Positions 1 to 64,000 of a stretch of DNA of 64,000 bases are shown one piece after another. The notes below the pieces were generated by a model. It was not told where the DNA came from. It did not search any database and worked only from the letters and a program-made list of their open reading frames with translations. The DNA is from Rhodococcus qingshengii. GTDB taxonomy: Bacteria; Actinomycetota; Actinomycetes; Mycobacteriales; Mycobacteriaceae. The first letter of the stretch is position 1; each line of letters starts with the position of its first letter. Where the stretch lies: the NCBI RefSeq assembly GCF_021025955.1, contig NZ_JAJNCL010000001.1:930001-994000 (forward strand). Reading direction: 5' to 3'. The position numbers and the translations under genes were made by a program.

Positions 1-105
1 GCGTATCGGGTGGCCGGGTTGGTCGCTGGGGTGGCAGCGGCTGTTTCGTGGTGGTTTCGGAAAGCAGTTCTGCCGGTGCGGTTGTGCCGTTCCGCTGCGG
101 AGCTG

Positions 106-708
106 TCAGCCGAGCAGGGGTGCAAGTCTGGGGTCGTCCGCCCACCGGGGGCCGAGGATGCCGATCGCGGACCACAGGGACAGTGCCGGTGTGGATGGCC
201 CTGATAGTTGCAGGGGGACAGCGTTTTCGAAGACGAGGTTGACTGTCCAGCCGTGCAGGTCCGGATAGAATTCGCTGACGGCGTTGAAGTAGAAGCTGAG
301 CCAGCCCTGGGAATGTGTGTGGCACAGGAAACGCTGGTTGGTGACGATAACCGAAACGTGTTGGTGTTCACGCCAGGTGACTTGGGCGTTGCGTTGCGCA
401 GCTCGTTTGCGTGCGCTGTTGCCGATTGCTGAGGCGGCGAGGGCGCCGACGACGAACGCGGGGTTGCCGAACGCGAAGGTGGAATTGCGGAAGTAGGTTC
501 CGTCTCCTCCCCAGAGGCGCGCGTACGTCGCTTCGGTTTGGAGAATGGCGAATTCGTTGTGACCGAGCACGATTCCATGCAGTGGCATCGCAGGTGGTGT
601 GTGTCCGGCGCGAGCCTCGCGTGCGGCGAGCTGCGCGTACTGCCACCAGTGTGCGGATTGCTCGGCGGCAGCGGCGCGTGCTGCTTCTATCTGCTTCCCT
701 TTGGTCAC
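106..708 (-). CDS. hypothetical protein at the end of the beta-lactone operon
   Basis: A 200-residue protein starting at GTG, 13 bp after the stop of the MMPL exporter gene and on the same strand, so probably the last cistron of the operon. The N-terminus (residues 1-35) is rich in Ala, Gln and Lys and looks helical. The middle has a hydrophobic Ala/Gly-rich stretch (about residues 78-95), followed by a beta-rich C-terminal half with aromatic and His residues. I recognise no family; the C-terminal half is vaguely like bacterial PH-type domains, which is a guess. No strong ribosome binding site is visible, consistent with translational coupling. That it is a gene is fairly sure; its function is unknown. 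Confidence 0.7.
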   Translation of the reverse strand: MTKGKQIEAARAAAAEQSAHWWQYAQLAAREARAGHTPPAMPLHGIVLGHNEFAILQTEATYARLWGGDGTYFRNSTFAFGNPAFVVGALAASAIGNSARKRAAQRNAQVTWREHQHVSVIVTNQRFLCHTHSQGWLSFYFNAVSEFYPDLHGWTVNLVFENAVPLQLSGPSTPALSLWSAIGILGPRWADDPRLAPLLG

Positions 709-721
709 GTCGAAATACTAT

Positions 722-2857
722 CTACTGCACGGTGACGGTGGTCGGAAGCGCGGCGGGCGCCGCAGGTGTGCGCAGGAACGCCGGTCCCCACCAATTTGCG
801 TTGCCCATCAACGTGACCAGGGCTGGGACGAGAAGCATCCGCACCAATGTGGCGTCGAGTGCGAGGGCGATGATCATGCCGATTCCGATGAAGCGCATCG
901 GGGTCAGCTCGGAGAGTGTGAAGGCGCCGGTGACGAGGATCAGCAGGGTGGCCGCTGCGGTGACGACGCGGCCGGTTCGTGTTGCTCCGATGAGGATCGC
1001 TTCGTCGGTGCTCGCTCCGGCGTGTTTGGCCTCGACCATGCGGGAGATGAGGAACACCTCGTAATCGGTGGAGAGTCCGAAGACGACGGAGATCACCAGG
1101 ACAACCATTCCCGCGGCGAGTGGGCCTTCGCTGACACCGAGCAGGTGGGAGAGGTGCCCGTCGAAGAAGATGAGGGTGAGGATCCCGAAGGTTGCGCCCA
1201 AGCTCAGGAACGCTACGGCAATTGCTTTGAGGGGCAGGACGATCGATCCGAAGGCGAGCAGCATCAGCAGCAGGGTAGCTCCGGCCATGATGGCGATCAT
1301 GACGGGAAGCCAGTCGATGATGGCGTCGACGCCATCTGCGGTGATCGCACTCAGGCCGCCGATCTGCAGGTCAACACCGTCTGGGGTGGGGAGGCCGCGG
1401 ATGTCCTCGACTGCCGCCATCGCAGCTTGTGATCGATCGGGGACCGACAGCTGCGCTTGCAGGACGGTGATCGCTTCGTTGGCGCCGACGACGGCGACAT
1501 TGGTGACGCCGTCGACAGCGGCGACGGCGCTGCGCAGTGCGGCGATCGCGTCGCTGGGTGGGGTGGTGTCGTCTGTGCCGGTGGCGAGGATCAGGACGCC
1601 GCTGTTGGCGGCGGGGAATGCGGCGGCGACGGTTTCGGCGCCGATCCGCGCCGAACTGCCCGGCGGAAGAGCGGTGTGGTCGACGTCGCCGAGTTTGATG
1701 CCAGTGACCGGTGCCGCGAGGAGCAGTAAGGCCGTGATGATAGCGGCGGCGATGACACCGGGGCGGCGTAGGACAGCGGAGGTGACCGTGCCCCAGAAGC
1801 GTTGGGCTCTGGCCTCGCCGTGTTCGAAGGCTCCGGTGCGCCAACTCCACGTGCTGATGCGGTGGCCGAGCAGCGCTAACGCCGCCGGGAGCACGGTCAG
1901 GGACATCGCGGCGGCAACCGCGACGGCGGACATGGCGCCGAAGCCCAGGGATTTGAGCATCGACTGTGGGAAGACGAGTGTTCCGGCGAATGCGCACATC
2001 AGGAGCAGTGCGGAGAACGCCACGGTGCGTCCGGCGGTGGCCAGGGTGCGGGCGATTGCAGTGGGGGTGTCGGCGCCCTCCCGGGCGAGTTCTTCGCGGA
2101 AGCGGCTGACGATGAAGAGGCCGTAGTCGATGGCCAGGCCGAGACCAAGGAGCGATGCGATGTTGACGGCGAAGACGTTGACGTCGACGAACTCGGAGAT
2201 CAGGCGCAAGGAGGCCAGTGCGCCGAGGACGGACAGGACACCGACGAGGACCGGGAGGGAGGCGGCGACGAGTCCGCCGAAGACGAGGACGAGCACGGCG
2301 AGAGTGACAGGCAGGGACAGTGATTCGGCGAAGACGAGGTCGCGTTCGGATTGGTCGTTGATCGCTGTTGCGAGAGCGGTGAATCCGGTGACGTCGGTGT
2401 CGACGCCGGGGACACGCAGGTGCGGTTCGATCTCGTCGAAGGCGGCGATACGTTCGTTCTCGTCTCCGGCGGCGAACACGACCGCCAACGCTTGGGTGCC
2501 GTCGTGCGAGCGGAGATACGGGGCGGCGGCGGGGGTGTTCCAGTAGGTCAAGACCGGCCGGTCGAGGAGGGCGGGGTCGATCGAGTCGAGACTGCGGCTG
2601 ATGTCGTCGCCGATGTCGTCGAGGGTGCGCCCGTCCGGAACGGTGTACACGGCAACGGCATCGGGGGTCTGCCTGCCGAAATGTTCTTGCACGATGCGCT
2701 CGACCTGCATGGACTCGCTGCCGGGGTCGGAGTAGCCGCCCGCGCCGAGTTTGTTCATCACCGTCGATCCCCACGCTCCGGCGATGAGGACGAGCGCGAT
2801 GGTACCCAGCAGGATCGTCCAGCGGCGTCGAAGGATCACTCTCGCCCACACGTTCAC
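722..2857 (-). CDS. MMPL/RND-family lipid exporter
   Basis: A 711-residue RND-superfamily protein of the MMPL type. One N-terminal membrane helix (about residues 13-35) is followed by a periplasmic domain, a block of five to six helices (about 175-330), a second periplasmic domain and a last helix block (about 510-700). Both halves carry the family signature near the DY pair: DYGLFIVSRF in the first half and TDYEVFLISRM in the second, where the buried Asp relays protons. The GTG start overlaps the stop of the formyltransferase gene (GTGA), so the two are translationally coupled. MMPL proteins of mycolate-containing bacteria export lipids and lipopeptides. Here the likely cargo is the beta-lactone product, which is inferred from operon position. 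Confidence 0.93.
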   Translation of the reverse strand: MNVWARVILRRRWTILLGTIALVLIAGAWGSTVMNKLGAGGYSDPGSESMQVERIVQEHFGRQTPDAVAVYTVPDGRTLDDIGDDISRSLDSIDPALLDRPVLTYWNTPAAAPYLRSHDGTQALAVVFAAGDENERIAAFDEIEPHLRVPGVDTDVTGFTALATAINDQSERDLVFAESLSLPVTLAVLVLVFGGLVAASLPVLVGVLSVLGALASLRLISEFVDVNVFAVNIASLLGLGLAIDYGLFIVSRFREELAREGADTPTAIARTLATAGRTVAFSALLLMCAFAGTLVFPQSMLKSLGFGAMSAVAVAAAMSLTVLPAALALLGHRISTWSWRTGAFEHGEARAQRFWGTVTSAVLRRPGVIAAAIITALLLLAAPVTGIKLGDVDHTALPPGSSARIGAETVAAAFPAANSGVLILATGTDDTTPPSDAIAALRSAVAAVDGVTNVAVVGANEAITVLQAQLSVPDRSQAAMAAVEDIRGLPTPDGVDLQIGGLSAITADGVDAIIDWLPVMIAIMAGATLLLMLLAFGSIVLPLKAIAVAFLSLGATFGILTLIFFDGHLSHLLGVSEGPLAAGMVVLVISVVFGLSTDYEVFLISRMVEAKHAGASTDEAILIGATRTGRVVTAAATLLILVTGAFTLSELTPMRFIGIGMIIALALDATLVRMLLVPALVTLMGNANWWGPAFLRTPAAPAALPTTVTVQ

Positions 2858-3549
2858 GGGCGCTCACTTTCGGTCGTGGGAGCAGCTGCGAGGGAGGCGG
2901 CCAGGTCGGGGTAGAGCGGGGTGAAGACACCTAGATTCGCGGCGCGAGCGTATTCGGGGTTGGCGCGGCGTCCGGCGAGGTCCGGGAGCCGCGATCGCCC
3001 GAAGTAGCCACCGCCGCGGGCGCGGGGTGTGATGGGGGTGAGGGCGTCCGCGCGGACGGCGTCGAGGTTGCGTTCGAAGAGGGTGTGGCAGGCGCGCAGG
3101 CCGCTCATCATCACGTCTTGGAAGCCGTCCTGAGGGTCGATCGGGAAGTCCTCGGTGTCGAACACGGCTCCGGTGTCGATGCCGGTGTCGACGGCGTGCA
3201 GGGTGGCGCCGTAGGTGGTTTCTCCGGCGAGGATGGCGTGCACGATCGCGATCTCGGGCAGTCCGCGGTAGGTGGGCAGGGGGCCGTTGTGGATGTTGTA
3301 GATCCGCAAGTCCGAGCCGACGAGTGGTGCCCGCAAGATGGTGGGATTGTTGATGGAGAACACCACGTCGTCGGTGGTGGCGCCGCGGAGGATGTCGTAG
3401 TCGTTGTTGACGTCGTCGGTGCGCAGGATCCGGTGATCGCCGGGGATGTCTACCTGGTCGTCGACACAGACGAGATCGACGGTGTGCCCGGCGCTGTCGG
3501 CGAACCGGACGGCGCGCCAGAGCAGCGATCCGCCGCCGATGAAGATCAC
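2854..3549 (-). CDS. lstF: formyltransferase, LstF-like
   Basis: A 231-residue protein of the Fmt/GART-type 10-formyl-tetrahydrofolate-dependent formyltransferase fold. The catalytic Asn-x-His signature is present as NIHNGPLPTYRG (about residues 92-103), and the downstream catalytic Asp lies in DTGIDTG (about 129-135). It is shorter than methionyl-tRNA formyltransferase and lacks its C-terminal tRNA-binding domain, as expected for a small-molecule enzyme. In lipstatin assembly LstF formylates the amino group of the esterified amino acid, and I infer the same here. The GTG start overlaps the NRPS stop (GTGA), and its own stop overlaps the MMPL start. The family is sure and the exact acceptor is inferred. 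Confidence 0.9.
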   Translation of the reverse strand: MIFIGGGSLLWRAVRFADSAGHTVDLVCVDDQVDIPGDHRILRTDDVNNDYDILRGATTDDVVFSINNPTILRAPLVGSDLRIYNIHNGPLPTYRGLPEIAIVHAILAGETTYGATLHAVDTGIDTGAVFDTEDFPIDPQDGFQDVMMSGLRACHTLFERNLDAVRADALTPITPRARGGGYFGRSRLPDLAGRRANPEYARAANLGVFTPLYPDLAASLAAAPTTESERP

Positions 3550-6530
3550 GAGTTCACTCCTGCGCGTGCGGTGGTCGCGGCGGCGTGGACGCGGCCGAGG
3601 GTCAGGTGATGGAGCAGGCCTTCGAGCTGGGCGACGAAGACCGGTTCTGCTGCTGCGCCGACGACGGTGCGGGAGACCTTGGCGAGCATCTCCACCGAGG
3701 CGAGGGAATCGCCGCCGAGGGCGAAGAAGTCGGAGTCGGCGCTCAGGGTGTGGACGTCGAGGCGCAGGACGTCGGCCCAGATCGCGGTGATCGCGGTCAG
3801 GTCGTCGTCGGCGACAGTGGCCGGTGCTTGTGCGGTTGCCGGTGCGGGGGATGCGCCGGGCAAGCGGGAGGTGTCGAGTTTGCCGTTCGCGGTCAGGGGC
3901 AGCTCGTCGACGAAGTGCAGGGTGGACGGGATCATGTAGGCGGGCAACCTCTCCGCGAGGAAGCCGCGGACCGTGGTGTCGTCGGAGTGGTCGGCGATCA
4001 CGTAGGCGACGAGGACGTTTCCGCCGTCCTCTCGTGCGCGGCCGAGGACGGCAGCTCGGCTGACCCCGGGGCAGTGCTCGAGCACCGATTGCACTTCGCC
4101 TGGTTCGACGCGGTTGCCGCGGATCTTGACCTGGTGATCGGCGCGACCTACGAAATCGAGTTCACCGCTCGGGAGGAGCCGGGCGAGATCCCCGGTGCGA
4201 TAGGTGCGTTCACCGCTCGGCAGGTGCACGAAGCGTTGCGCTGTCAGCTCGGGGCGCGCGAGGTAGCCGCGGGCGAGCTGCGGACCACCGAAGTACAGTT
4301 CGCCGACTTCCCCTGCCGGTACGGGCTGTTGGTGTTCGTCGAGCAGGAAGACCGTGGTGTTCGCGGCGGGGTGTCCGATCGGGATCGACGGCGCCGCCGG
4401 GTCGGGGAAGCCGATGACGTGTGAGGTGCACACGATGGACAGTTCGGTGGGGCCGTAGCTGTTGAGCAGGTGCGCGTCGGGGCCGAAGAACGTGCGTGCT
4501 TTCGCCGCGAGGGCGGGGTGTAGTTGTTCGCCGCCGATGATGACGGTGCGCGGGGTGGGGACGTCGATGCCCAGACGGACGATGACCTCGAGCAAGCTCG
4601 GGGTCAGCAGGAAGGTGTTGGCGCCGGAGTCGCGCAGCATGGTCTGCAAGGTGAGGTGGGAGATGTCGTCGGGGATCAGGGTGACGGCGCCGCCGGTGAG
4701 CAGGGGACTGAAGAACGCTGCGCAGGCCATGTCCGCGGCGGGGGTGTGATAGTGCGCGAAGCGGGTGTCGGGGCCGAGTTTGTACCAGTCGCTGGCGGAT
4801 TCGAGGTAGTTGACGATCCCGCCGTGGGGGACGAGTACGCCTTTCGGTCGTCCGGTCGATCCGGAGGTGTAGGTGACGAAGGCGATGTCGTCGGCGGTCA
4901 CCGGGACGTGGACGGGTTCGTCGGTGTCCTGGTCGATGTCGTCGACGACGACAACGTCGATGCCGGTGCTGACGAGATCGCGTAGGTGTGGCCGTGTCAG
5001 CAGCAGCGCCGCGTCGGAGTCGGCGACGGTGTCGGCGAGGCGGTCAGCGGGGTGTTTGGGGTCGAGGGGCAAGAACGCGGCCCCGGCCCGCAGGATCGCC
5101 ACTTGCGCGACCATCCCTTCGACGGACCGGTCGGCGAGTACGGCGACGATCGATCCGCGGCCGATGCCGCGGCGCAGCAGCTCGGCGGCGACAGCGTCGG
5201 CCCACCAGTCGATTTCGGCGTACGTGTACTCGCTGTCGGGGGCGACGACGGCGACGGCGTCGGGGCGGGTGCGGACCTGCAGTTGGAACATGCTGTTCAC
5301 GTTCTGCCGGTTCGCCGGGCGGTCGATGCCTCGCGATGGTGGAGCGGGTAGGGCGGCGGCGGAATCGAATTCGGCGACGATCCGATCGAGAAGCGCCTCC
5401 AATCGTTCTGCGACACCGCGGCCCGCCCGGCAGGAGACGGTGATCTCGGTGCGCGTGCCCGACTCGACGACGACGAACGAGATCGGCACCAACCCGGTGT
5501 GCACCGGCAGTGCCCGCACCGCGGTGGCCGCGAACCCGGGCGCCGACAGCGCCGCACGGTCGATCTTGCCCGCGTGGGAGACGATCGCAGAGACCAGGTT
5601 TCGGTTCGTGCGGGCACCGAAGGCGTGCACGGACGCGAGGATGCGGCGGGTGATCGGGGCGGGGATCTTCGCCAACCCGCCGTTGTCCATCTCGTTGAGC
5701 TCACGCCCTTCGACCATGCCGACGAGCAGGCGTGCGTTGATCTCCGCTGCGCTCTGCCCCGGATCCGCATTGAGGAACAGCGGCAGCGCCAGGTTCGCGG
5801 TCGATCGGATCGCCGGATCGTGGCGGCGCAGATCCACCGGCACCATCAGCCGGACCGGGCGGCCGGTGGTGTCGGCGAGGACCGCGGCGATCCGGGCTAC
5901 CGCCGACGGGTGGGTGCCGTCGACGCTGCGGTGGCGCCACAGGAACCGTTCGCCGCCGCGGATGGGTGCCCCGGCGCCGAGGGGGGATCGGTACGTCGGC
6001 AGCAGCCGTGTGGGGGTTCCGGATGCGCCGATGCGGTCGACGAGGGTGTGATCGGCGGTGGTGTCCGGCGCGCCCAGCGGCTCCTCGCCGCGCAGGACCC
6101 GGAACACGTCCGCGGCCCAGGTGCCCAGGCCCTTGGCGTCCATGACTCCGTGGAAGGCGCGGAAGATGACGGTCGTCGGGTCGGAGGTGACGAGCACGAC
6201 CTCGGTGGTGGCGTCCGCGGTGACACCGAGCGGGCGGTTCAGGATGGGGTTCGCATCGAGTGCGGTGAAGTCCACGCCGCCGTGTTCGACGATTTCGAGG
6301 TGCGGGGCGAGGCCGCTGTCTACCCAGCTCTTGCCCCGGCGGACCAGCCGTGCGCCGGGGCAGGCGTGCGAGGCGCGTTCGACGGCGCGGCGAAGTGCGT
6401 CGACGTCGATGTCACCGGCGCCTTCGACGATGAGTTGGATGGCGAACGGTTCGGCCAGGGGCTCGGTAGCTAGGTACAACCGTTCGGTCGCCGAAATCGG
6501 TCGTGTGAACACAGGGGTGGTCGATGTCAT
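3546..6530 (-). CDS. lstE: single-module NRPS (C-A-T), LstE-like
   Basis: A 994-residue nonribosomal peptide synthetase module. Residues 1-400 form a condensation/acyltransferase-like domain with an HxxxD motif (HGVMD, about 127-131). Residues 410-900 form an adenylation domain with TYTSGSTGRPKG (A3), NSYGPTELS (A5), YRTGD (A7) and LTANGKLD (A10). A carrier domain follows with LGGDSL (phosphopantetheine Ser about 942). There is no thioesterase domain. In lipstatin the matching LstE loads the amino acid that is esterified to the fatty beta-hydroxy group. I chose the ATG at 6530 because GAGG precedes it by 5 nt; the GTG two codons upstream lies inside that site. Substrate pocket: the A4-region Asp is followed by Met, unlike the usual Asp-Ala leucine codes, so the amino acid is uncertain. 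Confidence 0.93.
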   Translation of the reverse strand: MTSTTPVFTRPISATERLYLATEPLAEPFAIQLIVEGAGDIDVDALRRAVERASHACPGARLVRRGKSWVDSGLAPHLEIVEHGGVDFTALDANPILNRPLGVTADATTEVVLVTSDPTTVIFRAFHGVMDAKGLGTWAADVFRVLRGEEPLGAPDTTADHTLVDRIGASGTPTRLLPTYRSPLGAGAPIRGGERFLWRHRSVDGTHPSAVARIAAVLADTTGRPVRLMVPVDLRRHDPAIRSTANLALPLFLNADPGQSAAEINARLLVGMVEGRELNEMDNGGLAKIPAPITRRILASVHAFGARTNRNLVSAIVSHAGKIDRAALSAPGFAATAVRALPVHTGLVPISFVVVESGTRTEITVSCRAGRGVAERLEALLDRIVAEFDSAAALPAPPSRGIDRPANRQNVNSMFQLQVRTRPDAVAVVAPDSEYTYAEIDWWADAVAAELLRRGIGRGSIVAVLADRSVEGMVAQVAILRAGAAFLPLDPKHPADRLADTVADSDAALLLTRPHLRDLVSTGIDVVVVDDIDQDTDEPVHVPVTADDIAFVTYTSGSTGRPKGVLVPHGGIVNYLESASDWYKLGPDTRFAHYHTPAADMACAAFFSPLLTGGAVTLIPDDISHLTLQTMLRDSGANTFLLTPSLLEVIVRLGIDVPTPRTVIIGGEQLHPALAAKARTFFGPDAHLLNSYGPTELSIVCTSHVIGFPDPAAPSIPIGHPAANTTVFLLDEHQQPVPAGEVGELYFGGPQLARGYLARPELTAQRFVHLPSGERTYRTGDLARLLPSGELDFVGRADHQVKIRGNRVEPGEVQSVLEHCPGVSRAAVLGRAREDGGNVLVAYVIADHSDDTTVRGFLAERLPAYMIPSTLHFVDELPLTANGKLDTSRLPGASPAPATAQAPATVADDDLTAITAIWADVLRLDVHTLSADSDFFALGGDSLASVEMLAKVSRTVVGAAAEPVFVAQLEGLLHHLTLGRVHAAATTARAGVNS

Positions 6531-6570
6531 GGGCACCTCGGAATATGTTGGGGGACTTGGCAGCTGAATG

Positions 6571-7611
6571 TCACTTCAAGGTTCGGGTGATCTCGGCGAT
6601 GCCGCCTTGCGACTGGACCCAGTCCTGGAATTCGAGCAGTCCGCTGTCCCGGTCCACGACGGGGACGTATCCGAAGTCGCGGCGCGCGGCAGTGGTGTCG
6701 AACGTCGAGGTGCGGGTCATGAGCGCGAGGACATATGTCGAGAGGGGAGGGGAGTACCTCACGGCGAGGTACGGGATCTTCCAGATCGTGTCCAGGACCG
6801 TGACGGCGGCGCGGACCACTGCCATGTTCGCCGCCCGGGTGGGTGCGGCGAACCCGAACGATTCGGCGACCTCACCCATGAACGGCCAGATGTTGGTGAT
6901 CTCGGCGTCGGCGATGAAGTAGGCCTTGCCGCCGACGTTGTCGGAGGTGGCCGCTTTGACGCAGGCGTCGACGATGTTGTCGACGTGGCACAGTGAGGCG
7001 TACACCTCGCGCCCTCCGGACAGGTTCGGCAGGGTGCCCGCCTGAGCGCGCCCGAGCAGTCGCACGATCGGCCCGGACCGGTCCCCTGGCCCCCAGATTG
7101 CGCGAGGCCGGAGCGCGCAGGTGGTGAATCCGGGCTCGTTCGCGGCCAGCACTGCCTGTTCGGCGGCGGCTTTCGTCTCGGAGTACAGGTTCAAGAATCT
7201 GCGCGGGTACGGGACGGTTTCGTCGATGTCGATCTGGTCGCCGCCGTCGTATTCCATCAACGCGCTCGGGCTCGAGATGAACACGAATCGGCTGACGCCG
7301 TTGCGGCGCGCGGAATCGAGAAGGGTGGTGGTGGCGGTGACGTTCTCTTCGACGAATTGTGCGCGGACGCCGCGTTCGTCGACGCGAGCGGCGCTGTGGA
7401 TGACGACGTCGATGCCCTCGGTGGCGCGGGCGAGGGACTGCGGATCGGTGAGGTCGCCGTAGACGAGGGTCAGGGCGGTGGTCTCGCCCAGGTCGCGTAG
7501 ATCGCTGGTCGGTCGGACCAGGATCGAGATGTCGTGCCCGCCGTCGGCGACGAGCCAGCGCACGAGTCGTCCACCGAGGAAGCCTGAAGCGCCGGTGACC
7601 AGTACCTTCAT
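6571..7611 (-). CDS. lstD: NAD(P)-dependent 3-hydroxy/keto-acid reductase, LstD/OleD-like
   Basis: A 346-residue extended short-chain dehydrogenase of the 3-beta-hydroxysteroid dehydrogenase/OleD type. The Rossmann motif GASGFLG is at residues 7-13. The catalytic Ser lies in FISSPSA and the Tyr/Lys pair in YSETK. In OleD- and LstD-type pathways this enzyme reduces the 2-alkyl-3-keto acid made by the KASIII pair to the 3-hydroxy acid before lactonisation. I chose the ATG at 7611, preceded by AGAAGAGAA; the 84 residues that could be read upstream are Pro/Arg-rich and overlap the neighbouring gene. The ATG overlaps the stop of the small membrane protein gene (ATGA). The NRPS gene follows after 40 nt. 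Confidence 0.92.
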   Translation of the reverse strand: MKVLVTGASGFLGGRLVRWLVADGGHDISILVRPTSDLRDLGETTALTLVYGDLTDPQSLARATEGIDVVIHSAARVDERGVRAQFVEENVTATTTLLDSARRNGVSRFVFISSPSALMEYDGGDQIDIDETVPYPRRFLNLYSETKAAAEQAVLAANEPGFTTCALRPRAIWGPGDRSGPIVRLLGRAQAGTLPNLSGGREVYASLCHVDNIVDACVKAATSDNVGGKAYFIADAEITNIWPFMGEVAESFGFAAPTRAANMAVVRAAVTVLDTIWKIPYLAVRYSPPLSTYVLALMTRTSTFDTTAARRDFGYVPVVDRDSGLLEFQDWVQSQGGIAEITRTLK

Positions 7612-7901
7612 CGTGTTCTCTTCTCGTCGTCGTCGGAGCGGCGGGGTTGGGTTGTCCACCAGGTCATTCCGAAGATCAGCGTCAATGCTGCGGTCGCTGT
7701 TCGGGAGCGGTGGCCGTCGGCGCGGCGCAGCGCGGCCGGGATCTGAGCGGGATGGACGATCAGGGACAAGAACGCGTCGATCCACCAGGCAGTGCGGATC
7801 AGGGGATGCCGGAGGCGGTGACCACGGAGCTGGGTGAGGGCGCCGTAGGCCAGGAAGATCCATCCGAGGATCGGGATGGTACGCAGTGCAATGGTTTTCA
7901 T
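7608..7901 (-). CDS. small membrane protein inserted between lstC and lstD
   Basis: A 97-residue protein with ATGA overlaps at both ends: its ATG overlaps the stop of the AMP-ligase gene and its stop overlaps the reductase ATG. It must therefore be a real, coupled cistron. Residues 4-22 are a hydrophobic segment, a second Trp/Ile/Leu-rich segment covers about 43-62, and a third covers about 73-88. The C-terminus is a charged Arg/Asp/Glu tail. The lipstatin operon as I know it has no gene at this place. It could anchor the soluble enzymes to the membrane or help pass the lipid product to the MMPL exporter; both are guesses. I recognise no family. Confidence 0.78.
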   Translation of the reverse strand: MKTIALRTIPILGWIFLAYGALTQLRGHRLRHPLIRTAWWIDAFLSLIVHPAQIPAALRRADGHRSRTATAALTLIFGMTWWTTQPRRSDDDEKRTR

Positions 7902-9559
7902 GCTGCCACCGTGGTGTCGAGTTCTCCGGCTGCCCACACCGTGAGCTTCTCGCGGCCGATCTTCGCGTTGTGCCGGATGTCGACGGGGAAACCGGGATGG
8001 AACAGGAAGTCAGCGACCGGTGCCGTCAGCGGGAACTCGGTACCGCGTCGGCGCAGTGCCTCGGCGATCGCGTCCTGGTCGTGGCCGGGTTGCAGTTCGA
8101 CGCACAGCACGGGGCGTTGCCGACCGCGGGCACCGACACCGACCAGGGCGGTGCGGGCGACGCCGTCGACGGTGTTGAAGATCTGCTCGACCTGCACCGA
8201 GTACATCGGTCCGTCGCTGGTCTCGAGGCGCTGGCTCTTGCGTCCGCAGAACCAGATGCGGGCCTGATCGTCGACCCAGCCGACGTCGCCGGTGCGGTGC
8301 CATATCCGGTCACCGTCGGTGATCTTGCCGGTCAGATTTGCAGTTGGGGGCCAGTAGTAGCGGGCGCTGACGTTCGGGCCGGACACCACGATCTCCCCGA
8401 TGTCGCTGCCGATCTGCAGCGAATCGGACCAACGGGGCAGCGGGTCGTCGGTCACGGTGATGATGCGGACCTCGATCCCGGGCGCCGGGCGTCCGATGCA
8501 GGTGCCCTCGCCGTTGCGGGTGCGGTCGACGAGCCCACCGAGAAGCTCACGCGATTCGATCGAGGACATCGGCAACGCTTCGGTGGATCCGTACCCGGCG
8601 TGGACCTGAGCGTCCTCAGGCAGCACCTCACGCAGGCCGGTCACCACGTGATCGGGAACCGGTGCGCCGCCGGAGAACACCGACCGCACCGTCGGCATGA
8701 GTGATCGGTGCCGCCGGGCGTGATCGAGCAGTGGACCCAGGACGGCGGGGGAGGCGAACAGCGTGTGTACCTGGAATCGGTTGATCGCGTCGACGACGTG
8801 CAGTGGGTCGGTGGCGCCGACTTTGCTCGGAGTCAGCGGCGGCAGAACCAGGCTCGATCCCAGCAGCAGATCGAGTACTCCGAACATCGGCAGCGTCACC
8901 AGCGACGTCTCGAGGTCTTCGCGTGCCGCCAAGGTTCGGGTCTGCTCGACCATCGCCTTGAGGTTGCCGTGGGTCATCTCCACCGCTTTCGCGGGGCCGG
9001 TGGATCCGGTGGTGAAGGCGATCATCAACATTTCGTCGTCCTCGGCGATGACCGTCGACTTGGCCGAGGTTGACGGGGTGCGCCCCAACATCGCCAGCGT
9101 CTGTCCACCCCACAGCCAGCGGCGACCGACCGTGATCGAGGTGTGAACCCCGCGGAAGGTGCGCCGGAACAGCACCCGCACCGCATGCGCCTGCGGGATT
9201 CCGATGAACGCCTGCGGATCGACCGCGGCCAGGCACCGCAGCATCGGGCGCAGTCCCATTCCCGGGTCGATGACGACGGGGACGGCTCCGGCCTTGAACA
9301 GTCCGAACAAGATCGCGTACAACTCCGGACCGGGGGTGACCAGAACGATGGTGCGAGTACCCGCCGTGACGCCCGAGGCGGTGAAGCGCTGGGCCAAGGC
9401 GTCGGACCACTGATCAAGTTCGCGGTAGGTGATCTGCTCGTAGTCCGGAAGCGCCCCAGCCGGGGTGCCGGTCGCGTAGGTCACCGCGGGGCGCTGAGGG
9501 TGCTGCGCGGCGAGGTCGCGGAACAAGTCGATCGAGCCGCAATAGGTGGGGGCGGTCAT
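7898..9559 (-). CDS. lstC: acyl-AMP ligase / beta-lactone synthetase, LstC/OleC-like
   Basis: A 553-residue ANL-superfamily enzyme. The nucleotide-binding loop TTGSTGPAKAVEMTHGN lies at about residues 180-196, followed by GYGSTEALP (A5-like) and HRTGDVGW (A7-like). OleC and its relatives adenylate a beta-hydroxy acid and close it to a beta-lactone, and the lipstatin homologue LstC is assigned this role. The C-terminal catalytic Lys region is not the standard one of CoA ligases, as is usual for OleC, though I cannot align it here. The ATG at 9559 overlaps the lstB-like stop. Its own stop overlaps the small membrane protein gene. Confidence 0.92.
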   Translation of the reverse strand: MTAPTYCGSIDLFRDLAAQHPQRPAVTYATGTPAGALPDYEQITYRELDQWSDALAQRFTASGVTAGTRTIVLVTPGPELYAILFGLFKAGAVPVVIDPGMGLRPMLRCLAAVDPQAFIGIPQAHAVRVLFRRTFRGVHTSITVGRRWLWGGQTLAMLGRTPSTSAKSTVIAEDDEMLMIAFTTGSTGPAKAVEMTHGNLKAMVEQTRTLAAREDLETSLVTLPMFGVLDLLLGSSLVLPPLTPSKVGATDPLHVVDAINRFQVHTLFASPAVLGPLLDHARRHRSLMPTVRSVFSGGAPVPDHVVTGLREVLPEDAQVHAGYGSTEALPMSSIESRELLGGLVDRTRNGEGTCIGRPAPGIEVRIITVTDDPLPRWSDSLQIGSDIGEIVVSGPNVSARYYWPPTANLTGKITDGDRIWHRTGDVGWVDDQARIWFCGRKSQRLETSDGPMYSVQVEQIFNTVDGVARTALVGVGARGRQRPVLCVELQPGHDQDAIAEALRRRGTEFPLTAPVADFLFHPGFPVDIRHNAKIGREKLTVWAAGELDTTVAA

Positions 9560-10464
9560 TTCGCGTCGGCACCTGCCGTGAGGTGGTACACGGTCGCTGC
9601 GGCGCTCGGTCCGGCTCCGGCAGCGACGAACAGGATCGTCGAATACTCCCCGAGCAGCTTGCCCTGCACCGCGTGCTGGTATGCCACAGGCAGTGCGGCG
9701 GTGTGGGTGTCACCGCCGAGGGCGGGCAGCGCCGCCGCGTCGAGTGCGGTGATACCGAGCTTCGCGGCGAGCAGGGCAGGAAAGCCTGGCGTGGGAGTCG
9801 ATGCGATCAGCACCGTCGACGACAGGTCCGGATCGCTGGCGTCGATTGCGGCCGACGCTGCCGCCAGGGCGACGTCGAGCAGTCGTTCTTCGGCGTCGGC
9901 GTCCCGCTCGACGGTGATGAGGTTGCGGCCGTTCGCGCCCATCGTTTTCGTCTCGACGAACCCGTCGATGACCGACGGGCCGTCCGCGAGTTCGGTGTGA
10001 ACCTGGCCGAAACCTTCAGCGCCCTCGCTGCGTTCGAGGAGAAGGGCTGCGCCCGAGGTGGCGTAGGGGAAGTCGTCCGGGGCGCCTGCGGCGACGGCGC
10101 TGGGGTGCGTGTCCCCGGAGACGACCAGGACACGGCCGGTGCTGCCGGTGGAGAGGATCGCGTCGGCGACCTGGACGGCGTTGAGGACACCGCACGCACC
10201 GTTCATCAGGTCGAAGGAGAAGGTGCGGGGATCGTGTTCGCCGTACTCGAGACCGATACCGGCGTCCTTCTGAATCAGGGCGGCGATCGCCGGTTCGACG
10301 GTGTTGGAATCGCGGTAGACGCCCGTGTTGATCAGCACGCCCACCTCCTGCGGCTCCACGGCGGCGCTGGTGAGCGCCTGCCGGACCGCTCGCGCGGCGT
10401 GGGTGACGACGCTGCCGCTGTCGCGGTCGTAGCTCGTGCCGACGGATGTGATGACGACGCCCAT
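9556..10464 (-). CDS. lstB: KASIII-like subunit lacking His and Asn of the triad, LstB-like
   Basis: A 302-residue thiolase-fold protein of the KASIII/OleA family. The nucleophile-position Cys is kept in NGACGV (Cys91). The regions that should hold the catalytic His and Asn read ASTPTPGF and GGDTHTA, so neither residue is in its usual motif. A Glu in the RDSNTVEPA loop (Glu57) is the candidate for the residue that LstB- or OleA-type subunits insert across the dimer interface to activate the acyl nucleophile. The gene begins 1 nt after the lstA-like stop, which fits a KASIII heterodimer with the upstream protein that performs the non-decarboxylative Claisen condensation of two acyl-CoAs. Confidence 0.88.
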   Translation of the reverse strand: MGVVITSVGTSYDRDSGSVVTHAARAVRQALTSAAVEPQEVGVLINTGVYRDSNTVEPAIAALIQKDAGIGLEYGEHDPRTFSFDLMNGACGVLNAVQVADAILSTGSTGRVLVVSGDTHPSAVAAGAPDDFPYATSGAALLLERSEGAEGFGQVHTELADGPSVIDGFVETKTMGANGRNLITVERDADAEERLLDVALAAASAAIDASDPDLSSTVLIASTPTPGFPALLAAKLGITALDAAALPALGGDTHTAALPVAYQHAVQGKLLGEYSTILFVAAGAGPSAAATVYHLTAGADAK

Positions 10465-10465
10465 G

Positions 10466-11515
10466 TCAGGCCTCCAAGGAAGAGATCGTGGCGGACAGGA
10501 AGCCGGTGACGATGCCCGATGCCGCGGGCACCATGAGAATCTTCGATTCGGCCGCGATGGCGTTCTGCTGCAGCTGATCGTGCAGAACGATGAAGTGTGA
10601 GGTGGTGGAGGTGTTGCCGTACTTTTCGACCACGTTCAACGCTTCCGGCATCGGTGTGCCGAACTCTCGCTCTCCGAGAGCGTTCATGAATGTGACCGCC
10701 GACGCACCGAACTGGTGGTGGATGATGTAGTCGAATTCCTCGTCGGCGAAGGTCGTGCCGGTGGCGGCGAGGTGGTTTCGTTGACTGTTCGTCCACAACT
10801 TGAACCGGTCTTCGTTGTGCATGCGCCGGTTGTCGGTGTAGAGCGCCACACCCGGGTTCTTGTCGCTCGGCATCCCCAAGCAGGCATCGGAGTACTCCGA
10901 TGCGGTCATCAGTTCGATGTAGTCGATGCGATCGCGCTCGTCGACGGATTGGTCGATGACCAACGCGCACCCGGAATCGCCGACGGAAAGGGACGCGAAC
11001 TGCAGGTCGTAGCCGCCGGTGATTTCCTTGACCGCCGTCTCGGAGATCGCGGTGATCGCTTCGCCGCTGACCACCAACCCGTTGCGGACGGCTCCGGATC
11101 GAATCATCCTGTCCAACACGTACGTTCCGGTCATCATGCCCGCGCACGCGTTCGACAGATCGAAGTGAATGGCCCCGGTGGCGCCGAGTTCCTTGGCGAT
11201 CATCGCCGCGAAGGACGGCTCGAAATAGACCTTCGACTCGTCCTTGCTGCGCGAGATCGAGGTGGAGATGACGACATCGAGTTCGTCTGCGCCATAGCGT
11301 GATCGGGACAAGCAGTCCCGTGCGGCCTTGAGGGCGAGCGCGAAGGAATCCTCGAAGTTGCCGGGTGTCTTGTCGTGCACTCGGCGCTCGTGAACTCCGG
11401 TGATGGCAGCGAGATCGAAGGTGGGTTTCTGGGCGAGTCGGCCGATCAGCTCCTCGGTGGTGAGAACCTCGTCGGGCAGATATGCGCCGATTGATTCGAA
11501 TCGTGAATGCGGCAA
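10466..11515 (-). CDS. lstA: KASIII-like condensing enzyme with complete triad, LstA-like
   Basis: A 349-residue KASIII/OleA-family enzyme. The full Cys-His-Asn set is visible: Cys124 in SNACAGMM, His267 in IIHHQFG and Asn301 in YGNTSTT. It should carry the acyl-enzyme step of the condensation that builds the alpha-branched beta-keto acid, partnered by the next gene product. I chose the TTG at 11515 as start: a strong AAGGAG lies 5 nt upstream (11521-11526) and translation from there begins at the conserved SRFESIGAYLP region. The open frame extends to an ATG at 11623, but those 36 residues are unlike a KASIII N-terminus. It is the first gene of the operon. Confidence 0.92.
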   Translation of the reverse strand: MPHSRFESIGAYLPDEVLTTEELIGRLAQKPTFDLAAITGVHERRVHDKTPGNFEDSFALALKAARDCLSRSRYGADELDVVISTSISRSKDESKVYFEPSFAAMIAKELGATGAIHFDLSNACAGMMTGTYVLDRMIRSGAVRNGLVVSGEAITAISETAVKEITGGYDLQFASLSVGDSGCALVIDQSVDERDRIDYIELMTASEYSDACLGMPSDKNPGVALYTDNRRMHNEDRFKLWTNSQRNHLAATGTTFADEEFDYIIHHQFGASAVTFMNALGEREFGTPMPEALNVVEKYGNTSTTSHFIVLHDQLQQNAIAAESKILMVPAASGIVTGFLSATISSLEA

Positions 11516-11520
11516 TGCAG

Positions 11521-11526
11521 CTCCTT
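11521..11526 (-). promoter_or_regulatory. ribosome binding site deciding a TTG start for lstA
   Basis: AAGGAG on the minus strand, 5 nt before TTG at 11515-11513. This is the best Shine-Dalgarno match in the region and makes TTG a better start than the upstream in-frame ATG. Confidence 0.75.
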
Positions 11527-11751
11527 GATTAGACGTGAAAGCCGAAAAGGGCACGGAAAAGCTAAGATTGGTGAACGTCCCCCGACGGCACCGCAGCAAG
11601 TCAGGTGTGCGCCGATGTCGCATTCGCCTGGTTGTGGGTGCGGCTCAAACCATCCATCACGGTGCGAGAAAAGTACAGCGGCTCGATTGCCGTGACTCGG
11701 AAATCCGGTGCACGAGAGGCGATCCAAAACACACCGCGATGATGTGACGGA

Positions 11752-11766
11752 CGGTATCTGATACCG
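11752..11766. promoter_or_regulatory. perfect 15-bp palindrome upstream of the beta-lactone operon
   Basis: CGGTATC-T-GATACCG, with 7-bp arms that match exactly around one base, about 240 bp before the lstA start. It is a plausible operator for a dimeric regulator. No regulator gene is adjacent. Confidence 0.5.
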
Positions 11767-11798
11767 GCGGAGACAGAAAGGCGTGCTTCGGAGGGTGG

Positions 11799-11828
11799 AG
11801 GCCTGGCTACGGCTCCGTAACCAGACCT
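11799..11828. promoter_or_regulatory. imperfect 30-bp palindrome upstream of the beta-lactone operon
   Basis: The core CTGGCTACGG-CT-CCGTAACCAG (11803-11824) matches its reverse complement at 9 of 10 arm positions, and AGG/CCT extend it outward with one further mismatch. It could be an operator or the stem of a hairpin. The 11516-12177 interval otherwise holds no gene I can support and should contain the promoters of both the operon and the divergent lipoprotein gene. Confidence 0.5.
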
Positions 11829-12177
11829 ACCCAGCGGTAACTTAGCGCGAAGCCCGAAATCGGCACCGGCCGCGGCAGGCTGCGACTACTACTTTAGGCG
11901 GAGGCGCGCCTGTGATTGAAAGTTGAAACAAGCACGCACGGAACAGTATTCACTCGCCACTTCGTGAGCTTGATCACGAGATCACACCGTGAGACGCGAT
12001 AGGCGCAGCCCTGGTCCATCGGCTAGCATCGGCTGAGTGGGGACCAGGAGTCACGGCCCAGCAAATCGAAACCATCCGCAGGGCAGTATATTTCGCACAC
12101 GCACAGCATCACCCGCGACCGCGAGCGCTGTGCCGGACCCCGCCCATATCCCCGCCGCAATGAAGGGCACAACGACC

Positions 12178-12624
12178 ATGTCACGACTCCAGGCCGCACT
12201 GCTCGCACTCGCGCTCCCCGTGCTGTGCGCCTGCGGCAAAACCGCACCCATCTCCGGCGACGACCACCCCTCCGATACCGGCACGCCCACGACATCATCA
12301 GCTGCGGAACACATCCCAGGAGCGGCGAGAGTCCCGGACGTCCCGGACCCCGCGCCCTCACTCGCAGGCACACCACAGCTACGCGACTACCTCGCCGCAC
12401 TCACCGCCGCCGACATCACAACCGACCCTGCCGACCTGAACGCCATCGCCGACTACACACCCCAGATGTGCATGATGAAACGACTGACCAACGCCTCCGA
12501 CGAGGAAACGAAGACACACGCCGTCGACGACCTCTCCGCCCTCGGCATCTCGCTCGACGCACGCCAAGCCGATGTGCTCGTCTCGGCCGCGAACGACCAC
12601 ATCTGCCCGAAACCTCCCCGCTAG
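12178..12624 (+). CDS. secreted lipoprotein, DUF732-like
   Basis: A 148-residue protein with a lipoprotein signal: a short basic start, the hydrophobic stretch LQAALLALALPV and the lipobox LCAC (Cys20 modified). A Ser/Thr/Pro-rich linker follows. The C-terminal 85 residues contain a repeated YLAALTAA / LGISL pattern and two Cys (in MCMM and HICPKP) and resemble the DUF732 fold of mycobacterial secreted proteins. An ATG at 12160 (six residues longer) is an alternative start, since GAAGGG lies between the two. It faces away from the beta-lactone operon. Function unknown; likely cell-envelope bound. Confidence 0.75.
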   Translation: MSRLQAALLALALPVLCACGKTAPISGDDHPSDTGTPTTSSAAEHIPGAARVPDVPDPAPSLAGTPQLRDYLAALTAADITTDPADLNAIADYTPQMCMMKRLTNASDEETKTHAVDDLSALGISLDARQADVLVSAANDHICPKPPR

Positions 12625-12678
12625 AGGCCAGTACGACGAGCCATTCACCTCGGTCGTCCGCCGGAAGCGACTCGCGGA

Positions 12679-12939
12679 CTACGAAGATCGTTCAGCCTGA
12701 GCGCGACGACGCAACGGCGGCGCCCCGAAGAGAAACCACACAACAGCTCCGACAATAGGAAACGCGACGACCAGGGCTGACCACCAAAACTTCGATGCCA
12801 TCCGGTCATGTGGCGTACGAAAGATGGAAACCAGAGCAGCGACCGTCAGAGCAGCGCAAGCCACTGCCAGCGCCGTCCACGTGAGGTCGTATGCGAGTGG
12901 GATGGTGGGCGTCTCGACAGATCCGGCCAGCTGCGTCAT
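12679..12939 (-). CDS. two-helix membrane protein, PLDc_N-type
   Basis: An 86-residue protein with two transmembrane segments (about residues 20-41 and 54-71) joined by a short loop with Arg and Asp, then an Arg-rich tail. The second helix starts KFWWSALVVAFPIVGAVVWFL, and this Lys-x-W pattern followed by Pro and Gly-x-x-W-F is typical of the N-terminal domain of cardiolipin-synthase-like PLD proteins, often found as a stand-alone small protein. ATG at 12939 is preceded by AGGGGG at 7 nt. Convergent with the upstream lipoprotein gene. Function unknown. Confidence 0.72.
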   Translation of the reverse strand: MTQLAGSVETPTIPLAYDLTWTALAVACAALTVAALVSIFRTPHDRMASKFWWSALVVAFPIVGAVVWFLFGAPPLRRRAQAERSS

Positions 12940-13295
12940 CAATGTGCCCCCTACTGCTTACGGCGAAGGCTTCGAGCATAGCGATCGACCATTGCGATGC
13001 CCGAACGAATGGAACCGTCGCAGGGGACTGTGAACGGTCAGAGTCCCACAGCGTTGCACTGATGAGAAACCAGACCGCGCTTCGACAATGAGAGGACGCA
13101 TCATTGAAAGCCCTCATCGACCTACTGTGCATGGTCTGGATGTTGATCACGCACGGGCTGGGCGCACCGGCCGTTCAGTACGCGCTACCGTGAGCGCATC
13201 AACACCTCCACCGATCGACAGGGCGGGTGCCGCTCTCCGGGAACCGGCCCCATCAGGGTGGTGCGACGTCGACGGGAAAGTGAGAGGGAAAAACG
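12940..13295. other. intergenic region, no supported gene
   Basis: About 350 bp between a minus-strand membrane protein gene and a plus-strand gene, so it should hold divergent promoters. The short open frames here have no ribosome binding site and read Pro/Arg/Ser-rich in the way of shadow frames. I see no clear repeat or hairpin. Confidence 0.5.
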
Positions 13296-13934
13296 ATGGC
13301 GCTACGACCATACGAACAAGCGCGGCTTATCTACCTCAACGAACTCATCTACCAGTCTGAGATCGTCGACGCGGGCATCGCCAGGATCAAAGCAGCGATT
13401 TCATCCGAGAGTCAGATCGCAGGTCTCGAGGACCACGCACGAAATCGGCAGAACCTCGTCGAACTCGGCGCCGGAATTCAATCCGTTCTCGGGGCTGGTG
13501 CCCTTGCATCGAAAATCCTGCGTCCGGTGGACAACTCGGGAAAGCGGGCCAAGGGACGCGGTGATGACCTGCGAACAACACTCGCGCTCGGTGGCGACTT
13601 GCTGAACTCCCGGGCCGTGCGAGACTCTCTCGAACATTACGACGAACGTCTTGATTCGTTCACGAAGAAGGACTACAACACCTTCGTCATGACGTCCTGG
13701 ATGGTGATGTCTCAGAACACCCCTTTGGACAACGGAAATGATCGCCCGATCTTGCGGTCGATCGATCCGAAGACACTCACCGTCCGATTGCCCGGCCGCG
13801 ACCCGAAACCTGGCGAAGACGACAGTGCAGGGGAGGGCGTGACGCTGAGCTTGTATGACCTTCAAGCGGCGCTGCGGGATGTGCGCCGATCCGCTGAGCG
13901 AGCACTCGGGATTGCCGAGACCGACGCCGGTTGA
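13296..13934 (+). CDS. hypothetical helical protein
   Basis: A 212-residue protein preceded by GAGAGGGAAAAACG. No signal peptide. The first 70 residues look like long helices (LIYLNELIYQSEIVDAG...), followed by a Gly/Ala stretch (AGIQSVLGAGALASK) that could be weakly membrane-associated, then a polar region. The C-terminal 25 residues (LYDLQAALRDVRRSAERAL) form a clear amphipathic helix. No family recognised. Genes on both sides encode envelope proteins but no operon link is visible. Confidence 0.7.
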   Translation: MALRPYEQARLIYLNELIYQSEIVDAGIARIKAAISSESQIAGLEDHARNRQNLVELGAGIQSVLGAGALASKILRPVDNSGKRAKGRGDDLRTTLALGGDLLNSRAVRDSLEHYDERLDSFTKKDYNTFVMTSWMVMSQNTPLDNGNDRPILRSIDPKTLTVRLPGRDPKPGEDDSAGEGVTLSLYDLQAALRDVRRSAERALGIAETDAG

Positions 13935-14172
13935 ACCGGGCCACCGCGTCAGCCCACGCTGAAAATTCTGTTCCGCCTCGCAGACGGCTGAAATGAGCTG
14001 ACTGCGTAAGCGGGGAGTGCGAGCGGTCCTGCTATGTGATCTGACTCTCAAGTAAGTAGCCCAGGTTGCTACTTGTTTGCAGGATATCGTTGACTGGATG
14101 CCCAGAACCCGACAATCCGGGTTACACGTTGCGCAATGCGCGGCGTGGTGCAGCCACGACGAGGAGTCCACG

Positions 14173-14787
14173 ATGAAGAAGACGCTCGCGGCGTTGGTGC
14201 TCAGTGCGACAGTGCTCCTTCCTGTCGTGGCAGGCTGCAGCAGCAGCGCTGAAGGATCGTCGGTCGGTGCCCCAGAGGTAGATGCGCAGCGTTCCCGCGG
14301 AACTGAATTCGTCAGTCAGCCAGGAGAAGTCGGACCGCCGAGGTGGTCGGTCCTCAAACCTGACAGCTGGGCCGTCGACGACGACACACCAGGCTTCGAC
14401 GACACACTCAGCTTCACCCGGAAAAGGACCGCGACAAGTCCCGCAGCACGAGATGTCGCGGGCTTCGCATCGAAGAACTCACCTAACCCGGATGTCGGCT
14501 CTGCCGAACTGCTCCAGGTCGGAATCGACATGGTCACCTCCGTCGCGAAAGGCGCCGAGGTGACATCCACGCCGACAACAATCGACGGACACGACGCGAT
14601 GGTCATCGAGACACGCGGGGACTTGGGCTATCTCACTCTCGCCTCCAAGTCGACGGTGATCGCGGTTCCTCGCATCGATGGGCCAGGCATGGCGATCCTC
14701 TTCCTGACGACCACTGTCTCCGACGGCGCCACTCAACAACAGATAGACGACGTCGAACAGCTTCACAACACCATCAAGATTCTCTGA
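14173..14787 (+). CDS. lipoprotein, LpqN/LpqT-like
   Basis: A 204-residue lipoprotein with signal MKKTLAALVLSATVLLPVVA and lipobox VAGC. The mature part has a PPRWSVLKPDSW-type beginning and an internal RGDLGYLT...FLTTTVSDGATQQQIDDVEQLHNTIKI ending, which resembles the LpqN/LpqT family of mycobacterial lipoproteins. GAGGAG lies 6 nt before the ATG at 14173; the frame is open further upstream but without a signal sequence. It lies 13 bp before the Sel1-repeat gene and is probably cotranscribed with it. Confidence 0.75.
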   Translation: MKKTLAALVLSATVLLPVVAGCSSSAEGSSVGAPEVDAQRSRGTEFVSQPGEVGPPRWSVLKPDSWAVDDDTPGFDDTLSFTRKRTATSPAARDVAGFASKNSPNPDVGSAELLQVGIDMVTSVAKGAEVTSTPTTIDGHDAMVIETRGDLGYLTLASKSTVIAVPRIDGPGMAILFLTTTVSDGATQQQIDDVEQLHNTIKIL

Positions 14788-14800
14788 AAGGGCGGCGACC

Positions 14801-15607
14801 ATGTTCGACTTGATCGGTGAGCTGCCATTCCCGGACACCACCGCTTTCACTGACGAGCAGCTCGACTCTGTGACTCGCAGCGCCGAAGCGGGCGACGTCG
14901 GCGCCATGACTACTGTGGCCTTAGTGATGTGTTCGCGTGACGATTTCGGCGGCGGCGCAGTGTGGTTCACCCGCGCAGCGGAGGCCGGTAGCTCCATCTC
15001 CATGTTCTGGATGGGACTCATCTCGATGCGAGCAGATGACTTCGTCGCCGCGAGAACGTGGTTCGAGGCAGCGAACAATGCCGGAGATACGCGCGCTCAC
15101 GACATGATCCTTCGACTTCCGATGATGATGGTCAGCGACGACCGCGACGCGACCCGCACCGCAGCACAGGCAGGTGATCCGGACGCAATGTACAAGCACG
15201 GCCGCGATCTGAGCGTCGACGGACATCGCGATGAAAGTTTCGACTGGGTGCGTAAAGCGGCCGAGGCGGGTCAGGTCGACGCGATGTCCGAGGTCGGTGC
15301 GCAGCTTCTCGATACCGACCAACGCACCGGGCTCGCGTGGTTGGAGAAGGCTGCCAGCGCCGGTCACATCCGGGCGGCGAACCTTTTGGGCGGTCATTTC
15401 ATCAAGGCGCGTGTGCACGGCCGGGCACGGGTGTGGTTGGAGAAGTCAGCCGGAGCGGGTAGCGGTGAAGCGATGTATCTACTGTCGGCGTCGTATCTGG
15501 CAAGTGGGGACACGGAGAAGGGTCGGCGTTGGATGACAGCTTCGGCTGATGCCGGGTACGCGCGGGCTGAGCAGTTGCTGAAGGAGAAGGGCTACCCCCG
15601 TCCCTGA
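14801..15607 (+). CDS. Sel1-like repeat (SLR/TPR) protein
   Basis: A 268-residue soluble protein composed of Sel1-type tetratricopeptide repeats. The pattern A-x-x-G-x-x-x-A-M followed by A-x-x-W-F/L-x-x-A-A-x-A-G recurs about six times from residue 25 to the end (for example AVWFTRAAEAGSSISM, GLAWLEKAASAGHIRA, ARVWLEKSAGAGSGEA). These repeats form a solenoid used for protein-protein contacts. The ribosome binding site GAAAGGG precedes the ATG. No catalytic domain is attached. The neighbouring lipoprotein may share its operon. Confidence 0.88.
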   Translation: MFDLIGELPFPDTTAFTDEQLDSVTRSAEAGDVGAMTTVALVMCSRDDFGGGAVWFTRAAEAGSSISMFWMGLISMRADDFVAARTWFEAANNAGDTRAHDMILRLPMMMVSDDRDATRTAAQAGDPDAMYKHGRDLSVDGHRDESFDWVRKAAEAGQVDAMSEVGAQLLDTDQRTGLAWLEKAASAGHIRAANLLGGHFIKARVHGRARVWLEKSAGAGSGEAMYLLSASYLASGDTEKGRRWMTASADAGYARAEQLLKEKGYPRP

Positions 15608-15716
15608 CTGGGCTACACGAATCACCGACCGGAACAAGCGGCCCGTGAACCGATACGACAAACCGGGCTACACGCCCACCGGCCACCGCATTCGGGACCG
15701 ATGAAGGAGCCGTGCC

Positions 15717-16559
15717 ATGACTGATCCGTACGAGGATCTCCCGGGGGCGCTGTATGCGCAGTGGGAGCGGCGATGGGGTTTCATCGCATTCCTGGGCGTG
15801 ATGATCATGAGCGTTATCGTCGGCGTCGGGGCGATCGTGATGTACGAGGCCACCTCCACCGCCCCGTACGCACTCGGTATCACCGGTGCGCTGTGCGGCA
15901 TCCTCGCCGGTGTATCCATGTTGACCGTGGCGGCGCTGCGTCCGCGAGCGGCAGATGTGTCCGGCGTGGTCGGCGGCGGCGGAACGTTCACTCTCACGGC
16001 AGCGCGGCAGTGGGCGGCGGCGGGTTGGCTGTGGTTGGCGATGCTCGGTCTGGGATTGCTGTTCCTCGGCATTGGCTTGAATTACGCCAGCCGCGCCGAC
16101 ACTACGAACGGCCGAACCGATCTGGTGATCGGTTCTTTCAACACCAACTGGTGGATGGTGATGAGCGCGTTCGCCCTCGCGGTGGCCCCCTTCATCTCGC
16201 TGCGGTACCTCGGCGCGTTCCGCATATCGATCGATGACGACGGGATGCAGATGGAACTCGGCCGCGCCTATCGCGGCTACCTCCGCTGGAGTGACGTGCA
16301 CACAGTGCAACGAGCTGCGCGCGGACAGTACGCAATCGACATCATTCTCAAACCCGATGTCCGGGTGGAGAACACCTCACACGGCTCGCCGCTCTTTCGC
16401 CTCGCTCCGGGAATCATCACCGAAGACTCACCCTTTCAGCCCAGCTACGTGCACCTCGAGTGCGGCGGTTGGACAGGTACCGAGAGCACGCTGATCGAGG
16501 AGATTGTTCATCACGCGCGCGCCACCAATACGGAAGCGTGCACCCATGACAACCCCTGA
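15717..16559 (+). CDS. membrane protein with C-terminal PH-like domain
   Basis: A 280-residue protein after a good GAAGGAG site. Four hydrophobic segments (about residues 22-42, 50-75, 97-120 and 142-160) precede a soluble C-terminal part starting GAFRISIDDDGMQMELG and LRWSDVHTV, the beta-strand pattern of bacterial PH-like domains attached to membranes. Start of a three-gene run: its stop overlaps the next ATG by 14 bp. Function unknown. Confidence 0.72.
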   Translation: MTDPYEDLPGALYAQWERRWGFIAFLGVMIMSVIVGVGAIVMYEATSTAPYALGITGALCGILAGVSMLTVAALRPRAADVSGVVGGGGTFTLTAARQWAAAGWLWLAMLGLGLLFLGIGLNYASRADTTNGRTDLVIGSFNTNWWMVMSAFALAVAPFISLRYLGAFRISIDDDGMQMELGRAYRGYLRWSDVHTVQRAARGQYAIDIILKPDVRVENTSHGSPLFRLAPGIITEDSPFQPSYVHLECGGWTGTESTLIEEIVHHARATNTEACTHDNP

Positions 16560-16956
16560 GCCCCAACCGTGCCGTCCGATGTGGGAGCCGCAGTGGCCGC
16601 AGAACGTGTCCTGGTTTCTTGCCAGGTACGCCTTGTTCATGACTGCGGTCATTGCGGCGATGTTTGCGGTCGTGGACGGCGCGCAGGTACAGGGACCGGC
16701 CTGGGCGTACAACAGGACGAGGAATTTTCGACTTGCGCTCCACACACTGGCGTTGGGGCCGAACGTGTTTCGCGCTGTGCTTCGTCAGTTGCACGAGAGC
16801 CCGAAGAGTCGTCAGCACCTGGCTGGTCCCGCGTTTGGTGAGATGTTCACCGTCCCGCCCTTGCACGAGCGATGGCGCTTGTCCGGCCGCGTCCGGAAAT
16901 ACCCTGCACTGCATATCATTAACGAAAGCACGGCCGATCCCGAGGGGAACGAATGA
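16546..16956 (+). CDS. hypothetical membrane protein
   Basis: A 136-residue protein whose ATG lies inside the 3' end of the previous gene. An N-terminal Trp/Pro-rich region (PMWEPQWPQNVSWFLARY) leads into one membrane helix (about residues 27-45, ALFMTAVIAAMFAVV). The rest is polar with many Arg. Its stop overlaps the following ATG (ATGA). No family recognised. Confidence 0.65.
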   Translation: MTTPEPQPCRPMWEPQWPQNVSWFLARYALFMTAVIAAMFAVVDGAQVQGPAWAYNRTRNFRLALHTLALGPNVFRAVLRQLHESPKSRQHLAGPAFGEMFTVPPLHERWRLSGRVRKYPALHIINESTADPEGNE

Positions 16957-17437
16957 ACCTGAGCGGAAAACAGATAGCGATCATCGTGACCTCCACGGTC
17001 CTCGGACTTGTTGTGATGCTGGTGATCGGTGTGAATGTCGCCGCGTCCTTCGTGAAACGGGTGCTGCCGTCCTATGCCGCGGTCTCCGAAACCAGTCAGC
17101 GGTTGACAGACACCGACTTGCAGTTCCCGCAGATCGACTGCACGCCAGTCGAATGGCGCGGTGACATCACCCGTCAGAAGCGGTACGCGGAGGCCTGATG
17201 AGCTGTCTGGACGAGATGTGGAGTCCGGTCGTGGACAAGGCACTCGACGGCGGCAACTTGGTGACACCTCACGTGGACATGCGCTTCTACGGCGACGATG
17301 CACCCATTCTTTGCGGCGAAGGCGCCGAGGACACTCACCCGAGTCAGGCGAACAACAGAATGTGGTTCGACCGCGGGATGCAGGAAGGGCTCAGCTCCTG
17401 CGACACGTGGAGCGCACCGGAATCAGAAATTCGTTAG
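16953..17437 (+). pseudogene. neutral zinc metallopeptidase remnant: frameshifted and without catalytic centre
   Basis: Two frames joined at a TGATG overlap (17196-17200) together read like a secreted neutral zinc metallopeptidase. The first (81 residues) has a membrane anchor and ends IDCTPVEW...KRYAEA. The second (79 residues) begins with the family's SCLDEMWSPV...FYG...CG block and then jumps directly to the family's C-terminal block NRMWFDRG...SSCDTW. The middle part that should hold HExxH and the third ligand is absent. A one-base shift would join the two frames. I read this as a gene that suffered an internal deletion and a frameshift. The alternative is two genuine small proteins. Family call by memory of conserved blocks. 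Confidence 0.6.
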
Positions 17438-17982
17438 TACCCGACGCGGGGGCTGTTCGGTTTGAAGATCGAAGCTCTCCAAGGGTTTTGACTGCACGAG
17501 TGTCGATAGCGAAGCAGGAAATCGGCGAGGTTTCGGCCGACGACGGGCCAGTCCTTGCGCTCCTCCAGCATTGAAGCCAGCAGTATGGTGTATTCGTCTC
17601 TTGTTGGGTCGAAGACGAGAAGTTCGGGTTCGACGAGCAGAGTTCCGAAGATGATGTCGTCTTTAGCCAGGCGGTGGTCGTTGACGCCCCAGAACATCAG
17701 TTCCCTGGCTGTCAGTGCCTTGGATGCCGACGGTGACAGTAGAGTGATGCTCTCTCGCCGGAGTCCATTGTCGTGGTGGAGCCTACATTCGGCGGTGCTT
17801 GTCCATAGATTGAGGAGATCGTCGGGAAGGGCGTCCAGGTCCCAATTTTCGGCGATGCCGGGTATCTCGCAGGGCGGATCGAACATGGCGGCGTCGCCGA
17901 CTGGCTGGCGTGGATGGGTCGAGATGGGGGTCTGCTGCCCACTGGAGTATGCGTTCAGAACGTCGGTGATCGAAGTGGTCAT
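17434..17982 (-). CDS. SMI1/KNR4 (SUKH)-like protein
   Basis: A 182-residue soluble protein. The arrangement of an N-terminal PPCEIPGI region, a PDDLLNLW helix in the middle, GTLLVEPELLVFDPTRDEY and a C-terminal LADFLLRY helix fits the SUKH fold, which often serves as an immunity protein against secreted nuclease toxins. No toxin gene is adjacent. The start at 17982 has GAGGGATT before it and lies 10 bp after the stop of the TetR gene, so the two are probably cotranscribed. Confidence 0.6.
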   Translation of the reverse strand: MTTSITDVLNAYSSGQQTPISTHPRQPVGDAAMFDPPCEIPGIAENWDLDALPDDLLNLWTSTAECRLHHDNGLRRESITLLSPSASKALTARELMFWGVNDHRLAKDDIIFGTLLVEPELLVFDPTRDEYTILLASMLEERKDWPVVGRNLADFLLRYRHSCSQNPWRASIFKPNSPRVGY

Positions 17983-17992
17983 GAATCCCTCG

Positions 17993-18634
17993 CTATCGTG
18001 ATGTGTTCTGGCAGAGGGCCGAGACAGCGGTCCTCAGGTGCGCGTCCACTACGTCGTCGATACGGGTGACGAGGTTGAAGTCTTCCGCGGCGCCGGTCTG
18101 GGCGTGGGCGGCGCCGATGACTCCTGCGCACAGGTTCCACGCCAGTCGGCGGGTCAGTGGATGATCGTCGAGTTCGTGTGCGGTAATCGCGGTTTGGATG
18201 AGGGCATCGATCTCGCGTATCCAGTAGGCGAAGGCGGCGTTGTCGATCGAGGGTTCGAGGGTCAGCTTCATCCCTGCGCGAAGGTGGGTGTTGTGCGCGA
18301 CGCTTCGAGCGATCACGGAGAACACACACCGGATGCGTTCGGGCGTGGACGTTCTCGTATCGGACGCGGCAACGGTCTCGAGGAGGGTGCGCGTCCAGTC
18401 GTCGATGAGGTGCTTGGCGATGGCTTCTTTGGATGAGAAGTGGAAGTAGATCGCGCCTTTGGTGAGCTCGCCGGTGGCGATGATGGTGCTGATGCTTGTT
18501 TCTGCGTATCCGAGGACATCGAATTGATGTGCTGCGGCGTCGAGGATCGCAACTCGGGTCTTTTGGGCGCGGGCCTGTATCGGTGGGTGTTGTCCGTGTG
18601 TGGGGTGGTCTGCCTCCGGGAAAGTTCGGGTCAC
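17993..18634 (-). CDS. TetR regulator, gamma-butyrolactone-receptor-like
   Basis: A 213-residue TetR-family repressor starting at GTG (18634). The N-terminal helix-turn-helix reads RAQKTRVAILDAAAHQF...GYAETSISTIIATGELTKGAIYFHFSSKE, and the TKGAIYFHF form is characteristic of the ArpA/ScbR gamma-butyrolactone receptors rather than generic TetR proteins. The ligand domain continues with AKHLIDDW and LTRRLAWNLCAGVIGAA. Such receptors control secondary metabolism and competence-like switches in actinomycetes. No butenolide/butyrolactone synthase gene is nearby. The link to the beta-lactone operon 6 kb away is only a possibility. Confidence 0.82.
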   Translation of the reverse strand: MTRTFPEADHPTHGQHPPIQARAQKTRVAILDAAAHQFDVLGYAETSISTIIATGELTKGAIYFHFSSKEAIAKHLIDDWTRTLLETVAASDTRTSTPERIRCVFSVIARSVAHNTHLRAGMKLTLEPSIDNAAFAYWIREIDALIQTAITAHELDDHPLTRRLAWNLCAGVIGAAHAQTGAAEDFNLVTRIDDVVDAHLRTAVSALCQNTSR

Positions 18635-18699
18635 TTTCGCTTCTTTCGTCCGGGGTTTTCTCGGGTGTATGTGGAGCTGGACCGTGGGTGGGGGGCGCT

Positions 18700-19233
18700 T
18701 TAGTGTTGCGGGGCGAGTAGCAGTGTGAGGGTGTGGAATTGTTGTTCGGCGCTGGCCGCGAGGAATGCGCATCGGTCTGCGTCGATCTGTGGGTCGAGCG
18801 TGGCAGTCGGTGAATTCGCAGCGTCTGCACATCCGAGGGAGAGGTACTGCTCGAGGCTGCGGTTGAAGACATCGACGGGGGAGGAGTTCTGGCCGGTCCA
18901 CTCCAGTGGTGTGGCGGTTTTGTCGATTTCGCGGACGAGGTTGTTCTTGCGGGTCAAGGCGTCTGCGCAGAGCTGCGCCTCGAAGCGGCACGAGATTTCG
19001 GCTTCTGCGCGGAAGTCGGCGCACAACTGCGTGCACGGTGTCGGCACGGTTTGATCGTGAACGGTCATGATGGAGTCCTCCCCGCTGGCGCAGCCTGGTA
19101 GCGACATCACCACCATTGCGAGAGCACCGAGCATCAGCAGACGGTGTGCACCACCACGCTGTTGCTTCACCTCCCATCCGTCCGGTGTCTTCCGAAGTAG
19201 CCGTGGTTTCTGTGAGAGCGGCCGGTTCAACAT
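18700..19233 (-). CDS. secreted lipoprotein, Cys-rich
   Basis: A 177-residue lipoprotein with an unusually long basic N-region, then LLMLGALAMVVMSL and the lipobox LPGC. The mature domain has Cys in PCTQLCADF, SCRFEAQLCAD, LGCAD and DRCAF, suggesting disulfide-stabilised helices. ATG at 19233 is preceded by GGGAG at 10 nt and overlaps the stop of the small membrane protein upstream. A GTG at 19170 would give a more normal signal peptide. No family recognised. Confidence 0.68.
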   Translation of the reverse strand: MLNRPLSQKPRLLRKTPDGWEVKQQRGGAHRLLMLGALAMVVMSLPGCASGEDSIMTVHDQTVPTPCTQLCADFRAEAEISCRFEAQLCADALTRKNNLVREIDKTATPLEWTGQNSSPVDVFNRSLEQYLSLGCADAANSPTATLDPQIDADRCAFLAASAEQQFHTLTLLLAPQH

Positions 19234-19409
19234 GTGTTGACGACTCCCATCCCGAAAAGGGCGATCGCGAGCGCGGCCGTTGCGACGGCGAGGTTCGTCA
19301 CGAGACGGCGATCGCCGTGGTCTTCGATGAGTAGAACCGTGAATCGCAGTGCCGCGGCGGTGACCGCGGTGAGGAACCCGGTGATGTAGAAACACTGACT
19401 CTGTGCCAC
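19227..19409 (-). CDS. small two-helix membrane protein
   Basis: A 60-residue protein with two hydrophobic helices (YITGFLTAVTAAALRFTVLLI and LVTNLAVATAALAIALFGMGV) separated by EDHGDRR. Its stop overlaps the start of the downstream lipoprotein gene by 7 nt, which argues for translation. The GTG start is chosen as the first in a sensible position; the ribosome binding site is weak. Confidence 0.5.
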   Translation of the reverse strand: MAQSQCFYITGFLTAVTAAALRFTVLLIEDHGDRRLVTNLAVATAALAIALFGMGVVNTC

Positions 19410-19440
19410 CGGATCCCCCGGAGTTTCCGAGTCGCGTTCT

Positions 19441-19821
19441 TTACCAGCCGCTTCCGGCGTAGAAGATGTTTCCCAGGTTGGTGGCGGGGTCGGCGAGGTG
19501 GATGCCGACGGTCCCGTTGGGGTGCGACGCCGCTTCGTCGAAGAGTTGATCGCCGGTGACCGGGGTCCAGCCTCCGCCGGTGCTCCAGATGGAATCGTCG
19601 GGCAGGCCGACGGTCCAGGCGTCGCCGAATGCGAGGTTGATGAGGTTGCCTGCGTCGATCTGGCTGGCGACGACGGTTTCGTTGTGATCGAGAATGACTC
19701 CGACGTAACCGTTTCCGGATACCGGTGTCGCGGCCGAGGCCGATCCGGCGGCGACAACGGCGAAGGCCCCCGCTGCCGTGGGGATGGCGAGGGTCGCGAG
19801 GATTTTGTGTGTGCGATTCAT
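19441..19821 (-). CDS. small secreted protein
   Basis: A 126-residue protein with a classical signal peptide (MNRTHKILATLAIPTAAGAF...SASA, cleavage near residue 31). The mature part of about 95 residues is acidic and aromatic, with NGYVGVILDHNETVV, GDAWTVGLPDDSIW and NIFYAGSGW. The ribosome binding site GAAGGA lies before the ATG at 19821. Similar small exported proteins of unknown role are common in rhodococci and nocardiae. Monocistronic appearance. Confidence 0.75.
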   Translation of the reverse strand: MNRTHKILATLAIPTAAGAFAVVAAGSASAATPVSGNGYVGVILDHNETVVASQIDAGNLINLAFGDAWTVGLPDDSIWSTGGGWTPVTGDQLFDEAASHPNGTVGIHLADPATNLGNIFYAGSGW

Positions 19822-20049
19822 GGACGATCCTTCTTTCGGTCCGGGGGTCGGCTCACGGCCGCATGCCGGAAATGTCGGAACGGTAGGTTCCTTGGCCATC
19901 CAGTGAACGCAAACGGCAAATAATTGGCAACCCCTCAAGGGGTGCTGGAGGCTCAGATCACACTAGGTAGGGCGTGAGCCTCTCATGCGCGTGAGGCCCT
20001 GAGTTGTTCTGCGCCCGTCGGAGGAGGGGGCGGCAACGTAATAAACATC

Positions 20050-20082
20050 AATGGCGCCCACCCATATTTGGTGAGCGCCATT
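20050..20082. terminator. hairpin terminator behind the 35-residue peptide gene
   Basis: A 13-bp stem AATGGCGCCCACC / GGTGAGCGCCATT (12 of 13 paired) around a 7-nt loop. It lies 67 bp after the stop of the minus-strand peptide gene and is followed on that strand by a T-containing stretch. Confidence 0.65.
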
Positions 20083-20149
20083 AATGCTACTGCGCAACAG
20101 ATTCCGGTCAGCCGATGACGGGGCCGCGAGGGTCGCGCCGGTCGGCGAT

Positions 20150-20257
20150 TTAGTTGTAGGTCGGTGCGTAGTTGAACACGAGATCGCCGACGGTGATCAG
20201 ATCACCGATGGTGAAAAGCTGGTTCAGGAAGTCGAGTCCGAGGGTGATGGTGGGCAT
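20150..20257 (-). CDS. 35-residue amphipathic peptide
   Basis: An ATG at 20257 with a strong AGGAGAAG site 4-5 nt upstream opens a 35-codon frame that begins MPTITLGLDFLNQLF and ends NYAPTYN. It has no signal peptide and no Lys or Arg. It alternates hydrophobic residues with Asp and Thr/Gly (LGLDFL, FTIGDLI, VGDLVF), as an amphipathic helix or strand would. A hairpin follows its stop. Size, acidity and lack of a signal recall the short PorA/PorH-type channel peptides of corynebacteria, but I cannot show homology. Confidence 0.6.
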   Translation of the reverse strand: MPTITLGLDFLNQLFTIGDLITVGDLVFNYAPTYN

Positions 20258-20628
20258 CTGATCTTCTCCTGTGTTTGCTGGAAACTGGCTAGTTGAATAT
20301 TTACCGCCAGCATGTCGCGGAGGTGATCTAAGTATGAACGCACGGTTACAGGAATCGAGATGTGACGGACAGAACATTGTTGTGATTGTGGCGGAAGCTG
20401 ACTGGGCGATCAGAGGGCTTTGTTTGCCGGATAATTGCAAGCTCGCGACGATTATCGGCGCAGGTGGGGCGGCATAAGGGACTAAAGTCATCGCCGTGTT
20501 GATTTCGTGACGACCTGCGGGGTTGCGAGCTAATAGCTCCGATCGGTTAGTGTGTTGGTGAAACCGGACTTAACAGCTACCTGTCGATCACGGCTCGTGG
20601 TCGCCGCGAAACCGAAGGGCACCCACCT
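20258..20628. other. divergent intergenic region
   Basis: About 370 bp between the minus-strand peptide gene and the plus-strand serine protease, AT-richer than its neighbours (for example around 20290-20420). It should hold both promoters. No further gene is supported. Confidence 0.5.
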
Positions 20629-21336
20629 ATGTCACGCACGTTGAAAGCTGCTGTGGCAGCGTCCGTTTTCGTATCGATTGGAACAGTGACAGGGATCGCG
20701 GGCGGCGGTGTTGCGTCGGCGGCGCCGACGGTGGCATTGGGCGGCGGCTCGGGAATCGTTCTGCCCGACACGGATCACGCGAACCCCCATGCGAGCGGGC
20801 TGTGCACCCTCACTGCCGTCGGCTACGACAACGCCGGGTCGTTGGTGGGCTTGACGGCCGGGCATTGCGGTGTCCGCGGCGACCGTGTCATCGCCGAATA
20901 CGACGAGGGTGCAGGGGTGATCGGGCAGTTCCGGTACACGAGCCCGGTGACCGATATCGCGGTGATCGACCTCGACGACGCGATGGTCACTCCGTTGCGG
21001 ACGGTGGGCGGCACGACAATCAACGGCATCGGCGCTGCTCCGACGCCGGGAACGATCGTGTGCAAGGAAGGCCGCAAGACCTGCACCACGTGCGGTGTGA
21101 CCTGGGGATACGACCAGGTCTACGGGGAGATCGTCGAGCACGCGTGCTCGATGCACGGTGACTCCGGCGGACCAGTGGTCGTAGGGGACCGCCTTGTGGG
21201 CGTGATCAGTAACGGCTTCCGGCCGGGATGCTTCGATCCGGGCCCGCCGCCGTTCCACGCGCCGATCAATGCTGCGGACATCAACATCGGGATCGCCGAT
21301 ATCAATGCACACGGCGGCGGATTCCGACTGTTCTGA
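20629..21336 (+). CDS. secreted trypsin-like (S1) serine protease
   Basis: A 235-residue exported protease. The signal peptide runs to about residue 33 (SASAAP). The catalytic triad is in place: His in LTAGHCG (about residue 82), Asp in VTDIAVID (about 107) and Ser in GDSGGP (about 183). Cys pairs (TAGHC, CKEGRKTCTTC, HACSMHG, RPGCF) suggest several disulfides. There is almost no propeptide, so it may act without the long pro-region of alpha-lytic proteases. GAAGGG precedes the ATG. The next gene (RDD membrane protein) starts 45 bp later. Confidence 0.9.
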   Translation: MSRTLKAAVAASVFVSIGTVTGIAGGGVASAAPTVALGGGSGIVLPDTDHANPHASGLCTLTAVGYDNAGSLVGLTAGHCGVRGDRVIAEYDEGAGVIGQFRYTSPVTDIAVIDLDDAMVTPLRTVGGTTINGIGAAPTPGTIVCKEGRKTCTTCGVTWGYDQVYGEIVEHACSMHGDSGGPVVVGDRLVGVISNGFRPGCFDPGPPPFHAPINAADINIGIADINAHGGGFRLF

Positions 21337-21380
21337 CAGACATCGGCCAACCCCCGCTCACCTCGCAAAAGGAAACAACC

Positions 21381-22055
21381 GTGACGTACCCGCCACAGCA
21401 ACCCGGGCCAGGCCCCACCGATCCCGGTGCCGGTCACAATCATTGGGTCCCGCCGCGCTCGCCGCTGCCTGGTGGGACGAGCAACTCGCCAGGGGCCGAT
21501 CAGCCGTACTTCGCGCAGGACCACCAACTCCGCCCTCCAGCGCAGCGCATCGAGTACGCCTCCTGGGGCCGTAGGGTGCTGGCGACTCTCGTCGATTTCG
21601 CGTTCAGCATTCCGTACCTGATCACGTACACCGCAATGGCGGCCACCATCGACTACGGCACCTACAACCCCCGCACCGGGGCATACGTCGGCGGCTACGG
21701 CCCCAATGACACTCTGATGGTTCTGACCGTGATCCTCGGACTCGCCACCTTCGCCTTCTGGATCTGGAACACCATTGTCCGGCAAGGGAAAACGGGGGCT
21801 TCGATCGGAAAGCGTGTTCACGGCATCCGGGTCGTCTCCGAAGAGACCGGCCAGCCGATCGGGGTGGGCCAGAACTCCGCGCGCCAGCTCGCCCACATCC
21901 TCGACGGTCTGCCCTGCTACATCGGCTACCTGTTTCCGCTGTGGGAAGACAAACGACGCACATTCGCCGACATGATCATGAAGACCGTGGTTCTGCGGGA
22001 CCCGAATGAGGCACCCCCCACTCCGGCAAACGACGTGGGCACGCTGTATCGCTGA
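21381..22055 (+). CDS. RDD-family membrane protein
   Basis: A 224-residue protein starting at GTG (21381) behind AAAAGGA. The first 55 residues are Pro/Gly-rich and cytosolic. The RDD domain follows with the sequence ASWGRRVLATLVDF (Arg and Asp of the signature), two to three membrane helices, GKTGASIGKRVHGIRVV and a last WEDKRRTFADMIMKT segment. RDD proteins are small membrane proteins, some implicated in Na+/H+ exchange; the role here is unknown. The next gene begins 19 bp after the stop. Confidence 0.87.
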   Translation: MTYPPQQPGPGPTDPGAGHNHWVPPRSPLPGGTSNSPGADQPYFAQDHQLRPPAQRIEYASWGRRVLATLVDFAFSIPYLITYTAMAATIDYGTYNPRTGAYVGGYGPNDTLMVLTVILGLATFAFWIWNTIVRQGKTGASIGKRVHGIRVVSEETGQPIGVGQNSARQLAHILDGLPCYIGYLFPLWEDKRRTFADMIMKTVVLRDPNEAPPTPANDVGTLYR

Positions 22056-22074
22056 TACGGATCGAGGCGTTCAC

Positions 22075-22587
22075 ATGCACTCTGCACAACCAGGCGACGC
22101 GGCCATCTCAGCGGCCGAGACGAACCCGGCTGACCGCCAACCTGACACGGTGGACGCAGTTGAACGCAAAGGCTGCCTCGTGTACGGGATTGCAACGGCC
22201 GCACTGGTCGTCGCCGTCATCGGTGTGAGCGCGGTGATCGGCAGCGTCGTCGATGTCTGGGCCGGGAGAGCGCCAGCAGGTGCGGTGGTCTTGCCGTGTG
22301 CCTCGATGTCGTGGATTGTGCTGCACGCGGTGCGGATTGCGGTCGTGTTCGGTTTCGACGGCTTCGATCGCCTTCAGGGTTGGCTGTGGGCGGCCTCGTA
22401 CTGTGTCGTTTTTCTGGCGGGGCCATTGGCTTTGCTGCTGTACGGCACCGATTTGTGGTGGACCGGCCGCGCGCCGGACCGCGTCGGGGGCATCGGATCT
22501 TCGCTGATGACCGGGCTTCTGATCGGAATCGTCGCGGGGGCGGCGGTCACGAAGCGTCGAAGCAAAGACTCAATCGGAAGGGTGTGA
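22075..22587 (+). CDS. hypothetical four-helix membrane protein
   Basis: A 170-residue protein with a polar N-terminus (residues 1-35) and four hydrophobic segments (about 36-58, 68-90, 98-121 and 138-158). No motif I can name. It lies between the RDD protein and the EspR-like regulator with short gaps, so the three are likely cotranscribed. ATG at 22075 has GAGG upstream. Confidence 0.68.
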   Translation: MHSAQPGDAAISAAETNPADRQPDTVDAVERKGCLVYGIATAALVVAVIGVSAVIGSVVDVWAGRAPAGAVVLPCASMSWIVLHAVRIAVVFGFDGFDRLQGWLWAASYCVVFLAGPLALLLYGTDLWWTGRAPDRVGGIGSSLMTGLLIGIVAGAAVTKRRSKDSIGRV

Positions 22588-22594
22588 GTATCGC

Positions 22595-23068
22595 GTGGTG
22601 GGACGGGTGACGCAGGAGAATGTCTTCCAAGTACGGCTCAACGACCTGTTCGCGAACTCGGGACGGCGATTGACGAATCGAGCGGTGGTGAACGGCATGG
22701 CAGCCGATGGCTGCCGGATCTCGACCCCGTATCTGTCGCAACTGCGAACTGGCGTGCGGGACAGTCCCTCTGACGACGTGGTGATGGCGCTGGCGAAGTA
22801 TTTCGGTGTTTCTCCCGGATACTTCTTCACGACCCCGTGGGACGGTGATCGCGATGCCGCGTACGGCGAGGACGAGAAGATTGTTGCTGGTCTCGATGAT
22901 TCGGACCTGCAAAAGCTGTTGTCGACCTCGAATGGTCTCTCGTCGGGGTCACTGGACCTGCTTGCTGACGTTGCCACGAAGCTCAGAGCTGCAGAAGCGA
23001 GATACGTCATCCCGGCGGATTCGTCGGTGTACGTGCGACTGGCGGAATCTCGGTGGCGAAAGAGATAG
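22595..23068 (+). CDS. XRE-type regulator, EspR-like
   Basis: A 157-residue DNA-binding protein. The helix-turn-helix part reads FQVRLNDLFANSGRRLTN...ISTPYLSQLRTGVRDSPSDDVVMALAKYFGVSPGYFF. The APYLSQLR-x-G-x-R-x-x-PS pattern is that of EspR, the nucleoid-associated regulator of ESX-1 in mycobacteria. The C-terminal helices LLSTSNGLSSGSLDLLADVATKLRAAE also match the EspR dimerisation region. About 25 extra residues follow. The start is GTG at 22595, with a second GTG at 22607 as alternative. Confidence 0.82.
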   Translation: MVGRVTQENVFQVRLNDLFANSGRRLTNRAVVNGMAADGCRISTPYLSQLRTGVRDSPSDDVVMALAKYFGVSPGYFFTTPWDGDRDAAYGEDEKIVAGLDDSDLQKLLSTSNGLSSGSLDLLADVATKLRAAEARYVIPADSSVYVRLAESRWRKR

Positions 23069-23240
23069 CGGCGCAGCAGGGTCGGCGTCCGATGGCAATT
23101 CTCTGGACCTCGCCTGGTTTTGTTTGGTGTGTTGTTGATCGCCATCGCAGCTGCGCAACGCACTGCACGTGAAACAAGCGCGCGGCCCGGAGTGACTTCG
23201 GGTCGTTCGAAGCCCTTCGGCTGTTAATCGACTCATGATG

Positions 23241-23623
23241 TCACCGTTGTGGGCGTCTCCAAAAGGTCGGACGCCACCAGTAAAGCTTGGTGTGGTCGGT
23301 GGGCCACGGCGCTCGCAGCTCTCCCTCGCGTTCGAAGTAGTAGCGCCGTAGATCTGCTGGTGCCCAGCCTTCGTCTCTCACCTCTTCGGGTTCAGGCGGG
23401 CGGACGGGAGGGCTCGCTTATCCTTCGCGCGAAAGCGTGCGTAGTTTTTCTAGGCTTCGACCAGCGACCGGCGGTTGGGGCCGCCCGCGAAATCGGGGCA
23501 CGGCAACTGAACATTGTCGTCTTGCCAGAAACAGATAGGGCAGTGGTCGTCGCTGCCGGGAGATTTCTGAAACACAAGGTAGCCGCAGCATGGGCAGGGA
23601 AACAGCTGCTGAGCTCCATCCAT
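23241..23623 (-). pseudogene. CPCC-family cysteine-rich protein, broken by an amber stop and a frameshift
   Basis: ATG at 23623 opens MDGAQQLFPCPCCGYLVF...DHCPICFWQDD...GGPNRRSLVEA, a typical CPCC-domain protein with four Cys for metal. An in-frame TAG (23450-23452) follows, after which the family's NYARF...ALPS continues in the same frame. A shift then moves to another frame that reads VRPPEPEEVRDEGW and later LYWWRPTFWRR up to the stop at 23241. The conserved continuation on both sides of each lesion shows that the gene was once intact. CAG to TAG is the simplest origin of the stop. Confidence 0.78.
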
Positions 23624-23820
23624 TTGAGCCAACTTACCTGCGAACAGCGGCAGCCGATGGGACAGGTATGTGAGGGGGCGACTACGAACTGTTGTGCTCG
23701 GGAACGACACCAGGGCTTGAGCAACCTGGGATCAGTTCGTCCCGGGGGCGTGCGTACTCCTGGCAGGATTGCTGGTGGTGGCCGAGAAAGTCCGTTCGTA
23801 CAAGGGAAGGACAGCGAGTT

Positions 23821-24024
23821 GTGGCCGAGGGAATCGTGGATTGGTTCAACGCGGAGAAAGGCTTTGGGTTCATCTCCCCCGACGGCGGGAGCGGGAATGT
23901 GTTCGTGGACTACTCACAGTTCTCAGGTGCGGGGTTCAAGTCGCTCGATGATGGCCAGCGAGTGGAGTTCGAGATCGGTGACGGCGTGAAAAGTCCTCAG
24001 GCCACGAATGTTCGGGCCGTATGA
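23821..24024 (+). CDS. cold-shock protein (CspA family)
   Basis: A 67-residue OB-fold RNA-binding protein starting at GTG (23821). It shows the family's [18 protein letters not shown] (RNP1, GFGFI) and VFVDYSQF (RNP2), a basic loop lost in part, and [15 protein letters not shown] at the end. Such proteins bind single-stranded RNA and act as RNA chaperones. AAGGGAAGGA lies about 11 nt upstream. It is monocistronic. Confidence 0.9.
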
Positions 24025-24071
24025 AAAGAGTGGGGTAGCACGTCGGTGACAGTACGGGGAGTAGCTGAACA

Positions 24072-25402
24072 GTGAGGAACGAACAGAAACGAAGATCCAC
24101 GGCCGTTCGGGGCGGGCGGTCACGGCGCGGTGAACACTCACACGAGGAGGTGCTGCCGACGCGGCGGCTCGTATTGGCCGACGCGGCAAAAGCAATCACC
24201 GCTGACGTACTCGTGGGGTGCAGTGTCGCGCTGGGCCTGGTCACCTTCGCGATGCTCGTTGCCTCTGCCGCCTTACCGGACGCGCTGCATCCGGCTTCGG
24301 ACCGTGTCGGGAGGGGGATCGTCGCGCAGCCGCCGTGGGAATTCTCGTGGTCGGTCTGGTTTACGGATACATCGCAACCGTGGCCAGGATGGCTCTCGGG
24401 GCGATTTATGCCGGTCTCGGATCGAAGGGCCGCCAGCTGCGTGACACGTTGGTCGTGCGGGGGCAGGCGAGTCCGGCGCCTTATGCTCCGGCATCGGTGA
24501 GCACACTCATCCTCGGGTCATTCACGTTGTTCGCTGTCCTGGTGTGCGTGATTCTCGCGGCCGAGCATCGTGGACGGCTCGGGGATGAAGTGCACCGCGC
24601 CGAGTTCACGGTGTGGGCGGGTGTGTTCGCGGTAGCGGCGGCGTGCTGCGCAGCCGCTGGATGGATGTTCTCGGTACTCAACCGCCGCTGGCATGCCAGA
24701 GTGGGTTCCCTTCTGCCCAAGGGAGTCCTGGGGGACCGTGGACCTGCCGTGGAGGTCACTACGCGTGCGCAGCGGCGTGCGCAACGTCGATCCTGGCGAC
24801 CACTCGACTGGTCTGCTTGGGTCGGCAGACTCCTCGTCGGTGTAGGCGGCGGCATCGTCTTTATCGGTGTGTACTTACGCCAACCTGGTCTGTACGCCGA
24901 CCGTTTCACCTACGGCGACAAGGTTGAACGTGTCATCGACGGATCGACCATGGTCGGGGGTGCACTGTTCGGGCTGGGGATGTTGATAGTCGCAGTCGCT
25001 GGTGGTGTCGCCCTCAGGCAGACGATTCGCGCTCTCCGCCGCGCGAGTATCGACCCCATGCAGGTCTCTGATGATGATCGACGGCGCATCCGGGCGGCTA
25101 CTAGGACTCTGTCGAGCACCGCTTCCTCCGCTTTGATCTGGTGGACGGTGTGCGTCGTCGCTGCGGTCGGCTGGTGGTTCGACCACCGCGTTCAGACAAC
25201 AGCGGACGGCCCCTCCGAGGTCGTTCCACTCTTGGTGTCGGCGTCCATCCTGATCGGATGGGGTGTGATCGGACTTTTGCTCATGGGCACCCGTACAGCG
25301 CTTGAAGCGGTTGCTCCGAGGGTGCGCAACCGTTTCGGCTACGACGCCCCCAGCGTGCCGGACGATCGAGAGTTCCCCGATCTTGCTCTGTTCGGGCAAT
25401 AG
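24072..25402 (+). pseudogene. polytopic membrane protein split by a frameshift
   Basis: A GTG at 24072 opens a frame with basic residues and then a good membrane helix (DVLVGCSVALGLVTFAMLVASAAL). Near 24335 this frame loses its character, and a second frame continues with GILVVGLVYGYIATVARMALGAIYAGLG and further helices to 25402. The second frame has no believable start of its own near the switch. I read this as one protein of about 440 residues with six to seven helices and a one-base indel near 24335. If there is no frameshift, the downstream frame alone (24218-25402) would be the gene. Family unknown. Confidence 0.55.
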
Positions 25403-25561
25403 AAATGCAGATCAGCGGGCTAATCGCGGCGATACTGGCGCACCCGAGTTTGTCGGCGGAGGACACAACCACTTGCGATAGATGACGGGCCAAGATGTGA
25501 AACCAGCAGCTCCGAATTGGCTATGGTTCAGTGCTGACGCGATTGTCTCCCAGGAGCAGAT

Positions 25562-26194
25562 ATGACCAGGATCCCCCTCGAACCGGCGGAGGAGAACAAC
25601 CCCCACGGCGTGGGTTCGTTGACCGATGCCGAGGTCTCGGAGTTCAGCGCGGCCGTCGACCACCTGCGCTCCGTCATTCCTACCGCGTTCGGGTTGGAGT
25701 GGAACGATGCAGTGTTCTCCGGTGACGGATATGTCGTGACCGAAATGCAGCGTGGAAGTAGTGGGTACTTTAGCGGCTATCGCGGGGTACGAAAGACCTC
25801 GAATGGGTTCGCCGTCATGTCAGGGGATGAGCGGCGCTACGAAGGCGCGTCGGTGACCTTCAGTCGGTTCGAAGACGCGGTGAAAGGTTATGCGGCAGAG
25901 GTGATCGGACCGTTTCGGATGCACCTCAGTGGCCGCTACCTGGGGTATGTGGCGTGGATGTGGAATGGCACGACCGGACCTGGTGTCGTTGCCCAACCGC
26001 TGAATCGGTCCAATACGGAATTTCATTATTCCCTCGAAGATGATCCGAGTATCTGGCTCGAAGGCAGAACGACGGCAGCGACACTTTCGCACGGAATGGG
26101 GCTGTCGATTCCGGCGTTCATTGCCGCCGTCGTCGCCCACCCGAAGGTGACCGGCAAAGACGCGACGGCCTGGCCGAAACCGGTACAACCCTGA
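25562..26194 (+). CDS. candidate orphan immunity protein, family member A
   Basis: A 210-residue soluble protein starting behind GGAG (ATG 25562). It is a clear paralogue of the tandem array at 39607-41632: all share MTR-x-P-L, LTDAEV-x-EF, FGLEWND-x-VFSGDGYVVTE, VTFSRFEDAVKGYAA and VAWMWNG-x-TGPGVV. Because the array lies directly behind a polymorphic toxin and its immunity gene, I infer that this family protects against a toxin. Here it stands alone, 11 kb before the toxin gene. I recognise no Pfam name with certainty. Confidence 0.75.
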   Translation: MTRIPLEPAEENNPHGVGSLTDAEVSEFSAAVDHLRSVIPTAFGLEWNDAVFSGDGYVVTEMQRGSSGYFSGYRGVRKTSNGFAVMSGDERRYEGASVTFSRFEDAVKGYAAEVIGPFRMHLSGRYLGYVAWMWNGTTGPGVVAQPLNRSNTEFHYSLEDDPSIWLEGRTTAATLSHGMGLSIPAFIAAVVAHPKVTGKDATAWPKPVQP

Positions 26195-26292
26195 GCCGTG
26201 GGCGATGGCCCTTGGGTACGCGGCGGAATGCCGCACGAACGATGTCCTCGTTGTCACCGCCGACCGAGAAGGAATCGGTCGGGGTGGGCTCG

Positions 26293-26727
26293 CTATTGAG
26301 CCAACAGGCTGACCCGGTAGGTGATCTTGTTGGTGGTCGTCGTGGGCATGTCGTTGAGATACGAACTGAGCGCACGCGCGGCATCGTTCGCGAGTGCCGT
26401 TGCAGCGCCGGGTGTTCGTGCGCGAGCAGTCACCGCGATCCCGGCGATGTCAGAGGCCCCAGCAATGGTCAGATCCGATTCGTAGTCTTCTGCAGCGCCG
26501 CCGCGAGTGCGTGCGAGGAGTTCAGCGGTCTTGGCGAGGTCCTCGGGGGTTGTCTGAATGCCGACGAAGACGTAACTCGTGGTTCCGGCATCGGGTTGCG
26601 TCGGTGTAACACTGAACTCGACGAGAGCCGTGCGGGTGAACGCGATCGTCTTCGTCCACCACAACCCGCCGAATACTGCGAGCACGACGACTGTTACGAG
26701 GACGATCAGGCGTTGCGGGCGTGTCAC
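26293..26727 (-). CDS. membrane-anchored protein with Wzz-like periplasmic domain, copy 1
   Basis: A 144-residue protein starting at GTG 26727 with AAGGAG about 7 nt upstream. One N-terminal membrane helix (LIVLVTVVVLAVFGGLWW) is followed by TKTIAFTR and an external domain containing DYESDLTIAGASDIAGIAVTARARTPGAATALANDAARALSS (split here by positions about 85-126). That last pattern resembles the chain-length-determinant (Wzz/YveK) domain, but the second helix is missing. It is a paralogue of the gene at 27037-27495. Confidence 0.68.
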   Translation of the reverse strand: MTRPQRLIVLVTVVVLAVFGGLWWTKTIAFTRTALVEFSVTPTQPDAGTTSYVFVGIQTTPEDLAKTAELLARTRGGAAEDYESDLTIAGASDIAGIAVTARARTPGAATALANDAARALSSYLNDMPTTTTNKITYRVSLLAQ

Positions 26728-27036
26728 GGACTGCTCCTTCATTCCTACGGCCGTCGGCGACGCGCGTGCGTCCCAGTATTCATCACGGGGCTGTCGGGCC
26801 GAGCTTGCGCTACCGCCCCGGGGGCCTCGGGCGGAGTCGTGGACTGTGCAGTGGTGTGGTGCCGCATTGACAGGCGGGGGCTGTGCGGGTGAGAGTCCGT
26901 ACGGTCTAGTCGATCTCGAGTAGTCCTTTCGGGCTAATACGTTTTGGGGGGAACCGCTTCCGGCGTCGACCCGGGACAGGGCGCGTCCTGTGTCTTGGAA
27001 GTGCATGGAACTGGCCGCTCGGAGAACGGGCAGAAG
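26728..27036. other. intergenic region between two paralogues
   Basis: About 310 bp. The frame open upstream of the GTG at 26727 reads Pro/Arg-rich without a signal sequence and is not supported as coding. A GC-rich, T-poor stretch lies around 26940-27000. No hairpin I would call. Confidence 0.4.
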
Positions 27037-27495
27037 TTAGTGGGTGAGCAGCAGGAACGCGACACGCACCTGGCCGGTGTGCGCGAAGACGGCTTCGTTG
27101 ACTAAATCGCATAGGGCTTCGGCGCCGTAGTTCGCGATCCGTTTAGTCGAGAGCGGCGTCAGCCCGCGGGCGTAGACCACCTTCCCCGCGACAGCCGTTG
27201 TGTCCTTGATGGTCAGGCTCGACTCGTAGTCGGATGTGTTGCCGCCATAGGTGTTTGCGATTCGCTCGGCGACAAGTCTCACGATCTCGTCGTTCGAGAA
27301 CGGGAAGGCGGCGATCACTGTGGGAGTGATGTCAGAAGGATCGCCGCGCGGAACGTAGGCGAAGGGTTCGGCCGTGAACGCGACCGGTGATGAGCGGGTG
27401 AAGGCAATCGTCTTCGTCCACCACAGTCCGCCTATCGCGACGATCACGACAGCGACAACGATCAGAATGCGGTGGCGAACGACCAGACGTCTCAT
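27037..27495 (-). CDS. membrane-anchored protein with Wzz-like periplasmic domain, copy 2
   Basis: A 152-residue protein with an N-terminal helix (ILIVVAVVIVAIGGLWW) followed by TKTIAFTR, identical to the junction in copy 1, and a domain containing YGGNTSDYESSLTIKDTTAVAGKV (around residues 85-110). It ends with a hydrophobic VRVAFLLLTH. The two copies are tandem and on the same strand, about 310 bp apart, so they arose by duplication. No ribosome binding site is obvious before ATG 27495. Role unknown. Confidence 0.65.
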   Translation of the reverse strand: MRRLVVRHRILIVVAVVIVAIGGLWWTKTIAFTRSSPVAFTAEPFAYVPRGDPSDITPTVIAAFPFSNDEIVRLVAERIANTYGGNTSDYESSLTIKDTTAVAGKVVYARGLTPLSTKRIANYGAEALCDLVNEAVFAHTGQVRVAFLLLTH

Positions 27496-27661
27496 CGGTT
27501 AGTTGTACCGTGCCGGACGCACTCGACAGGTCAACGTGGCCAGCGGCATTCGCGTCGGCGCGAGTCGATAAGGTGCACGACATGATCCGCTACCGATTTG
27601 GCGCTTCCACAATCAGACTTGGCGACGACATGTCACTGCGTCGTGGACGTAGGTCGAACTG

Positions 27662-28126
27662 ATGGCCGACGCACCAGCAACTCTCGACGAAATGCACAAG
27701 CAGATCGCCGACATCCAGGACAAGATCCGGCGACTCCGCCGGGAGCGGATGGACACCGAGAACACCACCCCGAACCCTGAACCGCTCAGCGTGGCCATCC
27801 GTCAAGCGCACCGGGACCGGGACGCCGTGGTCAATCCGAAAGTCGAAGACTTGCGCTCACGCGCGGGTGAACTGACGGACGCGATCGACGAAGTCTGGGC
27901 GAGCTGCGACCACATTCGGTGGTCGCTCTACCGCTTCGACCGCACCGGGGTCATCGCGAGGATGTCCTCCTACGGCAAGGACACACTCAACTCGCTGCAG
28001 CAGTCCTTGGAGGAGGAAGCTGCGCTGCGGACCCAAACCCTCGAATCGCTCGAAGCGCAGGGCGTCCCGGAGTTCCCGGTACCGAAGCCGTTTGCCATGT
28101 ACCCGGCGAACCGTAGGGAGTTCTGA
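27662..28126 (+). CDS. coiled-coil protein, first gene of a three-gene unit
   Basis: A 154-residue soluble protein. Residues 8-35 (LDEMHKQIADIQDKIRRLRRERMD) form a heptad-like coiled coil, and a second long helical stretch runs from about 110 to 138 (LNSLQQSLEEEAALRTQTLESLEAQG). Several Trp/Tyr lie between (VWASCDHIRWSLYRF). Its stop overlaps the next ATG (TGATG), so the two are coupled. I recognise no family. Confidence 0.7.
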   Translation: MADAPATLDEMHKQIADIQDKIRRLRRERMDTENTTPNPEPLSVAIRQAHRDRDAVVNPKVEDLRSRAGELTDAIDEVWASCDHIRWSLYRFDRTGVIARMSSYGKDTLNSLQQSLEEEAALRTQTLESLEAQGVPEFPVPKPFAMYPANRREF

Positions 28127-30006
28127 TGGCGCGCGGCAAGCACCGTCAGGCCAAGCACAACCGCGACATGCGGGAAGCGCAGGACAAGCTCGCGGCTGTC
28201 CGGGCGGAACTCGCCGAGGAAGAGCGCCTGCACGAGGCGGCGTTCAAGGCGCGTGCCGAAGCGGATGAACTCAAACGCGAGTTGGACGCGGCGTGCGTGG
28301 ACCGGGATAGGGCTTGCCAGGCGGAAGTCGATCGACTCGGCAACGAGATCGCCGCGCTCGGACCATGGGTGAAGTCCCACCGCGCGCTGTATCAGCTGGT
28401 CCACGATCGCTGGGGGAGGATGCTGGATCCCATCACCGACGCCCTGGGGGGCGGCAAGACCGAGAGCTTGGAAGCGTTCATGGCTGTGATCAGCGCCCAA
28501 GACAGCGTGATTCTTCAGCTGGACGTCGCCGACCGGCGACAGATCTCGCAGGAAGCAGCCACGGCGATTCAGCGCGCCCGCGGCGGACGACGATCGGCTC
28601 AACCGAAAAAGCACTACACCGAGGCCCAGAAGCAGATGCGGAAGGAGCTACTCGCCTCACGGTTGCCTGCGGATGATCATCGCGCCGACGCCGACATCGA
28701 CGACGAAGCACGGCAGCGCGCTCTCGGTACCCTCTTCGATCGCACTCCGGCGGCGGTCAGTGCTTGGCATCCGGCCTCATGGATCGCCGAGCCCCGCCCT
28801 GAGTCGGCCGGGTCGGCGCAGGCCCTGGGGCTGGTCCTGAGCGAGGAACACACCGACTTCCCGGAAGGGCCCTCCATCCCGACGCAAGCACACGCAACAC
28901 TGAGTGCGGCAACACGCAACGCGTTGTCCGGGTTGCCGCCCCGTCAAATATTTACGACGTGGCAGCGTGCGTACAGTGCGGGAACCGAGCAGGCCCTCGA
29001 TTCCCGGATTCGCCTCCCCATCGCTGCGATGCCTCGTCACCCCATTCCCGCGGACGCGGCCTCGCTGCAGCACTGGTACACAGCGGCAGCATGGGGGAGT
29101 GCGCTCCGCTACGCCGGTGGCGCCGGGTCGTGTGCGCCGTCGAGGATCGCGGTCGCCACACAAGCGGCCGTCCCCTTCTGGCTCCCACCCGGACACACAC
29201 TCAACTACGCAGATTCGGAGCCGCTCTCAGCCGAAGACCGCGCCGACATCCGGTTGCCGTATGCACAGGTGTTCCTCGCATTCGCCGATCCGCTCCGACT
29301 CGACGCCGCCACACCGTCGACACCTGAGGTGGACGAATCGTGGGAGTGGATGACGCGCGTCGTCACGGACATCTTGGGCCGCGGTCAGACAAGGTCCCTG
29401 GGATCGATGTTGCTGGCGGGAACACGAGGATTCACCACCGACCGGGTCGACCTCTGCGACATGATCGAGCAGCGCGGGGCAAGGATCGAAGGCCTCGTCC
29501 TGCTCGCCGACGCCGTAGGCCGACTCGACGACGAGTTCGCCTGGTGCATAACGATCCCCGCCAAGTCCGGCGGTGTGCTCGGGCGATGGACCCTCCCCGC
29601 GTCGTTGGACAGCACCGCGTTCCGCGATCAGGTGATCAACCTGGCGGCAGTCGCGGCATGGGGCGATTGGCACAGCGCAGCGGAGGAAACCGACGGACAC
29701 ATCACAGTTCGGGAGTCTGCGGACGGCGAATCAGCCGCCCGCAGGGACGCCGCGGTGCGGGTCCTGAACGTGAAGGCAACCGGGCGTGCGGAGTCCGGGG
29801 CCGCGCAGGGGACCGGCGCGCAGGTGGCACCTCATATCCGGCGTGGGCACTGGCGGCGCCAGCGGTACGGACCGAAGCGCTCACTCCAACGGCGAGTGCG
29901 CATCGCGCCGGTACTCGTAAACGCTGCTCGTGGCGACATCCGCCCTCGCGTGTACCGGTTGCCGTCGTTGCCGCGCGAGGGCGCGGCTGTGACGCGTCAG
30001 CTGTGA
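28126..30006 (+). CDS. large coiled-coil protein with AcrVA2-like C-terminus
   Basis: A 626-residue soluble protein. Residues 1-70 are a charged coiled coil (NRDMREAQDKLAAVRAELAEEER...). A basic helical part (about 140-185) and a large globular middle of aromatic and Pro-rich sequence follow. Near the end, VAPHIRRGHWRRQRYGPKRSLQRRVRIAPVLVN (about 565-600, given here as the motif RRGHWRRQRYG plus IAPVLVN) matches my memory of the C-terminal signature of AcrVA2-type proteins and relatives on plasmids and phages. GTGA overlap with the next gene. No nuclease or ATPase motif seen. Function unknown. Confidence 0.68.
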   Translation: MARGKHRQAKHNRDMREAQDKLAAVRAELAEEERLHEAAFKARAEADELKRELDAACVDRDRACQAEVDRLGNEIAALGPWVKSHRALYQLVHDRWGRMLDPITDALGGGKTESLEAFMAVISAQDSVILQLDVADRRQISQEAATAIQRARGGRRSAQPKKHYTEAQKQMRKELLASRLPADDHRADADIDDEARQRALGTLFDRTPAAVSAWHPASWIAEPRPESAGSAQALGLVLSEEHTDFPEGPSIPTQAHATLSAATRNALSGLPPRQIFTTWQRAYSAGTEQALDSRIRLPIAAMPRHPIPADAASLQHWYTAAAWGSALRYAGGAGSCAPSRIAVATQAAVPFWLPPGHTLNYADSEPLSAEDRADIRLPYAQVFLAFADPLRLDAATPSTPEVDESWEWMTRVVTDILGRGQTRSLGSMLLAGTRGFTTDRVDLCDMIEQRGARIEGLVLLADAVGRLDDEFAWCITIPAKSGGVLGRWTLPASLDSTAFRDQVINLAAVAAWGDWHSAAEETDGHITVRESADGESAARRDAAVRVLNVKATGRAESGAAQGTGAQVAPHIRRGHWRRQRYGPKRSLQRRVRIAPVLVNAARGDIRPRVYRLPSLPREGAAVTRQL

Positions 30007-30371
30007 GCGCGCGAGCACTACGGGTGAGTCAGGCATCTCTGGCGATCTCGGTGGTCCTGCTGGTGCTGGTCTATTTCTGGGATCTGCTGTCGTTGCGACT
30101 CCAACACCAACCCAGCTGGTGCATCGATCACTACGGAACCCCGGCGCGGTTCGCCTATCTGCTGCCCGACCGTGCGGAGCGGGTAGCGGCAGGAGTTACG
30201 GACTTCTGGGGATGGCTCCCGCCAGGTGTGAGCTGTACCTTCACCGACGTACTGACCAAAGAAAGCGAGACCCTGACACCGGCCGCGGACAGGTCGTACT
30301 TCGTCGTGGTCCTGGTGGCGATGGTCCTGATCTCGACTGCAGGCATCGTTGTCGCCCGGCGTAGGCACTGA
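30003..30371 (+). CDS. two-helix membrane protein, third gene of the unit
   Basis: A 122-residue protein starting at GTG 30003, overlapping the previous stop. One helix near the N-terminus (LAISVVLLVLVYFWDLLSL) and one at the C-terminus (YFVVVLVAMVLISTAGIVVA) bracket an external or internal loop with Cys in SWCIDH and VSCTFTD. These two Cys could form a disulfide. Coupled to the two coiled-coil genes and likely to act with them at the membrane. Confidence 0.68.
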   Translation: MSARALRVSQASLAISVVLLVLVYFWDLLSLRLQHQPSWCIDHYGTPARFAYLLPDRAERVAAGVTDFWGWLPPGVSCTFTDVLTKESETLTPAADRSYFVVVLVAMVLISTAGIVVARRRH

Positions 30372-30504
30372 ACACCCAGGAGCGCGGCCCGAGCCCCGTC
30401 GGCACTGTGGTTTCCGCGGGGCCACGCCGACTCCGCGAAGTCACTGAATCGCGTGTAGAAATAGTCACGAAAGACCCACCCGTAGAACGAGAAAGGATCC
30501 GCAC

Positions 30505-30639
30505 ATGGGGACGTACCATCATGTGGTTTTGCGTTCGGCGGCTGGCGAATACGTCGCCAGAGTGAGGCCGAGCGCATTCGGATGCGACATCAAAGTCGGT
30601 AGTGGAGGATACTTCGATCAGAACGTCCTCCTGCTGTGA
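30505..30639 (+). CDS. 44-residue hypothetical protein
   Basis: ATG at 30505 behind GAAAGGA opens a 44-codon frame (MGTYHHVVLRSAAGEYVARV...YFDQNVLLL) whose stop overlaps the GTG of the next small frame. It has the beta-strand character of a small folded domain. It may be the first half of one protein split by a frameshift with the next entry. Confidence 0.5.
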   Translation: MGTYHHVVLRSAAGEYVARVRPSAFGCDIKVGSGGYFDQNVLLL

Positions 30640-30854
30640 CGGCATTCGCGGAGAAGCATTTCGGCTCTTCCCTCACTCCCATTTGGGTTGACGACATGTC
30701 GTGTGACGGTTGGGAATACAACCCAACACTCGTCGCTCCCTGGGACGGCCCGGTGTCCCTGGACGACGAACCAGATCTTCCCCACCTGGTACCAGCCAGC
30801 CAACCGAGTGCTGCTAGACGCGCGTATCCGGACATCAGTGTCGCCGGGATGTAA
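30636..30854 (+). CDS. 72-residue hypothetical protein
   Basis: GTG at 30636 (GTGA overlap with the previous stop) opens a Pro/Asp/Trp-rich 72-codon frame (IWVDDMSCDGWEYNPTLVAPWDG...). Codon use is normal for the region. No motif known. Either a coupled partner of the 44-residue protein or its displaced C-terminal half. Confidence 0.5.
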   Translation: MTAFAEKHFGSSLTPIWVDDMSCDGWEYNPTLVAPWDGPVSLDDEPDLPHLVPASQPSAARRAYPDISVAGM

Positions 30855-30908
30855 CCTCGCCATAGTTGACCCATTGACTTGACCTGGTTGACCGAGGATG
30901 ATGGAGTC

Positions 30909-31415
30909 ATGAGTACACCGCTGAAGAAGGTCGTCGACGATCAGTTGGATGCCCTCGGTATGGCATCCGAGCAGCTCGACGCCGACGACGCCAAGTACGT
31001 CGCTGCAGGAGTGAAGAACGTCCTGTCCAGCCTGCGCGCTCGTCGGGTGTGGGAGAACCACGTCGGCGCCATCTTCACGCACAAGCAGATGCTCGAAGCA
31101 ACGAACTGGACGAAACAGAACCTCAGCCAGGCCGTCAAGGACCGCCGTGTACTGCGCCTGTCCGCTGCAGACGGAACATCCGGGTACTGGTCCGGCGGGC
31201 TGACCGACACCGCCCCGCATGTCCCGATCGCAGGCCTCAAGGAGGTACTCAAAGCGTGGACGTCGGCCGACGCCCAGTCTTGGACCGTTGCTTCCTGGAT
31301 GTCCACGGAACAGCCCGAACTGGACGGCCGCACCCCTCGCGCCGCGCTCGTCGACGGCGATTACCCATTGGTGGTGACGCTTGCCCGGCGGATGGCGGAA
31401 CGGCTCTCTGCGTGA
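30909..31415 (+). CDS. antitoxin of a RES-type toxin-antitoxin pair
   Basis: A 168-residue protein starting behind GATGGAG at ATG 30909. The middle contains a helix-turn-helix-like stretch (FTHKQMLEATNWTKQNLSQAVKDRRVLRL). The C-terminus WMSTEQPELDGRTPRAALVDGDYPLVVTLARRM is the typical tail of antitoxins that pair with RES toxins (MbcA/Xre-like, which plug the toxin's active site). Its stop is overlapped by the toxin's GTG. Expected to bind its own promoter and repress it. Confidence 0.85.
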   Translation: MSTPLKKVVDDQLDALGMASEQLDADDAKYVAAGVKNVLSSLRARRVWENHVGAIFTHKQMLEATNWTKQNLSQAVKDRRVLRLSAADGTSGYWSGGLTDTAPHVPIAGLKEVLKAWTSADAQSWTVASWMSTEQPELDGRTPRAALVDGDYPLVVTLARRMAERLSA

Positions 31416-32053
31416 GCGCGCCTCGCGCCGTCCAACATTTGACCGCGCCGCCGTCCCCGGATGAACTTCGGGGGCGGTTCCCTGTGCGGACGGTGTCCGC
31501 GGGGACTGCCCTCTATCGGACACACAGAGACGGCTTGGGTGCATGGTGGTTCGGGAGCAGCCTGCAAGGCCGTTTCGACCTGACTGACCCGCACGGCACT
31601 TGCTACACCGCCGAATCGGAATTGATCACCCTCCTCGAGTGCTGGGTCGGAATCAAATACATCCCCCGAACCGAAATCTACGACCGCGCACTGTCTGCTG
31701 TGACTGTTCGCCGTGACCTGCAGATTGCCGACGTCACTTCGAACAGGGCCATCGAGTTCGGAATGACGTCCGAGATCAACACGACCGTCGACTACACCCT
31801 GACTCAACGGTGGGCAGAGGCTTTCCGCTCCGCGGGGTTCGATGGCATCAGATACTGGGCGCGGCACGAAATGTCCCACGCCGACGCTTGTCTGGCGCTA
31901 TTCGCCGAAGGCGGTGATCGTACGCACTCGACCGCGCGACCCAGTGACTACGCGGTAACAATTGCTGATGCGCTCGCAGATCGAGACGACTTGTGGACAG
32001 CACTCGAAAGAGAAACGGGCATACAAATACTCGACATCCCAGGGACCTTCTGA
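31412..32053 (+). CDS. RES-domain toxin (NAD+-degrading)
   Basis: A 213-residue protein starting at GTG 31412. The RES domain is seen in VSAGTALYRTHRDGLGAWWFG (conserved Arg), GRFDLTDPHGTCYTAESELITLLE (Tyr and Glu) and a later Ser-rich part (FDGIRYWARHEMSHADACLALF). RES toxins such as MbcT hydrolyse or phosphorolyse NAD+ and stop growth until the antitoxin is restored. It directly follows and overlaps the antitoxin. The length is normal for the family. There is no sign of decay, unlike many neighbours. Confidence 0.87.
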   Translation: MSAPRAVQHLTAPPSPDELRGRFPVRTVSAGTALYRTHRDGLGAWWFGSSLQGRFDLTDPHGTCYTAESELITLLECWVGIKYIPRTEIYDRALSAVTVRRDLQIADVTSNRAIEFGMTSEINTTVDYTLTQRWAEAFRSAGFDGIRYWARHEMSHADACLALFAEGGDRTHSTARPSDYAVTIADALADRDDLWTALERETGIQILDIPGTF

Positions 32054-32172
32054 GATAGCCGCCAACTGTGTTCGTTAGCCATGACATCAATCTCCACTAA
32101 ACCCGTCCAATTGGTCTCGTTTCGTGTCAAGATCGACCGACGATCTTTCATGCTGAACGAGAAGGAGATTCG

Positions 32173-32679
32173 ATGCGTTCGATCACACGCGCGGCCCTGG
32201 TGGGTGCCGCAGCTCTTCCCTTGGCAATGGCGGCTCCCTCACTGGCCGCGGCCTCGACGGCCACCGACGTCACCTTCGCCTACAGTGCTTCCGGCTCGAC
32301 CGTGAGCAACACCATCACCAACAATTCAGGAACGCCGCTGCAATGCATCACGGGGCTCGCGCCCGCGCCCGGCGGTGTGCTGCCGCCGATCGAAGACACG
32401 ATTGGGTCAGGGCAAACTATCTACGAGAGCGGTGTGATCCCCACCGGCACAACAGTTCAGACGGTCACCGATATCCCGGACGGCTCATACGTCGTCTTGG
32501 CGTCCTGCGGCAGCGTCAATGAGCCTACGAGCATGTGGGTGTCTGACTACCCAGGACTCGAGACATACCTGGCGATGTTCCCGTACACCACCTACGCCGT
32601 GCAGCAGGCGTCCTGGGTGGTCACGTTGCCCGCCGCTGGTGCGCCCGCAGTAGCCCCAGGTGTGAACTTCGGGAGCTGA
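32173..32679 (+). CDS. small secreted protein
   Basis: A 168-residue exported protein with signal peptide MRSITRAALVGAAALPLAMA...AAAST and a Thr/Ser-rich beta-type mature part (VTFAYSASGSTVSNTITNNSG...). Two Cys (LQCITG, ASCGS) may pair. The C-terminus is hydrophobic. GAGAAGGAG precedes the ATG. Probably extracellular or cell-wall located; family unknown to me. Confidence 0.75.
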   Translation: MRSITRAALVGAAALPLAMAAPSLAAASTATDVTFAYSASGSTVSNTITNNSGTPLQCITGLAPAPGGVLPPIEDTIGSGQTIYESGVIPTGTTVQTVTDIPDGSYVVLASCGSVNEPTSMWVSDYPGLETYLAMFPYTTYAVQQASWVVTLPAAGAPAVAPGVNFGS

Positions 32680-32766
32680 CACCGGCAGCAGGTCTGTAGA
32701 ACGGCGCGCGTCACCGATGGACGAGATTTCGTCGGCGATGCGCGCCACTTTCATTGGTAGGCGAGG

Positions 32767-33510
32767 ATGCCAGCGGGCATGGATCCCCGGGTTCGTAGAA
32801 TGCAGGCCGTGGAGGAACTCTGGCTGTGTGGCTACTGCGGTGGACCGCTCGTCCGCGGGTCATCAAATCGTTGTCGACTGTGCCTACGTGAGGTGAAGGG
32901 TCTCAAAGGCGAAGTGCGATGGCGTGACGAGTCGGCCGCACGCTACCTGGACTCACGAGGGCCAGGCCTCGGCCGGTGGTACCTCGCAAACAAGGCCAAC
33001 ATCAAAGCTCAGGCCCGGGCGCAGCCAACGGCTTTCGGGAATCCGAAGTATCGGCCAGTTCTCAGTCCCGCTGACGCGGAGCATCCATTTCCGTTCTCGT
33101 TCGACCTGCCCTCCCCTCAAGTGGACGAGACAGCTCAGCCATCTCCCACAGTGGACGCGGAAACTCCGCCGCCACGTGTGCCGTTCCGGGGTCGACCGCT
33201 GCTCACATGGGAGGACGCAGAAGACTTCGCAGAGGACTGGATGCGTAAGAACGGCTACCCCGACGCCAGAAAGACGAAGGCGGGGCCGGACGGAGGAATC
33301 GATGTCACATCCGCTCGGGCGGTCGCCCAGGTCAAGTTCTTCTCCTCGAAGATCGCGCTCCACGAAGTTTAGCGGCTGAGTGGGATCGCGCACGCCGAGA
33401 GCAAGGATGCGATCTTCTTTTCCCGCAACGGCTACACGAAGAAGGCCAAGGAATGGGGCGATCGCCACGGCGTCCGGTGTCTGACATTTCAACCGCGACA
33501 ACGCCGTTGA
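32767..33510 (+). pseudogene. Mrr-type restriction nuclease with zinc ribbon, interrupted by an amber codon
   Basis: A 247-codon gene. The N-terminus has a zinc ribbon (LCGYCGG...NRCRLCLRE). The C-terminal part is an Mrr catalytic domain: AEDWMRKNGYPDARKTKAGPDGGIDV with the G-x-D-G-G-I-D core and VAQVKFF as the Q-x-K motif. A TAG at 33370-33372 interrupts after ALHEV, and the same frame continues RLSGIAHAESKDAIFFSRNGYTKKAKEWGDRHGV to the TGA at 33508. The catalytic residues lie before the stop, but the fold's last strand and helix are lost. CAG to TAG is the simplest cause. Confidence 0.8.
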
Positions 33511-33629
33511 TTCCGGCCGCGGTGGCGCAAATGTTTGCCGGGTAAACGTCACGACGTTGCAACCGCTGCGCTTCGTCCGTCAATCATGCTGCGGTCCAAC
33601 GTAAGTAGGGGCCGATCCTGGGCACGAAA

Positions 33630-33661
33630 ATGACCCCTCCGAGAAGGTTCGGAGGGGTCAT
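33630..33661. terminator. bidirectional hairpin terminator
   Basis: Stem ATGACCCCTCCGA / TCGGAGGGGTCAT (13 bp, perfect) with a 6-nt loop, preceded by AAAA and followed by T-rich sequence. It sits between the convergent Mrr remnant and the minus-strand gene at 33716. Confidence 0.85.
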
Positions 33662-33715
33662 ATCTGTTCTCGGAATGGTGCTAGCGCGTCACATCGAGCA
33701 CCACGGTGGGCGGGC

Positions 33716-34048
33716 TCACGCTACGCCGGGCACCGACGCATCCGGATACTTGGCGCGGATCTTCTGCTTCGCATCGTCGGACAATGACGAGCGCCATGTC
33801 TGTTCCACCGGATCGTAGAAGGGCCGATCCGTTGCCATCCGCGACACAACGGCCCAACCTCGGCCGATGTTGTCGGAGTCGTTCGACACGAGTCGGTATC
33901 CAGCTCGCCCGAGTTGGTTGTCGAGGTCGTCGGATGGTTCGAGAGGAAACGGTGCGGTGATGAACCTGTTGGGATCGTTGTCATCCCAGCAGACTGAGAC
34001 CTGAAACCTGTTGCCGTCCTTGGTGATGAATGCTTTGTAGGTGCTCAT
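33716..34048 (-). CDS. hypothetical small protein
   Basis: A 110-residue soluble protein (ATG 34048). It begins STYKAFITKDGNRFQVSVCWDDNDPNRF and looks like a small beta-rich domain, ending with a helix (DDAKQKIRAKYPD). The gene lies directly behind the 34090-34326 gene on the same strand and may be cotranscribed. I recognise no family. Confidence 0.65.
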   Translation of the reverse strand: MSTYKAFITKDGNRFQVSVCWDDNDPNRFITAPFPLEPSDDLDNQLGRAGYRLVSNDSDNIGRGWAVVSRMATDRPFYDPVEQTWRSSLSDDAKQKIRAKYPDASVPGVA

Positions 34049-34089
34049 CAATCTGTCTTTCGTTTCGTAGCGACTGCAAAAAAGGGGGG

Positions 34090-34326
34090 TTACCGACCGA
34101 AAGGGAAGCGGACTGAATCAGGGAAGTCGTCGCCGTAGGCGTCGCAGCACAGCCCGTACCACGTCTCGTCGTCGGTGTCGGGGTCCCGGATGATCACGAC
34201 CTCGGTTTGTCGGCCGCAGGCCGAACAGTGCGCGATGTCCTTTGCAGGCGTCATCTTGCCGAAGGGGCCGTTGACGTCGGTGCCGTCCTCGACCGTGTCG
34301 TCACTGTTGATTGTGTTCTCCGGCAT
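34090..34326 (-). CDS. small zinc-ribbon-like protein
   Basis: A 78-residue protein, ATG at 34326 with GAGAAGG upstream. Cys pairs CSACG and LCCDAYG, separated by about 22 residues, suggest one zinc site. The rest is acidic. The frame is open for 139 residues upstream, but the AT-rich stretch just before the ATG and the ribosome binding site argue for this start. Confidence 0.6.
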   Translation of the reverse strand: MPENTINSDDTVEDGTDVNGPFGKMTPAKDIAHCSACGRQTEVVIIRDPDTDDETWYGLCCDAYGDDFPDSVRFPFGR

Positions 34327-34866
34327 CACAAAAGGCCTTCTCTCGGGGAAGGGTGATAGAGGAAGTCTAAAGCGGATGTCGGATGCGTAGTCGGATGCGA
34401 GTGGCAGCGGCGGACGCGGCGACGAGTTCAGCGTGGACCCCGTGCGCCGGAACGGCAGGTCTCCGGATCCGCGCTCGCGTTGGGTCTCTGTGCTCGGGTC
34501 CAGGTAGCTCACAGCGGACTCGAGGGCGCGAAGGGCGGCGGGAAGCAATTCGTTGTTCCGGGTCGTGAAAGGTGTGCAGACGAACAGATTCCAGACCCCT
34601 TTGAGGGCCACGGTGTGCGGCGTCAGCGTGATTTCGGGATTGGTGGACGGCCAGATCGGGGTCAGTCCGATATCGGCTGCGGCCTTGTCGATGAGGGAAA
34701 TGTGGTCCGGTCCCGACGACCATGTTGGTCCCAGAACCATCACGACGAGGTTCCCGACCGGCAGGACGGCGGCGGCTGTCGCACCTCAGCAGCGGCGGAC
34801 AGGTCCCTTCTGGTGGAAGATCACCGTGCGTTTGCCGAGAAATGACTGCACCGCGTAGGGCGTCAT
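34327..34866 (-). pseudogene. degenerate gene, in-frame stop, fused to the zinc-ribbon frame
   Basis: Upstream and in frame with the zinc-ribbon gene, the sequence reads like protein (GATAAAVLPVGNLVVMVLGPTW, later ALKGVWNLFVCTPF and NNELLPAALRALESAVSYLD). It is preceded, after a TGA at 34786-34788, by SFLGKRTVIFHQKGPVRRC in the same frame from an ATG at 34866. Coding character on both sides of the TGA suggests a decayed gene, possibly CGA to TGA. Its own stop codon seems to be lost, since the frame runs into the next gene. I do not know the family. Confidence 0.4.
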
Positions 34867-35095
34867 CGTTTCGTGATTATGAGCCGTGTCACACCTTTCT
34901 GAAGAATGAACCGCCTGGTCCGAGCTTCTCGGTGATATTTCCGTAACTTGGAGTACGACTTTAGGCGGACCGATCCGGACATTGGAGGCTAGTCGGGCAT
35001 GTACGGGTTGTTGTAACGTCCCAGTCAGACGTTCAGTTAAGTTTCGGCAATCGTTCTGGTAGCCGAGATTTCGACTCATCCCAGGGAGACCGACC

Positions 35096-35794
35096 ATGGC
35101 CACCAACACCGCCGAAACCGTCCGCACGTTGAGAGGAAAACGCCGCATCGGCAAGGCAGTGGGCGCAAGTGCTGCGGTGACGTCGGTACTGATAGCGAGC
35201 GCACTCACGTTTGCCGGTACCGCGTCGGCGACCCCGACGGCACTGCCGGACAAGTTTGCAAGCACGGTCACCGATGACGGCTGGACCCTCGATCTCGCTG
35301 CTACCAAACTTTCGGCGAACCCGGTTCCGAATCTGGCCACGACGGCGTTCACCCGTGAGGGTTTCGTGTCGGCGAAGGTCACCGGCACCATCTCCGGTGC
35401 GGGCGATACGGCCGTCAAGACCGGATATATCGAGCAGGGGTTGCAGATCGGTTGCCAAATCGACGTGTCCTCCGGACTCGGCCTGGGACTCGGATTTTCC
35501 CTCGGCCCGTCAGTGGGGGTGTCCATCTCCGGGGTTCCGTCGGCGAACATCGGCGTGAACGCCTCGGTGAACCCGAGCATCCAGACGACGATTGCACCGG
35601 GCACGATCACAACGATCCCGCTCGGGAAGAAGGATCTCGAAGCCGCGAAGGCGTCGATCACGGCAGAGAACGTGCACGTCAAGGTCGATGCGTGCATGGG
35701 CCCGGTAACGATCCGCTCCTACGCACAGTTCGCCGTCTCGACGGCGACGTCGGACAACAGTGTGTTCGTGTACTCCGATCCGACCTGGCTCTGA
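35096..35794 (+). CDS. MspA-family porin
   Basis: A 232-residue exported protein. The signal peptide, after a long polar start, ends at SATP (about residue 46). The mature protein has the MspA pattern: TREGFVSAKVTGTISG, LQIGCQID, a Gly-rich strand pair and VRSYAQFAVSTATSDNSVFVYSDPTW-like ending (here beginning TIRSYAQF). MspA proteins form octameric channels in the outer mycomembrane, so this supports a mycolic-acid organism. GGGAG precedes the ATG. A small secreted protein gene follows 88 bp later. Confidence 0.88.
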   Translation: MATNTAETVRTLRGKRRIGKAVGASAAVTSVLIASALTFAGTASATPTALPDKFASTVTDDGWTLDLAATKLSANPVPNLATTAFTREGFVSAKVTGTISGAGDTAVKTGYIEQGLQIGCQIDVSSGLGLGLGFSLGPSVGVSISGVPSANIGVNASVNPSIQTTIAPGTITTIPLGKKDLEAAKASITAENVHVKVDACMGPVTIRSYAQFAVSTATSDNSVFVYSDPTWL

Positions 35795-35882
35795 CAGAAC
35801 TCTCGTACCACTCGGACGGCCGAAAAGCTGTAACCCAACAGCGTTCGAGCTCATCGGACCTGTCTTCCCAAGGGAGAACCCC

Positions 35883-36269
35883 GTGACCCACGCACGTATG
35901 AAGAAAATCGCGGCAACGACCGCAGCAGCCGCGACTGCGATCGGCGGCGTCCTGCTCACCTTCGCTCCGGCAGCATCGGCGGCGCCCACTCTCGCGGAAC
36001 TGGGCGCCCCCGTCGTGCAGATCCCCATCAATCACGCTGTCACGGTCGCGGCCCGCGACAGCGGCATCCCGGCCGCCCTGGCGAATGCGAATGTGATGGT
36101 CCCAGTTCCGGGGTGGGAGAGGGTGATCGACTCCTCCGCGAACGTCCTGGCAATCGAAACGGCCAGGGCTGCGCAGTACCCGAACGGCTGCGCTTCCTAC
36201 GAGTTCTACCTTCCGTCGAACGGGAAGTGGGCAGCCGGAGCCACCTCGTACATCAACTGCCCCTGGTAA
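35883..36269 (+). CDS. small secreted protein
   Basis: A 128-residue exported protein starting at GTG 35883 behind AAGGGAG. Signal peptide about residues 5-34 (MKKIAATTAAAATAIGGVLL...SAAP). The mature part is Ala/Val-rich with two Cys (NGCASYEFY and INCPW, the last three residues). It lies behind the MspA porin gene and may be cotranscribed. Function unknown. Confidence 0.72.
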   Translation: MTHARMKKIAATTAAAATAIGGVLLTFAPAASAAPTLAELGAPVVQIPINHAVTVAARDSGIPAALANANVMVPVPGWERVIDSSANVLAIETARAAQYPNGCASYEFYLPSNGKWAAGATSYINCPW

Positions 36270-36394
36270 CAACTCACAGCTTGCTGCCCATTGATTCGTC
36301 ACCCGCCAGCATCTCGCCCGATGCTGTTCCAGGCGGGGTGACACGCATCTCGAGACTCGCGTACCCGCTTGGCGGGGAAAGGCATTCACCTCCG

Positions 36395-36793
36395 ATGACT
36401 ACCTCACCCAACGCCCCGATGACTTCACCCACCCGCCGCGACATCGCGGCGGAGAACGCGTTGCCGTACATCCCACCCGGATCCGGTCGGGAGTCGTCCA
36501 CCGATCCCGGCCGATCAGGCGCTGAAGCCTCGAGGCAGGAGTGGGACCGCGACAGTGAGTTGAGCCAGATGTCGAAAGCGGTCATTGCCACCGTCTTCGG
36601 GCTCGCATTGTTGATTGCCGCGTTCGCGGTGATCGGGCGACTCGGGGATTGGGCCGCGGACTACGGGACGATCCTGGTGTATCTGGCGTTCTTTCTGTGG
36701 ATGTCGATCGCGGGCAGAGTGTTCTGGTGGGGCGCAGACACACTCATCGCCGAGCTTCGGAAGAAGTCGAACACGAGTGGTGATCGACGGTGA
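36395..36793 (+). CDS. two-helix membrane protein coupled to the toxin gene
   Basis: A 132-residue protein. The first 65 residues are polar (Pro/Ser/Thr) and the C-terminal half has two helices (IATVFGLALLIAAFAVIG and GTILVYLAFFLWMSIAG). Its TGA overlaps the GTG of the polymorphic toxin gene (GTGA), so the two are translationally coupled. Because of that coupling, it may help export or anchor the toxin; this is inference. Confidence 0.68.
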   Translation: MTTSPNAPMTSPTRRDIAAENALPYIPPGSGRESSTDPGRSGAEASRQEWDRDSELSQMSKAVIATVFGLALLIAAFAVIGRLGDWAADYGTILVYLAFFLWMSIAGRVFWWGADTLIAELRKKSNTSGDRR

Positions 36794-39246
36794 AGTCCGC
36801 CCTGAAACTCAAGCGGCCATTGGCGGGGTTTCTCGCTGCCGGAGCACTGTTGACCGGGACCGCCGGAGTGATCGGTGCCGGGCTTGCACTCACTGCCGGA
36901 CCGGCGCATGCGACACCGGAAGAGGATTGCGCGGCGGTGCGGGCACGTGATCATCAGATCTACCTGAATCTCATTGCGTCGCTCCCACCTGGTGCGCCCA
37001 TCCCGCCAGAGATCATCAACCCGTGCCTGAGCGCGCCGTCCACGACGGCGACAGCTGCGCCGACGACCACCGTCGGGCTCCCCGGTGCGCAGGCTCCGGG
37101 TGGTGGCCCGAATGTCGGGGCGAATGCTCCGACGAACTTTCCCACCTACAACGGCACCCCCATCGTCCCCGTACCCGGCGCGGCACAACCGGGGCAGCCG
37201 AACTCGCCGACACCTCCAAGCATCGAGAACCCTGCAGGAATTCCGGTTCCGTCGACTACCAGCGGCCCTGCCCCGGCTACGCCGCGGCCTGCAGGGTCGA
37301 CCGCACCTACTGTGACGGCTGATCGTGGTCCCGGACCAGTACCCACAGAAACCCCGAATACTGCTCCCGCGCAATCGGAATCGACTCCCACCGTCACTAA
37401 CGCGGAGCTCAGCGAGGACGACGGCCGCGACCGCTACCTCGAACTGGTCCTCGTCGGTGCCGCAGCGTTCACCGCCGCCGGAATCGGAGTGCGCGGTCGG
37501 CCCGGACCATTCAGTCCCCGCACACCCGAATCAGTCCTCTCACAGGTAGTCGGAACCATCGCTTCACCGCTCATGGCGTATTCCCCTGGCGGGCAGTCCT
37601 CGTTGCGGGTGTTCGATCCGATCGCCGACGGATACCGGTTCTTCTTCCTGATCCACGACCAGGCGTCTTCACACGAATCCGTGATTCCGGTGACGGTGCC
37701 GCCCGGCGGTCACATGAGCGTCAACCCCGATGGCACGGCCACCGTCTTCGACGCCGACGGAAACCCGGTCTCGACAATCGACGCTCCGTGGGCCTACGAC
37801 GCCAACGGCACACCCATCCCGACGCACTACGAGATCCGCGACGGACAACTCGTCCAGGTCGTCGACACCGCAGGCATCGAAAACATCCTGTATCCGATCC
37901 TCGCAGACCCACTCTACGGCGGAGACAACGTCGCCTCCGGACAGTCGATGACGGCGACCGCACTGCCGAACGGCCAGGAAGCGATCTCGGGTCAGCCGGA
38001 CGGCGTCGCGGTCGTGGGCACCCCCGACCCTGGCTACACGGCGTACGTACCGAACCAGGACACGATGAAGCCTGGATCCGAAATGACAGTCGATCAGGGG
38101 GACGGCACCACCAACCGGTACGACAATCCTGTCGATTCGGGTGATGCCGAGTTGGAGGTCACCACAGTGCCGACCACTGAGGCCCTCGACACGATGGCCG
38201 CCGCGCAGGAGAACGCCAACCAAGAATCCGCAGTTGCAGCGGCGCAGGCCAAGGACGACCGCGACGAGTGGCTACGTGAAACCGCTGCAGAACGCGCACG
38301 GGACGACTGGTTCAGTGAACAAGGATCCATTCTGACGTCGTTGTTCCGGTTCAGCCAGAATGTGCGCGGCGCCAACGGAATCGACGGGCTCGCCGAGGCG
38401 GGGTCGGATCTTCTCGGTCTTGGGAAGTCCGTCGCCCAAGCCGTAGTCGCCTACAACCAGGACCCCAGCGGTACCACCCGTGACGTACTCGAAAGCGCCC
38501 TGCGGCTCGATGCCCTGCGGGAAGAAGGTCCGCAGTACTGGTATCAACAGATACAGCTCGATGCCGGTGCAGCGGTGCTGACCGGTCCGTTCGCCGAAGC
38601 CGGACTGGGTACGCGCGTGGCGTCCACCGCGACGCGCGTCGAGGCTGGTATCGCCCGCACCGCTGGCGACGACGTGATTGAGGGGATCGGGCGGACCGGT
38701 GCGGATGCCGGTGCCACCGCGCCGGTGAAACCTTCCGCCACTGCCCCGGTGAAACCACCGACAACATCTACGGTCGATCGGGGAAGTCCCCCGATTGCCG
38801 ATCCGGTCAAGCCTGCAACTTGGGCATCTGACCCGAAGACGCCCGCGGCAGGTGCTGTTGGCCCAGCGGTGGCACCTCTGGAAAGCGCGCGAGTACGCGA
38901 ACTAGGGTTCGACCCGTCGATCGGCCGTTTTAGGTTGAACGAGGCCGAGACAGCCCTTCGTATAGAGACAGAGCGTGGGGTGGAGTTGCATCGAGCATCT
39001 GTTGATTCTCAGGTCGATTGGCACGATGTGAACGGTAGAACCTATGACGCCGTGGGGAATTTTTCTGGTAAGTTTCTTCAAACACCAAAACAATGGAGAC
39101 TATTCTGGGAAAGCATCGAGTCGCATGTCCAAAAATCCGAGTTCGTGCCGATTGATGTCTCGCGGTTCAGCCCCGAACAAATAAGTGAAATAAAAGAATA
39201 TATCAAGAAGTTCGACGACCGAGTTTTTATAGTTGGTGAGGGATAG
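36790..39246 (+). CDS. secreted polymorphic toxin with CdiA-type C-terminal domain
   Basis: An 818-residue protein starting at GTG 36790. The N-terminal signal runs to ATPEED (about residue 45). A Pro/Thr-rich stretch (about 75-215), a hydrophobic segment (YLELVLVGAAAFTAAGIGV) and a central domain ending in a YPILADP motif, common in actinobacterial polymorphic toxins, come next. A helical part and a second Pro/Thr/Lys linker (about 640-690) lead to the tip. The last 120 residues, from VRELGFD, contain DWHDVNGRTYDAVGNF and a HVQKSEFVPIDVSRFSPEQI pattern, which matches C-terminal tRNA-nuclease-type domains of CdiA-like toxins (Asp/Trp start, YDAVG, His and Lys). The tip is AT-richer than the rest, which suggests domain exchange. 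Confidence 0.82.
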   Translation: MKSALKLKRPLAGFLAAGALLTGTAGVIGAGLALTAGPAHATPEEDCAAVRARDHQIYLNLIASLPPGAPIPPEIINPCLSAPSTTATAAPTTTVGLPGAQAPGGGPNVGANAPTNFPTYNGTPIVPVPGAAQPGQPNSPTPPSIENPAGIPVPSTTSGPAPATPRPAGSTAPTVTADRGPGPVPTETPNTAPAQSESTPTVTNAELSEDDGRDRYLELVLVGAAAFTAAGIGVRGRPGPFSPRTPESVLSQVVGTIASPLMAYSPGGQSSLRVFDPIADGYRFFFLIHDQASSHESVIPVTVPPGGHMSVNPDGTATVFDADGNPVSTIDAPWAYDANGTPIPTHYEIRDGQLVQVVDTAGIENILYPILADPLYGGDNVASGQSMTATALPNGQEAISGQPDGVAVVGTPDPGYTAYVPNQDTMKPGSEMTVDQGDGTTNRYDNPVDSGDAELEVTTVPTTEALDTMAAAQENANQESAVAAAQAKDDRDEWLRETAAERARDDWFSEQGSILTSLFRFSQNVRGANGIDGLAEAGSDLLGLGKSVAQAVVAYNQDPSGTTRDVLESALRLDALREEGPQYWYQQIQLDAGAAVLTGPFAEAGLGTRVASTATRVEAGIARTAGDDVIEGIGRTGADAGATAPVKPSATAPVKPPTTSTVDRGSPPIADPVKPATWASDPKTPAAGAVGPAVAPLESARVRELGFDPSIGRFRLNEAETALRIETERGVELHRASVDSQVDWHDVNGRTYDAVGNFSGKFLQTPKQWRLFWESIESHVQKSEFVPIDVSRFSPEQISEIKEYIKKFDDRVFIVGEG

Positions 39247-39248
39247 CT

Positions 39249-39584
39249 ATGGCAGGGACGATTTTCTTCTCAGACGACAAAAGTTGGGCTGGCAGTTCAT
39301 CTGAATTCAATCTAGCTCTGGACGCGTTGATTACCCTTGTTTTGGATTCTCGGTCGAAGATGCAACTTGTTGAAATTAGTGAAGAAAACATAGGGATGCT
39401 CGATATTGAAGGACTGCCGGAGCGGGGAAGAGCTGAAGTCCTGCGGTACCTCGCAGATGGACGTCATTGGGAGGCGGCCAAAAAAATGATAATCGGGGGC
39501 GAGGAGTGGGTGGATGCGAGAGAGAAGCCTATGAAGGAGCTTTCAGCTCTTGCCGTTTCTGAGTTGAAAGCATCAGAAGAGTGA
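39249..39584 (+). CDS. cognate immunity protein of the polymorphic toxin
   Basis: A 111-residue acidic soluble protein, 2 nt after the toxin stop and with the same AT-richer composition as the toxin tip. This is how toxin tips and their immunity genes travel together. Begins MAGTIFFSDDKSW and ends in a helical ELSALAVSELKASEE. Its family is not known to me, but it would be expected to bind the CdiA-like nuclease domain. Confidence 0.75.
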   Translation: MAGTIFFSDDKSWAGSSSEFNLALDALITLVLDSRSKMQLVEISEENIGMLDIEGLPERGRAEVLRYLADGRHWEAAKKMIIGGEEWVDAREKPMKELSALAVSELKASEE

Positions 39585-39606
39585 GTTCGACCGTTTTGGG
39601 GCAGGT

Positions 39607-40235
39607 ATGACAAGGAACGTTCTTCGCGAGGCGGAAGAGAAAAACGTCCTCGGAACCGGGGCGCTCACCGACCCTGAGGTCGCCGAGTTCACCGCGACCG
39701 TCGACTATCTGCGCTACGTCATTCCTGCCGCGTTTGGAACGGAGTGGAACGACCTTGTATTTTCGGGTGACGGGTACGTCGTGACCGAACTGCAGCGCGG
39801 AGGTAGTGGATACTTCCGCGGCTATCGGGGGTGCGCAAAACAGATGACGGGTACGCCGTAATGTCAGGGGATGAGCGGTCCAACGAAGGTGGATCAGTGA
39901 CATTCAGTCGGTTCGAGGACGCGGTGAAGGGTTATGCCGCGAATATCGTCAGTTCTTTCAGAGGGCGCGGTCCCGATTCATTGGGATCAGTGGCGTGGAT
40001 GTGGAACGGTTCCACCGGACCTGGTGTCGTTGCGCAACCTCTGAATCGCTCGAATACGCAATTTCGCTATTCCCTCGAAGATGATTCGAGTATCTGGCTC
40101 GAGGGCCGAACGACGACAGCGACACTTTCGCATGGTTTGGGAATGTCGATTCCGGCGTTCATCGCTGTCATTGTCGCGCATCCCAAGGTGACAGGCGAGG
40201 ATGCGACGGCGTGGCCGAAACCAGTACAACCCTGA
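39607..40235 (+). pseudogene. candidate immunity paralogue B, frameshifted
   Basis: ATG at 39607 opens a copy of the family (LTDPEVAEF, SGDGYVVTELQRGGSGYFRGYRG). At about 39829 the frame breaks. The paralogues read GYRGV-R-K-x-x-x-G; here one G is missing from a run of Gs, and the rest (MSGDERSNEGGSVTFSRFEDAVKGYAA to KPVQP) follows in another frame. A single base would restore about 210 residues. It may be a real inactivation or a homopolymer sequencing error. Confidence 0.75.
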
Positions 40236-40296
40236 GGTCGCCACAACCGGATGCAGCGCCTGTCCAGTCGAAGTTTCAGCATGGAATAGAACTGAG

Positions 40297-40932
40297 ATGA
40301 CCAGGAAACCTCTTCGCGAGGCGGAAGGGAACAATCTTTACGGCGCAGGAGCTTTGACCGATGCCGAGGTCGCCGAGTTCAAGGCGACTGTCGACTACCT
40401 ACGTTCTGTCATTCCCGCCGCGTTCGGGTTGGAGTGGAACGATCCGGTGTTCTCCGGCGACGGATATGTTGTTACCGAAGTGCCGCGCAGTAGCGGTGGG
40501 CGGTTCTTCGACGGGTATCAGGGCGTGCGTAAGACGGCGAACGGGTACGTCGCGATCTCTGCATCCGAGCGCAATAGCGAGAGCGGGTCGGTGACGTTCA
40601 GTCGGTTCGAGGACGCGGTGAAAGGCTATGCGGCAGGGGTGATCGATTCGTTTCGGATGGAACTCATTGGCCGTTACCTGGGTTTCGTGGCGTGGATGTG
40701 GAACGGTTCCACCGGACCTGGTGTCGTTGCGCAACCTCTGAATCGGTCGAATACGCAGTTTCGCTATTCCCTCGAAGATGATTCGAGTATCTGGCTCGAG
40801 GGCCGAACGACGGCAGCGACACTTTCGCATGGTTTGGGAATGTCGATTCCGGCGTTCATCGCTGTCATCATCGCGCATCCCAAGGTGACAGGCGAGGACG
40901 CGACGGCGTGGCCGAAACCAGTACAACCCTGA
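40297..40932 (+). CDS. candidate immunity paralogue C
   Basis: A 211-residue intact member of the tandem family. ATG 40297 follows a leader of about 60 bp that is nearly identical before the next copy. Shared blocks: REAEGNNLYGAGALTDAEVAEF, VFSGDGYVVTEVPRSSGGRFFDG, FEDAVKGYAA and WMWNGSTGPGVVAQPLNRSN. Its last 60 residues are almost identical to copy B, suggesting recent duplication or gene conversion. Function inferred from the place behind toxin and immunity genes. Confidence 0.75.
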   Translation: MTRKPLREAEGNNLYGAGALTDAEVAEFKATVDYLRSVIPAAFGLEWNDPVFSGDGYVVTEVPRSSGGRFFDGYQGVRKTANGYVAISASERNSESGSVTFSRFEDAVKGYAAGVIDSFRMELIGRYLGFVAWMWNGSTGPGVVAQPLNRSNTQFRYSLEDDSSIWLEGRTTAATLSHGLGMSIPAFIAVIIAHPKVTGEDATAWPKPVQP

Positions 40933-40993
40933 GCCCGCCACAACCGGATGCAGCACCTGTCCAGTCGAAGTTTCAGCATGGAATAGAACTGAG

Positions 40994-41632
40994 ATGACCA
41001 GGAAACCTCTTCGGGAGGCGGAAGGGAACAACCTTTACGGCGCAGGAGCTTTGACCGATGCCGAGGTCGCCGAGTTCAAGGCGACTGTCGACCACTTGCG
41101 CGCCGTCATCCCCGCCGCCTTCGGGTTGGAATGGAACGACCTTGTATTTTCCGGTGACGGATACGTAGTGACCGAAGTGCCGCGCAGTAGCGGTGGGCGG
41201 TACTTCGACGGGTATCGCGGTGTCAGGAAAACTACGAAGGGGTACGTTGCGATGACCGCGTCCGAGCGCAATAGCGAGAGCGGGTCGGTGACCTTCAGCC
41301 GGTTCGAGGACGCGGTGAAAGGCTATGCGGCAAGGGTGATCGGTTCGTTTCGGATGGAACTCAGTGGCCGTTACCTGGGGTATGTGGCGTGGATGTGGAA
41401 CGGTACGACAGGCCCGGGTGTTGTCACCGAGTCGTTGAATCCGCCGTACGACACGGATTTCCGCTTCTACCTCAGAGACGATCCGAGCGCATGGCTCGAA
41501 GGTGACAAGATTGCGGCGACGCTCTCACACGGTTTGGGCATGTCGATTCCCAGTTCTATTGCCGTCATCATCGCGCACCCCGCTGTAACGGCAAAGGACG
41601 CGACGGCGTGGCCGAAACCAGTAAGACCCTGA
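40994..41632 (+). CDS. candidate immunity paralogue D
   Basis: A 212-residue intact copy. The N-terminal two thirds are nearly identical to copy C, but the C-terminal third differs (VVTESLNPPYDTDFRFYLRDDPSAWLEGDKIAATL), so the two may recognise different toxins. The 60-bp leader before ATG 40994 is shared with copy C. Confidence 0.75.
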   Translation: MTRKPLREAEGNNLYGAGALTDAEVAEFKATVDHLRAVIPAAFGLEWNDLVFSGDGYVVTEVPRSSGGRYFDGYRGVRKTTKGYVAMTASERNSESGSVTFSRFEDAVKGYAARVIGSFRMELSGRYLGYVAWMWNGTTGPGVVTESLNPPYDTDFRFYLRDDPSAWLEGDKIAATLSHGLGMSIPSSIAVIIAHPAVTAKDATAWPKPVRP

Positions 41633-41739
41633 GCTCCGCTCCACCGGATGTAGCGCCTCTCCAGTTTCAGCACGAATGGAGCTGACATGACCAGGAACCC
41701 TCTCCGGTGCTTGGTGATCCGACCACCCGAGCATGAGAA

Positions 41740-41768
41740 CGCCCGCCAGGCGCAAGGCCAGGCGGGCG
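41740..41768. terminator. hairpin terminator-like sequence
   Basis: Stem CGCCCGCCAGGC / GCCAGGCGGGCG (11 of 12 paired) with a 5-nt loop, just after the truncated fourth immunity copy. It could stop transcription of the array. Confidence 0.55.
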
Positions 41769-41822
41769 ATCGTCATCTTCAGGTGCTACGCGGCAGTGTT
41801 CATATCGAACGTGAAGTGCAAG

Positions 41823-42070
41823 TTAGTCGCTCGGGACGACCACAGTGAACTCGGCTTTGCCTGCAGTTTCCTTCTCAGCCAGAATATCTCCACTGTTGTA
41901 ATCCGTCAGTGAAGTCTTGCACGTTCCAGTAGTCGGCCGCGTCGACACCGTCAGCGTTGCATCCACGCCGTCATCCGAGGCCCCGTATTTATTCGAGAAC
42001 TTTTCGATCGCGCCGACCGAACGTGAGGTCGCACGCATGATTGTGACAGACAGGGTGCACTCGACTTGTC
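41823..42070 (-). pseudogene. C-terminal remnant of a small exported-type protein
   Basis: A minus-strand frame ending at 41823 reads like protein over about 80 residues (ECTLSVTIMRATSRSVGAIEKFSNKYG...GTCKTSLTDYNSGDILAEKE...). It has no believable start: upstream it runs into the 19-bp tandem repeats. I read it as the tail of a gene whose 5' part was lost. Weak call. Confidence 0.4.
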
Positions 42071-42075
42071 GGATG

Positions 42076-42130
42076 CACACGAACACGTAAGTCGCACACG
42101 AACACGTAAGTCGCACACGAACACGCAAGA
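42076..42130. repeat. 19-bp tandem repeat, about 2.8 copies
   Basis: The unit CACACGAACACGTAAGTCG is found at 42076-42094 and 42095-42113, with a third, partly diverged copy from 42114. No CRISPR-like spacers lie between them. It sits at the broken 5' end of the remnant above. Confidence 0.9.
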
Positions 42131-42233
42131 TCAGCCGGTCACCGACCGCGGCGTGGGCGAGCGCTCGGTGCTCCAGCACACCGGTAGATGCGCGTCGCCC
42201 ATTCCGTTGACCTGGACCTGACAGACTGGATTC

Positions 42234-42464
42234 ATGGCAGCGATACACGTGGCAGTGAGCCGATGGACATGCAGAGGTTCATGGTGGCGCGGATGGCGCC
42301 GACAGAACGGACTCGAACTCCACATCGAAGGACACGGATACTCGCAGACATACGGAACGCGAGATCTCGACGTCGCCCGAATGATGGTCCTCGACTACCT
42401 CGCAACAGTTGACGCGCCAGCTCCACACGACGCGGAGATTGAGTGGACCGACAGCGGAAAGTAG
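42234..42464 (+). CDS. HicB-like antitoxin-type small protein
   Basis: A 76-residue protein beginning IHVAVSRWTCRG and continuing NGLELHIEGHGYSQTYGTRDLDVARMMVLDYLATVDAP. This follows the HicB pattern of a beta-strand core with a conserved G-x-x-T and an ARxxI/V-x-DYLA helix. No HicA toxin gene is adjacent. Start ATG 42234 has no strong ribosome binding site. Possibly an orphan antitoxin. Confidence 0.55.
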   Translation: MAAIHVAVSRWTCRGSWWRGWRRQNGLELHIEGHGYSQTYGTRDLDVARMMVLDYLATVDAPAPHDAEIEWTDSGK

Positions 42465-42812
42465 CGCATCGCAGCCATAGATGGATGAGGAAGATCCCGT
42501 GGACGATCGCGCGACACAAGAGAGCTTGAACCGCAGGTTGGGTTGACGTCGTAATCGATCTCAGGTGGCATTGTGCGCCACCATCGATTCGTTCGTGTGC
42601 GCGGTTGTTGACAGTGCTTGCGATGTGTTTGTTGCGATGTGTTTGTTGCGGTGGTTTGTCCCGCGGTGTGTTGCAGCTGGTGGTGGGTGCTATTTCTCGG
42701 AATTCCTGTTTGTCGGTTGAGTTTTGGTGTTCTGTCACGTGATTGTCTGCGCTGATGGGGATGGGTTTTTGGGGCTATGGTGGGGCTTGGTTGTCGGTGG
42801 AGAGGAGGAGTC
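42465..42812. other. intergenic, TG-rich with a 14-bp direct repeat
   Basis: About 350 bp of TG-rich sequence. A 14-bp unit TGCGATGTGTTTGT occurs twice head-to-tail at 42619-42646. No gene supported. The composition differs from both sides, so it may be a recombination junction. Confidence 0.45.
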
Positions 42813-43109
42813 GTGGTGTTGAAGGTGAAGTGTCCGGTATCGGATTCTGGTCATTCGGATCATGCAGTGGGGTCTGGTGAGTTGCGGAGGTGTGTGGAGG
42901 TTGAGCAAAGTCGGGGGGACGAGAGATTGGCTGCGATGCTGCGGGCGCATCTGACGGCTTTGGGTGTCGGGGATGCTGCTGTGAGTCCTAGTCGTTCGGG
43001 GATGGTTATGCAGGGTGAGGGTTCGGAGTTGTCGTTCGCGGAGCGGCATGGTCTACCGGGGAATCCTGAGCGGGCGCGGGGAGATGACGCTCCAAGCTTC
43101 GGCGGCTAG
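42813..43109 (+). CDS. hypothetical protein
   Basis: A 98-residue protein starting at GTG 42813 behind a very good GAGGAGGAG. It contains CPVSDSGHSDHAVGSGELRRC and DERLAAMLRAHLTALGV. The remainder is polar and ends PSFGG. I recall similar short proteins in rhodococci and nocardiae but no function. The ribosome binding site makes it likely to be translated. Confidence 0.55.
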   Translation: MVLKVKCPVSDSGHSDHAVGSGELRRCVEVEQSRGDERLAAMLRAHLTALGVGDAAVSPSRSGMVMQGEGSELSFAERHGLPGNPERARGDDAPSFGG

Positions 43110-43235
43110 CGCGTGGGCGGTGAATTCCGTAGGCACGCAATAGCAATACGGAGGTTTGGACGCGCGAAACCCGCGCAACGCATGTCCCTGCCTGTCCCGG
43201 GGCCTGTCCGTTCCGGAATCGATAAATGTGTTCGC

Positions 43236-43257
43236 CCCGAACCCTTACAGGTTCGGG
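43236..43257. terminator. hairpin terminator
   Basis: Stem CCCGAACC / GGTTCGGG (8 bp, perfect) with loop CTTACA, about 50 bp behind the minus-strand small gene at 43310. Confidence 0.55.
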
Positions 43258-43309
43258 ACGAAATGGGTTGGGTGACAGCCCATCGTGGTCGTAGATACCG
43301 GTTCGATAG

Positions 43310-43522
43310 TTATTCGGTGAGCGCTCGATCGTAGTGGTAGCTGTCGCCATCGGGGGTGTCGAAGCCTCCGCGATCGTCAATTTTGGCACCGGGGTAATAG
43401 CGAGTGAGGATGTCCTCGGTGGATTGAGTGTCGTCCACGCGGATGACCTTGTCTGGTGAGTCGGCGTAGGCGGCGCGTGTGACGATCACACTGACACGCG
43501 GGTGAAGTGGGCTGTGTTTCAT
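43310..43522 (-). CDS. 70-residue hypothetical protein
   Basis: A short frame from ATG 43522 to 43310 (VSVIVTRAAYADSPDKVIRVDDTQSTEDILTRYYPGAKI as two strand-helix parts, seen in pieces). Acidic, no signal. A hairpin follows it. Support is moderate because the ribosome binding site is weak. Confidence 0.45.
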   Translation of the reverse strand: MKHSPLHPRVSVIVTRAAYADSPDKVIRVDDTQSTEDILTRYYPGAKIDDRGGFDTPDGDSYHYDRALTE

Positions 43523-43788
43523 GGTGTTTCCGAATTCTTTTCTCTGGTTGTGGTTGCGAGAACAGCCTTACATGATGCAGCTCGACTCAGGTGGGTGGTA
43601 GGTGCCGTTGTTGTGTGGTGGCGATTGCACTGGAGGGAAGTGGTGCTCCGCCCTGAGATTTGGAGAATGAAAATGGTTGGGCCGCTGGATGAACCGCGTC
43701 TAGAGCGGCCACGCCTTAGCTGCCATCTAGAGAAGCAGGCATCATACTTGGCCCTTTAGGGATGGTTAGTTGACAATAACTCGGGGGG

Positions 43789-44751
43789 CCAAGCACACTG
43801 GCGCGTTCGCGAGGAATCACGACCGTGCACGATCTAGGGGTCGGCCTGTCGGCGGGCATGCAGGAGTTAGCCGCCTATCGTGCCCTGGACACCATGGGCG
43901 AGATGCCCGTGCACACGGTTGGCTTCCTTCGGGGTGATCTCGCGATCGCGGAACTGGAGGAAGGGAACATTGCTTTCGCAGCTACTCCGGACCCAGGGTC
44001 ACGCTTCCGTTTGGCCGGCGCCAAATTCTGGGCGGATGGGTCCATTCAAGGGTTGTCCGCAGCTCTGCGGACCCCATACACGTGCAGCCCGAACCATCAC
44101 GGTGATCTGCTCTATCCTCAGGAGCAACTCGACGCCATGGTTCTCCAGGTCCACCGCGAGGGAGGGCAGGTCGCGGTGCACGCCAACGGCGATGCGGCCG
44201 TAGCCGCCGCTATCTCGGCTCTGCGAAGTGCACACTGCAGCGACGGTCGTCGAGCGCGGCACCGTATCGAGCATTGCCAGGTCAGTGGGCCTGCGGATCT
44301 CGAGGCGATACGTGATGCCGAGCTCGGTGTGAGCTTTTTCGTCAACCATGTCTTTCATTGGGGTGATCGTCACCGTGACCGTTTCCTCGGTCCTGAGCGG
44401 GCCGGCAACCTGGACCCGCTCGCGTGCGCCGATGACATCGGCTTGAAATTCGGGCTGCACTCGGATTGCCCGATAACTCCGATGGATCCCCTCCAGACGA
44501 TTCGGACCGCGGTGAATCGGCTGACCGTGGGCGGGGCCGTCCTTGGCTCCCACCAACGGATCGGAGTACATCGCGCGGTGCAGGCCATGACTGTGGACAG
44601 TGCGTACTTAGTTCATGATGAAGGACGGGCAGGGATGCTGGCGCCGGGTCGCCGCGCGGACCTTGTCGCACTCGACGGCGATCTTGCTGCCCTCGCAGAT
44701 CCTTCGTCCGACATTCCTCAGCCTGCACTGGTCATGGTCGATGGCCGGTAG
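43789..44751 (+). pseudogene. 5'-truncated YtcJ-type amidohydrolase
   Basis: The frame shows the C-terminal two thirds of a YtcJ-like (Amidohydro_3) metal-dependent hydrolase: GITTVHDLG, KFWADGSIQG, VAVHANGDAAV, RHRIEHCQ, LHSDCPITPMDPLQTI and MLAPGRRADLVAL. These enzymes are about 530-550 residues long and begin with a metal-binding HxH region, which is missing here. In frame, similarity starts at about 43789 after a TAA, and the DNA before that is unrelated. No start codon with a ribosome binding site fits (GTG 43825 is internal). The gene is a fragment and cannot form the active site. Confidence 0.8.
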
Positions 44752-45071
44752 CTCGTGAGATTGATTTCGTCCCAACGGATACCAGCTCGAGGTGGAGATT
44801 TGTGCAGTTGCTCGACAGTGAAGTTGTTCAGCGGTGTGCACTTACGGGTGCCGCCGCGGCCGCGGTCTGTCGTTCGAGCGGGTCCGGCGTGGTCGATGGC
44901 GCCGCAGTGACGGGCAAGAGTTTCTTCCTGCATGATGGCGGCTGTCCGGGCACCTGAACACATGTCCGGTTTCTGGGGCAAAGTCGGGACGAGGAGCGCG
45001 CCACCCTTGTAATCTCGCACGTGAGTTTGCGCGGGCGCGGGTCGTCCCGCACAGCGAGCGAGGGGACGAGG
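44752..45071. other. intergenic, no supported gene
   Basis: About 320 bp between the amidohydrolase fragment and the phosphatase gene. Open frames on the minus strand read through it but look like antisense shadows of the flanking genes. No hairpin or repeat noted. Confidence 0.4.
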
Positions 45072-45980
45072 ATGACGACTGCTTACGCGCGCCGCCGAGG
45101 GGCGCGCCCTTTCGGAATCGCCCTCGCTGCGCTGGTTGCCGTGGGTGCGGCCCTGACCGGCCCCACACTCGCCTCCGCCTCGAGCGGCGACCTGCAATTG
45201 GGTTCGAGTCAGTTCGGATCGTCCGGTGAGCAACCGCCGCTGCCGGAGATCCCACCGCCGTCCGCGGCCGCGATCAGGCTCGACGAGGCGCGGAACTTCC
45301 GCGACATCGGCGGCTATCGGACTACCGACGATAGGACCGTCCGGACAGGCCTGGTGTTCCGTTCCAACAAGCTCAGCTCGCTCAATGAGACTGATCTGGC
45401 AAAACTCACCGCCGCGAACCTGACCCTCGACGTCGACCTGCGCAACGCCTCCGAACGCGCGGAGGATCCCGATCGGATCCCCGCCGGGGTCACCTACCAG
45501 GTCGCCGACGTCGTCAGTATCGAACACGGCATCGCGTTCCACGAGTTCGTTCCCCTGACCCTCGGTCGCGCGTTGATCGATGGCGCAGTCAAGGGAACCT
45601 CGAACATCGGCCAGAGCATCGGCTACCCGTTCATGGTCAACTACCGTGGTTCCGATGTCGCCTTCCGCGACCTGCTGACTGCGATCGCGAACAACTCCGA
45701 CGGCGCAACCGTCTACCAGTGCAGCGCAGGGAAGGACCGCACCGGTTGGGGTACCGCGATCCTGCTGACCATCCTCGGTGTCCCGCGTGAGGTCATCAGT
45801 GCCGATTTCATGGCGTCGAACACGTACCTGGGCCGGGACGACGCGGTGGACCTGTCGTGGCTCGATGCGGCGTATGCACAGGTGGACCGGCTCTACGGCG
45901 GTATGGATACTTACGTACGGGAGGGCCTCGGCGTCGACCAGGGCACCATCGACTCTCTGCGTGCCAAGCTTCTCCTCTAG
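45072..45980 (+). CDS. secreted tyrosine phosphatase (Y_phosphatase3 family)
   Basis: A 302-residue exported phosphatase. Signal peptide to about ASA (residue 38). The N-terminal ARNFRDIGGYRT is the family's substrate-loop signature and YQCSAGKDRTGWG holds the Cys-x5-Arg phosphate loop (Cys nucleophile, Arg binding). An Asp general acid is plausible in the DVDLRNASE region. The ribosome binding site GAGGGGACGAGG lies just before the ATG at 45072. Such enzymes in mycobacteria act on phosphotyrosine or phosphoinositide substrates outside the cell; the substrate here is unknown. Confidence 0.9.
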   Translation: MTTAYARRRGARPFGIALAALVAVGAALTGPTLASASSGDLQLGSSQFGSSGEQPPLPEIPPPSAAAIRLDEARNFRDIGGYRTTDDRTVRTGLVFRSNKLSSLNETDLAKLTAANLTLDVDLRNASERAEDPDRIPAGVTYQVADVVSIEHGIAFHEFVPLTLGRALIDGAVKGTSNIGQSIGYPFMVNYRGSDVAFRDLLTAIANNSDGATVYQCSAGKDRTGWGTAILLTILGVPREVISADFMASNTYLGRDDAVDLSWLDAAYAQVDRLYGGMDTYVREGLGVDQGTIDSLRAKLLL

Positions 45981-46155
45981 GCGGAGCCCCACACCTCGGC
46001 GTCTTGCCTACTCGGACCCTCTGCTGTCCCCGTGCGACTAATGATTGCGGGAATGCGCAATTGTGTGGCACAGCTCCTGTGGCGGGCCCGAGGGTTCTTG
46101 GCCGTGTGTGATCACCAAGTGGCGCAAGAACTTTGCTCGCAAAAAGCACGCCTGA

Positions 46156-46731
46156 TCATGCACTCGAGGCGGGCCAATTGGTCAGCATCGAATCGAGTGC
46201 CTCAAGGATCCTGGACCAGCTTTCGGCGCTGTCCGGTGCGCTGTGGCTGAACGATCCACCTAACTCGAGGCTGGCGTACCCATGGAAAACGCTGCCCAGC
46301 AATCGAACTGCGTGGGTCTGATCGAGATCGGTGAGGTTGTACCCGCGCAGAATTGATCGCATCATCTGTGAGTGCCTGACGCCCGCGCTCGCGGCCGCGG
46401 CCTCCGGGGTGAGGCGCATCTGTGACGCGGCGTACCGCCCGGGGTGTGCCCTCGCGTAGTCGCGGTACACGTTCGCGAAGGCGGTCAAGGCGTCGCGGCC
46501 GGACCGGCCCGCAACGGCGTCGGAAGCCTGGTCGGCCATCTCTTCCAAGGCAAGTAGTGCGATTCTGGTTTTGAGATCGTGCGAACTCTTCACGTGGGAG
46601 TACAGGCTTGCAACCTTGACGTCGAACGCTCTGGCGACTGCCGACACGGTCACCTGCTCGAATCCCATCTCGTCGGCCAATTCGGCGCCCGCCATGGCGA
46701 GGCGTTCGGGTGTCAGTCCTGCGCGAGGCAT
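46156..46731 (-). CDS. TetR regulator of the adjacent esterase gene
   Basis: A 191-residue TetR-family protein. The helix-turn-helix region reads LAMAGAELADEMGFEQVTVSAVARAFDVKVASLYSHVKSS. The C-terminal domain with HPGRYAASQMR and LRGYNL...LLGSVFHGYASLELGGSF belongs to the WHG-type (TetR_C_33). It is transcribed away from the SGNH esterase gene, and a perfect operator lies between them (46767-46787), so it probably represses both. Confidence 0.9.
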   Translation of the reverse strand: MPRAGLTPERLAMAGAELADEMGFEQVTVSAVARAFDVKVASLYSHVKSSHDLKTRIALLALEEMADQASDAVAGRSGRDALTAFANVYRDYARAHPGRYAASQMRLTPEAAAASAGVRHSQMMRSILRGYNLTDLDQTHAVRLLGSVFHGYASLELGGSFSHSAPDSAESWSRILEALDSMLTNWPASSA

Positions 46732-46766
46732 GTCCGTTGGTCCTGTTCGTCGAGAAGTGAAACCGC

Positions 46767-46787
46767 TTGCCTAAATAGTATAGGCAA
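46767..46787. promoter_or_regulatory. TetR operator overlapping the divergent promoters
   Basis: TTGCCTA-AATAGTA-TAGGCAA, perfect 7-bp arms. It lies 36 bp before the regulator ATG and 53 bp before the esterase ATG, in the AT-richest part of the interval (AATAGTATA resembles a -10 box). Confidence 0.8.
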
Positions 46788-46839
46788 ATTACTGTGTGCT
46801 GTAGTTACGATTTTCGCAACCTATATACAGGTGAATGAG

Positions 46840-48021
46840 ATGAACAGCCAGAGCAGTTGGATTACTACCGCAATTTCCGAGGACATCGTGCGCGGAGCCC
46901 TCGAACTCGAGCGGACCGAACGCGGTGTGCTGACACACCGTCTGCCCGCCAGGGCTCGCACACAATTCGCTGACGGGCAGATGGCAATGGCGCAATCACA
47001 ACCGTCCGGCGTGCGGCTGGTGTTCCAAACCAGCGCTACGGCCATCGAACTCGACACTCTGCCCACGAAAATGATCTACATCGGTGCCCCACCACGACCA
47101 CAAGGGGTGTACGACCTGATCGTCGACGGCGAACCAGCCGGGCACGCAATCGCTGGGGGCGGCAACACGGTGACGATCGACATGGCGACCGGTACCGCTC
47201 AGAGACAGTCCGGGCCCGTCAGCACCATCCGTTTCGCGGGCCTGCCTGCGCGATCAAAGGCTGTCGAGATCTGGTTGCCGCACAATGAAACCACCGAACT
47301 TGTCGCATTGCGGACCGACGCCCCACTCGAACTCGCGGACGAGACGAAGCGTCGCGTGTGGCTCCATCACGGAAGCTCGATCAGTCAAGGCTCCGGCGCT
47401 GAAAGTCCCTCCGGCACTTGGCCTGCTCTCGCAGCCTCCCTCGGCGGCGTGGATCTGATCAACCTCGGGTTCAGCGGCAGCGCTCTGCTGGACCAGTACA
47501 CCGCCCGCGCGATGCGAGACACCGCAGCGGACCTGATCAGCATCAAGATGGGCATCAATCTGGTCAACTCCGACGTGATGCGCCTGCGGGCCTTCACGTC
47601 GGCAATGCACGGCTTCCTCGACACGGTCCGCGACGGCCATCCAGTGGCTCCACTGTTGGTCGTCTCGCCTGTCTATTGCCCGATTCACGAGGACACGCCG
47701 GGACCTGGTGCTTTCGATTTCGACGCGCTTGCCAGAGGCGAAATGCGATTCGTTGCCACCGGAGATCCCGCCGAGCGCGCAGCCGGAAAGCTGACGCTGC
47801 GCTCTATTCGGGAAGAGTTGGCGCGCATCGTAACCCAGCGATCGGCGGATGATCCCAATCTGCATTACGTCGACGGGTGCGATCTCTACGGTGCGGCCGA
47901 GAACGCAGAGTTGCCGCTTCCCGATCAGCTCCATCCGGACGCTGTGACGCACCGTCTCATCGGCGAACGCTTTGCTCAACGTGTATTCGCAGACGACGGT
48001 GTATTCGCCGGCGAAGAGTGA
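46840..48021 (+). CDS. SGNH-hydrolase-type esterase
   Basis: A 393-residue esterase with an N-terminal beta-sandwich region (about 1-180) and a C-terminal SGNH hydrolase domain. Block I is HHGSSISQG (Ser nucleophile in GSS instead of GDS), block II NLGFSGSALL, block III MGINLVN and block V DQLHPDAVTH (Asp-x-x-His). No signal peptide is visible, so it is likely intracellular. The frame is open further upstream, and a GTG at 46831 is an alternative. Regulated by the divergent TetR. Substrate unknown. Confidence 0.85.
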   Translation: MNSQSSWITTAISEDIVRGALELERTERGVLTHRLPARARTQFADGQMAMAQSQPSGVRLVFQTSATAIELDTLPTKMIYIGAPPRPQGVYDLIVDGEPAGHAIAGGGNTVTIDMATGTAQRQSGPVSTIRFAGLPARSKAVEIWLPHNETTELVALRTDAPLELADETKRRVWLHHGSSISQGSGAESPSGTWPALAASLGGVDLINLGFSGSALLDQYTARAMRDTAADLISIKMGINLVNSDVMRLRAFTSAMHGFLDTVRDGHPVAPLLVVSPVYCPIHEDTPGPGAFDFDALARGEMRFVATGDPAERAAGKLTLRSIREELARIVTQRSADDPNLHYVDGCDLYGAAENAELPLPDQLHPDAVTHRLIGERFAQRVFADDGVFAGEE

Positions 48022-48092
48022 TCGCGCAATCTGGTTCGATCTGAGTTCACACGATTTGACCCTGACGTAGCGTGAGGGCTCACGATGACTTC

Positions 48093-48599
48093 ATGACCGA
48101 TACCTACCCAGCTTTCGACATCAGCCCCGTCCCCGTACCTGCAACCGATGCCGTGCCTCCGGAACAGTTCCGAGGTCTCTACGGTATGCCGGTGTTCGTG
48201 TCGATTCCGACTTCGGATCTGGCCGAATCGGCAGACTTCTGGATCCGTGGGCTCGGTTTCTTCGATCTTTTTTCGGTGCCTGATCGACTGACGCACTTGC
48301 GACGCTGGGCATTTCAAGACGTTCTGCTCGCACCAAGTGAGCGAGCAGATTCACCGCCGTCCATCAGCGTGAGCTTTGCGTGTGTGCTGAGTCAGATCGA
48401 CCAGATAGCAAAGGCGTGTGAGGAACTGCGGCCCGGATGCACCAGGGGTCCACACCTGAAGCCGTGGAATTCACTGGAGTTGGAGATCGTGACACCGGAG
48501 AATGCGCGCGTGATCATGACGGCCGCTCGTCCATACGACCGGAACAGTGCCGAGGCCGAGCATCTGCGAGGTATGGGAATTGACGGATGCGACGACTGA
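48093..48599 (+). CDS. VOC/glyoxalase-superfamily protein
   Basis: A 168-residue protein with the VOC signature: MPVFVSIPTSDLAESADFWIRGLGFFDLF at the start of the domain, a middle strand SISVSFACVLSQIDQIAKACEEL and a final LELEIVTPENARVIM. VOC proteins include glyoxalases, dioxygenases and antibiotic-binding resistance proteins. Here it lies directly before a MerR-TipAS drug-sensing regulator, so a resistance role is possible. The metal ligand set is unclear. Confidence 0.75.
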   Translation: MTDTYPAFDISPVPVPATDAVPPEQFRGLYGMPVFVSIPTSDLAESADFWIRGLGFFDLFSVPDRLTHLRRWAFQDVLLAPSERADSPPSISVSFACVLSQIDQIAKACEELRPGCTRGPHLKPWNSLELEIVTPENARVIMTAARPYDRNSAEAEHLRGMGIDGCDD

Positions 48600-48651
48600 G
48601 CAGCGGCCTGACGCTGTGGCCGCCCGCACCGCGTCTGTCAGACTGGATGTC

Positions 48652-49467
48652 GTGACGGACCAACTCTTCGGAGACGACGCAGACAGTGCTCTTACTGTTG
48701 GTGCTGCCGCATCGCGACTTGGCATAACCGTACGCACCCTTCATCATTGGGACGCGATCGGTTTGGTGCGCCCGTCCGGGCGCAGTGACGGGGGCTACCG
48801 GCTGTACACCGACGCGGACCTCGGACGCATCGGCCGGGTGCTTGTCTACCGTGACGTGGGCTTGTCGCTCGACGAGGTCGGGATATTGCTCGGTGCGCCC
48901 GCAGCCCACGTGGACGAGACGCTGCTTGGGCAGCGCGCCGAGTTGCGGCAACGGATAGCCGACTTGGAGGAACTGGGCGAGTCCTTGGATCGCATCATCG
49001 ATGCCAGGAAGTCGGGTGTGCTGTTGCCGGCACACGAGCAGGTGTCGATCTTCGGCCGACACTGGCAGCCGTCATGGGGGCCGGAGGCGAACGAGCGTTG
49101 GGGTGACAGCGCGCAGTGGGCGCAGCACGCGGAACGGTCGGCAGGTAGGACCGCTGAGGATTGGCAGAAGATTGCCGAGTGCGTCGAGATGCTCAACGAA
49201 GACCTGACGCTGGCGTGCCGCACCGGTGTCGAACCGGGAAGCGCCGAGGCGAATTCGCTGGCAGAACGACACCGAGCGTCGATCGGCGTCTACTTCGACT
49301 GCACACATTCGATGCATGTGTGTCTGGGACGGTTGTACGTTGCCGATCCGGGCTTCTCTGAGTTCTACGACACGGTCGAGACCGGTCTGACCGTGTGGCT
49401 CCGCGCAGTCATCGATGCGAATGCTCGGGCCAACGGAGTTGTCCCCGAATCGGCGACGTGGGTGTGA
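48652..49467 (+). CDS. MerR-TipAS family regulator
   Basis: A 271-residue regulator starting at GTG 48652. The N-terminal MerR domain reads LTVGAAASRLGITVRTLHHWDAIGLVRPSGRSDGGYRLY, followed by a coiled coil. The C-terminal half, with ANERWGDSAQW, HRASIGVYFDCTHSMHVCLGRLYVADPGFSEFYDTVETGL, is the TipAS antibiotic-recognition domain, which binds thiopeptides and other macrocycles. It is likely to activate its own operon and drug-efflux or sequestration genes. The VOC gene is 52 bp upstream. Confidence 0.88.
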   Translation: MTDQLFGDDADSALTVGAAASRLGITVRTLHHWDAIGLVRPSGRSDGGYRLYTDADLGRIGRVLVYRDVGLSLDEVGILLGAPAAHVDETLLGQRAELRQRIADLEELGESLDRIIDARKSGVLLPAHEQVSIFGRHWQPSWGPEANERWGDSAQWAQHAERSAGRTAEDWQKIAECVEMLNEDLTLACRTGVEPGSAEANSLAERHRASIGVYFDCTHSMHVCLGRLYVADPGFSEFYDTVETGLTVWLRAVIDANARANGVVPESATWV

Positions 49468-49486
49468 GTGAGCTGGTGGTTGCTCA

Positions 49487-49642
49487 TCAGTCCAAAGACG
49501 CGCAGGCAGTGCACCACGGTCGGCTGTCGACTCCGGGGGCACGATGGGACACTGCGATGCGCGCGGCCAGAATGCAGCTTTCGTTGTCGTGGTAGACGTC
49601 GAGATCCGAAGGAACCGTCGAGTGGAACGCGGGGGCCTTCAT
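49487..49642 (-). CDS. 51-residue small protein
   Basis: ATG at 49642 is preceded by GGAGG at 4-5 nt and opens a 51-codon frame: STVPSDLDVYHDNESCILAARI...RPWCTACASLD. The VYH-x-N-x-x-C pattern with a later C-x-x-C is common to short actinobacterial proteins of unknown role, probably binding metal. It is convergent with the MerR gene. Confidence 0.7.
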   Translation of the reverse strand: MKAPAFHSTVPSDLDVYHDNESCILAARIAVSHRAPGVDSRPWCTACASLD

Positions 49643-49766
49643 GGCTACCTCCGTTGTGACTCGCTGGAGAGTTGGCTCGTTGCGGCAATCCTCCCACCCC
49701 AGAGATCATCTCGCCTGTCGGAAGAAGCGGGAGGTCACGGCGAGCAATCAGAATTGGTGAATCGTT

Positions 49767-50093
49767 CTCGACGAGTACGTTGCCGGTGCCGTTACGGCCA
49801 AACGCGGACATGAGCACGAAGGTGTTGCCGCCGGCGACGTAGACGGCATCGAGTTGGTCGAGGACGGATCGGAACGTGCCTGCTTGGTCGTGGTCACCGG
49901 CAGTGATGTCGGTCAGGGAGTATCCGAGCGCAGCGAGTTGCTCGCGTTCGGCGGCGACGAATTCTTCGCCCGAGTAGGGGAGCGATGCATCGTTGATGTA
50001 GCCGATATTGATCTCGCCGGGAACCCGGTCGACGTGGGTGGAGATGAAGTCTTGGACGGCGCCGATGCCGAGGGAGAGCAGAAGTAGAGGCAT
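49767..50093 (-). pseudogene. 3'-truncated peptidase E (S51)
   Basis: From ATG 50093 the frame shows the N-terminal half of peptidase E: LLLLSLGIGAV, INIGYINDASLP and DAVYVAGGNTFVLM up to about RNGTGNVLVE. Peptidase E continues with GxSAGS (catalytic Ser) and H/E residues, none of which follow; beyond 49767 the frame becomes non-coding in character. The gene is a fragment with no active site. Confidence 0.75.
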
Positions 50094-50275
50094 CGGTCGA
50101 CCTTATGGGTAGAGTCCGACACGTGCTGTCCTCGCCTCGCGATCATGCTGCCCCGCAGCGACTTACAGGTGTGAGAGCCTGATCGCCCTTCCGGCCGAAC
50201 CGATGCGCACTGCGCACGCGGTGTGATCTTCGACGGAGCTCACCGCAGAGAATCCCGCAGGGATAGGCTGAACGA

Positions 50276-51325
50276 ATGCGTGGAGAGTACAAGGTTCCTG
50301 GTGGAAAACTGGTCGCGGTCGACGTCGAGGTGGCGGACGGTCGGCTGGCCGAAGTCGCAGTCTCGGGGGACTTCTTCCTCGAGCCCGACAGCGCGCTCGA
50401 CGACATCAACGCGGCGTTGCGCGGAATGCCCGCCAACTCGGATGCAGAACAGTTGGCGCATGCCATCTCCATGGCGCTCGACGAGTCCGTCTCGATGATC
50501 GGCTTCACGCCGCAGTCGGTCGGTATCGCGATCCGGCGCGCACTCGGCCACGCCACGAGTTGGGCGGATCATACTTTCGACCTCATCCCGCCGGTGGTTC
50601 TCGATCCCGCGATGCACGTCGCGCTGGACGAGGTCATCGCGCGTGAGGTCGCATCGGGTGAGCGTCCGCCGACATTGCGATTCTGGGACTGGGACTCGCC
50701 CTTGGTCGTGATCGGATCGTTCCAGTCCGTGCGTAACGAGGTCGACTCCGAGGCGGCTGCGCGGCACGGCATCGGGGTGGTGCGCCGAATCTCCGGTGGC
50801 GGCGCGATGTTCATGGAACCGGGCAACTGCATCACGTACTCGTTGGCAGTGCCGGCGTCGTTGGTCGAGGGATTGAGTTTCGAGCAGTCCTACGCGTTTC
50901 TCGATCAGTGGGTCATGGGAGCGCTTGCCGAGGTCGGTATCAACGCTCGGTACGTGCCGCTCAACGATATCGCCTCGGACAAGGGCAAGATCGCCGGCGC
51001 CGCTCAGAAGCGTTTCGCGTCCGGCACCGTGCTCCATCATGTGACCATGGCCTACGACATCGATGCGGAGAAGATGACGCAGGTGCTGCGAATCGGACGA
51101 GAGAAGATGTCGGACAAGGGAACCAAGAGCGCGGCCAAGCGCGTCGATCCGCTGCGTTCGCAGACCGGAATGACGCGTGCAGCAATCCTGGAGTCGTTTG
51201 CGGAACACTTCCGAGGCCAACACGACACCCGCGACAGCGATTACACGGACTCGGAGTTGGAGCAGGCGCGCAAGCTGGTGGAGACGAAATTCAGCACCGA
51301 AGAGTGGACTCACCGCGTCCCGTGA
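50276..51325 (+). CDS. lplA: lipoate-protein ligase A
   Basis: A 349-residue protein. The first ~85 residues (GEYKVPGGKLVAVDVEV...ALRGM) are the small accessory domain that in E. coli LplA is C-terminal. Residues 95-349 carry the BPL/LplA catalytic fold with VIGSFQSVRNEVD, VVRRISGGGAMFMEPGNCITYSL (RR-x-x-GGG loop) and DIASDKGKIAGAAQKRF (catalytic Lys). It activates lipoate with ATP and transfers it to E2 subunits and GcvH. Not in an operon; a perfect terminator follows. Confidence 0.92.
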   Translation: MRGEYKVPGGKLVAVDVEVADGRLAEVAVSGDFFLEPDSALDDINAALRGMPANSDAEQLAHAISMALDESVSMIGFTPQSVGIAIRRALGHATSWADHTFDLIPPVVLDPAMHVALDEVIAREVASGERPPTLRFWDWDSPLVVIGSFQSVRNEVDSEAAARHGIGVVRRISGGGAMFMEPGNCITYSLAVPASLVEGLSFEQSYAFLDQWVMGALAEVGINARYVPLNDIASDKGKIAGAAQKRFASGTVLHHVTMAYDIDAEKMTQVLRIGREKMSDKGTKSAAKRVDPLRSQTGMTRAAILESFAEHFRGQHDTRDSDYTDSELEQARKLVETKFSTEEWTHRVP

Positions 51326-51360
51326 CGCCTTGACCCCCTGAGGCGCCGTGACCCCGAGAA

Positions 51361-51393
51361 ACCGGGACGAGACCCGAGAGGTCTCGTCCCGGT
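51361..51393. terminator. perfect hairpin terminator between convergent genes
   Basis: Stem ACCGGGACGAGACC / GGTCTCGTCCCGGT (14 bp, perfect), loop CGAGA. It is shared by lplA (+) and the membrane protein gene (-). Confidence 0.88.
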
Positions 51394-51397
51394 CGAC

Positions 51398-52558
51398 CTA
51401 GGTAGCGGGAGTCGCTGAGTTTGCGCTGAGAAGTTCAGCGTCGTCGGCGCCGGAGTTCCGCTTCGGAATGGTGAAAGTTGCGCTCACGCACAGGATAGCG
51501 AAGACGAAGCAGGCCACTGTGTACCAGAGGTTTCCGATGGGATCTCCCGCGCTGGTGGAACCGTCGACTGCTTCGAAGAAGTCGGGAAGCGCACTCGCCC
51601 ACAGTACGGCCATGACAACCAGGTACACCACGCTGTAAATCTGGACGAACTTGTTGGTGTGGGCAGGAGCGTTCGATTCTGCCGAGCGCAGGTGCGTCCA
51701 TTGGCGGACGAGAATCACGATGGCGACCACCGTGAGGACGGCAAGTTCCGCCGCGTAGAGGAACCCGCGAACGGTGTCGCTGCCCATTCCGAAGACCGTC
51801 GCCGGGAGCGGGAGGATGAACGTTCCCAGTGACGCCAGAAGGCCGATCACGATGGTGCGCCATACCAATTGAAGTCCGGAGAAGTGCTTGCCGGCATCGA
51901 CGTGCCGTCCGACGAAGTACTGGACGCAGAATGCCAGCGACATGGGCCACAGTGCGGCGAAGACGACCACGCTGGGGAGTGGAACCGCGTCGAACATGGG
52001 TTGGTTGATCGGGTTCGACGTCGACCACTCCCACCATCTCAACTGGGGTCCGAGGTGGTCGAAGATTTCGTAGAACGCATGGTGGACGAAGCCGACGCAG
52101 ACTGCGCCCAGTAGTGGACCGTATTTGCGGAAAACGCCGAGCATTCTGACTATTTCGAAGGCCAATGTTGCCATCAGTGGATAGATGGCAACGATGTACA
52201 GCGGCAGTCGACCCCACATGAAGTCGACGGTGAACACGTTGTGCGCGAACATCGTGTCCACTTGTTCTTCGATGCCGAACGCCGCCGGGAAGTACAGCGG
52301 AGGCTCGATGATGAACAGGTAGGCGGTGGCGCCGAACCAGAGAACGAGGTTGGTGGGGTCGCCGTTGCGGCGCAACCGCACGATCGCCAGGACCAGTGCC
52401 AGCACCGAGCCGACGATGATCGTCCATTCGAGGACGGGCAGGGTCCAGTTCTCCAGCGCCGCCGGGTTGCGGAACTCGACGAGTCCACCTGCTTCCTGGC
52501 AGGAGAAACCGAGTTCTGTTGCGAGCTGGGCAAACGTGGGGGAGCAGTGCTCTGCCAT
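51398..52558 (-). CDS. polytopic membrane protein partner of the PF10118-type hydrolase
   Basis: A 386-residue integral membrane protein with about ten helices (for example VLEWTIIVGSVLALVLAIV, LPLYIVAIYPLMATLAFEIV and IGNLWYTVACFVFAILCVSATF). The start is ATG 52558, which overlaps the stop of the di-iron-type hydrolase gene (TGATG). The gene pair is likely one operon. Its family is unknown to me; it may hold a substrate for the soluble partner. Confidence 0.78.
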   Translation of the reverse strand: MAEHCSPTFAQLATELGFSCQEAGGLVEFRNPAALENWTLPVLEWTIIVGSVLALVLAIVRLRRNGDPTNLVLWFGATAYLFIIEPPLYFPAAFGIEEQVDTMFAHNVFTVDFMWGRLPLYIVAIYPLMATLAFEIVRMLGVFRKYGPLLGAVCVGFVHHAFYEIFDHLGPQLRWWEWSTSNPINQPMFDAVPLPSVVVFAALWPMSLAFCVQYFVGRHVDAGKHFSGLQLVWRTIVIGLLASLGTFILPLPATVFGMGSDTVRGFLYAAELAVLTVVAIVILVRQWTHLRSAESNAPAHTNKFVQIYSVVYLVVMAVLWASALPDFFEAVDGSTSAGDPIGNLWYTVACFVFAILCVSATFTIPKRNSGADDAELLSANSATPAT

Positions 52559-53505
52559 CAGTTGGCCCCTGACGTAATCGACTCGGCTTGTGCCTGAGAT
52601 TCGGCGGTGTACCAGCGTGTGCAGTCGTAGCCGTCGTCGTAACGCTTGAACCACTGGTCGGCGAGTGCGGGGAGTTTCTCGAGGTCCGGGTTGTGATTGG
52701 GCATCTGGCTGCGGAAGACACCGCCGAGTGCGACGAGTTGTTCTCCGAGTTGAAGGTGATCGAAGGCGCGAGGCATCGTGCCCTTGGTCAGATACGGAGC
52801 GAACGACGTCAGAATCTTCTGCTTGGTGCGGTGGGTGGCGAACATCGACAGTGAGTCGACTTGCCGTTCGGAAAGCGGAACGTGCTGGTTGAAGCCTGCG
52901 CAGGCGATGCGAATCACCTTCATTACGTGCGCGAAGATCGACGGTGCCATCCGCATCCGGTAAAGCTCGCTTCCGACAACGGAATTGAAGATGATCAGAG
53001 CCGAGCTGCGATGCTCGACCTCCTCGACGAAGTGCCAGATGAACAGCGACGCGACACGGTCGTCTCCCGGGCGGAACAAGGTCGCCTCGTTGTCGAGCAT
53101 CAGCTTGAACACCGGCGTGAAGGTCGCCTCCAGATCCGCGGTGTATGCAAGCCGGTAGTTCAGCGAGGTCGCCTCGGTCAGCAGATCGAATTCACCGATC
53201 ACGGCGTCGAGCGTGTTCTGTAGTCCGGGGTAGCGCCTGATCAGAGCCTTCACATGCTGGCGGTGCGCGGTCGAGTGATGGCCTTCCTGACGCATGAACG
53301 CCACGGCTTCCTCGGCAACCTCAGGATCGCTGATCCGCGACTTGGTCTGCATGATCATCTTCACGATCATCTTCTCGAAACCGATGGCCAGGAACGAGAC
53401 CGCGTTGGACATGCTCGACCAGGCCGGGTTCTCCGGGTTCCACAGGAAGGGAACGTCATGATCCTCGAATCCGAAATCCATCTTTCGGGGCTGAAGGTTG
53501 GTCAC
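52558..53505 (-). CDS. PF10118-type metal-dependent hydrolase (ferritin-like)
   Basis: A 315-residue all-helical protein starting at GTG 53505. It shows paired Glu/His motifs: AVAFMRQEGHHSTAHRQHV and FVEEVEHRSSALIIFNSV, plus Glu in LDNEATLF, which together suit a di-iron or similar two-metal site. It belongs to the predicted metal-dependent hydrolases annotated as PF10118, often regulated by a TetR. A TetR gene is divergent at 53731 here, which fits. Substrate unknown. Confidence 0.82.
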   Translation of the reverse strand: MTNLQPRKMDFGFEDHDVPFLWNPENPAWSSMSNAVSFLAIGFEKMIVKMIMQTKSRISDPEVAEEAVAFMRQEGHHSTAHRQHVKALIRRYPGLQNTLDAVIGEFDLLTEATSLNYRLAYTADLEATFTPVFKLMLDNEATLFRPGDDRVASLFIWHFVEEVEHRSSALIIFNSVVGSELYRMRMAPSIFAHVMKVIRIACAGFNQHVPLSERQVDSLSMFATHRTKQKILTSFAPYLTKGTMPRAFDHLQLGEQLVALGGVFRSQMPNHNPDLEKLPALADQWFKRYDDGYDCTRWYTAESQAQAESITSGAN

Positions 53506-53730
53506 TTGTCGAACCTCGTCTTTCGGAGGGGCTGGTCAGGTGGCCGCTCTGGCACTGGAAGCCACGTGTGGCGGTAATCATACATATTGGTGTGCAGTTG
53601 TATGTTCACTTTCGTCGACGGAGGGAAATTCGAGCGGTCCGGCTGCAAATCTCGCCTGTGTTAGCCTGTGGCTCTTGGACTTCGAGCGCAAAGATATGGT
53701 TCGAGCCTCGTTCGAGCGAGGAAGTGGGCA

Positions 53731-54402
53731 GTGGCACGAAGGCGTGGGTGGGGTGGCAATCCACCGGACAGTGACGACGATGCGTCTCGTCGCATTGTCG
53801 AGGCCGCGGTCGAGCTGATCGGACGGACGAGTTCGGAAATCAGCATCGGCGACGTCGCCGAGTCACTGGGCGTGATCCGGCAGACTGTGTATCGATACTT
53901 CCCCAGTGCCGACGCTCTGATGAGGGCAGCTGCGATCGCGTCGGTCGACGGCTATCTCGATCGACTGACCACGCACGTGAGCGGCATCGAAGACCCCGTC
54001 GAGGCGATGACCGAGGGTGTCGTCTACACACTGACCCAGGTCCATCGAACGCCCCATCTCGGCATCCTGCTTACAAGCACGAATTCGAGTCTTCACCCCG
54101 AAGGTCTGACCTCTCAGGAGGCACAAGCCTTCGGAATGGCGATGATCACCCGCTTCGACGTGGACTGGCTGAGTTACGGATACGACGACGCGTCACTTCA
54201 GGAACTGGTCGAATATGTCCTGCGGACTATGCAGTCGTTTTTCCTCGCGCCCGGCGACCCAGCGCGAAGCGACGAGGAACTGCGGCGATACCTACGACGC
54301 TGGATGGGTTCCGCGATCATCGCCCAGGTGGGTTCGATGAAAAGTGACCCGGTCAGCGCAGAGTTATCGTCAAAGCGACCGCGCCGGCGCACGCAACAAT
54401 GA
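53731..54402 (+). CDS. TetR regulator
   Basis: A 223-residue TetR-family protein starting at GTG 53731 behind GAGGAAG. Helix-turn-helix: SRRIVEAAVELIGRTSSEISIGDVAESLGVIRQTVYRYFPSADALM. Divergent from the PF10118 hydrolase/membrane protein pair and so its probable repressor. Its 3' end overlaps the convergent ecfT gene by about 50 bp. Confidence 0.88.
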   Translation: MARRRGWGGNPPDSDDDASRRIVEAAVELIGRTSSEISIGDVAESLGVIRQTVYRYFPSADALMRAAAIASVDGYLDRLTTHVSGIEDPVEAMTEGVVYTLTQVHRTPHLGILLTSTNSSLHPEGLTSQEAQAFGMAMITRFDVDWLSYGYDDASLQELVEYVLRTMQSFFLAPGDPARSDEELRRYLRRWMGSAIIAQVGSMKSDPVSAELSSKRPRRRTQQ

Positions 54403-55083
54403 CGACGACCAAGGCGAGCAGGTCGGCCAGTTGAGGACGCTTGGGGTACGCCGCGATCAATCCTGTGCCCCCGCGAGCGGAGATCGCTTCGCCCATTTCG
54501 GCAGATCGCCGAATTGCCACCGACATGGTTGTGGTGATCAGGTCGACTATCGAGTTGTCGGCAGCACTGTTCACCACAGCTTTCGGACGGAGTCGCCGTG
54601 CCGCAACGAGCGTGAGCATCTCGTCGATCAGCAGCGGAAGCGAACGAATGCAGAGGGCTGTCGCTATAGCCCACTCGTCGACGGGAATCTTGAAGAATCG
54701 AAGCGGTCGGCCCAGTGTGGCCAAGGCGGGCGCCACATCGCTCATCGACGTGGTCCACGCCAACATCAGTGAGACGCAAAGCAGTACGAGGCCGAAGGTC
54801 ACGGCTTGCAGGTACAGGAACACCGCGTCGAGGCCGATCGGAAGGTTGATCAATGCGCCGAGCAGAATAAGCGCCCACAACCACCACGGTGGGTGGGGAA
54901 CTGCTGTCGGGGGAATGCGTCCGATCACCGCGGTCAGCAGCAGCAGTCCGAGCACGACGCCGATCGTCGGCCAGGACGGTGTCACAACCACCACGATGCT
55001 GACGAGTACGACGGCCACGATCTTCGTTCCGGCCCACAGTCGATGGACCGGAGAAGAAGTCGGAACTTCACGCAAGAGGGTGG

Positions 55084-55087
<4 letters not shown>
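54353..55087 (-). CDS. ecfT: energy-coupling factor transporter T component
   Basis: A 244-residue membrane protein with five to six helices and the EcfT signature at the C-terminal cytosolic helices: ARRLRPKAVV and EAISARGG (the Ala-Arg-Gly type coupling motifs). It links the ATPases to the substrate-binding S unit in ECF vitamin transporters. GTG at 55087 overlaps the stop of the ATPase gene (GTGA). Confidence 0.88.
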
Positions 55088-58451
<3,364 letters not shown>

Positions 58452-58485
58452 TTTTCTCTCCTGCGACCAGGGGATCGGTGAGGTG

Positions 58486-59142
58486 CTAGCGCTCCGGAAC
58501 CGTTGTGGGAGAGAAAGGATCCGGAGTGGTGGGGTCGAATGGCGGCGGGTTGTTCGGGTCGAAGCTCGTTACCGGCACCGAACACGTCGCGCCCACTTCG
58601 GGATACGTGTTCGGATTGACCCGCAATGCCGAGATGAATTGATCGACGCGGGCGTCCTCCGCGTTGTCGAGCTTGAGTTGACGGCCCCATGACTGCAGCG
58701 AGATCGGCGAATCCAGGGTCGGGTACGGCGACATCAATGTGTAGCTCATGCCCTCGACTTGCTGCGCCAAGCGGGCCTGATCCTCGCCCGAGACGAGGTC
58801 GGGGTTGTACGTGATCCACACAGCTCCGTGCTCGAGAGAATGGACCGCATTCTCGGTCCGAATCGCTTGCGGATAAACAACTCCGGCGCAGTTGGCCCAG
58901 ACCGAATCATGACGCCCGCCGAAGGGCGGTGAATGTGTGTACGCCACACGTTCGTTCGGGCGTACGTGTTGAGCGGCTGGGTAGTCGACCGCGACAACTC
59001 CGTCGATGGCTTCGGACGGATCCGGATTGTCGACGCTCGGAACAAACGCATCAGGACGAGGTGTTCCTTCGACGGAATTCGCGCACGAAGCCACCGCGAG
59101 AACTGCCGAGATCGCCACTGTCGCTCGAAGTTGTTTGTTCAC
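58486..59142 (-). CDS. DUF3105 lipoprotein
   Basis: A 218-residue lipoprotein starting at GTG 59142, lipobox VASC. The DUF3105 core is clear: VAYTHSPPFGGRHDSVWANCAGVVYPQAI...ENAVHSLEHGAVWITYNPDL, with conserved His and Cys that suggest a metal site. It ends in a Pro-rich tail. The next upstream gene (beta-propeller) lies 48 bp away on the same strand. Confidence 0.88.
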   Translation of the reverse strand: MNKQLRATVAISAVLAVASCANSVEGTPRPDAFVPSVDNPDPSEAIDGVVAVDYPAAQHVRPNERVAYTHSPPFGGRHDSVWANCAGVVYPQAIRTENAVHSLEHGAVWITYNPDLVSGEDQARLAQQVEGMSYTLMSPYPTLDSPISLQSWGRQLKLDNAEDARVDQFISALRVNPNTYPEVGATCSVPVTSFDPNNPPPFDPTTPDPFSPTTVPER

Positions 59143-59190
59143 CCGGCCATGATAGCGGCACCCGATCGCTTTGCCTGGGACGTGTTTCGA

Positions 59191-60138
59191 CTACGAGCCG
59201 AGAGAGCCGCTCGATCCGCCCGACAGTGCGATGTCACTGGCGCCGCGAAGAATTCGCAGCGGCGGCAACGGCCCTTGGTATGCCTCGGAACCGCTGATCA
59301 GATCACCGGCAGCGTTGAACGCGATCGCTTCACCTTGTGGCTCGTCGGGAAGGGGAACACGAATCGGTTTGGTGGTCAACGCTTTCGCGACATCACCATC
59401 GGGAGCTGAATACACGTAGACGTCCGTGTACGTGCGAAGCGCTACCACCGTGCCGTCCTTGCTCACGGCGCCGCCCGTGACTGCCATCGTCCCGGCATGA
59501 GGAACCGGCCCACCGGAAGTGAGGGTGGGCGTCATCCTCAGCTGGCCCACTTCGGCCAACGTGGTCGGCGATGCCGTACTCAGATCTTGAACATGCTGTC
59601 GCTCAGCGGTTGTGTAGACGACGCTTGCGCCGAAGTAGTCCTTGGTGACGATGACGGGAAGCCCGTCGCTCTGGATCAACAGTGTCTCGGCGTCGTGCGC
59701 CCCGTCCGGATAAACCAGGGGGTAGGAGGTGGCAGTGCCTGAAGCCGGATCGAGTTCGATCAGACCGATCGACGTTCGCATCGCGTTGTTGTCGCCGATG
59801 TCTGCCAGCCACAGATGGCCGTCAGGAGCCGACGAGAGATCCTCGACATCGACGCGAGGGGTGCCCACATTGATCCAGCGCTGAACGTGGCAGTTCGAAT
59901 CGAGTTGGGCGACGCGATCGTCAGAGCCGCTGTCGCCGATTGCGTACATTCCGGCCGCGGTGACGGTGAGTCCGGACAGCTCCGAAAGGCCCGCATCGGT
60001 GGGTGTGCACAGAGCGTCGAAGACCCGCGAGGCCTGTTTCGCCGCTGCCGGAGCAGCGTGAACACCAGCGACTGCGGCGGCGAGAACAACTGAGCCGGCA
60101 GCCGCGAAAATCGAGTGGGCAAGCGCGCGATTCCACAT
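59191..60138 (-). CDS. secreted beta-propeller-like protein
   Basis: A 315-residue exported protein. Signal peptide to about AAPAAAK (residue 34). The mature part repeats GxLWLADIGDN, DLVYP...DAETLLIQSDGLPVIVTKD and VVALRTYTDVYVYSAPDG, typical of beta-propeller or esterase-like repeats. GGAGG lies 8 nt before a GTG (60141) and 11 nt before ATG 60138; either could be the start. Probably cotranscribed with the DUF3105 gene. Confidence 0.78.
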   Translation of the reverse strand: MWNRALAHSIFAAAGSVVLAAAVAGVHAAPAAAKQASRVFDALCTPTDAGLSELSGLTVTAAGMYAIGDSGSDDRVAQLDSNCHVQRWINVGTPRVDVEDLSSAPDGHLWLADIGDNNAMRTSIGLIELDPASGTATSYPLVYPDGAHDAETLLIQSDGLPVIVTKDYFGASVVYTTAERQHVQDLSTASPTTLAEVGQLRMTPTLTSGGPVPHAGTMAVTGGAVSKDGTVVALRTYTDVYVYSAPDGDVAKALTTKPIRVPLPDEPQGEAIAFNAAGDLISGSEAYQGPLPPLRILRGASDIALSGGSSGSLGS

Positions 60139-60820
60139 CACAATGGAGTCCTCCGGGCCGAAGAATCGGGACTTAGTACCCAGAGGATACTGGACGTCCG
60201 TCTCGCAGAAGTCACCCGTTGCCCTGACCAAACGCCGCCCCCCGCGGCTAGAAGCCGCCGCAAGCGCGCCGGCCACTGAATCGCGTTGTCGGCGCGGGTG
60301 TTAGGTATCCGGCGATAAACTGACCCAATTGCCCCTGCTGAGAGGGAAGAGACTGCGATCGAGTTGGTAGAGATGGACGCCGCCCGCGCCTGGGTGATCG
60401 AGCGACTCCGTTTCCCTCAACGATCCCCACGCACCACCGCAGTCTTCGACTGGACATCTGTGAGTTCGTCCACGCAGTCCGCCTTCGCAGCGGTTCAAAT
60501 CACCTGGCCACGCGCAGCGGTCCCTGTCTGCTTTCCGGGTGATCGGATCGCACTTCCGTCCGAGACGACATCTGCTGTCAGCCGGTGAGTACCGCTGCGT
60601 GATGGCCGATCAGTTCTTCGTCTGGCGTGAGGCTACCGGTAGCGCCGCCGCCGCCTGAAAAGGCGCCGGCGACAAGTCCGTTGTATCACCACGCATCCGA
60701 ACACACTGTGCCACCGAATATTCACGTCAATATGACAATGCCCGCTATGGTTTCTGGCGATGTACCGGCCGTCGATGCTGCTCGCCCCTGAGACCACCGC
60801 CGGTTGAAGGAGACAATACT
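60139..60820. other. intergenic region, no supported gene
   Basis: About 680 bp. Short frames on both strands have no ribosome binding site and no protein-like composition, except a short plus-strand end near 60585-60658 (VMADQFFVWREATG) that could be the tail of a lost gene. A GC-rich inverted stretch lies near 60640-60670. Confidence 0.4.
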
Positions 60821-61783
60821 GTGCTGCATCTGCGCGTCATCTCGCCGAGTGAGCGAACCGGAGACGTGTTGAACATGCTGGCTGCTGAGCCCGGGGTCAC
60901 TCATGTGACGCTCGCGCTCAGTGCCGCTGTCGATCCGCCTGGGGATGTGATCGAGGCGGATGTAGCGCGTGCCTGCGCTAATGATGTGCTTGCTGCGTTG
61001 ACTGCTCTGGACTTGGTGAGGGCCGGCGGTATTTCGTTCGAGCCGGTGGGAACCGTGCTGTCCTTCTCAGGGGAACGGGCGGGCGCTGCGGCTCCGACAA
61101 GGTCGGACGAGACGGTGGTGTGGGAGCAGCTACTCGCTCAGGCGAGGGAGGGGGCCCGTCTGACTCCCGCGTTTCTTGCTTTTCTGGTGATCGCATTTTT
61201 GCTCTCGGCAGTCGGTGTTGCCACTGCTTCGCCGCTGACCTTGGTCGGTGCAATGGTGGTGGGACCCGAATTCCGGCCATTGGCAGCGCTTTCAGTGGGT
61301 CTGGTACGTCGAGACAAAGGGCTCGTGCGCAATTCGATACGCACTCTGGCGCTCTCGTTTCCGGCCGCGATGGCGTTCACCGGCCTGGCCACCCTGCTGT
61401 GGATTCATCTGGGCTGGGTCGGGGTCGGTGATGTCGAGAACGCCCGCGCGTTCGATTTCATCTACGAGGTGTGACCGTTCTCGCTGGTGGTAGCACTGCT
61501 AGCGGGAGCGGCAGGCATGCTGGCAATGGTCACCTCCACCTCTACTGTCCTGGTGGGCGTATTCATCTCGGTAACGACGGTGCCAGCTGCGGGGCTGGCT
61601 GTCGTCGCGGTCTTCGCGGGGAAGTGGAATGTCGTGCTGAGCTCACTTGCTCAACTCGGTGTCAATCTGATCGGCATTGTGCTCGCTGGAGTGTTTGTGC
61701 TGCTGCTGTTTTCGTTGCCGCGGTCCGGTCGTCAATGGAAGTCAGTCACACGCCGGGAGGCCAGCCTGGGCAAAGCGCCGTAG
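60821..61783 (+). pseudogene. DUF389 membrane protein interrupted by TGA
   Basis: GTG 60821 behind GAAGGAG opens a DUF389-type protein: an N-terminal soluble part (LHLRVISPSERTGDVLNML) and helices with PLTLVGAMVVGPEFRPLAALSVGLVR. A TGA at 61472-61474 cuts the frame after IYEV, and the same frame continues PFSLVVALLAGAAGMLAMV...LVGVFISVTTVPAAGLAV to 61783. About 320 codons in all. TGG or CGA to TGA would explain it. Confidence 0.8.
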
Positions 61784-61949
61784 GCAAGCAATTCCCAGAG
61801 CCGCCGGACCTGGACTCCCAAGGCTTTTGACGAATAGCCGTCTTCCCGATGGACGCGAACGTCCGGAGAAGCAAACGCCGCAACAAACAGATTCCGCCTG
61901 CGAGCCCCATACTTGGATTTCGAACTTCTTCGTCTTCGCTCAAGCCTTG

Positions 61950-62325
61950 ACCCGCCCGACGCAGCGCATGTTCTGACGCTCGTGGAAGGCGCCGGCGCAG
62001 TTCTGGTCCGTCTCGGTCTGGGCGGATTCTCGGTGCGCGATGTAGCGGTGAAACTGTCGGCACCCGCCATCCTGGTGGTTGTGTCAGGAATGGGCACGCT
62101 CAACCACAGTGCCTTGAGTGTCGAATCGTTGGTGAGTGCGGGTGTGCGGTTCGTCGGGTTGGTGATCGGGTCCTGGCCGCAGAATTCCGGCTTGGTTGAG
62201 TGGGTAATCGCGACGACTTCGTGTCGGTCGCCGGTGTGCTGTTGCTCGGCTCGAGGCCGGCTGGGATCGACGTTGTGGTTTCCAAGGATTGCGTGGCCGG
62301 TCCTTCATGGGGTGTGCCGGATTGA
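61950..62325 (+). pseudogene. bioD: bioD fragment (dethiobiotin synthetase)
   Basis: The frame reads LVEGAGAVLVRLGLGGFSVRDVAV...APAILVVVSGMGTLNHSALSVESL...VGLVIGSWP, which is the central to C-terminal part of BioD. The N-terminal ATP-binding GTxTxVGKT region is missing. Near 62200 the match moves to another frame (NRDDFVSVAGVLLLGSRPAGID) up to a TGA at 62323. Both 5' loss and frameshift mark it as a remnant; no other biotin gene lies in the window. Confidence 0.72.
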
Positions 62326-62405
62326 GGCCTGCCGCTGGTGGATAGCCGCCAAGAGATCCACCAGCGGCACGAGATACTTGCTGAGATCTTGTTCTGTCGA
62401 GAGCT

Positions 62406-63881
62406 CTATGCCTTCTGGAGTTGGTCGCCGCGGATCCAGCAGGCGTGGAATCCTGACGGAACTCGCTGCGGCAGTAGGACGCGAGCGACGGGGCCGTCCT
62501 CGATGTTCTCGGCATCGAAGATGTTGATCTCGCCGCGATCCTCTGCTTCGTCGTTGACGAAGCAGACCAGGTAGCCGTCGGTTTCGCTGGTGGAGCCGTC
62601 GCGCGCCGCGAAGGGCGCTTCGGAACCCCATCGTCCCGGTCCGAACTTGTGCTCTTCTTTGGTTTGGGTCTGGGAGTCGAATTTTACGAGTCCGTCGAAG
62701 AGGAGGGTGGGTTCATTCGCGAGACTCATGTTGTACGAGTACCGATGCTCTCGGCCCATGATTCGCGAGTCGACGCTGGGAAACTCGACGTTGGCGTCGT
62801 CGAGCGGCGTCTCGGTTGTCATTCCGGTGCGAAGGTTGAAACGGTACCGGTAGAGCTGCGCATCGAGACGCATGTATGCAAGCATGTTGGACAGTGGATG
62901 CTCGAAGGTGGACTGGTGCTGAGGGTTCTTCACTCGGCAGGCATCCATGATGATCTCGTCGCCCTGTTCCCAGGAGTTGACGACGTGATAGATGTAGCAC
63001 GGTTTCGCCTCGAACCAACGAACGTCCTGGCCTGTCCCGTGGCGGGGGATGACAGCAAAACGGGCGGGTAGAGCCTGATCGTAGAAGATCCGGTACTTGC
63101 CGGCTTTCCGGGCCTCATGGTCTTGTACCAGCGGGAGATCCATGAGGACCGAGTAGTTCTCGGTGATCGCGATGTCGTGCGGCAAGCGGGGGCCGGGAAG
63201 GTCGATCTTTGTTTCATGTGTCTGCGTGCCCTCGGCTCCGATGATTCCGTACCGCAGGTAATCCATATCCGGCCCGTAGTCGAACCAGATGAGCTCGCCC
63301 GTCGTCTCGTCGACTTTGGGGTGAGCCATCATGTCGCCGGCGAAGGTGCCTAGGAAGTCCTGTGCACCTAGTGTTTCCAGCGACAGAGGATCGACGGCGT
63401 ACGGTGTTCCGCAGAGATACCACGTCGAGAGTACCTGGCCGCGGTGGTAGATGACGTCGGTATTGGAGGCGTCCTTGATGCCGAGTCCGTGGCCGTTACC
63501 CCACGGGTTGTCCTTGGGGTTCTCCATCAGTCCGGTCCACAATGCGCCGCCGGCCTCCGATTCCTGCTCGAAAGAACGAGTGTGGACGTACCGATTGCGG
63601 TATCTGACCTTGCCGTTCTCGAAGTGGGCGGCGTGGATCATGCCGTCCCCGTCGAACATGTGGTAACGCCCGGTGGACGGGAACTGACGGTTCGGACCGT
63701 TCCGAAGGTAGACACCGTTGAGGTCCGTGGGGATCTCGCCGATCACAGTCAGGTCCTCAAGTGTCAGTTCATCTTTCACCGGAGCGAACACCCCAAGAAG
63801 GTAGGGGTTGTCTTCGCCGCCGTTCACGGGACGTGCGACCGCGATCGGCGCCTCGCCGGCAGGCAACTGAGTATTCGTCAT
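62406..63881 (-). CDS. carotenoid cleavage/lignostilbene oxygenase
   Basis: A 491-residue enzyme of the carotenoid oxygenase family (seven-bladed propeller with Fe2+ held by four His). Blocks seen: GVYLRNGPNRQF near the start, the iron His in DMMAHPKVD, LPHDIAITENYSVL, YHVVNSWEQGDEI and the C-terminal GFHACWIRGDQ. It cleaves a conjugated double bond with O2 in carotenoids or stilbenes; which substrate is unknown. AAGGA lies 6 nt before ATG 63881, which overlaps the stop of the preceding gene. Confidence 0.93.
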   Translation of the reverse strand: MTNTQLPAGEAPIAVARPVNGGEDNPYLLGVFAPVKDELTLEDLTVIGEIPTDLNGVYLRNGPNRQFPSTGRYHMFDGDGMIHAAHFENGKVRYRNRYVHTRSFEQESEAGGALWTGLMENPKDNPWGNGHGLGIKDASNTDVIYHRGQVLSTWYLCGTPYAVDPLSLETLGAQDFLGTFAGDMMAHPKVDETTGELIWFDYGPDMDYLRYGIIGAEGTQTHETKIDLPGPRLPHDIAITENYSVLMDLPLVQDHEARKAGKYRIFYDQALPARFAVIPRHGTGQDVRWFEAKPCYIYHVVNSWEQGDEIIMDACRVKNPQHQSTFEHPLSNMLAYMRLDAQLYRYRFNLRTGMTTETPLDDANVEFPSVDSRIMGREHRYSYNMSLANEPTLLFDGLVKFDSQTQTKEEHKFGPGRWGSEAPFAARDGSTSETDGYLVCFVNDEAEDRGEINIFDAENIEDGPVARVLLPQRVPSGFHACWIRGDQLQKA

Positions 63882-64000
63882 CGTTTTCCTTCCATCGATT
63901 TGAGCTCCGGTCCCATCCGGGGCCGGATCACCAACTGCGTGCATCGGAACTCGGCGATACGCCGGCCTTCCTCGTCCAGGACGCTCGCATCCCAGAGGTG
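63878..64000 (-). CDS. C-terminal part of a PaaI/4HBT-type thioesterase (partial)
   Basis: The last 40 codons of a minus-strand gene that continues beyond the window: HLWDASVLDEEGRRIAEFRCTQLVI ending MEGKR. The W-D/E-x-x-V-x-D-E-x-G-R-x-I/L-A pattern is that of hotdog thioesterases. Its TGA overlaps the oxygenase ATG (ATGA), so the two form an operon. Confidence 0.6.
   Translation of the reverse strand, partial: HLWDASVLDEEGRRIAEFRCTQLVIRPRMGPELKSMEGKR

Follow-up and report, generated by a model that had tools for sequence, protein, structure and literature searches.

The 64,000-nucleotide window, the whole stretch of Rhodococcus qingshengii DNA that was analyzed, carries at 722-11515 on its minus strand what is very probably (probability about 0.85) a working lipstatin-type operon of the erythropolis/qingshengii group of Rhodococcus, whose product would be a beta-lactone lipid of the N-formylaminoacyl type, able to acylate serine hydrolases. 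Lipstatin-type chemistry is the source of the drug orlistat, and the operon would extend it to Rhodococcus as a plasmid-borne, self-contained eight-gene cassette. The variant differs from known lst operons in an added exporter, a separate gene for a small membrane protein (X), and a different amino acid predicted on the beta-lactone.

Organization of the operon

All seven genes of the original prediction were confirmed on the minus strand, to which all gene coordinates below refer: KASIII-A (A), KASIII-B (B), an OleC-like ligase (C), an OleD-like reductase (D), a condensation-adenylation-carrier (C-A-T) NRPS module (E), a formyltransferase (F), and an MMPL exporter. The predicted lstA-lstF order was also found, with X, an eighth gene absent from that prediction, inserted between C and D. 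Neighboring genes are mostly joined by 4-nucleotide overlaps; these link B/C, E/F, and F/MMPL, in agreement with the overlapping starts described before, and also C/X and X/D, so that X overlaps both the stop of C and the start of D. The reading frame of A is open to 11623, and its 349-amino-acid start is the one chosen by RefSeq for plasmid copies that are 96% identical. All eight frames are intact.

Condensing enzymes, ligase, reductase, and the small membrane protein

Gene A (10466..11515) encodes a 349-amino-acid KASIII/OleA-like condensing enzyme that matches PF08545/PF08541 and shares 57 to 61% identity with Streptomyces and Kitasatospora A proteins. Its Cys/His/Asn triad has spacings of 143 and 34, equal to those of published LstA (C128/H271/N305), as do 10 of the 11 relatives tested. 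Its divergent KASIII partner B (9556..10464, 302 amino acids) scores under the Pfam cut-offs yet retains the LstB-type glutamate: Glu57, within an NTVEPA motif, lies where LstB has Glu60, and EPA or EPS occupies this site in the commonest patterns of each group. Identity to B proteins of Streptomyces, Kitasatospora, and Longimycelium is 41 to 48%. The expected lipstatin-type catalytic residues are thus present in both LstA-like and LstB-like proteins; this comparison was made through relatives and published residues, with no locus named S. toxytricini among the loci compared.

Gene C (7898..9559, 553 amino acids) encodes an OleC-like AMP-forming ligase, a proposed beta-lactone synthetase, with PF00501 but without PF13193. 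It scored 619 bits against NF006754, over the cut-off of that model, and 537 bits against the olefin beta-lactone synthetase model NF045786, under its cut-off of 900. The 346-amino-acid product of D (6571..7611) resembles OleD, a 2-alkyl-3-oxoalkanoate reductase; it matches PF01073, and its best NCBIfam match is OleD NF042422 (212 bits, under the cut-off of 580). We rejected a 430-amino-acid version of D, as its additional 84 residues come from translating the X gene out of frame; this longer frame conceals X, and the true start of D is at 7611.

X (7608..7901, 97 amino acids) occupies a separate frame between C and D in Rhodococcus, while in all 13 Streptomyces, Kitasatospora, and Longimycelium loci it is fused to the C terminus of the ligase. 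Streptomyces ligases are thereby shown to bear a fused membrane domain that a small gene of its own encodes elsewhere, a component of the pathway that had escaped notice. X is not a gene missing from annotation, since RefSeq lists it as a "hypothetical protein" in the records of both Rhodococcus plasmids that carry the operon. Residues D42, S46, H50, and Q53 are invariant. A protein search returned only 3 hits among 10 candidates, and the predicted structure (pLDDT 85, pTM 0.64) gave no match in the PDB at an E value of 0.001 or below.

The OleA-, OleC-, and OleD-type enzymes are held in common with the oleABCD pathway, and the OleC and OleD models are among the best pathway-named families for C and D, as would be expected if the operon made long-chain olefins with the beta-lactone merely an intermediate. 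An alpha/beta hydrolase gene also lies about 1.9 kb to the left of the operon (L165:15895-16872) and gave weak matches, far under the cut-offs, to haloalkane dehalogenases (E values of 1.3e-6 and 5.1e-5), the superfamily to which OleB belongs. However, this hydrolase scored best against enol-lactonase models, reaching the cut-off for none of the best 25 of 26 families, and it does not adjoin the operon in the stretches of plasmid compared or in KRD162, where a 79% copy of the hydrolase region lies on another contig. A scan of seven operon proteins gave no match to a hydrolase family, and E, F, and MMPL have no olefin role. The window operon further differs from oleABCD in replacing the single OleA with the A-B pair and in carrying E, F, MMPL, and X. 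Since the operon has no OleB and the hydrolase in its immediate neighborhood is not kept beside it, we rejected olefins as the end product and regard this reading as exceedingly improbable. For the same want of conserved linkage, the hydrolase was not adopted as a resistance gene.

NRPS module, formyltransferase, and exporter

As predicted, a single C-A-T module is followed by a formyltransferase. The 996-amino-acid E protein (3546..6536), LstE-like, matches PF00501, PF13193, and PF00550 and has full-length relatives in lst-type loci. Its condensation-like domain (residues 1 to 400, 5337..6536), with an HxxxD active-site motif whose His and Asp are present in 35 of 35 rows, matched no Pfam or NCBIfam family, and nothing among PDB sequences at an E value of 1 or better. 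Two of the stand-alone Nocardia homologues of this domain likewise matched no Pfam family, and one matched no NCBIfam family; the domain of a Streptomyces locus (L059) gave a weak NCBIfam match to wax ester synthase/DGAT (E value of 0.0034; its 16 bits fall far short of the cut-off, 310). The predicted structure settled that the domain has a condensation fold. Its best structural match is AzeD (8s6l), which is called a dehydratase, and therefore the fold alone is no proof of ester formation.

The carrier domain (3666..3794) has a GGDSL phosphopantetheine site, and its serine is present in all 40 E rows, of which 32 are distinct. The code of the adenylation domain (residues 417 to 886, 3879..5288), DMALIGSIVK, agrees at only 4 of 10 positions with DIFALGGVVK, the code found in the nearest Streptomyces loci. 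As DIFALGGVVK is presumed to be a leucine code, this difference suggests that the window E probably loads another amino acid; DMALIGSIVK is not known to match any established code. The code of an S. hygroscopicus locus (L052), DLTKVGEIGK, resembles an asparagine code. In this comparison, L051, L061, L063, L066, L070, and all rows of 900 amino acids or fewer were left out and eight duplicate loci were left in.

F (2854..3549, 231 amino acids), LstF-like, matches PF00551 and has conserved N85, H87, and D125 in the alignment; a search for carriage of F by phage gave no match. The predicted exporter gene, MMPL (722..2857, 711 amino acids), is likewise present, with PF03176 and both Asp-Tyr motifs conserved. 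Its score of 542 bits against the MmpL3 model NF052608 (cut-off 1400) marks it as a shorter MmpL3 relative and not the trehalose monomycolate exporter MmpL3 itself.

Distribution and comparison with known systems

We fetched 45 loci and excluded 8 (L074-L081; weak matches, all proteobacterial records). The remaining 37 comprised 21 with A-D and F, one contig fragment (L037), 5 Nocardia loci with E-F only, and 10 that were contig truncated or had other NRPS settings (L051, L056, L057, L061, L062, L063, L065, L066, L069, and L070). The order A-B-C-D-E-F occurred in 12 of 13 Streptomyces, Kitasatospora, and Longimycelium loci and in 6 of the 8 named Rhodococcus loci with A-D. The nearest named copies, in R. 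qingshengii and Rhodococcus sp. H-CA8f, bear out the expected mycolate actinomycete host. Because the seven genes recur in identical order at six named Rhodococcus loci, and two Rhodococcus plasmids hold the complete operon at 96% over its full length, the arrangement is far beyond chance.

Compared with the lipstatin operon lstA-F of S. toxytricini, through its relatives in S. flavotricini (L059) and S. katrae (L068), the window shares the six enzymes and their order, the LstAB-type catalytic residues, and a formyltransferase after the NRPS. In contrast, MMPL was found within the DNA compared in 0 of the 13 nonmycolate loci. The beta-lactones of the esterastin, valilactone, and panclicin type from Streptomyces likewise bear a formyl- or acetyl-aminoacyl group, in which the amino acid is not leucine; no operon for these compounds was identified by name among the loci compared.

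Literature on Rhodococcus and lipstatin yielded no Rhodococcus lipstatin cluster by title, which does not establish its absence from print. The terms "lipstatin," "lactone," and "formyltransferase" were not found in the accessible portion of a genus-wide Rhodococcus survey (PMC5550956), nor was "lipstatin" in those of the R. erythropolis MGMM8 paper (PMC10819586), whose antiSMASH table of five strains shows none, and of PMC12915292. None of five terms looked for was found in PMC12153302.

Related operons in Nocardia

At eighteen Nocardia loci, A-B-C-D are accompanied by a free-standing NRPS condensation domain and by MMPL, in the order of the window, and 15 of these loci also carry X. These are presumably the nocardiolactone-type clusters described in the available part of PMC7413640. 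The original prediction had set such A-D pathways apart by their lack of an NRPS and a formyltransferase. The contrast held for the adenylation and carrier domains and the formyltransferase, found in 0 of 18 loci (a true F was found nowhere in those 18 genomes), but not for the condensation domain, MMPL, and X, which are shared. Because these three are retained, the Nocardia operons resemble reduced relatives more than an A-D pathway in its own right, and trees suggest that they descend from the lipstatin type. The condensation-domain tree leaves out L037, L051, L056, L057, L061-L063, L066, L070, L112, and eight duplicates, and includes the fragment L069, whose long branch drives the midpoint root. 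This suggests a testable evolutionary link, in which the beta-lactone operons of Nocardia would be lipstatin operons reduced in content but still equipped with the esterifying domain.

Since the eighteen Nocardia loci lack F and the adenylation and carrier domains of E, and 5 further Nocardia genomes have E-F on a different contig from A-D, A-D can be used without E-F. The main product in Rhodococcus could then be a plain, nocardiolactone-like dialkyl beta-lactone, with E-F serving only a side product or another acceptor. Against this, the Rhodococcus E-F lie inside a single overlapping operon in lst order with conserved catalytic motifs, and we consider a plain beta-lactone improbable as the main product.

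Proposed pathway and product

The analysis showed which genes are present and in what order, that their catalytic residues are kept, and that the operon is mobile and under purifying selection; the reactions, the amino acid used, and the target are all inferred from family knowledge and published LstAB work. An A-B heterodimer would join two fatty acyl-CoAs head to head, one of them 3-hydroxylated, without decarboxylation; D would reduce the beta-ketone, and C, with membrane protein X, would close the beta-lactone. E would load a single amino acid, most likely something other than leucine, which the condensation-type domain at the N terminus of E would esterify to the chain hydroxyl. After formylation of the amine by F, MMPL would move the lipid across the membrane, the end product being an N-formylaminoacyl beta-lactone lipid capable of acylating serine hydrolases. 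It is reasonable to expect such a compound to be new, and the departure of the adenylation code from those of Streptomyces adds to this expectation. No supporting evidence was found for the suggestion that its chains come from mycolate metabolism, and we did not adopt it.

Tetrahydrolipstatin inhibits Rv3802, a putative mycolic acid pathway enzyme, according to the available part of PMC2625445. If MMPL carries the product, mycolate bacteria would both produce and withstand compounds of a class akin to tetrahydrolipstatin. A bolder scenario, speculative and on balance unlikely, is that the operon serves mycolate bacteria as a weapon, carried on plasmids, against others of their kind. The MMPL-exported beta-lactone would acylate envelope serine hydrolases (mycolyltransferases, cutinase-like esterases, and Pks13-type thioesterases), X would be a dedicated membrane subunit, anchoring the ligase, the reductase, and the condensing enzymes and passing the lipid to MMPL, and the widespread Nocardia operons would have descended from this system by loss of the amino acid half.

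Selection and mobility

The chromosomal island that houses the operon measures about 55 kb and is collinear, block by block, with the two Rhodococcus plasmids that hold the whole operon; the part inside the window spans 76..42496, and the island extends to the left of the window to G000:C11:920766. An IS481 transposase lies near the operon. Such a setting might befit an operon that plasmid DNA carries along as a passenger, silent or in decay, but all eight frames have stayed open and dN/dS against the KRD162 copy is below 0.36 in every gene, the figure for X resting on just 3 + 3 changes, and we hold the passenger reading to be very improbable. The seven genes other than X (dN/dS of 0.03 to 0.31) are under purifying selection, and the operon is mobile. 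The plasmid-derived island had not been mentioned in the original prediction.

Enzyme set and catalytic residues

ORF and family analysis placed the operon on the minus strand, from window position 11515 down to 722, in the order A-B-C-X-D-E-F-MMPL: a KASIII pair (A and B), an OleC-like ligase (C), a small membrane protein (X), an OleD-like reductase (D), a condensation-adenylation-carrier NRPS (E), a formyltransferase (F), and an MMPL exporter. Four-base overlaps occur at B/C, C/X, X/D, E/F, and F/MMPL, and the spacing is 1 base at A/B and 34 at D/E. A copy with 96% identity is annotated in RefSeq with an A of 349 aa and with X as a “hypothetical protein.” The G+C content of the operon is 67.1%, versus 61 to 62% in the surrounding DNA.

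The original prediction of a lipstatin-type (lstA to lstF) beta-lactone operon was borne out in its core by LstAB-type residues, the A-F gene set, and an order common to relatives. The LstAB study, in the part consulted, gives C128/H271/N305 as the LstA triad and Glu60 of LstB as essential (PMC12141560). The triad is present in A with the spacings of LstA, 143 and 34, which also occur in 10 of 11 relatives tested by pattern (locus L054 did not fit), and B carries Glu57 in the motif of LstB Glu60. Ligase C had no AMP-binding_C match, exceeded the threshold for a general family of fatty acid CoA ligases, and fell below the cut-offs of the olefin beta-lactone synthetase models; the best score of D was to the OleD model, below cut-off. 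F retains N85, H87, and D125, which we take to be the formyltransferase catalytic residues and which are invariant in all 16 aligned proteins. E contains adenylation, AMP-binding_C, and carrier domains, and the GGDSL of the carrier is kept in all 40 E rows compared (32 distinct).

What is new here is the variant, namely, its exporter, separate X, different adenylation code, and plasmid island, together with a plausible descent of Nocardia operons from the lipstatin type. This is useful to the specialist rather than shocking, because the consulted parts of two papers already state that counterparts of LstB occur widely and in every case adjoin LstA (PMC12141560) and that actinobacteria with oleACD clusters but without oleB produce beta-lactones (PMC7064751).

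Related operons and the exporter

An F-based scan of 84,980 species genomes returned 45 loci, 37 of which were analyzed. A-D were also present in 21, comprising 8 Rhodococcus loci and 13 from Streptomyces, Kitasatospora, or Longimycelium. The order A-B-C-D-E-F-MMPL was found in 6 of the 8 Rhodococcus loci, and R. oryzae and R. maanshanensis have E-F-A-B-C-D-MMPL. Twelve of the 13 other loci read A-B-C-D-E-F; in Kitasatospora sp. GAS204B, F precedes E. Whereas the window operon has an MMPL gene, none was found in the DNA fetched for these 13 loci, which reached about 10 kb downstream in most cases and only 1.5 kb in L054. Among distinct mycolate-type loci with A-D, window not counted, 32 of 36 carry MMPL; that of Rhodococcus sp. 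KRD162 lies on another contig (L037), and none was found in the fetched DNA of L130, L137, and L140.

KRD162, from another genus group, shares 94 to 98% DNA identity per operon gene with the window, but a FabH-like protein gives only 64% identity between KRD162 and the window genome, compared with 99% for genomes G001 and G022. In the KRD162 pair, the seven genes other than X gave dN/dS values of 0.03 to 0.31; with its 3 + 3 changes, X is not long enough to be judged.

Two loci, L144 and L148 (genomes G063 and G298), have A-B-X-D with no adjoining lst-type ligase, a further relative of the pathway; in L148 a different acyl ligase lies downstream. The window's own genome holds a second KASIII pair (L151:6114-8082, on G000:C22; 35% to A, 33% to B). 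The 18 kb fetched contained no match to C, D, E, or F, and genes next to the pair encode a universal stress protein and a fusion of trehalose-phosphatase with GH65.

Gene X

X (7608-7901, minus strand) encodes a 97-aa product with four helices of at least 8 residues in its structure model and two hydrophobic stretches plus a marginal third. It matched no Pfam family, and no PDB fold at E <= 0.001. Leaving the window aside, 49 distinct loci combine A-D with an lst-type ligase, and 46 of them have a homologue, as do L144 and L148. In contrast to the separate gene of the window, X makes up the C-terminal portion of the ligase in all 13 Streptomyces, Kitasatospora, and Longimycelium loci. Such a fusion (695 aa) was seen in only one mycolate-family locus, L140 (genome G206), and X is separate in the remaining 32. 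X is absent from L127, L133, and L135, three Nocardia genomes in which the ligase runs directly into D. Residues invariant in 32 of 32 rows include P10, G13, W14, D42, S46, H50, Q53, T74, T80, and W81. Codon position 3 was changed most often in 6 of 7 pairwise comparisons; the comparison with the closely similar KRD162 copy, which totals 6 changes, was the exception. Because X is fused to the ligase elsewhere and the genes overlap, we infer that it may be a membrane partner of the operon enzymes.

Adenylation code

The ten positions presumed to set specificity were located by motif on the alignment. The window E reads DMALIGSIVK, with close variants in Rhodococcus, and equals the S. flavotricini code at only 4 of 10 positions. 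Codes starting DIFALG, found in 9 of 13 Streptomyces and Kitasatospora rows, presumably correspond to the leucine of lipstatin; judged from the code, the window E therefore likely takes a different amino acid. The other four rows read DLTKVGEIGK, DLMSQGALAK, DLMGQGVVAK, and DIIALGGVGK; Longimycelium has DGHLAGVIVK, and the Nocardia E-F codes are DMMFVGSLVK or similar. DLTKVGEIGK belongs to the lst-type operon of Streptomyces hygroscopicus ATCC 21589 (L052); we take it to resemble an asparagine code, and the product is perhaps esterastin-like.

Nocardia operons

A family search with B matched 76 of 301 genomes at E 0.001 and 33 (own included) at >=50% identity, and 31 loci from the latter were fetched (L112-L142). 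Eighteen, all in genus group g23, which we infer to be Nocardia, carry A-B-C-D, a 395- to 399-aa stand-alone homologue of the E condensation domain, and MMPL. None of the 18 has an adenylation or carrier domain, and HxxMD is kept in all 18 lone domains. No true F was found elsewhere in their genomes; the best matches (down to E 4.7e-8) were unrelated formyltransferases with about 25 to 37% identity over parts. In five further named Nocardia genomes (L043-L047), no A-D genes lie within 10 kb of a complete E-F pair, and A-B-C-D, the lone domain, and MMPL stand on other contigs.

In a midpoint-rooted condensation-domain tree that includes a stray fragment, the 18 lone domains formed one clade (100/100) nested among fused forms, with the Nocardia E-F clade as sister (99/95). 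An A+B tree, rooted on a very long branch and with SH-aLRT support only, placed the 18 Nocardia rows as one clade (100) within Rhodococcus. Rooting on the Streptomyces side would make it plausible that the amino-acid half was lost from the Nocardia operon. The consulted part of PMC7413640 describes 36 Nocardia clusters for nocardiolactone, of which antiSMASH first called six lipstatin-type; these are likely the same operons.

A plasmid-related island

A true F was found in 5 of 28 same-genus genomes, window's own included, so the operon is patchy. The left backbone end and a right-hand lipoyl-ligase-like gene are separated by 5.1 kb in G001 and by 60.9 kb in the genome of the window. The insert shows blockwise collinearity, at 88 to 97% identity for the most part and at 77 to 82% in three short blocks, with plasmids NZ_CP077418.1 (R. 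qingshengii TG-1; 592 kb; MOBP) and NZ_CP023721.1 (Rhodococcus sp. H-CA8f; 302 kb). These were the only 2 of 72,556 plasmid records holding the operon, over 100% of its length at 96.2 and 96.4% identity, respectively. On both, its neighbor is a gene cluster for a shikimate-derived product, perhaps of the corynecin/chloramphenicol kind, adjoined by a Cmx/CmrA-type efflux gene.

Left of the window, a Cmx/CmrA-family chloramphenicol efflux gene (L165:10484-11710; G000:C11:922483-923709) scored above its NCBIfam cut-off, as did an IS481-family transposase (L165:13006-14052; G000:C11:925005-926051) above its own, about 5 kb left of the operon; DNA related to the transposase region occurs in G012, G017, and G022. 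Close to where the island ends on the right lies a GDSL-type lipase/acylhydrolase gene (window 46579-48021, plus strand), and beyond the island is an RPE65-type carotenoid oxygenase gene (62406-63944, minus strand) with only 33 to 45% relatives in the other genomes compared.
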